From a virus, in the IMG/VR virus record IMGVR_UViG_3300017783_006344, positions 1 through 23,429 of that record: 23,429 nt of DNA. One strand, 5' to 3'. The position numbers and the translations under genes are program-made. Below, in pieces: positions 1 through 23,429 of this stretch (the stretch's first letter is position 1; each line of letters opens with the position of its first letter). The notes beneath the pieces were generated by a model. The model worked only from the letters and a program-made list of their open reading frames with translations. It searched no databases and was not told the origin of the DNA.

Positions 1-1866
1 GAGAGCGACAAATTCAAAGAATTTGCGGATAAAAACACAAAAATATTTAAAATTGCAAAAAAATTAGAAGGATTAAACAAAAATACAGGAGTTCACCCAT
101 CTGGTATCGCCATTAGTTTCTACGATATTGAAGAAATTATGCCGATGCAAAAAACAAACGACGGCAACTTAATATCTGCTTATGACATGAACGACGTTGC
201 GTCTTTGACTGTCAAGTTTGACATTCTCGGACTTAGAACCCTTTCTGTTGTGAGTGATACTTGCAAGCAGTTAGGTATAAATATCGAAGATATAGATGTC
301 GGACTCCCAGAAATATATGAAAACTTCAAATTCATTGAGGCACCAAAAGGTTTGTTCCAGATTGAAGCGGATACAAACTTTAAAGTCTGTAAAAAGATCG
401 CTCCTAAAAACCTGGAGGAGCTGTCTGCTGTTGTTGCGATTGCTCGCCCTGGTGCACTTGACTATCTGGATGTTTATGCTGACTATGCTACCACCTCAAG
501 ATTTCAGTCAGTTAATGAATTCTTTGACGATATTCTTTCTTATACTGGCGGCATTCCCCTATATCAAGAGCAGTTAATGAAGATGGCCGTTAAGGTCGGA
601 TTTACCCTCGATGAGTCGGAACAGCTTCGCAGAATCGTGGGTAAAAAGAAGGTCGATCAAATGCCTGCTTGGAAAGCTAAAATTGAGCAAAAGATTGAAG
701 AAAGAAATTTAGACAAAGAAGTTGGTGAAGTTTTGTGGAAGGTCGCGGAAGATTCAGCAAACTACTCCTTTAATAAATCACACTCAATTAGTTATGCGAT
801 TCTCGCCGCTATCACAACTTATCTAAAGTTTAAACACCCGCAAGAGTTCTTTCTTTCCTTGCTTAAAATGACCAAGCACGAGCCAGACTCTCATGCCGAG
901 ATAGCTCTTATCAGTCAAGAGTTGTGTCAGTTTAACATGAAGCTTCTACCGCCAGATTTATCAAAGTCAGACATTAACTTTGGTATAGAAGGCAGCAATA
1001 TTAGATACGGAGTTAATAGTGTCAAAGGGGTATCAGAAAAAACCCTAGAGAACTTAGTTGATTTTAGAAAAGCCCAAGAGACTAACCAAAACAAGTATGA
1101 TATATTTACTAATGCTAAACAGTCAGGCATTAATATTGGAGTGCTTTCTGGTTTGATTCAAGGAGGTACAATGGATTCTTTTTGTGAAAAAAGCTCAACT
1201 TTACCCAATCGATGTCGTTTAGTTTTAGAAGCTCAGTCTTTTAATATACTTACTGATAGAGAGAAGAGAAATATTATTCAAATCGGAGAAGAGTATAAAC
1301 ACGACGTTCTAAACACTATTCAAGCAATAGTTAAGGACTCCCTGGTCGCCGATGATGGCAGACCAATTATGAAGCCATCACGCTTTCAAACATTCAAAAA
1401 GAAATACACAGGCTATAAGGATATATATGAAAAAAATAAAAATCACCTTGAGTTTGCTAATTGGTTTTTCGAGAGAAAGTATTTAGGTTATAGCCACTCT
1501 ACAGAAATTAAAAAAGTTTTTAAAAACTCTGGTAATCTTTATAACAGCTTAGAAATGAAATCCATAGCTGACCATGATAGAGTAAAGTTTGTTGGCGTAG
1601 TTACGGATTGCATCTCTAGAACAAGTAGAAATGGCAACAAGTACATGAGAGCAGAAGTGCAAGATGATTTTGGTAAGGTTAATTTTATGCTTATGAATAA
1701 CAGAAGATCTGCCACCCTAGATAATTATCTAAACAATGGAGGCAAAAAACCTAAAGAGGGAGAGATAGTCTTTGTTTACGGAAGCAAGGGCGATGACGTT
1801 ATCTTTGGAGAAAAACTTACAATCCTTGATGAGAAAATTTATACGAAACTATCAGAAATAAAGTAA
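1..1866 (+). CDS. dnaE: DNA polymerase III alpha subunit, C-terminal part (5' end outside window)
   Basis: The frame is open from base 1; the first internal ATG (139) is not the real start, because the 46 codons before it are conserved family sequence (NTGVHPSGIAIS, compare VHAAGVVI). This is the replicative polymerase of bacterial type, extending DNA 5'-3'. Visible blocks are LTVKFDILGLRT, whose Asp (residue 74 of the fragment) matches the third catalytic Asp of the palm, then GLFQIEADT, AIARPGALDYL, LYQEQLMKMA and NYSFNKSHSISYA of the fingers. A helix-hairpin-helix-like segment follows (GVNSVKGVSEKTL), and the last ~100 residues look like an OB fold (VKFVGVVTDCISRTSRNGNKY). The fragment is 621 residues of a family usually 1000-1200 long; the PHP domain and two catalytic Asp lie left of the window. 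The stop overlaps the next ATG by one base. Family assignment is firm; that it is the phage's own replicase is inferred from context. Confidence 0.95.
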   Translation, partial: ESDKFKEFADKNTKIFKIAKKLEGLNKNTGVHPSGIAISFYDIEEIMPMQKTNDGNLISAYDMNDVASLTVKFDILGLRTLSVVSDTCKQLGINIEDIDVGLPEIYENFKFIEAPKGLFQIEADTNFKVCKKIAPKNLEELSAVVAIARPGALDYLDVYADYATTSRFQSVNEFFDDILSYTGGIPLYQEQLMKMAVKVGFTLDESEQLRRIVGKKKVDQMPAWKAKIEQKIEERNLDKEVGEVLWKVAEDSANYSFNKSHSISYAILAAITTYLKFKHPQEFFLSLLKMTKHEPDSHAEIALISQELCQFNMKLLPPDLSKSDINFGIEGSNIRYGVNSVKGVSEKTLENLVDFRKAQETNQNKYDIFTNAKQSGINIGVLSGLIQGGTMDSFCEKSSTLPNRCRLVLEAQSFNILTDREKRNIIQIGEEYKHDVLNTIQAIVKDSLVADDGRPIMKPSRFQTFKKKYTGYKDIYEKNKNHLEFANWFFERKYLGYSHSTEIKKVFKNSGNLYNSLEMKSIADHDRVKFVGVVTDCISRTSRNGNKYMRAEVQDDFGKVNFMLMNNRRSATLDNYLNNGGKKPKEGEIVFVYGSKGDDVIFGEKLTILDEKIYTKLSEIK

Positions 1867-3365
1867 TGGATTTATCAAAATTTAATCTAACCCCTTCGGC
1901 CAAAAAAGCCTTAAAGGATAGTGAGTTTATAGCGGAGACGTTTGGCCACCTAAAAGTAGTAGACCTACATCTTATAATTTCTATATTAGATTTTAGCCAT
2001 AATAATATAGATTTTGTATTTAGCTCTAACGGAATTGTTAAAGAGGGAATTAAAAAAAGCATTGAGTATGCCGTGTCCAGCTATAAAGAACCCAAGAGAA
2101 AAAAGAAAATATATTCTAAAGAAATAAAAGACATCCTGGATAACGCGCTTAAGCTATCATCTAGGCTAAAAGACGAATTTATCGGAATAGATCATATATT
2201 ATTTATTATATTAACCACAAGAGAGGACATATGCGACTTTTTAATTTCTCTTGACATCGATTTAGAAAAAATAAACAAAGACTTAAGGGATGTTATAAAA
2301 AATGGTGTCCCGAAAGAACTGGTAGGACCAAATCAACCAGTAAAAAAATCAAATGCCGAGCCGCTTTCTGGCATTTCGGATTGGTGCGAAGACTTAAATG
2401 AAAAAATAGACGCTAGGGGAGACTTTGAAATTTTTGGAAGAGACGAAGAAATAGATAGAATCTTTGAAGTGCTTCTTAAGAAAAACAAAAGTAACGTAAT
2501 TTTAGTGGGAGAAGCTGGTGTTGGTAAGACTGCAATAGTAGAAGGCATGGCGGAAAAAATATTAAAAAGGCAATGCCCAGACCTGCTCTTGCATAAAAAA
2601 ATACTTTCATTAGACTTGGCTTCAGTTCTTGCTGGAACGATATATAGAGGCCAAATGGAAGAGAAACTAAAAAAAATTCTAGATCAGTTGTCGGCAGATA
2701 ATCATTACATTCTTTTCATTGATGAAATACACAACATAATTGGCGCTGGGGGTGGATCAGATGGCGGAGGTCTAGACTTTGCAAACATAATGAAGCCAGC
2801 CCTATCTAGGGGCGATATTTCATGTGTCGGAGCTACCACTAAAGAAGAATACGAAAGATTTTTTAAGAAAGATTCCGCGTTAAATCGTCGTTTTGAAAAA
2901 ATTGATGTAAAAGAGCCAACTAAAGAAGAAACTTTTGAATTAATTAAAGTGGCTAAAAAATCATATGAAAAATTCCATCAAGTTGAATACAAAGAAGATG
3001 TTGTTGCTAAAATAATAGACCTTTGTGATATTTATTTAACAAATAAAAAATTTCCAGACAAAGCTTTTGATATCTTAGATGAGTCTGGAGCGAGAAGTAA
3101 AAAAATAAATTTTATTCGTCCACAAAAAGCTAAAAATATGGAGAAAAAGTTGATGGATCCTAAATTCCAAGAAAGCCCTCAATTTGTAAAATTTCAAAAA
3201 TCTTATGCTAAAATTATAGAAAAATGGGGAAAAAGTCTAGAAAATAAAGTTTTTCCTGTTGACATTGAAATAATATATGATATATTTGCATTTAAGTTAA
3301 ACACTTCTAAAGAAAATGTTAGAGAAGGTAAAAATATTCCACTATCAGGTAAAATAGGATTTTAA
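1866..3365 (+). CDS. Clp-type (ClpA/ClpC-like) AAA+ ATPase with a single ATPase module
   Basis: A protein-remodelling ATPase of the Clp/Hsp100 group, 499 residues. Residues 1-145 resemble the Clp N domain (LTPSAKKALKDSE, then IGIDHILFIIL). The AAA+ D1 module follows: Walker A GEAGVGKT at 215-222, pore-loop segment AGTIYRGQMEEKL, Walker B ILFIDE with Asp286-Glu287, a sensor-type GATTKEEY and arginine-finger region LNRRFEK near 340, and the D1 lid KFPDKAFDILDESGARSK. The protein ends after a linker-like stretch (VFPVDIEIIYDIFAF) where a second AAA+ module would begin, so it has about 60% of the usual 750-850 residues. ClpP docks on D2, so coupling to ClpP is unlikely. It overlaps the polymerase gene by one base, suggesting co-translation and perhaps a role in remodelling the replisome (inference). 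No frameshifted D2 remnant is seen, because the next gene follows in 9 bases. Confidence 0.88.
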   Translation: MDLSKFNLTPSAKKALKDSEFIAETFGHLKVVDLHLIISILDFSHNNIDFVFSSNGIVKEGIKKSIEYAVSSYKEPKRKKKIYSKEIKDILDNALKLSSRLKDEFIGIDHILFIILTTREDICDFLISLDIDLEKINKDLRDVIKNGVPKELVGPNQPVKKSNAEPLSGISDWCEDLNEKIDARGDFEIFGRDEEIDRIFEVLLKKNKSNVILVGEAGVGKTAIVEGMAEKILKRQCPDLLLHKKILSLDLASVLAGTIYRGQMEEKLKKILDQLSADNHYILFIDEIHNIIGAGGGSDGGGLDFANIMKPALSRGDISCVGATTKEEYERFFKKDSALNRRFEKIDVKEPTKEETFELIKVAKKSYEKFHQVEYKEDVVAKIIDLCDIYLTNKKFPDKAFDILDESGARSKKINFIRPQKAKNMEKKLMDPKFQESPQFVKFQKSYAKIIEKWGKSLENKVFPVDIEIIYDIFAFKLNTSKENVREGKNIPLSGKIGF

Positions 3366-3374
3366 TAATTTATT

Positions 3375-3584
3375 ATGAGAAAAACAAATCGTATCGTAAA
3401 GACAATGAAGCAAAGCGGAGGCCGATTCTTTGGCCTTCGGACAAAGGATGGAGCTAGCTATAATGCTCAGTTCATCAATGAGACCCCTAGTTATGTGGTT
3501 ATCCATGACCGAAATGCTGGTATTAGGCGAAAGTTCGCCAAAACTAGTCTAACTGGACTCAAAATGGGTACAGTCAGTATCTAA
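3375..3584 (+). CDS. Small basic phage protein, possibly SH3-like (DUF2693-like)
   Basis: A 69-residue, Lys/Arg-rich protein with no membrane segment or signal. The core GRFFGLRTKDGASYNAQF, followed by a second strand pair (YVVIHDRNAGIRRKFAKTSL), resembles small phage SH3/Sm-like barrels with a 'GRFF..x.KKDG' signature such as DUF2693; this is pattern recall rather than a proven match. It starts 9 bases after the Clp-like gene and is the last gene before a strong hairpin terminator, so it closes the polymerase/Clp unit. Its base composition is visibly less AT-rich than the genes on either side. A nucleic-acid-binding role would suit the charge and the neighbours but is unproven. Confidence 0.7.
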   Translation: MRKTNRIVKTMKQSGGRFFGLRTKDGASYNAQFINETPSYVVIHDRNAGIRRKFAKTSLTGLKMGTVSI

Positions 3585-3591
3585 TCAACTA

Positions 3592-3616
3592 GGGCGGTAG
3601 AAATACCGCCTTTTTT
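3592..3616 (+). terminator. Rho-independent terminator
   Basis: A perfect 7-bp stem GGCGGTA / TACCGCC (3593-3599 and 3604-3610) closes a GAAA tetraloop and is followed directly by six T (3611-3616). It lies 8 bases after the stop of the small basic protein and just before the next promoter-like box, so it separates the polymerase/Clp unit from the following genes. Confidence 0.93.
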
Positions 3617-3617
3617 G

Positions 3618-3634
3618 TGTAATATAATCTATCT
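3618..3634 (+). promoter_or_regulatory. Promoter-like -10 box abutting the ATG (leaderless start), class A
   Basis: TGTAATATAATCTATCT runs directly into the ATG at 3635. The exact TATAAT occupies 3623-3628 and ends 6 bases before the ATG, so transcription would begin at or next to the start codon. No Shine-Dalgarno sequence fits in the gap. No good -35 is seen, since that position falls inside the terminator hairpin. The same 13-base pattern TGTAWTATAATCT recurs at 4878. Confidence 0.65.
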
Positions 3635-4846
3635 ATGGGCACTAAGGAAAAGGAAATATATTTAGGCAATTTGTTCACAATTGACACTAAGCCATATCAA
3701 AGAGATTCTGAAATCTCAGAATTTGAGGCAGAGTTGATTAGATCTTATCTCAAAAATATACTCTCAGATATTGAAGAAGCAGAAAGCACAATAGAATTAG
3801 TAAATTCAAATTTTTTCTACGAAAGTTATTCTTTTATAACCAAAGATAAAAAATATCTATTAAAAATTAGTTTAGATCCAGACAACCAAAAACTTTCTAC
3901 CGAAAAAAAAGCTTTAGATTCTATAAGTGATTTAATATCACCTGAAGTTATAAATTATACAAATGATGAAGATTCTGGAATTGAATTTCTTCTTTTCAGT
4001 TGGGAAAATGGAAATAATTTTGATGCTTTCGGTATCGATGACCTCATGTATAATATTGAAACTTTAGTTTGTAATTTAGATTTTATGCATGAATCTGATT
4101 CTTCAGAGCTATCGTCTTTTGAAGATAAATTTATTCAAAACGAATCAATTTTAGAACTTTTTGAAGACGCAGATGAGAAAGAAAAAGCTATTTTTGAAAA
4201 ATTAGTAGGTTTAAATTTAGACGACGCTAAAAACATCTTCTCGACACTTAAAAATATTTTTCAAGAAAGATACTCTGAAGATATAGCTGTTTTGTGCCAC
4301 TCTAACCTTAAAAAAAGCAATATTTTATATCAGTCAGAATATATAAAGTTTATTAATTTTGAACACTCCCATAAAGCAGATATTTATTATAGCTTGCTAA
4401 AAGTAATCAATAATCTTTATTTATTCAAATCATCTAAAGATGTGAGTTTGTTTTTAAGAAGTTACCACGCTTCTTCCAAGTTGGTCAACGACCTTTCTGT
4501 TGAAGATTTTTTAAGCAGGTATGAAGAAAAAAAAGAAACTAATCGACTTCTTCTTTTTCAAGATATATTTCACGGGGTGCTTTTTCATTTTAACGCTTAT
4601 GGGGCTTTTTATAGATCGTCGGATTTGATAAGATATATTGAATTATACAATAACCTTAGACCGACTGTTGAAAAGTATTTTTCCCAATATTTAAAAAGTT
4701 TAGATAAATTGTTTTACACGCCTATTCAAAGTGTCCAAACTTACGATGAAGATGAATTAAAAGCAATTGCGGGTATAGTTGATGAAAAAGATGTTGAGGA
4801 AGAGTATTCAAACCCAGGTATAGAAGAATACGAAGCTCAAGATTAG
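3635..4846 (+). CDS. APH/choline-kinase-fold protein, probable pseudokinase
   Basis: A 403-residue protein with the layout of aminoglycoside-phosphotransferase or choline-kinase-like enzymes. An N-lobe strand carries the expected Lys (KKYLLKIS, Lys77), there is an alpha-C-type Glu (TEKKALDSI), and a C-lobe block LCHSNLKKSNIL (His222) is followed by FINFEHSHKADIYYSLL. In active members these read H-x-D....N and I-D-F/W-E. Here the catalytic Asp is Asn224 and the metal-binding Asp is Asn241, while Asn229 and Glu243 remain. The Asp of the usual 'DLA/FDI' helix is also absent (YYSLL). The simplest reading is a nucleotide-binding or purely structural pseudokinase. The C-terminal ~60 residues are acidic and probably disordered. 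It opens a new transcription unit behind a terminator and a leaderless-type promoter, upstream of glycosyltransferases. Fold assignment is moderately sure; the function is unknown. Confidence 0.68.
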   Translation: MGTKEKEIYLGNLFTIDTKPYQRDSEISEFEAELIRSYLKNILSDIEEAESTIELVNSNFFYESYSFITKDKKYLLKISLDPDNQKLSTEKKALDSISDLISPEVINYTNDEDSGIEFLLFSWENGNNFDAFGIDDLMYNIETLVCNLDFMHESDSSELSSFEDKFIQNESILELFEDADEKEKAIFEKLVGLNLDDAKNIFSTLKNIFQERYSEDIAVLCHSNLKKSNILYQSEYIKFINFEHSHKADIYYSLLKVINNLYLFKSSKDVSLFLRSYHASSKLVNDLSVEDFLSRYEEKKETNRLLLFQDIFHGVLFHFNAYGAFYRSSDLIRYIELYNNLRPTVEKYFSQYLKSLDKLFYTPIQSVQTYDEDELKAIAGIVDEKDVEEEYSNPGIEEYEAQD

Positions 4847-4877
4847 TTAATATAAAACAATAGAATATTGCATTTAT

Positions 4878-4893
4878 TGTATTATAATCTTGC
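4878..4893 (+). promoter_or_regulatory. Promoter-like -10 box abutting the ATG, class A
   Basis: TGTATTATAATCTTGC runs into the ATG at 4894; the exact TATAAT is at 4883-4888, 5 bases before the ATG. The 13-mer differs by one base from the box at 3618. No Shine-Dalgarno sequence is present. A weak 5-bp hairpin (CAATA/TATTG, 4858-4870) lies just upstream. Confidence 0.65.
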
Positions 4894-5361
4894 ATGAGTC
4901 ACAAACAGCACGATATTTATAAGCCAAATTCTTCTAACTCTGGATGCGCATTTTCCTTCAAGATTGTTGAAAAAGATAAAGAGGGAAACAATCAAAAACC
5001 GTCATTTCTTGTCCAATCGATCAAGCAGGCTAGTTGGAACAGTCAAAAAAGAACGGGATCTTTTAGCGCTAACGCTAAAGACCCAGAAAAGAATATCTAT
5101 TTTAAATTAGGAGAAAATGAAATTGGGGGAATGCTCCATGCAATCGAAAATTATGTAGAGTTTTCTGCTTATCATAGTTATAATGACGATAAAACTCAAA
5201 TATCTTTCAAGCCCTACACAAAGAAAAATGGCCAAAAAGCTTTTTCTTTTAGTGTAGTTAAGAACTCTACCCTAAAATTTGGAATGGGAGTCGAGCTTTC
5301 AGAAGCGAGAACCCTAAAAGGCTTGTTTGATCTTTTCTTGTTTAAGTACTTTAATTACTAA
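4894..5361 (+). CDS. Conserved phage-type protein, possible ssDNA-binding (PUR/Whirly-like)
   Basis: A 155-residue soluble protein of alternating beta strands. It has the layout 'YKPNSSNSGCAFSFK ... QSIKQASWNSQKRTGSF ... YFKLGENEIGGMLHAIE ... FSAYHSY ... ISFKPYTK ... FSFSV ... LSEARTLKGLFDLFL'. I recall this pattern from uncharacterised phage proteins. It suggests a four-strand sheet plus helix, repeated, as in PUR-alpha/Whirly single-stranded nucleic-acid binders, but I cannot confirm this. There are many Lys and aromatic residues. It has its own promoter-like box, and its stop shares one base with the ATG of the glycosyltransferase gene (TAATG), so the two are likely co-translated. The name is tentative; the coding call is firm. 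Confidence 0.6.
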   Translation: MSHKQHDIYKPNSSNSGCAFSFKIVEKDKEGNNQKPSFLVQSIKQASWNSQKRTGSFSANAKDPEKNIYFKLGENEIGGMLHAIENYVEFSAYHSYNDDKTQISFKPYTKKNGQKAFSFSVVKNSTLKFGMGVELSEARTLKGLFDLFLFKYFNY

Positions 5362-7046
5362 TGAAAAGAATTCTTTTTCACTCTAATTCAGCTAAAGCTT
5401 TTACTGGATTTGGCAAAAATGCAAAAAATATTTTGCGTTACCTACATAAGACGAATAAATATGAAATTATTGAATTCGCAAATGGCATGCAGTGGGGTCA
5501 CCCATCTCTTTCCTTAAGGCCGTGGAAGGCCCAAGGATCTTTACCTAATAACCCTGCTTTAATTAAAGAAATAAATTCCGATCAACAAAAAGCTAGAGCG
5601 GGCTCATACGGAAGTTTTACTATTGATCAAGCCATAAAAGAATACAAGCCAGACATTTACATAGGATGTGAAGACATTTGGGCTTTCGGAGGCTATTGGG
5701 AAAGACCTTGGTGGGATAAAATCAATAATATGATTTGGACTACCCTTGATAGTCAACCAATACTTCCACAAGCTTTAGAAGCGGCGCCTAAAACTAAAAA
5801 TTTTTATGTTTGGGCGTCTTTCGCAGAAAAAGACATGAAAGAATTAGGCCATGATCATGTTAAAACCCTACATGGCACTGTCAATACTGAAGATTTTTAT
5901 AAAATTAGTGACCTTGATAGGAGAAAATTAAGAGCCAAATTTAATCTTTCCGATGAATTTATTGTTGGATTTGTTTTTAGAAATCAGTTAAGAAAGAGTG
6001 TCCCGAATTTACTTGAAGGTTTTAAAATATTTAAAAAAGAATGTCCAAAAGCTAAATTATTATTACATACGCATTGGAGCGAGGGATGGGATATCCCAAG
6101 GCTTTTAAAAGAAAAAAATATAAAAAATGAAGATATTTTAACTACTTATTTTTGTTCTTCTTGCAATAATTATGCGATAGCACCTTTCTGTGGTCAAGAA
6201 AAAACCTGCCCATTTTGCGGGGCTGAAAAGACTTTCAATACTACAAATACTAGGGCTGGAGTAGATGAATCTCAACTAAATGAAATTTATAACATTATGG
6301 ATGTTTATTGTCATCCATTTACTAGTGGAGGTATGGAAATACCAATCTTTGAAGCAAAAATGACCGAGCTTGTAACTTTAGTCACGAATTATTCTTGCGG
6401 AGAAGATTCTTCTGGCCTCGAATGCGGAAGCTTTTCTCTTGATTGGTCAGAATACAGGGAACCAGGAACTCAGTTTATTAAAGCTTCAACATATCCGTCT
6501 AGCATAGCAAAACAACTTAAAAAAGTTTACAATCTAAAACCACACAAAAAACTCGAAATGGGTAAAAAAGCTAGAGATTGGACTATTGAAAATTATTCTA
6601 CAGAGTCTATTGGGAAAAAACTAGAAAAAATTATAGATGAAATGCCTTCCATAGAATACGACTTTGATTGGAATAAGGATCAAAAAGGCATAGATTTGAA
6701 AGATTTATTAGACGAAGGTAAGCGAATTGCCGTTGTTATGCCTGAATCTGCTGGCGATGTTTTATGGATTAATAGTTTAATGACAAATCTCAAAAAACTT
6801 TATCCTGATCATGATATTTATGTTTTTACCAAGCCTCAATTCTTTGATTATATAGAAGACCACCCAGCGGTTCACAAAACTCTAGGATATTCACAAGGAA
6901 TAGACAATTTACATTTTCTAGAAGGCAAAAACGGGCATGAGGGATTTTTTGATATAGCGTTCTTACCGCATTACGGGACTCAGCGCTTCCACAATTATCA
7001 TCATAATGGTATAGATAAAACACAATTTGAGTTATATGAAAATTAA
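5361..7046 (+). CDS. Glycosyltransferase: GT4-like with inserted zinc ribbon, fused to the N-terminal half of a GT9 (heptosyltransferase-like) domain
   Basis: 561 residues. Residues 1-440 are a GT-B glycosyltransferase of GT4 type: N-terminal FTGFGKNAKNILRYL, then VGFVFRNQLRKSVPNLLEGF and CHPFTSGGMEIPIFEAKMTE. In the usual E-x7-E motif the second Glu is present (331) but the first position is Gly323. A zinc-ribbon-like insert lies at 265-286 (C265-x2-C268, Cys277, C283-x2-C286). From about 452 a second enzyme begins: RIAVVMPESAGDVLW, with Asp466 at the place of the GT9 catalytic Asp, then LMTNLKKLYPDHDIYVFTK. It stops after ~110 residues, the length of the first Rossmann half of a GT9. The matching second half appears to be the start of the gene at 7418. 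It should transfer sugars from activated donors to a surface or virion glycan; donor and acceptor are unknown. Overlaps of 1 base upstream and 11 bases downstream indicate coupled translation. Confidence 0.85.
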   Translation: MKRILFHSNSAKAFTGFGKNAKNILRYLHKTNKYEIIEFANGMQWGHPSLSLRPWKAQGSLPNNPALIKEINSDQQKARAGSYGSFTIDQAIKEYKPDIYIGCEDIWAFGGYWERPWWDKINNMIWTTLDSQPILPQALEAAPKTKNFYVWASFAEKDMKELGHDHVKTLHGTVNTEDFYKISDLDRRKLRAKFNLSDEFIVGFVFRNQLRKSVPNLLEGFKIFKKECPKAKLLLHTHWSEGWDIPRLLKEKNIKNEDILTTYFCSSCNNYAIAPFCGQEKTCPFCGAEKTFNTTNTRAGVDESQLNEIYNIMDVYCHPFTSGGMEIPIFEAKMTELVTLVTNYSCGEDSSGLECGSFSLDWSEYREPGTQFIKASTYPSSIAKQLKKVYNLKPHKKLEMGKKARDWTIENYSTESIGKKLEKIIDEMPSIEYDFDWNKDQKGIDLKDLLDEGKRIAVVMPESAGDVLWINSLMTNLKKLYPDHDIYVFTKPQFFDYIEDHPAVHKTLGYSQGIDNLHFLEGKNGHEGFFDIAFLPHYGTQRFHNYHHNGIDKTQFELYEN

Positions 7047-7434
7047 TATTCCAATATCAGTAGGAGAACTTGTTGATAAAATCACAATTCTTGAAATTAA
7101 ATCTATAATGATTAATGAAAAATTTAAATTGGCCGAAGTCAAAAACGAAAAAATTCAACTCATGGAAGAGTTTGAAAAAATTTGTGATGTTAATTTTTCT
7201 AAATCACAACTCCTTGCCCTAAAAGCAGATCTTTATGAAACCAACTTAAGACTTTGGCATATTGAAGATAATATCAGAAAGAGCGAACGAAATAAGGATT
7301 TTAGCGCAGAATTTGTTAGATTAGCCAGAAGTGTTTATCAAGCAAATGATACGCGATTTGGTCTTAAAAATAATATTAATCAATTAACTAATTCAGACAT
7401 AAAAGAAGTAAAATCATATGAGTCATATAGCTGA
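7036..7434 (+). CDS. DUF6165 family protein
   Basis: 132 residues starting at ATG 7036 (MKINIPISVGELVDKITILEIKS). An upstream in-frame TTG at 7027 would add only three residues and is less likely. The N-terminal 'P-[IV]-S-[IV]-GEL-[IV]-DKITILEIKS' signature is typical of DUF6165, a family of short helical proteins I know from polysaccharide or LPS loci; no biochemical role is established to my knowledge. The rest is charged and mostly helical (LLALKADLYETNLRLWHIEDNIR). The gene overlaps the upstream glycosyltransferase by 11 bases and the downstream one by 17. It therefore sits exactly between what look like two halves of a GT9 enzyme, which suggests it may help those halves assemble (inference). 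Confidence 0.82.
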   Translation: MKINIPISVGELVDKITILEIKSIMINEKFKLAEVKNEKIQLMEEFEKICDVNFSKSQLLALKADLYETNLRLWHIEDNIRKSERNKDFSAEFVRLARSVYQANDTRFGLKNNINQLTNSDIKEVKSYESYS

Positions 7435-8551
7435 AGTATACGCAAAAGATTTGGGCGTTAAAATTAGTGATCCCGTGATAACAGATCATTTTTTTCCAGG
7501 ATTGCCCGACAAATACATAACTATTCAAGCATCAAACAAAATGCCAGCAGCAAATTATTTGTATTGGGACTTGGTAATTTATTTGATAAAACCTCATCTT
7601 GGAGATATAAAGATAGTCCAAGTAGGAGGCCCAGATGACAAACAAGTAAATGGAATAGATCTATCTGCTCTAGGTAATTCTTACAAACAAATGAATTATG
7701 TTATTAAAAACGCTAAAGCTCATTGTGGCTGCGACAGCCTCCCTTCACATGTCGCTAGTGTTTATGATATACCCTCAATCACTTTGCACTTTAATCTTTA
7801 TAAAGAAAATTCAAAGCCCATTTGGCACAAAAATAATTGCTGCATAAGCATTGAGCCAGATTTCTCAAAAACAAAGCCATCCTTTTCCACAGATTGCAAC
7901 AGAATAAATGAGATTAAACCAGAACAAATTGCTCAAGCGGTCATTGATCAATTAAAAATTAAAGAAAAAATAAAATTTAAAACTATAAGAGTCGGCTCTT
8001 CTTATAACCAAGACCTTGTTGAAATTGTTCCTAACTTTTTTTCTCCTCATCAAGATTTAGTAAATAAAAATATAAACATTAAATCGGACATTCATTTTAA
8101 TAAAGAAAATATTATAAATTGGTGCAGACATTCAAATGTAAACCTTTTCTTAGATCAGGTTATAAATGATGAAATGATTGACGCTTGCACAAACTTGAAG
8201 CAGGTGGTGTTTAATTATCACGCCAAACATAAAGACTTAGATCTCTCAAATTTTATTAAAAAATTAAAAAATAACAGAATCAATTTTGTTATGCAGGTTC
8301 AAGATGAAAAAATGTTTTCCGACACTAGTCTTAAATATTTTGATGATAATGTTATTAGAAAAAACAATACAGAACCAGAAAACGTTTCAAATACAGAATG
8401 TAAATTCTTTTCTAAAAAGAAATTTGTTTCAGAGGGAAATGTATTTAATTCAGAATTTTCTTCTAAAACGCTTGACAATTCCAATAAATTCATCTACAAT
8501 GAAGCCTCAAAATTAGAAATAGAAAGTTTATACCTATATGTCGAAGAATAA
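7418..8551 (+). CDS. GT9 (heptosyltransferase-like) C-terminal half with an extra C-terminal domain
   Basis: 377 residues. It starts at SHIAEVYAKDLGVK, which corresponds to the middle of a normal GT9 protein. A Rossmann half follows: YITIQASNKMPAANY, KIVQVGGPDD, and the signature block KAHCGCDSLPSHVASVYDIPSITL, equivalent to the 'DTGxxHLAAALG.P' donor-site motif, with the Asp kept. No N-terminal GT9 half (with its GD motif) is present; that piece ends the gene at 5361-7046. Residues ~190-377 form a separate domain I do not recognise (SYNQDLVEIVPNFFSPHQDL, VNLFLDQVINDEMIDAC), possibly acceptor-binding or structural. The gene overlaps DUF6165 by 17 bases and the next gene by 14. GT9-like identity is well supported. 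Activity on its own is doubtful, since the catalytic and donor sites would be on two polypeptides. Confidence 0.78.
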   Translation: MSHIAEVYAKDLGVKISDPVITDHFFPGLPDKYITIQASNKMPAANYLYWDLVIYLIKPHLGDIKIVQVGGPDDKQVNGIDLSALGNSYKQMNYVIKNAKAHCGCDSLPSHVASVYDIPSITLHFNLYKENSKPIWHKNNCCISIEPDFSKTKPSFSTDCNRINEIKPEQIAQAVIDQLKIKEKIKFKTIRVGSSYNQDLVEIVPNFFSPHQDLVNKNINIKSDIHFNKENIINWCRHSNVNLFLDQVINDEMIDACTNLKQVVFNYHAKHKDLDLSNFIKKLKNNRINFVMQVQDEKMFSDTSLKYFDDNVIRKNNTEPENVSNTECKFFSKKKFVSEGNVFNSEFSSKTLDNSNKFIYNEASKLEIESLYLYVEE

Positions 8552-9284
8552 ATTATATGGCCCAGATTTGTGGAAACGCAACGAACACGGACTCTTAGAG
8601 TCTGTTGAATATGAATTTAATCAGGATGGTTCAGTCAATTGGCGAGCCATGATTAGTCCAGAACACTTGTATCCCAATAAGGATCATTTCGAAATGCGCA
8701 AGATGCCAGTCCCAGATTCTATTGAGGGGCTCGAAGACAATCAGCTTTTGATCAAGCTCGGTGGGATCAAAGAGCTTGCAAAGCTCCGTGGTTTTCATAA
8801 TGTAACTTATGATATTACAGAGTCTTCAGATAATCGCGTTGTCGTTCAATGCATGATAAATTGGATAGAAAATTATGAAGGCGCCTATGGACACACTCAA
8901 ACTTTTACTTCTATAGCTAACGCCACAACACATAATACAAATGGATTTGCTGCTAAGTTTTTAGAATGTATTGCAGAAAATCGTGCATTTGTCCGAACTG
9001 TTCGTAACTTTCTCGGTATCCATATAGTTGGAGCTGACGAGATTGACTCATCTAAAAACAAATCTCCTATTGTGGCTCCTCCATCATCTTCTGGAGCGAA
9101 AGATATTAGCCCACAGGGCATTTTAAAAGAAAAAGCGGGTACAGACTTCAATTCGTTCAAGGGATGCCTTAGAGCGTGGTACAAGACTGGTGCTTACACT
9201 AATGACCCAGAGGTCATTAAAGAGTGGTCGGATTACAAAGATGTGCCTGCAAAAGAATGCCGTAAGCTTTTAAAGTTATTATGA
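8538..9284 (+). CDS. Possible single-strand annealing/recombination protein (Rad52/Sak-like pattern)
   Basis: 248 residues, soluble. The central block reads QLLIKLGGIKELAKLRGF, then a beta hairpin (VVVQCMINWIENYEGAYG), then ANATTHNTNGFAAKFLECIAENRAFVRTVRNFLGI. This order of 'G...LA...G', a beta meander and 'AxAxxxNTxxxxxxxxxAENRAxxRxVRxxLGI' resembles the Rad52/RecT-type annealing core of phage proteins, where the 'A-T-NRA' helix is typical. A linker rich in Pro and Ser (IVAPPSSSGA) separates a small helical C-terminal domain (FKGCLRAWYKTGAY ... KECRKLLKLL). The sequence is less AT-rich than the flanking glycosyltransferase and GNAT genes. It overlaps its neighbours by 14 bases and by ATGA. 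A structure prediction would decide; the assignment is tentative. Confidence 0.5.
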   Translation: MSKNKLYGPDLWKRNEHGLLESVEYEFNQDGSVNWRAMISPEHLYPNKDHFEMRKMPVPDSIEGLEDNQLLIKLGGIKELAKLRGFHNVTYDITESSDNRVVVQCMINWIENYEGAYGHTQTFTSIANATTHNTNGFAAKFLECIAENRAFVRTVRNFLGIHIVGADEIDSSKNKSPIVAPPSSSGAKDISPQGILKEKAGTDFNSFKGCLRAWYKTGAYTNDPEVIKEWSDYKDVPAKECRKLLKLL

Positions 9285-9727
9285 TTTTTGAAGTAAAAAC
9301 AGAATCTGAATTACTAGAATTAAGAATTGTTTTAGAAAATTTTTATGAAATATTGCCATATAAAAAAGACTTAGATGGCGTTCGAAAAAATTGGATTCCA
9401 ACCTGGAAAGAATTAATTAGATCTAAAAAAGGTAAAATATTTGCTCTAGAGAGTGATCGAAAAATTATAGGTGCTTTGGGTTTTCTAATAACCCCAGCCC
9501 TTGAAGATGGCGTCCTTTGTGCTACAGAAGCTTTTTGGTATGTAGATGAACAGCACAGGGGCGCTGGATTAAAACTATTTAATAAATATGAGTCTTATGC
9601 AAAATCTATAGGGTGCAAAAGAATAGCTATGGTTCATCTAGAGAACTCAATGCCAGAGAAATTAAAGAAACTATATACCCGAAAAAAATACAAACATATC
9701 GAAAGTATGTATTTAAAAGAATTATAA
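9281..9727 (+). CDS. GNAT-family N-acetyltransferase
   Basis: 148 residues with the GNAT fold in order: an N-terminal helix pair, strand KIFALESDRKIIGALGFLI, strand CATEAFWYVDEQHRGAGLKLF containing the acetyl-CoA pyrophosphate loop (Gln91-H-Arg93-Gly-Ala-Gly96), helix YESYAKSIGCKRIAMVHL, and a C-terminal strand. The likely reaction is transfer of an acetyl group from acetyl-CoA to an amine. The substrate could be a sugar nucleotide, given the glycosyltransferases upstream, or a protein; the sequence does not say. The start overlaps the previous stop (ATGA). It is the last gene of the rightward run and meets the leftward tail cassette 8 bases later, across a palindrome. Confidence 0.85.
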   Translation: MIFEVKTESELLELRIVLENFYEILPYKKDLDGVRKNWIPTWKELIRSKKGKIFALESDRKIIGALGFLITPALEDGVLCATEAFWYVDEQHRGAGLKLFNKYESYAKSIGCKRIAMVHLENSMPEKLKKLYTRKKYKHIESMYLKEL

Positions 9728-9734
9728 TTCTTTT
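9715..9734. terminator. 20-bp perfect palindrome at a convergent gene junction, possible bidirectional terminator
   Basis: AAAAGAATTATAATTCTTTT is a perfect inverted repeat covering the last codons of the GNAT gene and ending one base before the facing gene's stop codon. It would form an A/T hairpin with a U-rich tail in either direction, which suits a shared terminator for two convergent transcripts. The stem lacks G/C, so it would be weak as a classical terminator. Confidence 0.45.
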
Positions 9735-9735
9735 A

Positions 9736-10674
9736 TTATATAATCTCTACTGCATAACCAGTTCTTACATCACTTTCGTTCAATAAGCAATCGATCTCAA
9801 ATTCTACTGATTGGTTGTTTGCAGGTATTGTTATTTTATTTTCTGAATCTACTGTAAGGTCCGCTGAACTACTTACAAGCGGTATCCCACTACCAGAAAT
9901 TGTTATTTCTTCTGTAGTGTTTATTTTAAAAGTCCCATAAAAATCTAATGGTATTGAATCGTCAATCACAATATTAGTTCCTGTAAATATTTCTGATGGT
10001 TCAGATCGGTCGTAACCAACAAGTACGTCGTTTCCATTTGATCTCGTTATTACAAACGGATCAACATTTATTCTAGTGAAATCACTAAAACCACTAAACA
10101 TTACCCCACTTATCGAGGGGGATTCTTTTCCAAAAGTTAAATAATCAGTGGGTATAACTTTATAAAATATATTTTCTTCTACCAAGGGATTTTCGTCTGC
10201 GCCCGTTATTTCAGTATCTACGACATTTACAAGGAAAAATGGTTCTCCAGAACTTAAACTAACAGGAAACTGAGAGATTCTATTTTTATGGTTCAAAGAG
10301 TCTACTTGAAAATTTACGTCGAATCCAGTATAAACATCTACATTTTTTATGTTTTGTATGGCTAGACCAGTTGCTCCGTTCAAATCTCCAGAAAAGAAAG
10401 CTTTTAAATTTATATTAGCTTCTAAAATATCTATGTTGTCGAAAAATTGTTCATCTGGCGTTGATCCAGTAGGTTCAAATAAAAGATTTTTTCCTTCAAA
10501 TTCTAATCCAGTAATCGCAAATTCAGGAAACTCTATTTTGAGTCTACCAGAACCGCTATCAAAAAAATCACTTCCATCAGAATTTTCAGCCGTTTCGGAT
10601 CCTCGCACCCTGCACTCTACTATATATCCATCCGAAGCTGGATGATCGCCTATAACCGTTTCGTTAAATATCAT
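9736..10674 (-). CDS. Tail-tip associated beta-rich protein of unknown function
   Basis: 312 residues, start overlapping the stop of the J-like gene (ATGA), last gene of the tail cassette. The sequence is almost entirely short beta strands and turns rich in Asp, Asn, Ser and Gly (DGSDFFDSGSGRLKIEFPEF, NIVIDDSIPLDFYGTFKIN), with no signal peptide, coiled coil or transmembrane segment. Only two Cys are present. The composition, strand and coupling indicate a virion structural protein, perhaps decorating J or forming part of a short fibre. No specific family is recognised. An alternative is a J fragment that became a separate gene; I see no motif to support that. Confidence 0.75.
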   Translation of the reverse strand: MIFNETVIGDHPASDGYIVECRVRGSETAENSDGSDFFDSGSGRLKIEFPEFAITGLEFEGKNLLFEPTGSTPDEQFFDNIDILEANINLKAFFSGDLNGATGLAIQNIKNVDVYTGFDVNFQVDSLNHKNRISQFPVSLSSGEPFFLVNVVDTEITGADENPLVEENIFYKVIPTDYLTFGKESPSISGVMFSGFSDFTRINVDPFVITRSNGNDVLVGYDRSEPSEIFTGTNIVIDDSIPLDFYGTFKINTTEEITISGSGIPLVSSSADLTVDSENKITIPANNQSVEFEIDCLLNESDVRTGYAVEII

Positions 10675-13600
10675 AATATTCCTGTTACCCCTATTTGTAA
10701 AAAGTTAAAATTAGCAAGCTTGTTTCTATTTATTATCGCTTGAGATTTTTCTATAGACCCCACTACACTTCCGCTGGCTGTATTATCGGTAGAAATGTCT
10801 TCAAAATACAGTTCACTTTCTACGTCTAATAAAAATTTAGTTCTCTCCAGCACTTCTATATCATCTTTAAAAGTATTTGGGTCGTTGAAGTGATTGCTTT
10901 GAGTTTCTTGTCCAGTTGTTAATCCAATATATTTCATTATAAGACCACTTGTTAAAGCATTTCCAGGCAATTCGGAATTGCCTAATACCTTAAAGCCTGT
11001 GTTTGAATCAAAAGTATCAAGAAGAAAATCGCTAAATGTAGGTGCGTTGCTTCCAGGATGGGGTCCAGACAGAAGTGATGTAAATAGATTAATTGGGTTG
11101 GTGCTATTTGTTATTGTATTATTTGATATTGTTTCTCCTCCAGTCCAAACAGCTACATCCCATGGGTAATTTACATTTTCGCCCCCTGACCAAGCAATTT
11201 TATCATGACTAATAAATGAATCAAAGTTGGGACTATTACTGTCCGTCACTAATTGGTTCAATATTGAAGCTCCTCCCGTCCAAGAATTTACATCCCATGG
11301 GTAAATTACATTTGGCCCTCCAGACCATGCGATGCTACCAGCGGAAAGAAATTGATCAAAAAATGGAGCGCTGCTATTTGTTACTGTTTGGGGCTTTGCG
11401 CTCCAAGAGTTCACATTAAATGGATAATCAACATTTTGATCGACAGAGGTCCAAGCAATTCTGTCATGGGAACGTATTTGGCTGAACACTGGGGAAGAAG
11501 GACCTACTTGATCATCACCATCCTGCCAATCAGTAACATTTCCTGGAAAGTTTACATTTGCTCCACCTGACCAAGCAATTCCATTATAAGATGGACTACT
11601 TGGATCATCATCTGTTAAGATCCAAGTGTTGCTTGCTCCACTAGTTCTAATTCTTAGTCCAGAGTGCGACGTATGTACAAATAAATCTGCACCCCCAGTA
11701 TATGTTCCATTGAAGGCGTTTGGATTGTCCGTCATCCCACTTCCTACCGCACTTAGGAAAAATCCAGTAAAATAAGTATTAGCTGTATTTTCATCAATAA
11801 GAATCCAATACCCTCCAACTTTTTTAACTCTTAATCCAGACGTTTGTGTGTTCACAAACAAATCATCGGTCCCAGTATATGTCCCGTCGAAGCTATTTGG
11901 ATTATTTACCATACCAGTACCAACTGAAGATATCCTGAATCCAGTGGTAGCCGCTTGATTAGTTTTAAATATCCAAGTATCGTTGGTTCCACTCTTTTCG
12001 ATTCTTAATGTAGGTGTTGATTCATTCTCATATACATCATTACCAATTCTAATATACGACCCGTCGAAGCTAGTTGAATTACCCACTATTCCAGTTCCAA
12101 TTCCATCTACATCAAATCCAGTAATATAGATATTAGCTGGGTCATCATCACAAAACACCCAAGTATTATTAGCCCCAGTTGTTTTAAGCCTTAATCCAGA
12201 TGTTGTTGTGTTCTGATATAAATCGGCGCTGCCAGTATAGTCACCATCGAAGTCATTTGGATTAAAGCTCATGCCACTTCCAATTCCTTGGATCATAGTA
12301 AATCCAGTGAAAAAAGCTCCTCCAGACCATTCAGTTTCTGTAGCATCATATGGCGTGACAAGACTAGGATTAGCTAAGTCTTCTCCTCCCGACCAAGCTA
12401 TCGGTAAATTTTTATAACTAATAGCTGGGTCATCATCACAAAGCACCCAAGTATTATTAGTTCCACTTGTTTTTATTCTTAACCCAGTGAATTCAGTATT
12501 TTGATATAAATTTTCGCTGCCAGTATATGTTCCGTCAAAGCTTCTTGTATTTTGCGGCATGCCGCTTCCTACATCGGATACAGTAAATCCAGTAGAATGT
12601 TCTATTATTTGAGTATCTGTTATCGCCAATTCGCCATCAACATAGCCTTTCAGTAATAAATCTCTATCTACTTCAACATATAATGCATGCAGATTTCCAT
12701 CATTTAAAGAAGCTCCTACAGCACCAGTAATAGCTAAATAGTCTACTCCATTTAAATTAATATAATTTTTACCATCTCCAGATTGGAACCAAGCTATACC
12801 AGTTCCGTCTTTATGAGATTCTAATAAATATTGCTTTCCGTCAAGAGCTGTTCCAAATTTAGCCCAAGCAAACATTGTAAAATCTCCAGTTCCTACAGTT
12901 AAATCAGCTCCAGTTAATAAAATATGATTATCTGCACCATTAGTTTGACTGGCACTTATTCCAGTATCAAGCCCACTCGTGAGCATGTGTTGGTGGACTT
13001 TATTCTGTCCACTTATTTCATGCACTACAAAAAATTTGTCTTCTAAAATAGCATCTTCTCCAGACCTTTGGCATAGAACAGCATATTGATCGTGATTAAA
13101 TATACTATTCGTAACCGAAAGCTCGGAGCCATTAAATTCATTTAAAATTGGAGTGCCAAAAAGATAATCTTCATCTCCAGTGGATGCATAATTTATTACA
13201 TTTACTGGTAAATCAGTTGCTGTTGTATTGTTAAACGCTAATTGGTCTACAGCTATGTAAGCATATTTACCTGTACCTCCCGCTGGAGTTCCGTTATCTT
13301 GGAAAGCCGCAAAGGAAAATCCATGAGTAGACACTCCAGTTATACAAGTTTCGTTTGTTTCCTTATCTAAAGTAGTGTCTGCTTGTTGCAATTGTATAAC
13401 AACAGTAGGTATCGATGCAAATGGTTGATCAAAGGTAACAGTTTGGTATCCTGTACCCAATACAGAAGACCTGCTTACAAAATCAATTTTTATTTTTTTA
13501 GCGTCGACAGTAAAATTTCCAGTTTTAGAAGCTAAATATGTATAACGAATATCATGAAGACTCTCTTCAAATGATTTAACAAGGAAGTTAGTACCAGCGC

Positions 13601-16600
13601 TATTGCCTCCCCTTCTTCCCAGCGGTCTATAAATTTCATCACCAAAAGATCCAGTTACTTTTGGTTGAATAAATACGGCAGGAGTCTCATCAAACTCGCT
13701 TTCGAAAAATATACCTACTTCACTGGTTTCTCCTGATAATATATTGAAACTTGCAACTTCAAAATTCAACCCCGTAGGGATTCTATATTTTTCATCTCCA
13801 GTGTATCCAAACGCTTCATTGATTTCTTCATTGAGTATTGTAAAAGAGGAGTCATTTGTCAAAGTTTTAAAGTTACCTGATTTTACATTTCCGTCAACAT
13901 CTAATATATTTATTATTTGTTCCTCTATGGTTTGCTGTACTAAAAAACCACTATTTCCAAATATATCTTCGAATTCTAAATTTACAACTGCATTTATAGA
14001 GGGGTCATTTTGAAAAAAAGAATTTTGACCAACCCCAGTTTCATCTACATTACTGAATTCAGAACTAAAATCTGTTTCGATAAAAATATTTGAGTATTCA
14101 GTAAACTGATCTTGATTCGCGAATTGAAAATCAGCCGTCGTAGTCGAGAATTGAACATTAGTCGATAATTGCGATCTAACAATTGTGGGTGTTGTGTTTT
14201 CTGAAAATACGGTTATATTATAATTCCCTAATTGATCTATCTTAGAGTCTTGAGTTAATAAAATATCTGTTTGAGTTCCATTGCTTTTAAAGTGTTCGGT
14301 AACAATAGTTGTAGAATCAGGCTCTTCTAAAACAACTATATATTTTTCTGGCGCTTTTTCGGCGATAGTTGGGTCATTTATTGTAAAACTTAGATTTTTA
14401 GCTCTACTTGAATTCACATTAACTAATGATACATTCGTAATACTAGATGGTGGATCGGGCCTAACAACCTGCGTTAATTGAAGATTTGGCTGGAATGCAT
14501 CATTATCTACATCAAAAGATATGTTTTCTTCTACAAATTTAAATTTTCCAGTATGGTGTATTGTTGCTGATACATTAAATCCTATATTTTTATCTTCTGA
14601 TATATTTAATACTCTGTAATACTTTGGGTCTCTTCCAATTCCATCAACATTATAAATCGATCCGTGCTTTATATTTGCATCTTTTTCTGAGAACCATTGG
14701 CCGTCTGATCCATTTATAAAAAAAGCCACACCACTATCTACAATTTCATAACTCGTACCCAAACCACCAGGTTTTATTTTTAAAGAAATTACTTGTGGAT
14801 TATGTATCTCCTTATACAACTCATTATTTGAATTTGGGTTTTGATAAAAATCGTCGATTCCAGACTTGCCCACTGGATTATATATATGTATGTTTCCTCC
14901 ATTTACATATTGAGTTAAATCACTACCTATTGCTGGCTCAACTATTATAGCCGTTGGCCCCTTTCCATTTGCTGTAGTTCCATCTGGATCATAATAAGTA
15001 GTTAATCCGCTTGCCCCCAAAACTGTTCCATAATTTCGAGTGAAATTTCTCATTTCATCCTCAACTCTTATAATATCTCCTGGCTGCACTAAAAGAGCTT
15101 CTAAGCCAGCATTAAAAGATACTGTTTCTGTCGTATGCTGCGATTCAAATAAAACATACTTCGCCAATCTATGAGCCTGAGCTTTTGAGGTGACTCCTAT
15201 ACCTTCTATTTGTTTGAAATTTAATCCTACATGTTTTATAGCTTCAGGGTCTTCTACATATTCTGTTTGAGATGTAAAATTATTCCTTTTATCTAAAAAA
15301 GAAACTTCTACAGCGGATAGCTTTGTCGATCTGTCTACGTCTGCATATGCAAACATTCCATCTTTAATGTTCAAATTATTAAAAATTAAATGAGGGGGAA
15401 ATTTATTTTTTGCTGAAGCTGAATTCGAAGTGTTATTAACATCTTCAAAAAAATACGGTCTGTCTACCCTAACAGACACGCAAGAATTATTAAAATATGT
15501 CATCGCCCTAAATGATCTAGCAAGATTCTGAATAGCATCAAAAGCGTTCGTTTGATCCTTCATTAATATGTTGCAACTAAATCTAGGTTCAAGTCCACCA
15601 AATCCATCATCTACTCCGATAAACCTACCAGGGCCTCCCATATCATTAGTAGTCTTGCTTCCGTCATTCATTGTCACGGCGTCGCAATACATTCCTATTT
15701 CATATAGAGTCCATTTATCTATAATATCTATATCTTGCAAATAAGAACCTAAACCATATCTTTTGTTTGTTAAAAGATCATAATATATCCAAGCTGGATT
15801 ATCCGACCATTCATATTTAAAAGTTCCATCCCATGAGCCATTGTAAATAACATTGCCTCTTGTTGATTGGCCCGATCCATCCCAAAATCTATTATCAAGT
15901 CCGTCTGTATTGTTCGAGCTGTTAGCAACTATTGGATTATAATTTGAAGGTATTTTTATTTTTTTACCTTTAATTCTGAATGTCCTAGACGGAACTTGTG
16001 GGTGATACTGAGAGTCTATTTTGCTAGCTACATAACAACTTCCAGGATAGTAATAGGTATCTAGATATTTTTCTGTTATTGTACCTACTCCGACATTTCT
16101 ATTAACTAGATTAGAAATTGTTTCGTATTGTATCTTATGTATTTCTACAAAATTATACAAATCGGTATCGGATAGTTGAGGCAAAGTGATATCTTCTAAG
16201 GTTATTGTGTATGGTGCTGTAATGATCCCCCTGACCGATAGCCTTCCATTTCCATCTCCAACTGTTTTGCCCTTTCCTGGCCTAACTGTAAAAGTTGCAG
16301 CAGAGATTGTCACGGTGCCATTTTTATCTGCGTGACCGACCTTAGCCTCAAAGGTTATTGTCAGTGGCATGGGTGTTCCCATTTTACTTTTACCCGCTTT
16401 ATTTTCACTTTTGGTAGAATGTGATCTTGTGTCACTTAACGAGTCTATTTGCAAGCCCACATCTATCTTGTCTATATCTTTATCATAATTTGTATATCTA
16501 TACGGTTTAGCCTTTGATTCTATTGGTACATATTTTTGCCAATTTACAAAGTCTCTTGCGCTAGTTCCCTCTTCTCTTATATCTCTACTTCCGCTACCTG

Positions 16601-17159
16601 TTCTTGCACCATTTTTACTGACATCGACTGTATAATACTCAGTTGTAGTTTGCCAACCATATCGGCGAGAGTAAGTTCTTTTTTCTCTTGACCGCGTTTC
16701 GGTCACAACAGCCATTGAATATGGACCTTTAACTGGGGCAGATACCTTTTTTAACCTACTTGGATTTTGTGCGATAGAGCAATAATTTTGTAAAATTTTT
16801 CCGCTTTTAAATTCAATATTATATTTAGAATGAGTTGAATTACCATCCGAGTCTCTTACGGCGTTTTCATTAAAATAAATTCCTTGATCAATAGGAGAAA
16901 CCGTTCCTCCAATAAAATTTTCTTCTTGATTAAATTTTTTCTCAACTATGTTCCCCTGACCATTTCCTCCAAGAATTATACCTCTTTGATTAACTAGGCC
17001 TGCGACCTCACCTTCGCACAACAAATCTACCGCCTCGTATATCTGATAACCCTGTTTGGCGGGAGTCGCATCTGGCGGCATCAAGTAAGAAGGAGTAGCT
17101 CCCTTACTTTTACCAGCTATAACAATCTTTTTATTAAATATGTTTTTATAAAAACCCAT
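10671..17159 (-). CDS. J: Tail tip / host-specificity protein J-like, giant multidomain receptor-binding protein
   Basis: 2162 residues, against about 1130 in lambda J. The N-terminal ~850 residues form the J-like hub: DATPAKQGYQIYEAVDLLCEGE, PAWIYYDLLTNKRYGLGSYL, and ALLVQPGDIIRVEDEM. Next come an Fn3-like region (~905-1010), an H-type-lectin-like stretch near 1190-1300 (VTFDQPFASIPTVVIQLQQA, GVSTHGFSFAAF), and a LamG/concanavalin-like domain near 1390-1515 (GDFTMFAWAKFG, YVDGELAI). Five ~59-residue repeats start near 1524, 1619, 1681, 1740 and 1799. Tryptophan repeats of the type IAWSGGxNVxYPWDV occupy ~1860-2015. It should sit at the tail tip and bind host surface glycans or proteins. The start overlaps the I-like stop by one base. 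The J identity rests on the N-terminus and L-K-I-J order; the domain names in the second half are by-eye matches. Confidence 0.9.
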   Translation of the reverse strand: MGFYKNIFNKKIVIAGKSKGATPSYLMPPDATPAKQGYQIYEAVDLLCEGEVAGLVNQRGIILGGNGQGNIVEKKFNQEENFIGGTVSPIDQGIYFNENAVRDSDGNSTHSKYNIEFKSGKILQNYCSIAQNPSRLKKVSAPVKGPYSMAVVTETRSREKRTYSRRYGWQTTTEYYTVDVSKNGARTGSGSRDIREEGTSARDFVNWQKYVPIESKAKPYRYTNYDKDIDKIDVGLQIDSLSDTRSHSTKSENKAGKSKMGTPMPLTITFEAKVGHADKNGTVTISAATFTVRPGKGKTVGDGNGRLSVRGIITAPYTITLEDITLPQLSDTDLYNFVEIHKIQYETISNLVNRNVGVGTITEKYLDTYYYPGSCYVASKIDSQYHPQVPSRTFRIKGKKIKIPSNYNPIVANSSNNTDGLDNRFWDGSGQSTRGNVIYNGSWDGTFKYEWSDNPAWIYYDLLTNKRYGLGSYLQDIDIIDKWTLYEIGMYCDAVTMNDGSKTTNDMGGPGRFIGVDDGFGGLEPRFSCNILMKDQTNAFDAIQNLARSFRAMTYFNNSCVSVRVDRPYFFEDVNNTSNSASAKNKFPPHLIFNNLNIKDGMFAYADVDRSTKLSAVEVSFLDKRNNFTSQTEYVEDPEAIKHVGLNFKQIEGIGVTSKAQAHRLAKYVLFESQHTTETVSFNAGLEALLVQPGDIIRVEDEMRNFTRNYGTVLGASGLTTYYDPDGTTANGKGPTAIIVEPAIGSDLTQYVNGGNIHIYNPVGKSGIDDFYQNPNSNNELYKEIHNPQVISLKIKPGGLGTSYEIVDSGVAFFINGSDGQWFSEKDANIKHGSIYNVDGIGRDPKYYRVLNISEDKNIGFNVSATIHHTGKFKFVEENISFDVDNDAFQPNLQLTQVVRPDPPSSITNVSLVNVNSSRAKNLSFTINDPTIAEKAPEKYIVVLEEPDSTTIVTEHFKSNGTQTDILLTQDSKIDQLGNYNITVFSENTTPTIVRSQLSTNVQFSTTTADFQFANQDQFTEYSNIFIETDFSSEFSNVDETGVGQNSFFQNDPSINAVVNLEFEDIFGNSGFLVQQTIEEQIINILDVDGNVKSGNFKTLTNDSSFTILNEEINEAFGYTGDEKYRIPTGLNFEVASFNILSGETSEVGIFFESEFDETPAVFIQPKVTGSFGDEIYRPLGRRGGNSAGTNFLVKSFEESLHDIRYTYLASKTGNFTVDAKKIKIDFVSRSSVLGTGYQTVTFDQPFASIPTVVIQLQQADTTLDKETNETCITGVSTHGFSFAAFQDNGTPAGGTGKYAYIAVDQLAFNNTTATDLPVNVINYASTGDEDYLFGTPILNEFNGSELSVTNSIFNHDQYAVLCQRSGEDAILEDKFFVVHEISGQNKVHQHMLTSGLDTGISASQTNGADNHILLTGADLTVGTGDFTMFAWAKFGTALDGKQYLLESHKDGTGIAWFQSGDGKNYINLNGVDYLAITGAVGASLNDGNLHALYVEVDRDLLLKGYVDGELAITDTQIIEHSTGFTVSDVGSGMPQNTRSFDGTYTGSENLYQNTEFTGLRIKTSGTNNTWVLCDDDPAISYKNLPIAWSGGEDLANPSLVTPYDATETEWSGGAFFTGFTMIQGIGSGMSFNPNDFDGDYTGSADLYQNTTTSGLRLKTTGANNTWVFCDDDPANIYITGFDVDGIGTGIVGNSTSFDGSYIRIGNDVYENESTPTLRIEKSGTNDTWIFKTNQAATTGFRISSVGTGMVNNPNSFDGTYTGTDDLFVNTQTSGLRVKKVGGYWILIDENTANTYFTGFFLSAVGSGMTDNPNAFNGTYTGGADLFVHTSHSGLRIRTSGASNTWILTDDDPSSPSYNGIAWSGGANVNFPGNVTDWQDGDDQVGPSSPVFSQIRSHDRIAWTSVDQNVDYPFNVNSWSAKPQTVTNSSAPFFDQFLSAGSIAWSGGPNVIYPWDVNSWTGGASILNQLVTDSNSPNFDSFISHDKIAWSGGENVNYPWDVAVWTGGETISNNTITNSTNPINLFTSLLSGPHPGSNAPTFSDFLLDTFDSNTGFKVLGNSELPGNALTSGLIMKYIGLTTGQETQSNHFNDPNTFKDDIEVLERTKFLLDVESELYFEDISTDNTASGSVVGSIEKSQAIINRNKLANFNFLQIGVTGIL
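11100..11580 (-). repeat. J-protein tryptophan repeats (IAWSGGxNVxYPWDV)
   Basis: Four to five copies of a motif encoding IAWSGG-x-NV-x-YPWDV-x2-W, spaced about 120-130 bases and joined by Ser/Asn/Pro-rich linkers such as SNSPNFDSFISHDK. One further IAWSGG copy sits near 12390 between repeat units 1 and 2. Confidence 0.75.
11590..12305 (-). repeat. J-protein repeat units 2-5 in tandem
   Basis: Four adjacent copies starting at 12305, 12119, 11942 and 11765 (spacing 186, 177 and 177 bases), each encoding ~59 residues with a conserved GF start, G(S/T)G(M/I), FDG-Y, LRI/LRV and W-I/V-DDDPA core. Copies differ at many positions, including silent ones, so they are diverged rather than recently amplified. 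Copy 3 lacks the DDDP element. They probably form a string of small beta domains in the tail fibre. Confidence 0.8.
12420..12590 (-). repeat. J-protein repeat unit 1 (GSGM..FDGTYTG type)
   Basis: First of five copies encoding 'GF-x4-GSGM-x6-SFDGTYTG-x2-LYQNT-x4-LRIKTSGTNNTW'. It is separated from copy 2 by an insert carrying an IAWSGG motif. Confidence 0.75.
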
Positions 17160-17755
17160 TATCCTAAATCCGCACTAGTGACATTAGTTGAAATAATATT
17201 CGACCCAACACGAAGTTCTCCGTACACTAATGGTATGGGGAAACCCTGAACAGAATTGTTTTCTAAATTAGTAAAAATATAACTAGACATATCAATTTTA
17301 CTTTCCGCCGTCTGGGGTTTTGGGGTTTCAATTGGAAACAGTAAAGCCATAATGCCTTGAATTAACATTCCAACGGCCAAATTAGCTAAAAAGCCACCTC
17401 CACTTAAAGCTGTCCCCAAAGCGCCTAAGGCACCCGCTACAAAGCCACCAATACCCATTACAATCCCCGTCAAAGTTGTAAGAATAAAAGCACCAGTTAT
17501 AGTTGGGACAATGTGTATTTCTTCAGGAGCGTTTGCTGAAGATAATTGTTCGACCGTTTCCCATTTCTTGTCTGGGTTTTGAGGGTCTATAAAGGCATAA
17601 CCTAGGCCGTCCTTAAATTTAGAAAGTAAAAAATTTTTAACTCCTGGATTATTAGCCTCTAAAGCATTAGTGATCTCTAGAAGCTTTTTTACTTTAAATT
17701 TATGATTTGTCCCATAAATTTCTCCAAATTCTCCGTGTATAGTTACATTAGTCAT
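17159..17755 (-). CDS. I: Tail assembly protein I-like
   Basis: 198 residues. The N-terminal half is a ubiquitin-like beta-grasp domain (VTIHGEFGEIYG ... EEIHIVPTITGA), typical of lambda-type gpI. It is followed by a Gly/Ala-rich hydrophobic hairpin (GIGGFVAGALGALGTALSGG, LAVGMLIQGIMALLFP) and a C-terminal segment with GFPIPLVYGELRVGSNIIST, the conserved end of this family. It acts in assembly of the tail tip with J; whether it stays in the virion is not certain. AAAGGA 8 bases before the ATG is a usable Shine-Dalgarno sequence. It overlaps the K-like gene by 8 bases and J by 1. Confidence 0.88.
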   Translation of the reverse strand: MTNVTIHGEFGEIYGTNHKFKVKKLLEITNALEANNPGVKNFLLSKFKDGLGYAFIDPQNPDKKWETVEQLSSANAPEEIHIVPTITGAFILTTLTGIVMGIGGFVAGALGALGTALSGGGFLANLAVGMLIQGIMALLFPIETPKPQTAESKIDMSSYIFTNLENNSVQGFPIPLVYGELRVGSNIISTNVTSADLG

Positions 17756-18140
17756 CCAAAATTTCCTTTAACATTATTACACCTTTTTCCGATCTTTGGA
17801 AATTAGGCATATCAAATAGATGAAACCTCTCTGTGGTTAAAGAGTATATTAAAAATGGATAAAGGCAGTTTTTTGAGTTTTCCATGTCATATTCGGACGG
17901 ATCTTCCCTACCATTTACGTGAGTGTGAAATATAGCTAACAAATCTCCTTTTAATTTTACCTGCAAAAAATCCGCTGGGTTAATTAAAAATATATCATCA
18001 TCATTTGAATGATTTCTGGCTGGCTTGAAAATTAATTCATCATTTTTATAACAAATAAAGCCACAAACTTCTTTTTTTAAGTCTGTATTTGCATATTCAA
18101 TCAAATCTTTTTTAAAACTATCCTTTAGGTGGGTATGCAT
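17748..18140 (-). CDS. K: Tail assembly protein K-like, JAB/MPN metallopeptidase domain only
   Basis: 130 residues from ATG 18140, which has AGGA 5-6 bases upstream. An in-frame TTG at 18161 would add seven residues. It carries a complete JAMM zinc site: Glu24 (KKEVCGF), His72-x-His74 and x7-Ser82-x2-Asp85 (HTHVNGREDPSEYD). In lambda, gpK joins this Mov34/JAB domain to an NlpC/P60 peptidase domain. Here the protein ends right after the JAB core, so the cell-wall peptidase half is missing. The likely role is processing or assembly of tail-tip proteins. It overlaps L by 23 bases and I by 8. Confidence 0.88.
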   Translation of the reverse strand: MHTHLKDSFKKDLIEYANTDLKKEVCGFICYKNDELIFKPARNHSNDDDIFLINPADFLQVKLKGDLLAIFHTHVNGREDPSEYDMENSKNCLYPFLIYSLTTERFHLFDMPNFQRSEKGVIMLKEILDD

Positions 18141-19107
18141 GAGTTCCTGGAAATCCTCCAAATCTTAATCCATTTTTTCCAAATCTTAGTTTGCAGGCCG
18201 ATATTTTCTTTGAGCACTCATCTCTTTGCCAATTACTAGATATTGCAGGAAAATTTTCATTTCCAGATATATTACCTTCTCCGACGCATACATAAAAAGT
18301 GCGCAATGGTTTTATCGAGGCATTATTTATTGAGCTTTCTGAATCATCATCAGAAACATCATGATTGGCTATTTCTGTGTATACGTGATCTTGTTTACTA
18401 TATATCGTTGTGCTATTCCATTTGCCCTTGAATTTTGCAGAAGAGGTTGCTACGACATTTCCACTGGAATCTTTAAAATCTTCATCGTTCGACGTCTTTA
18501 TAGGCTCTTTGCTGTAAAGACACCCATGTCCCCTGTATATCCACGTACAGTATTTTGAATAAACATTTCTGTTTGGAAGGTAGCTATTATCCAATTCAAA
18601 AACAGTAGATAATTCTAATTCTACCAATTCTTTTGTTTCTGTAGTTCTCCTATTTATATAATAGGTTTGATCTGGTAGGTACGCGCTTGAAGAAGCTTCG
18701 CTATTCTGGGTTGCTATATCAAAATATGGATTTTTTCCTCCTGGAAAATTTATATCATCTAAAAATCTAGCAAAAGTTCTTTTTCTTATTACCTTGGCTC
18801 CAATCAAATTATTATGCACTTTTAAATACTTCGATATGGTATAATCTATGTTTGATACTTTTAATCTAGGTCTAGGTAGGCTGTTGTCCCCTTTTACTTC
18901 GAAACCGTTAGCTTCCATGGGGTAAGATATATACTCCTGACCTTGCCACACAAGTCTATTCGAAAGGTTCCTCATCGAAGGCGTCAAAGCTAATACGCTG
19001 TTTTGATCTACTGGCCAATCGTAATATATCAAATAAAATTCCAATATCTGACTTGGTTCAAGAGACATCGCTTCAGATGCCACTTTTTGATTTATTCCTT
19101 CTGCCAT
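18118..19107 (-). CDS. L: Minor tail protein L-like, with four-cysteine (Fe-S type) site
   Basis: 329 residues. The N-terminal domain has the gpL pattern (ILEFYLIYYDWP, LVWQGQEYISYPMEANGFEV, PRPRLKVSNID). Four Cys at 187, 196 (CTWIYRGHGC), 298 and 305 (CSKKISAC) match the positions known in lambda gpL, which binds an iron-sulfur cluster. The C-terminus FGGFPGTHAYPPKG is the usual family end. The central segment between the Cys pairs is about 100 residues (FYVCVGEGNISGNENFPA). It is first in the L-K-I-J order and preceded by a promoter-like element, so it opens the tail-tip operon. In lambda the genes just upstream are H and M; here the strand switches instead. Confidence 0.9.
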   Translation of the reverse strand: MAEGINQKVASEAMSLEPSQILEFYLIYYDWPVDQNSVLALTPSMRNLSNRLVWQGQEYISYPMEANGFEVKGDNSLPRPRLKVSNIDYTISKYLKVHNNLIGAKVIRKRTFARFLDDINFPGGKNPYFDIATQNSEASSSAYLPDQTYYINRRTTETKELVELELSTVFELDNSYLPNRNVYSKYCTWIYRGHGCLYSKEPIKTSNDEDFKDSSGNVVATSSAKFKGKWNSTTIYSKQDHVYTEIANHDVSDDDSESSINNASIKPLRTFYVCVGEGNISGNENFPAISSNWQRDECSKKISACKLRFGKNGLRFGGFPGTHAYPPKG

Positions 19108-19122
19108 ATTTTACTTTACACT
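19108..19122 (-). promoter_or_regulatory. Promoter-like element before the tail-tip operon, class B (AGTGTAAA)
   Basis: Read on the minus strand it is AGTGTAAAGTAAAAT, running directly into ATG 19107. Thirteen of 15 bases match the element before the LRR gene (21486-21500). The hexamer after GTG (TAAAGT) ends 5 bases before the ATG, the same spacing as the TATAAT boxes of class A, and there is no Shine-Dalgarno sequence. Confidence 0.45.
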
Positions 19123-19131
19123 TTAAACGTT

Positions 19132-19147
19132 TGTCTTATAATAAATA
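19132..19147 (+). promoter_or_regulatory. Promoter-like -10 box abutting the ATG, class A
   Basis: TGTCTTATAATAAATA runs into ATG 19148; the exact TATAAT is at 19137-19142, 5 bases before the ATG. It shares a 40-bp divergent intergenic region with the class B element of the tail-tip operon. Confidence 0.6.
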
Positions 19148-19678
19148 ATGTTAGACAGAAATAAATATAAATTTTCAAAAAAAGAAAATTTTAGAGACGT
19201 TTATAACATAGCCAGAATACAATTTAAAAAAATTATAAATAATTTCAATCAATACGACTTTAAAGACAACTTTGAAGAACTGTTTTACGGAGGCAGTAGC
19301 TGTCATAAACTTTTTTTAAAAAAAAATGATGTTATATTATGCGGGACATTAGCTTTCTTATTCGAAGACTGCGCTTTTTGCGATATATTCTTTTGGAATG
19401 AGCTATATCAAAAAACTAATACAGTAGAATTTAGATACTTTTGCGAGAAATTCTTTAGAGATACTAGCAAAATTGGCATCAAAAATATGATCGTGCCAAT
19501 GGATAAATCTAGATTAAAACATGAATCTTTTAAAAAATACTGCCAAAAACTTTATTTTACAAAGGACGAATACTTTATTTGCGATGAAATTATAGAAAAA
19601 GAATACAAAAATCACTATCTTTTAAAAGTTAATTACGACGACTATTTTAAAAAATCCAAACAAGTAAAAAGAGTGTAA
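19148..19678 (+). CDS. GNAT-like protein lacking the acetyl-CoA loop, or unknown
   Basis: 176 residues, Lys- and Phe-rich, soluble. By eye its middle and end align with the GNAT at 9281: KLFLKKNDVILCGTLAF against KIFALESDRKIIGALGF, DCAFCDIFFW against DGVLCATEAFW, and SKIGIKNMIVPMD against KSIGCKRIAMVHL. The Arg/Gln-x-x-Gly-x-Gly/Ala loop is replaced by NELYQKTNTVEF, so normal acetyl-CoA binding is doubtful. It is transcribed away from the tail-tip operon from a leaderless-type promoter. The coding call is firm; the fold is an inference that a profile or structure search would settle. Confidence 0.6.
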   Translation: MLDRNKYKFSKKENFRDVYNIARIQFKKIINNFNQYDFKDNFEELFYGGSSCHKLFLKKNDVILCGTLAFLFEDCAFCDIFFWNELYQKTNTVEFRYFCEKFFRDTSKIGIKNMIVPMDKSRLKHESFKKYCQKLYFTKDEYFICDEIIEKEYKNHYLLKVNYDDYFKKSKQVKRV

Positions 19679-19687
19679 TACATATAT
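19672..19687 (+). promoter_or_regulatory. Promoter-like element, class B (AGTGTAA)
   Basis: AGTGTAATACATATAT runs into ATG 19688 and covers the end of the previous gene. The hexamer TAATAC after GTG ends 6 bases before the ATG. The AGTGTAA start is shared with the elements at 19108-19122 and 21486-21500. Confidence 0.35.
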
Positions 19688-20107
19688 ATGGCCGAAGATC
19701 CAAATTTATTAAGAAGAGAAATTTTATCTACATTCGACCCTACTATCATAGGAGGAGGTACCCTACAGGATAGAATTACTACTTTATACGATACCCACCC
19801 GACTGGAAATCCTCAAAATTTCCATATGTTTGTCCATATAATACAAGAGTTAAACAGAAAATTACACACCTATGGCTTTGCCGACCAAATCGTAGAGCCA
19901 ATTGATGCTGGATTTCGCCCACTAACTTTTGCCGCACTTGAACTAGATGGGGGTTATGGATTTTGGACTTACCCTACTCCAGAAGGGGGTAATAATATAA
20001 AAATTAATGTGGTTACAAGTGGCCCAACCGAGATTGATTGGGGCGATGGCAGCACAAAAGAAACGATAAGCTCTGCTGGTTATTACGATCCAAGTCACAC
20101 TTATTAA
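19688..20107 (+). CDS. Short tail-fibre-like protein ending inside a PKD-like (GDGS...HTY) domain
   Basis: 139 residues. An N-terminal helical part (LLRREILSTFDP, MFVHIIQELNRKLHTYGF) resembles a phage structural adaptor. The end reads KINVVTSGPTEIDWGDGSTK ... DPSHTY and then stops. In surface proteins of this type WGDGS...HTY belongs to a PKD-like or BspA-type beta sandwich and is followed by 'G.YTV.I' and then leucine-rich repeats. Here the last strands are missing. The LRR protein that would normally follow is encoded 460 bases away on the other strand, starting with RVSIDNPENITQLHI, which fits as the continuation. It is either a truncated gene, a separately encoded stub, or one half of a gene broken by inversion. 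The start is fixed by the AGTGTAA element and lack of alternatives. Confidence 0.72.
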   Translation: MAEDPNLLRREILSTFDPTIIGGGTLQDRITTLYDTHPTGNPQNFHMFVHIIQELNRKLHTYGFADQIVEPIDAGFRPLTFAALELDGGYGFWTYPTPEGGNNIKINVVTSGPTEIDWGDGSTKETISSAGYYDPSHTY

Positions 20108-20115
20108 TTTTTTGG

Positions 20116-20144
20116 TTGACATTTATATTATTTAGCTTTACTAT
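20116..20144 (+). promoter_or_regulatory. Sigma70-type promoter
   Basis: TTGACA (20116-20121), a 17-base spacer, then TACTAT (20139-20144). The predicted start of transcription is 1-2 bases before ATG 20153, so this transcript too would be nearly leaderless. It is the only promoter in the window with a clear -35 box. Confidence 0.7.
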
Positions 20145-20152
20145 GCTAAGTA

Positions 20153-20341
20153 ATGAGCAAATGGACGGAAAAACAACGGGGAGCCTTCTGGAAAAAAGAG
20201 GGCAAAAATGGCAAATATCTAGCTGGCTATGTAGTGATAGACGGCAAAAAACACCCCGTCACGGTTTTTCCTAATCAGTATAAAGAAAAGCAAAACCAGC
20301 CAGAATTTATTATTTACGAGACTTTTTCTAAAGAGTCTTAA
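20153..20341 (+). CDS. Small conserved phage-type protein (62 aa), unknown function
   Basis: 62 residues, Lys-rich: GAFWKKEGKNGKYLAGYVVI, DGKKHPVTVFPNQYKE, PEFIIYET. The order 'G-W-K...G..YLAG-I-x-DG....VFPN..K.....P.F.I' recalls small phage proteins and the DUF736 family, likely a compact beta barrel; this is a resemblance, not an identification. It is placed behind a consensus-like sigma70 promoter, so it may be expressed early or in a lysogen. It ends tail-to-tail with the next gene, the two stop codons overlapping in the sequence TTAA. Confidence 0.7.
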   Translation: MSKWTEKQRGAFWKKEGKNGKYLAGYVVIDGKKHPVTVFPNQYKEKQNQPEFIIYETFSKES

Positions 20342-20547
20342 GAGAAAGAGATACCATTCTCCTCTAAGTATAGATCGAACTCTTCTGGGTCATCATAAAG
20401 AATCAAAGAGTGAATCGAAGCTATTGTCCCGACGCACTGAGTCGGAGCACTTAAAATCTTTTTTGTGGACATATTGTATAATACCCACCAATCTTTTTCC
20501 TCCGTGATATTGTAGTCGTTTAAATTTTCTATTATTGTAAGTGACAT
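20338..20547 (-). CDS. Hypothetical acidic 69-aa protein
   Basis: 69 residues, rich in Asp and Glu (NDYNITEEKDWWVLYN, DDPEEFDLYLEENG), no signal or membrane segment. The WWVLYN-STKKI strand pair suggests a small alpha/beta fold like other short uncharacterised phage proteins; I do not recognise it. It begins 17 bases after the stop of the LRR gene on the same strand and may be its operon partner, for instance a chaperone (inference only). Its stop overlaps that of the facing 62-aa gene. Confidence 0.65.
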   Translation of the reverse strand: MSLTIIENLNDYNITEEKDWWVLYNMSTKKILSAPTQCVGTIASIHSLILYDDPEEFDLYLEENGISFS

Positions 20548-20564
20548 ATTATTTTAGTTATATA

Positions 20565-21485
20565 TTAATACATTACGGTCCAATTGCCTCTGTCATCGCC
20601 CGTAAGTGTATCTTTATAGGAAATTGCGGCTGTTGTCATTCCGCCATTCCCAGCGACATTGACAAACCCACCATTAGCTCCAGCGGCTACAAGAGCGGCT
20701 AACAAATCCTCCACAACAGCAGAACTAAAATTATTGTGGTTTGCTATTAATTTTCTTAAAGAAGTTGGTAAATTGCTTCCAGCCCAACTAGTTAGATTGT
20801 TGCTAAAGCACGAAAATGTATGCATACTAGTATTGTTAATTAAATCTGGAATAGCGCCAATTAAATCATTTGAATTGCACCACATCTCAAGCATTTTTGT
20901 GTTTACCTGTACAGATACAATTTCTCCAGTTAAATTATTTGATGCAGTGTCAAACCATTTTAGTTCACCATTGTTTGCAACTGATGGCATACCCCCAGTA
21001 AAAGAATTGCGATCAAGTTGTAAATCTTCTAAAAACGGACAGTTATCTACATTAGGGCAGGTTCCTGTAAAATTACTATTATGCAAGAATATGCCCCTCA
21101 TCTGAGGAGAGGAGGAAAAGTCTGGAGCTGATGGGTTAGTCAAAGGATTATCCGAAACATCATAAAATTTAAAATTATTCGTAGCGGGTGGCGCTGGTGC
21201 GTCACCAGTAAAACTATTATTTGGTACATTAAAAGCATGCATAATAGATTGTGAACTTATATCTGGCAAAGATCCAGTAATTTCATTGTGATCAGCTCTA
21301 AATTTATGATACTGCTTATTGCTCATATCCATATCCAACGCTGTGATGCCTTGATGCATCACTCTAAAGTCTCTTAAGTTGGTAAACTTAGTTAATTGCA
21401 TAGTCCCTTTAAGTTTCGGCCCCCCATTTCTAGTAATATGCAATTGGGTTATGTTTTCTGGATTATCTATCGATACTCTTGGCAT
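20565..21485 (-). CDS. Leucine-rich-repeat protein, likely receptor-binding fibre component
   Basis: 306 residues made of about nine LRR units of 22-25 residues with the plant-type pattern 'L-x2-F-x3-N-x-(L/F)-TG-x2-P' (HNEITGSLPDIS, NNSFTGDAPA, RNSFTGGMPSVA, SNNLTGEIVS, SNDLIGAIPDLI). The C-terminal cap VEDLLAALVAAGANGGFVNV ... RGNWTVMY is the one usual in phage and bacterial LRR surface proteins. There is no signal peptide, which fits a virion protein rather than a secreted one. The N-terminus begins abruptly at PRVSIDNPENITQLHI with no adaptor or PKD-like domain; those parts are present in the short gene at 19688 on the opposite strand. Likely function is binding to the host surface. Confidence 0.85.
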   Translation of the reverse strand: MPRVSIDNPENITQLHITRNGGPKLKGTMQLTKFTNLRDFRVMHQGITALDMDMSNKQYHKFRADHNEITGSLPDISSQSIMHAFNVPNNSFTGDAPAPPATNNFKFYDVSDNPLTNPSAPDFSSSPQMRGIFLHNSNFTGTCPNVDNCPFLEDLQLDRNSFTGGMPSVANNGELKWFDTASNNLTGEIVSVQVNTKMLEMWCNSNDLIGAIPDLINNTSMHTFSCFSNNLTSWAGSNLPTSLRKLIANHNNFSSAVVEDLLAALVAAGANGGFVNVAGNGGMTTAAISYKDTLTGDDRGNWTVMY

Positions 21486-21500
21486 ATTTTTATTTACACT
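21486..21500 (-). promoter_or_regulatory. Promoter-like element before the LRR gene, class B (AGTGTAAA)
   Basis: On the minus strand AGTGTAAATAAAAAT runs straight into ATG 21485. The hexamer TAAATA ends 5 bases before the ATG. It is a 13/15 match to the element before the tail-tip operon (19108-19122). TAAATA also recalls the TATAAATA late-promoter type of T4-like phages, but no late sigma gene is in this window. Confidence 0.45.
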
Positions 21501-21521
21501 AAATAATTAGATCCTATCATA

Positions 21522-22670
21522 TTAAAAATTCCAGCGATATCCAACGAATGCTTTGTTTTTAAATACGTCGGCATCTTTATTTAATAGATGCAGGCCTTGG
21601 TAACCAATTTCAGCATAGTGGCTCTCGTTGTACTTCCAAGAAAAAATTATACTTGACATAAATACTTCTTCCTCACGCTCTAGTCCAGCGTTATACCTAT
21701 TTCCAATATCTTTATATGAGGTAAGAAGATGAGCGCCCATTACGTTTACTTCAAGTTTTGGTGTGATTGGGTATTTCACCATAAGAGATGTTTTTAAATT
21801 CTCTTTCATGTTCCAATATGCTACAGACGAGTCCAGAACTTCGTACACGGTACCTAATAAAATTACTGTGCCTTTTTCGGTAAAGTATGTTATATTCGCA
21901 CCATATGTAGGAGTTGAATATTCTGTTAGTGTGCCATATTGATCTTCTATTAACGCGTCGGTTATTCCATAGTTTACTTTTAGAATAGTCGATGGATTCA
22001 TTATATACGAAAATTGTGCATAATACACATCAGTATCAACTGCTCCACGAACTCCGCTATAATCTAAAAACGATTTCTTGCCTATCAACTCTAGAATAAA
22101 ACGTTTACCAAGAATTTGTTCTGCGCTAAACGTAAATGCATCTTTGGTAAAGTCGCCATTGGTTAATTCATTGCCAACTCCTACTGGCAAGTTTTCTGAC
22201 CAACGTTTAATATGGCTTTCATAACCACCTTTAAGTTTTAAGAGATGCCGAGGTTTCCACGTTAGCATGTACGAACTCTTATATATGAAGTAAGTTACAT
22301 CTAGATCGTCATCAAGATCGCTTGGCTCTCTTTCTAAATGAGAGAATGAATCGGTAGAATTAAGAATAAGCTTCGGTGTTATTTCGTATTCACCTCTGAT
22401 ACCAATGTTGCCAAATATTAATGTTTTATTATCGACGCTTCTGTGTCTTATTTCTGGTTGAGCCTTCAGATTTATTAAGTCTCTAAAGAACTTACCTTCT
22501 ACTCCTAGTGATTGACTGAAGTAAAAGGTCGATGTTTGATCGGGGGTTCCAGCCGCCCGCATAAATACATTGTCATCGTAGAATATTCTACTAAATGAAG
22601 TGAGCTTGAACTTCTTCTCTGCGTAAAGAGTTGATGCTACTAATAATAAAACTATAAAAATTTTATGCAT
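21522..22670 (-). CDS. Outer-membrane beta-barrel protein
   Basis: 382 residues from ATG 22670. The open frame extends upstream to a TTG at 22712, but the signal peptide MHKIFIVLLLVASTLYA (cleavage after Ala17) fixes the start. The mature chain alternates polar and hydrophobic residues in many strands (ILKVNYGITDALI, GTVILLGTVYEVL, HYAEIGYQGLHLL) and ends in ...FVGYRWNF with the terminal Phe expected for outer-membrane insertion. The early FSRIFYDDNVFMR resembles the 'YDDNVF' start of EpsL/BBP2-type barrels found in PEP-CTERM and exopolysaccharide systems. It overlaps the PEP-CTERM gene by 8 bases. Such a cellular envelope protein is unusual in a phage. It may alter surface glycan export, mask receptors, or have been captured from the host. 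Confidence 0.85.
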   Translation of the reverse strand: MHKIFIVLLLVASTLYAEKKFKLTSFSRIFYDDNVFMRAAGTPDQTSTFYFSQSLGVEGKFFRDLINLKAQPEIRHRSVDNKTLIFGNIGIRGEYEITPKLILNSTDSFSHLEREPSDLDDDLDVTYFIYKSSYMLTWKPRHLLKLKGGYESHIKRWSENLPVGVGNELTNGDFTKDAFTFSAEQILGKRFILELIGKKSFLDYSGVRGAVDTDVYYAQFSYIMNPSTILKVNYGITDALIEDQYGTLTEYSTPTYGANITYFTEKGTVILLGTVYEVLDSSVAYWNMKENLKTSLMVKYPITPKLEVNVMGAHLLTSYKDIGNRYNAGLEREEEVFMSSIIFSWKYNESHYAEIGYQGLHLLNKDADVFKNKAFVGYRWNF

Positions 22671-23331
22671 TTCTTCTGCCAATTGCGACATATAGGAACG
22701 CAATCCAGCCAAAGATCAAAGCGTAACTTGATGGTTCGGGCACTGTACTAAAATATAGTTGGCTTGGTCCATTTATCTCAATATCCATTGAGCCGAGTGC
22801 ATCAGCTTGAAAAGAAGTAAATACCACTAGATATTCTTTTTCTTCTAAGTCAAATAGACCGTCGAACGCACCTTCGCCTGTACCAGTTCCTTGTCCGCTA
22901 TTAAGACTTTGGCCTCCACCAAATCCAAATGTTGATGATGAGTTAAAAATATCTGGTATATTAGTTATAACATTACTTAAATCAAAATCGTCAGTATCAT
23001 ATAACAATACTTGTGTATCGACTGTCGAACCAGCTGATCCTTGCAATGAACTTGAGTAATTAGAGAAACGAAAATCATCACCCGCACTATCAGGCGTCAT
23101 GTATATGTACTCGTAATATGTACGGACTGTACTATTTTCTGCCCCATTCTGTGGAGGCTCATTCTCTGACACTTCCGCGCCGCTAAAACCTTCAATATAT
23201 TGGTCACCTAGAACGACGTCTATGTCATAGTAAGAATAGTTAGGGGTTGTACCAGTGAGTGGTCCTAGTATGCTAATACTAGCAGATACCGATGTCGTGA
23301 GTAATAGTAGTAATATAATCAGTTTTTTCAT
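22663..23331 (-). CDS. PEP-CTERM sorting-domain protein
   Basis: 222 residues. Signal peptide MKKLIILLLLLTTSVSA at the N-terminus. The C-terminus is a textbook PEP-CTERM tail: VPEP at 197-200, a hydrophobic helix (SSYALIFGWIAFLYVAI) and RRN at the end. Proteins of this class are exported and processed by an exosortase, usually in Gram-negative bacteria that make exopolysaccharide. The middle is beta-rich with Ser/Gly/Asp runs (GGGQSLNSGQGTGTGEGAFD) and no Cys. No exosortase gene lies in the window, so processing would rely on the host. The start overlaps the stop of the partial upstream gene (ATGA) and the stop overlaps the beta-barrel start, so the three are likely co-translated. Confidence 0.88.
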   Translation of the reverse strand: MKKLIILLLLLTTSVSASISILGPLTGTTPNYSYYDIDVVLGDQYIEGFSGAEVSENEPPQNGAENSTVRTYYEYIYMTPDSAGDDFRFSNYSSSLQGSAGSTVDTQVLLYDTDDFDLSNVITNIPDIFNSSSTFGFGGGQSLNSGQGTGTGEGAFDGLFDLEEKEYLVVFTSFQADALGSMDIEINGPSQLYFSTVPEPSSYALIFGWIAFLYVAIGRRNA

Positions 23332-23429
23332 TTTTTAAATATGTTTTTAATAAAGTTAATTGCGTCCCCCAATAAGCCGAAAAATCCAGATTTTTTTTCA
23401 CCCTTGGGGAGAATGTGAAACACGATAGA
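23328..23429 (-). CDS. Partial CDS, C-terminal 33 residues of an unknown protein
   Basis: The minus-strand frame is open from the window edge and ends in TGA overlapping the PEP-CTERM start (ATGA at 23328-23331). The translation ends KGEKKSGFFGLLGDAINFIKNIFKK after SIVFHILP: a basic, amphipathic C-terminal helix. The exact overlap supports it as real. Nothing can be said of its function; a membrane-associated or envelope role would fit the operon but is a guess. Confidence 0.55.
   Translation of the reverse strand, partial: SIVFHILPKGEKKSGFFGLLGDAINFIKNIFKK

Follow-up and report, generated by a model that had tools for sequence, protein, structure and literature searches.

A viral DNA stretch of 23,429 nucleotides (IMG/VR record IMGVR_UViG_3300017783_006344, hereafter the window) carries the two halves of one GT9 glycosyltransferase on two separate genes, P1 and P3, and the same split GT9 is found in hundreds of uncultured phages. 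We consider it probable, at roughly 0.83, that the products of both genes belong to a single heteromeric phage glycosyltransferase, each forming one of its two subunits. An earlier note on this DNA had proposed such a heteromeric GT9 with a GT4 enzyme on one of its chains; this proposal has good support from profile searches and the predicted fold, from the joint loss of motifs and joint inheritance of the halves, and from a gene order shared universally among the relatives.

Arrangement of the genes in the window

All window genes described here lie on the + strand. P1 (561 aa, positions 5361-7046) is a GT4 enzyme with the N-terminal half of a GT9 as its last ~108 residues. The GT4-type domain comprises residues 1-440 (5361..6680), of which residues 3-428 match the PHROG 2170 glycosyltransferase profile (1.8e-21), while PF00534 matches at 6e-5, under its cut-off. 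Residues of about 262-297 (6144..6251) form a zinc-ribbon-like CxxC...CxxC insert with a weak match to PF14319, and the pattern CxxC-x(8-22)-CxxC was found in 83 of 86 GT4 domains. The N-terminal GT9 half (GT9N, residues 454-561, 6720..7043) contains a GD motif at 6753..6758 with the presumed catalytic Asp466.

P3 (377 aa, 7418-8551) begins with the remainder of the GT9 (GT9C, residues 1-205, 7418..8032), starting at the helix before the C-terminal domain (MSHIAEVYAKDLGVK) and including the donor-site motif GCDSLPSHVAS (7727..7759) with D106, S107 and H111. Its C-terminal domain P3b (residues 206-377, 8033..8548) is common to all P3 homologues and had no significant match in Pfam or PDB. The optional gene P2 (132 aa, 7036..7434) lies at the seam between the halves; we place its start at the ATG at 7036, the mechanically defined ORF beginning earlier at TTG 7027. 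As had been noted before, P2 sits exactly at the break in a third frame, P1, P2 and P3 all differing in frame, with overlaps of 11 and 17 bases. Its assignment to DUF6165 also holds (PF19662, 29.6 bits, cut-off 27), and DUF4254 likewise scores above its cut-off (28.7 vs 27 bits). The block is flanked by P0 (155 aa, 4894..5361) directly upstream and by the conserved partner P4 (248 aa, 8538..9284) downstream.

P1 and P3 hold complementary parts of a GT9

Taken alone, P1 gives weak scores for its GT9 half in HMM libraries and no GT9 match in Pfam. P3 covers only positions 175-238 of 247 of the Pfam GT9 profile PF01075 and, with 20.6 bits, stays just under the cut-off of 22 bits; its homologues in loci L042 (44.6 bits, 1.4e-11) and L030 (41.9 bits) score clearly above it. 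In NCBIfam, positions 1-61 of heptosyltransferase II (TIGR02195) match P1 at 455-515 (E 0.05) and positions 250-300 of heptosyltransferase III match P3 at 88-139 (E 0.03). The two proteins are thus complementary, P1 corresponding to the start and P3 to the end of a profile.

A profile built from the concatenated halves aligned colinearly at both ends with heptosyltransferase II (1psw, E 4.7e-9), query 2-56 matching 2-56 and query 187-291 matching 240-343. Both ends were likewise recovered on 3tov, of which GT9N covers 9-67. Asp466 of P1 aligns with Asp13 in the GD motif of 1psw, and D106, S107 and H111 of P3 (D-S/T-x-x-x-H) align with NDSGLMHVA. Comparison with unsplit phage GT9s by hhalign spans the junction (probability 97.8, E 1.3e-12): MSHIAEVYAKDLGVK of P3 aligns with MHLTEAWCQVLGIK, which is internal in the unsplit GT9 of the related contig L106. 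These alignments bear out the earlier observations that P1 ends in a GT9 N-terminal half with Asp466 and that P3 starts where a GT9 would continue and holds the donor motif. Neither protein contains the other half. A complete GT9, which the earlier note had named as a refuting result, was sought in each chain and was found in neither. Intact motif letters make the pair of the window a candidate for GT9 activity and are no proof of it.

For structure prediction by AF2 we used the homologue L042, whose genes are in frame, and joined its halves as a single chain with the stop read as a residue; they share roughly 35–42% identity with the halves of the window. The joined halves gave a confident single GT-B fold (pLDDT 89.7, pTM 0.88) with a disordered linker; the complete fold was thus obtained from both L042 halves together. 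The best 30 PDB matches in Foldseek were all GT9 enzymes (3tov at 2.1e-14, 1psw, TibC, WaaC). Since TM-scores to the solved GT9s were only moderate (about 0.6, rmsd 7–10 Å), the relative orientation of the two domains in the model is a prediction.

The split is conserved among related phages

The earlier note had suggested searching related phages for the same gene order or for an unsplit version. The order P0, GT4+GT9N, (DUF6165), GT9C+P3b, P4 was found in 211 loci with flanking sequence, P0 being present in 208 of them and P4 in 211/211. This large block of phage genes is conserved, and profile searches annotate only part of it. All 145 distinct GT9N/GT9C pairs are split. No unsplit version of this family turned up when the ORFs of 295 loci were searched, no ORF holding both halves; other GT9s on related contigs are separate single-chain genes. 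Two long BFVD proteins of 924 and 985 aa may be GT4-GT9 fusions. As every relative examined shows the same split, it lies far beyond chance, and its conservation across hundreds of contigs excludes a sequencing or assembly error as the cause.

In 50,697 records of named phages P3 had no tblastn match; P1 matched Synechococcus phage S-CBS4 alone, weakly and by its GT4. One scan of bacterial and archaeal genomes yielded three MAG contigs (L054–L056). In L054 and L055 the phage block adjoins tail-like genes, and these two are therefore probably phage contigs binned with bacteria.

The commonest seams between the halves are overlaps or near-contacts (-10, -4 and +1). Such short overlaps, together with the genes of L042 and L016, which share a frame except for stop codons, might suggest that frameshift, read-through or bypassing joins the halves into one long GT4-GT9-P3b protein. 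We consider this highly improbable. Among the relatives all three frame relations occur (gap modulo 3 of 2 in 81 pairs, 1 in 31 and 0 in 6), which argues against one programmed fusion. The gap varies between -14 and +637, 27 pairs have an entire gene between their halves, and the start codon of P3 is kept at its conserved first residues.

The halves evolve together across the two genes

Of the 145 pairs, 112, the window included, have the GD motif of P1 as well as the donor motif of P3; both are missing in 30, and only 3 pairs are mixed. With tree-independent pairs on the GT4 tree, 9.5 of 11 agreed and 0 were opposite (p 0.004); the GT9 tree offered too few pairs for this test (p 0.06). From the absence of both motifs the 30 pairs probably have a non-catalytic role. 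Evolutionary distances of GT9N follow those of GT9C on the other gene (partial r 0.67) more closely than those of the GT4 to which GT9N is fused (partial r 0.35).

Sliding DNA identity of the window against L006/L007/L009 and against L001/L005 further revealed a recombined block at 6690..8010, containing GT9N, DUF6165 and GT9C, with breakpoints within P1 (about 6690) and within P3 (about 7890–8010). The GT9 block of the window is of the motif-intact kind, and the GT4 and P3b sequences on either side of it resemble motif-lost phages most closely. The pattern fits a recombination event that exchanged both GT9 halves as one block, with cuts inside both genes. Since the halves are inherited together and lose their active-site residues together, these data suggest that they must dock into one working enzyme.

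The motif-lost pairs, among them L007–L009 as close GT4 relatives of the window, could also indicate that a once-single GT9 is decaying and that its remnants are retained as domains serving GT4 in binding or dimerisation, not in catalysis. This seems unlikely for a family in which most pairs, including that of the window, keep both motifs. Moreover, motifs that change in step across two genes do not resemble random decay, and the position of the motif-intact block of the window between flanks closest to motif-lost phages fits block exchange.

GT9N might instead serve the GT4 of its own chain, with P3 as a separate enzyme using P3b as its second lobe. GT9N is indeed covalently joined to GT4, as is P3b to GT9C, and distances of GT9C and P3b correlate (partial r 0.54). 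We judge this very improbable, given that GT9N tracks GT9C rather than GT4, that motif loss is coupled across both genes and that the joined halves give one GT9 fold.

DUF6165 at the seam

The earlier note had also considered P2 as a possible assembly partner. Its position at the seam, overlapping both neighbours, would suit a dedicated protein that bridges or stabilises both GT9 halves; furthermore, motifs are intact in 27/27 pairs bearing DUF6165, and most members of the DUF6165 clade that lack the gene are without motifs. However, 118 of the 145 distinct pairs are without DUF6165, and 85 of these, out of the 112 motif-intact relatives, retain both motifs. L075 and L084 lie inside the DUF6165 clade and are motif-intact without it. 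The distribution takes only 3 changes on the GT9 tree, fitting one late gain, and in other lineages the same seam holds an Anp1-like glycosyltransferase or a cupin gene. Elsewhere in phages DUF6165 adjoins FkbM/GT2, GT2, sugar-nucleotide, sulfotransferase and unsplit single-chain GT9 genes. A role as assembly partner is therefore improbable. A general tie between DUF6165 and GT9 was rejected as well, PF01075 being detected in only 5 of 30 other DUF6165 records, in one above cut-off. None of the papers searched names DUF6165. From the distribution of the gene, DUF6165 was probably gained once, after the GT9 was split.

Proposed enzyme

In our model of a heteromeric enzyme, chain A would consist of the GT4 and the acceptor-side N-terminal half of the GT9, and chain B of P3b together with what remains of the GT9, namely the C-terminal domain that binds the nucleotide sugar and the helix in front of it. 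Both genes would be translated side by side via ATGA or short overlaps. We infer that the chains dock and that the complete GT9 cleft would exist only in the docked pair, placing Asp466 of chain A opposite the donor site (D-S-x-x-x-H) on chain B. With two active sites, a GT4 and a GT9, the complex would most likely carry out two sugar transfers in turn to the same acceptor. DUF6165 would represent a later insertion at the gene seam, an accessory sugar-cluster gene dispensable for assembly.

Of the flanking genes, P0 gave a non-significant match to Why2 (Whirly ssDNA-binding proteins, E 0.86) against PDB profiles. P4 had no match by profile search; the best Foldseek matches of its AF2 model (pLDDT 87.7) include numerous chains of human RAD52 (E 0.01–0.1, TM by query < 0.3), and P4 is possibly a Rad52-like annealing protein. 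Because the pair is locked between P0 and P4 in nearly all relatives, we speculate, as a doubtful extension, that an obligate two-chain enzyme with two active sites, its GT9 site formed only on docking, acts on DNA or on a replication or recombination protein. DNA-base glycosylation via a thymidylate-synthase-type hydroxymethylase is unsupported, PF00303 occurring in 1 of 32 large relatives.

Comparison with known glycosyltransferases

GT9 heptosyltransferases (WaaC, WaaF = 1psw, 3tov and the protein heptosyltransferase TibC) supply all the best PDB matches, by profile and by fold, and share the fold, the N-terminal GD and the C-terminal D-S-x-x-x-H. The known ones are single chains, whereas the phage gene is broken before the helix preceding the C-terminal domain and its halves are fused to GT4 and P3b. 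Unsplit phage GT9s on related contigs (L106:1208-2080, L160:10633-11583) and beside DUF6165 (L274:4075-4998) are also one chain, without an attached GT4 or P3b; those of L160 and L274 exceed the PF01075 cut-off, and that of L106 has no Pfam GT9 match. To our knowledge no earlier split enzyme is known in this family, and our literature search found neither a split GT9 nor halves bearing a GT4 and a third domain. The claim that no enzyme built this way had been described stands in this respect, but it overlooks a precedent among other GT-B enzymes.

In Alg14/Alg13 and the bacterial EpsE/EpsF the N- and C-terminal parts of a GT-B enzyme are separate proteins forming a heteromer (PMC4973528, PMC8993221), and the phage pair is alike in this (145/145 pairs). 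These enzymes are of the MurG lineage, and no MurG was found among the profile hits or among the fold matches listed for the joined halves. The phage pair, being a GT9, would work like them without being a member, and looks like an independent case of splitting. Alg14 has a membrane anchor, and for neither pair has fusion with another glycosyltransferase been described. Engineered GT-B half-enzymes, whose separately expressed N- and C-domains form active non-covalent dimers (PMC10937113), are artificial and show feasibility only. The motif-intact and motif-lost phage pairs provide a natural series on a split active site evolving into a scaffold. If our reading is true, the phage pair would be the first known split GT9, would bring two glycosyltransferase activities together in a single heteromer and would extend the Alg13/Alg14 principle to phages.

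Gene anatomy of the split glycosyltransferase

The three ORFs proposed in an earlier note were recovered in three different frames with overlaps of 11 and 17 bases: P1 (5361-7046), P2 (7036-7434), which belongs to the DUF6165 family, and P3 (7418-8551). P1 residues 3-428 match a GT4-type enzyme (PHROG 2170, 1.8e-21) and are followed by about 108 further C-terminal residues. P3 matches the Pfam GT9 profile weakly and only within its last third. In NCBIfam, P1 455-515 is matched by the first part of the heptosyltransferase II model and P3 88-139 by the last part of the heptosyltransferase III model; the two matches are weak, yet they complement each other. As the earlier note had claimed, none of the profile searches found a complete GT9 in either P1 or P3.

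Within the GT4 domain the active-site region reads SGGxE(I/L)P..EA, the usual first Glu of EX7E being missing, and a zinc-ribbon-like insert (about 6144-6251) was found in 83 of 86 cases. In a long form of P1 a DUF4214 domain joins GT4 to the N-terminal GT9 half (L055:4414-6330, P1 residues 458-504; PF13946, 3.2e-6 in this locus). Locus L036 has a similar linker; P1 of the window carries no DUF4214. At L082 (397-2313) GT4 and the N-terminal GT9 half lie on separate ORFs, which may reflect either another split or an error in sequencing.

Distribution of the split among relatives

Querying IMG/VR with P1, P3 and their alignments gave hundreds of relatives (313 in one search, at least 454 for P1), with 80 retained per scan. 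The order P0, GT4 plus N-terminal GT9 half, optional DUF6165, C-terminal GT9 half plus C-terminal domain (P3b), P4 holds in the 211 loci whose flanks extend far enough, which include some overlapping copies of one contig; P4 was found in 211/211 and P0 in 208/211. This order recurs throughout the related phages, no ORF uniting the two GT9 halves was seen in any locus examined, and an unsplit form of this gene family was not found among the ORFs of 295 loci. The GT9 split is a property of a large family.

A single frameshifted product would be an alternative to two genes. Among 145 distinct P1/P3 pairs the commonest distances from P1 stop to P3 start are -10, -4, +1 and +14, and each of the three possible frame relations is represented, which favors two coupled genes over such a product.

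Separate single-chain GT9-like genes lie close to the split pair on some contigs (L106:1208-2080, L124:917-1894, L160:10627-11586; L114 and L117 at 3-674, minus strand, partial at the locus edge). Two MAG contigs, L054 (filed as Flavobacteriaceae) and L055 (filed as Halobacteriovorax), have tail-like genes next to the phage block and are probably of phage origin, binned with bacteria.

The halves match one GT9 fold

A profile of the concatenated halves aligned to E. coli heptosyltransferase II (1psw) colinearly at its two ends (2-56 to 2-56, 187-291 to 240-343), and likewise to GT9 3tov. In locus L042 the two genes are in frame, and treating the stop codon as a residue lets the natural DNA encode the joined halves. 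AF2 modeled this product with pLDDT 89.7 and pTM 0.88 from alignment rows mostly unpaired between the halves, disorder being limited to the linker (96-114). Its 30 best PDB matches are all GT9, among them 3tov, 1psw, TibC and WaaC.

The alignment with unsplit phage GT9s continues through the break (hhalign probability 97.8, E 1.3e-12) and pairs the beginning of P3, MSHIAEVYAKDLGVK, with the internal stretch MHLTEAWCQVLGIK of L106. In the L042 model this stretch forms the helix before the first strand of the C-terminal domain, which places the break shortly before the domain boundary. Judged from secondary structure, the last helix of the half on chain A, the P1 product, appears to be provided by chain B, the P3 product.

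Coupled motif loss and joint inheritance

Although encoded by separate genes, the GD motif of P1 and the D-S-x-x-x-H motif of P3 are both intact in 112 of the 145 distinct pairs and both lost in 30, with 3 mixed. The raw Fisher value of 1.5e-27 is inflated by related sequences. When only tree-independent pairs are counted, the GT4 tree yields 11, of which 9.5 are concordant and none goes the opposite way (p about 0.004); the GT9 tree gives too few such pairs for p to reach 0.05. Joint loss was seen in L007, L008, L009, L016, L025, L029, L033, L035, L040, L087 and others; these lineages, which retain the two-gene architecture, are candidate pseudoenzyme pairs.

Sliding DNA identity of the window to L006/L007/L009 is mostly 80-90% across P0 and GT4, drops to 44-77% from about 6690 to about 8010 and then recovers to mostly 75-95%. 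Against L001 the profile is reversed, with 77-89% over the N-terminal and most of the C-terminal GT9 half and 52-60% over most of P3b. These opposite profiles indicate that the GT9 halves and DUF6165 were exchanged as a unit, with breakpoints within both genes near domain borders. Family-wide, distances of the N-terminal half track those of the C-terminal half (partial r 0.67, 0/500 Mantel permutations) more closely than those of GT4 on its own chain (0.35). Motif coupling and joint travel are two independent evolutionary signals that tie the halves together.

DUF6165 at the seam

DUF6165 occurs in 27 of the 145 distinct pairs, requiring 3 changes on the GT9 tree versus 8-9 on the GT4 tree, which fits a single gain in the GT9 block and then a few losses. 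The earlier suggestion of an assembly partner is not supported: both motifs are intact in all 27 carriers but also in 85 pairs that lack DUF6165, and other proteins take the same seam, namely an Anp1-like protein in L208 and L212 (about 6929-7567; PF03452, 6.6e-10) and a cupin in L193 (about 6890-7250). Elsewhere DUF6165 adjoins FkbM/GT2, GT2, sugar-nucleotide dehydratase, sulfotransferase and unsplit GT9 genes. The best reading is of a gene that accompanies sugar clusters and has been inserted at a seam tolerant of insertions. In L162 a small charged ORF (about 6926-7119) lies between the GT9 halves.

Proposed arrangement and neighboring genes

A heteromeric GT9 with a GT4 enzyme on the same chain, as first proposed from the window, is supported by profiles, the fold of the joined homologue, motif coupling and co-inheritance; the two chains presumably dock. 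Most likely they would form a heterodimer or a larger multimer carrying two active sites: chain A would hold the GT4 site, and the GT9 site would be composite, Asp466 being contributed by chain A and the donor pocket by chain B. Co-location of the two sites suggests two successive transfers onto one acceptor. ADP-heptose is the usual donor of the GT9 enzymes characterized so far.

The block neighbors may hint at its role without proving it. P0 (4894-5361) and P4 (8538-9284) are unannotated and flank the split glycosyltransferase in nearly all relatives. AF2 folds P4 at medium-high confidence. Its best matches, all non-significant, repeatedly include human RAD52 chains, and P4 may be a Rad52-like annealing protein, judging by its strand-strand-strand-helix core and a helix of the ENRAFVRCVRNFL type. 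P0 resembles Whirly, again non-significantly. T4-like DNA glucosylation is not supported, since no thymidylate-synthase-type hydroxymethylase was found in 31 of 32 large relatives.

The window also encodes an APH/thiamine-kinase-like phosphotransferase (3635-4846; weak NCBIfam GntI kinase match), which also precedes the block in close relatives. On the minus strand lie a 2162-aa tail-like protein with NPNxFDGTYTG repeat units (10671-17159), a leucine-rich-repeat-like protein with repeats of the LxLDxNxFTGxxP type (20565-21485) and two genes at 22663-23331 and 21522-22712, of which one has a PEP-CTERM-like signal end (VPEPSSYALIFGWIAFLYVAIGRR) and the other looks like an outer-membrane barrel, an unusual pair on a phage contig.

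Comparison with known split enzymes

The split is real and widespread. In our literature search no paper mentioned DUF6165 or a 'split glycosyltransferase'; there is precedent for split GT-B enzymes in Alg13/Alg14 and EpsE/EpsF (PMC4973528, PMC8993221), and GT-B half-domains have been made to self-assemble artificially (PMC10937113). The phage pair would work like all of these, but differs from the known split enzymes in belonging to GT9 by profile and fold and in its new fusion partners. By sequence and model it therefore represents an independent case of a split GT-B enzyme.
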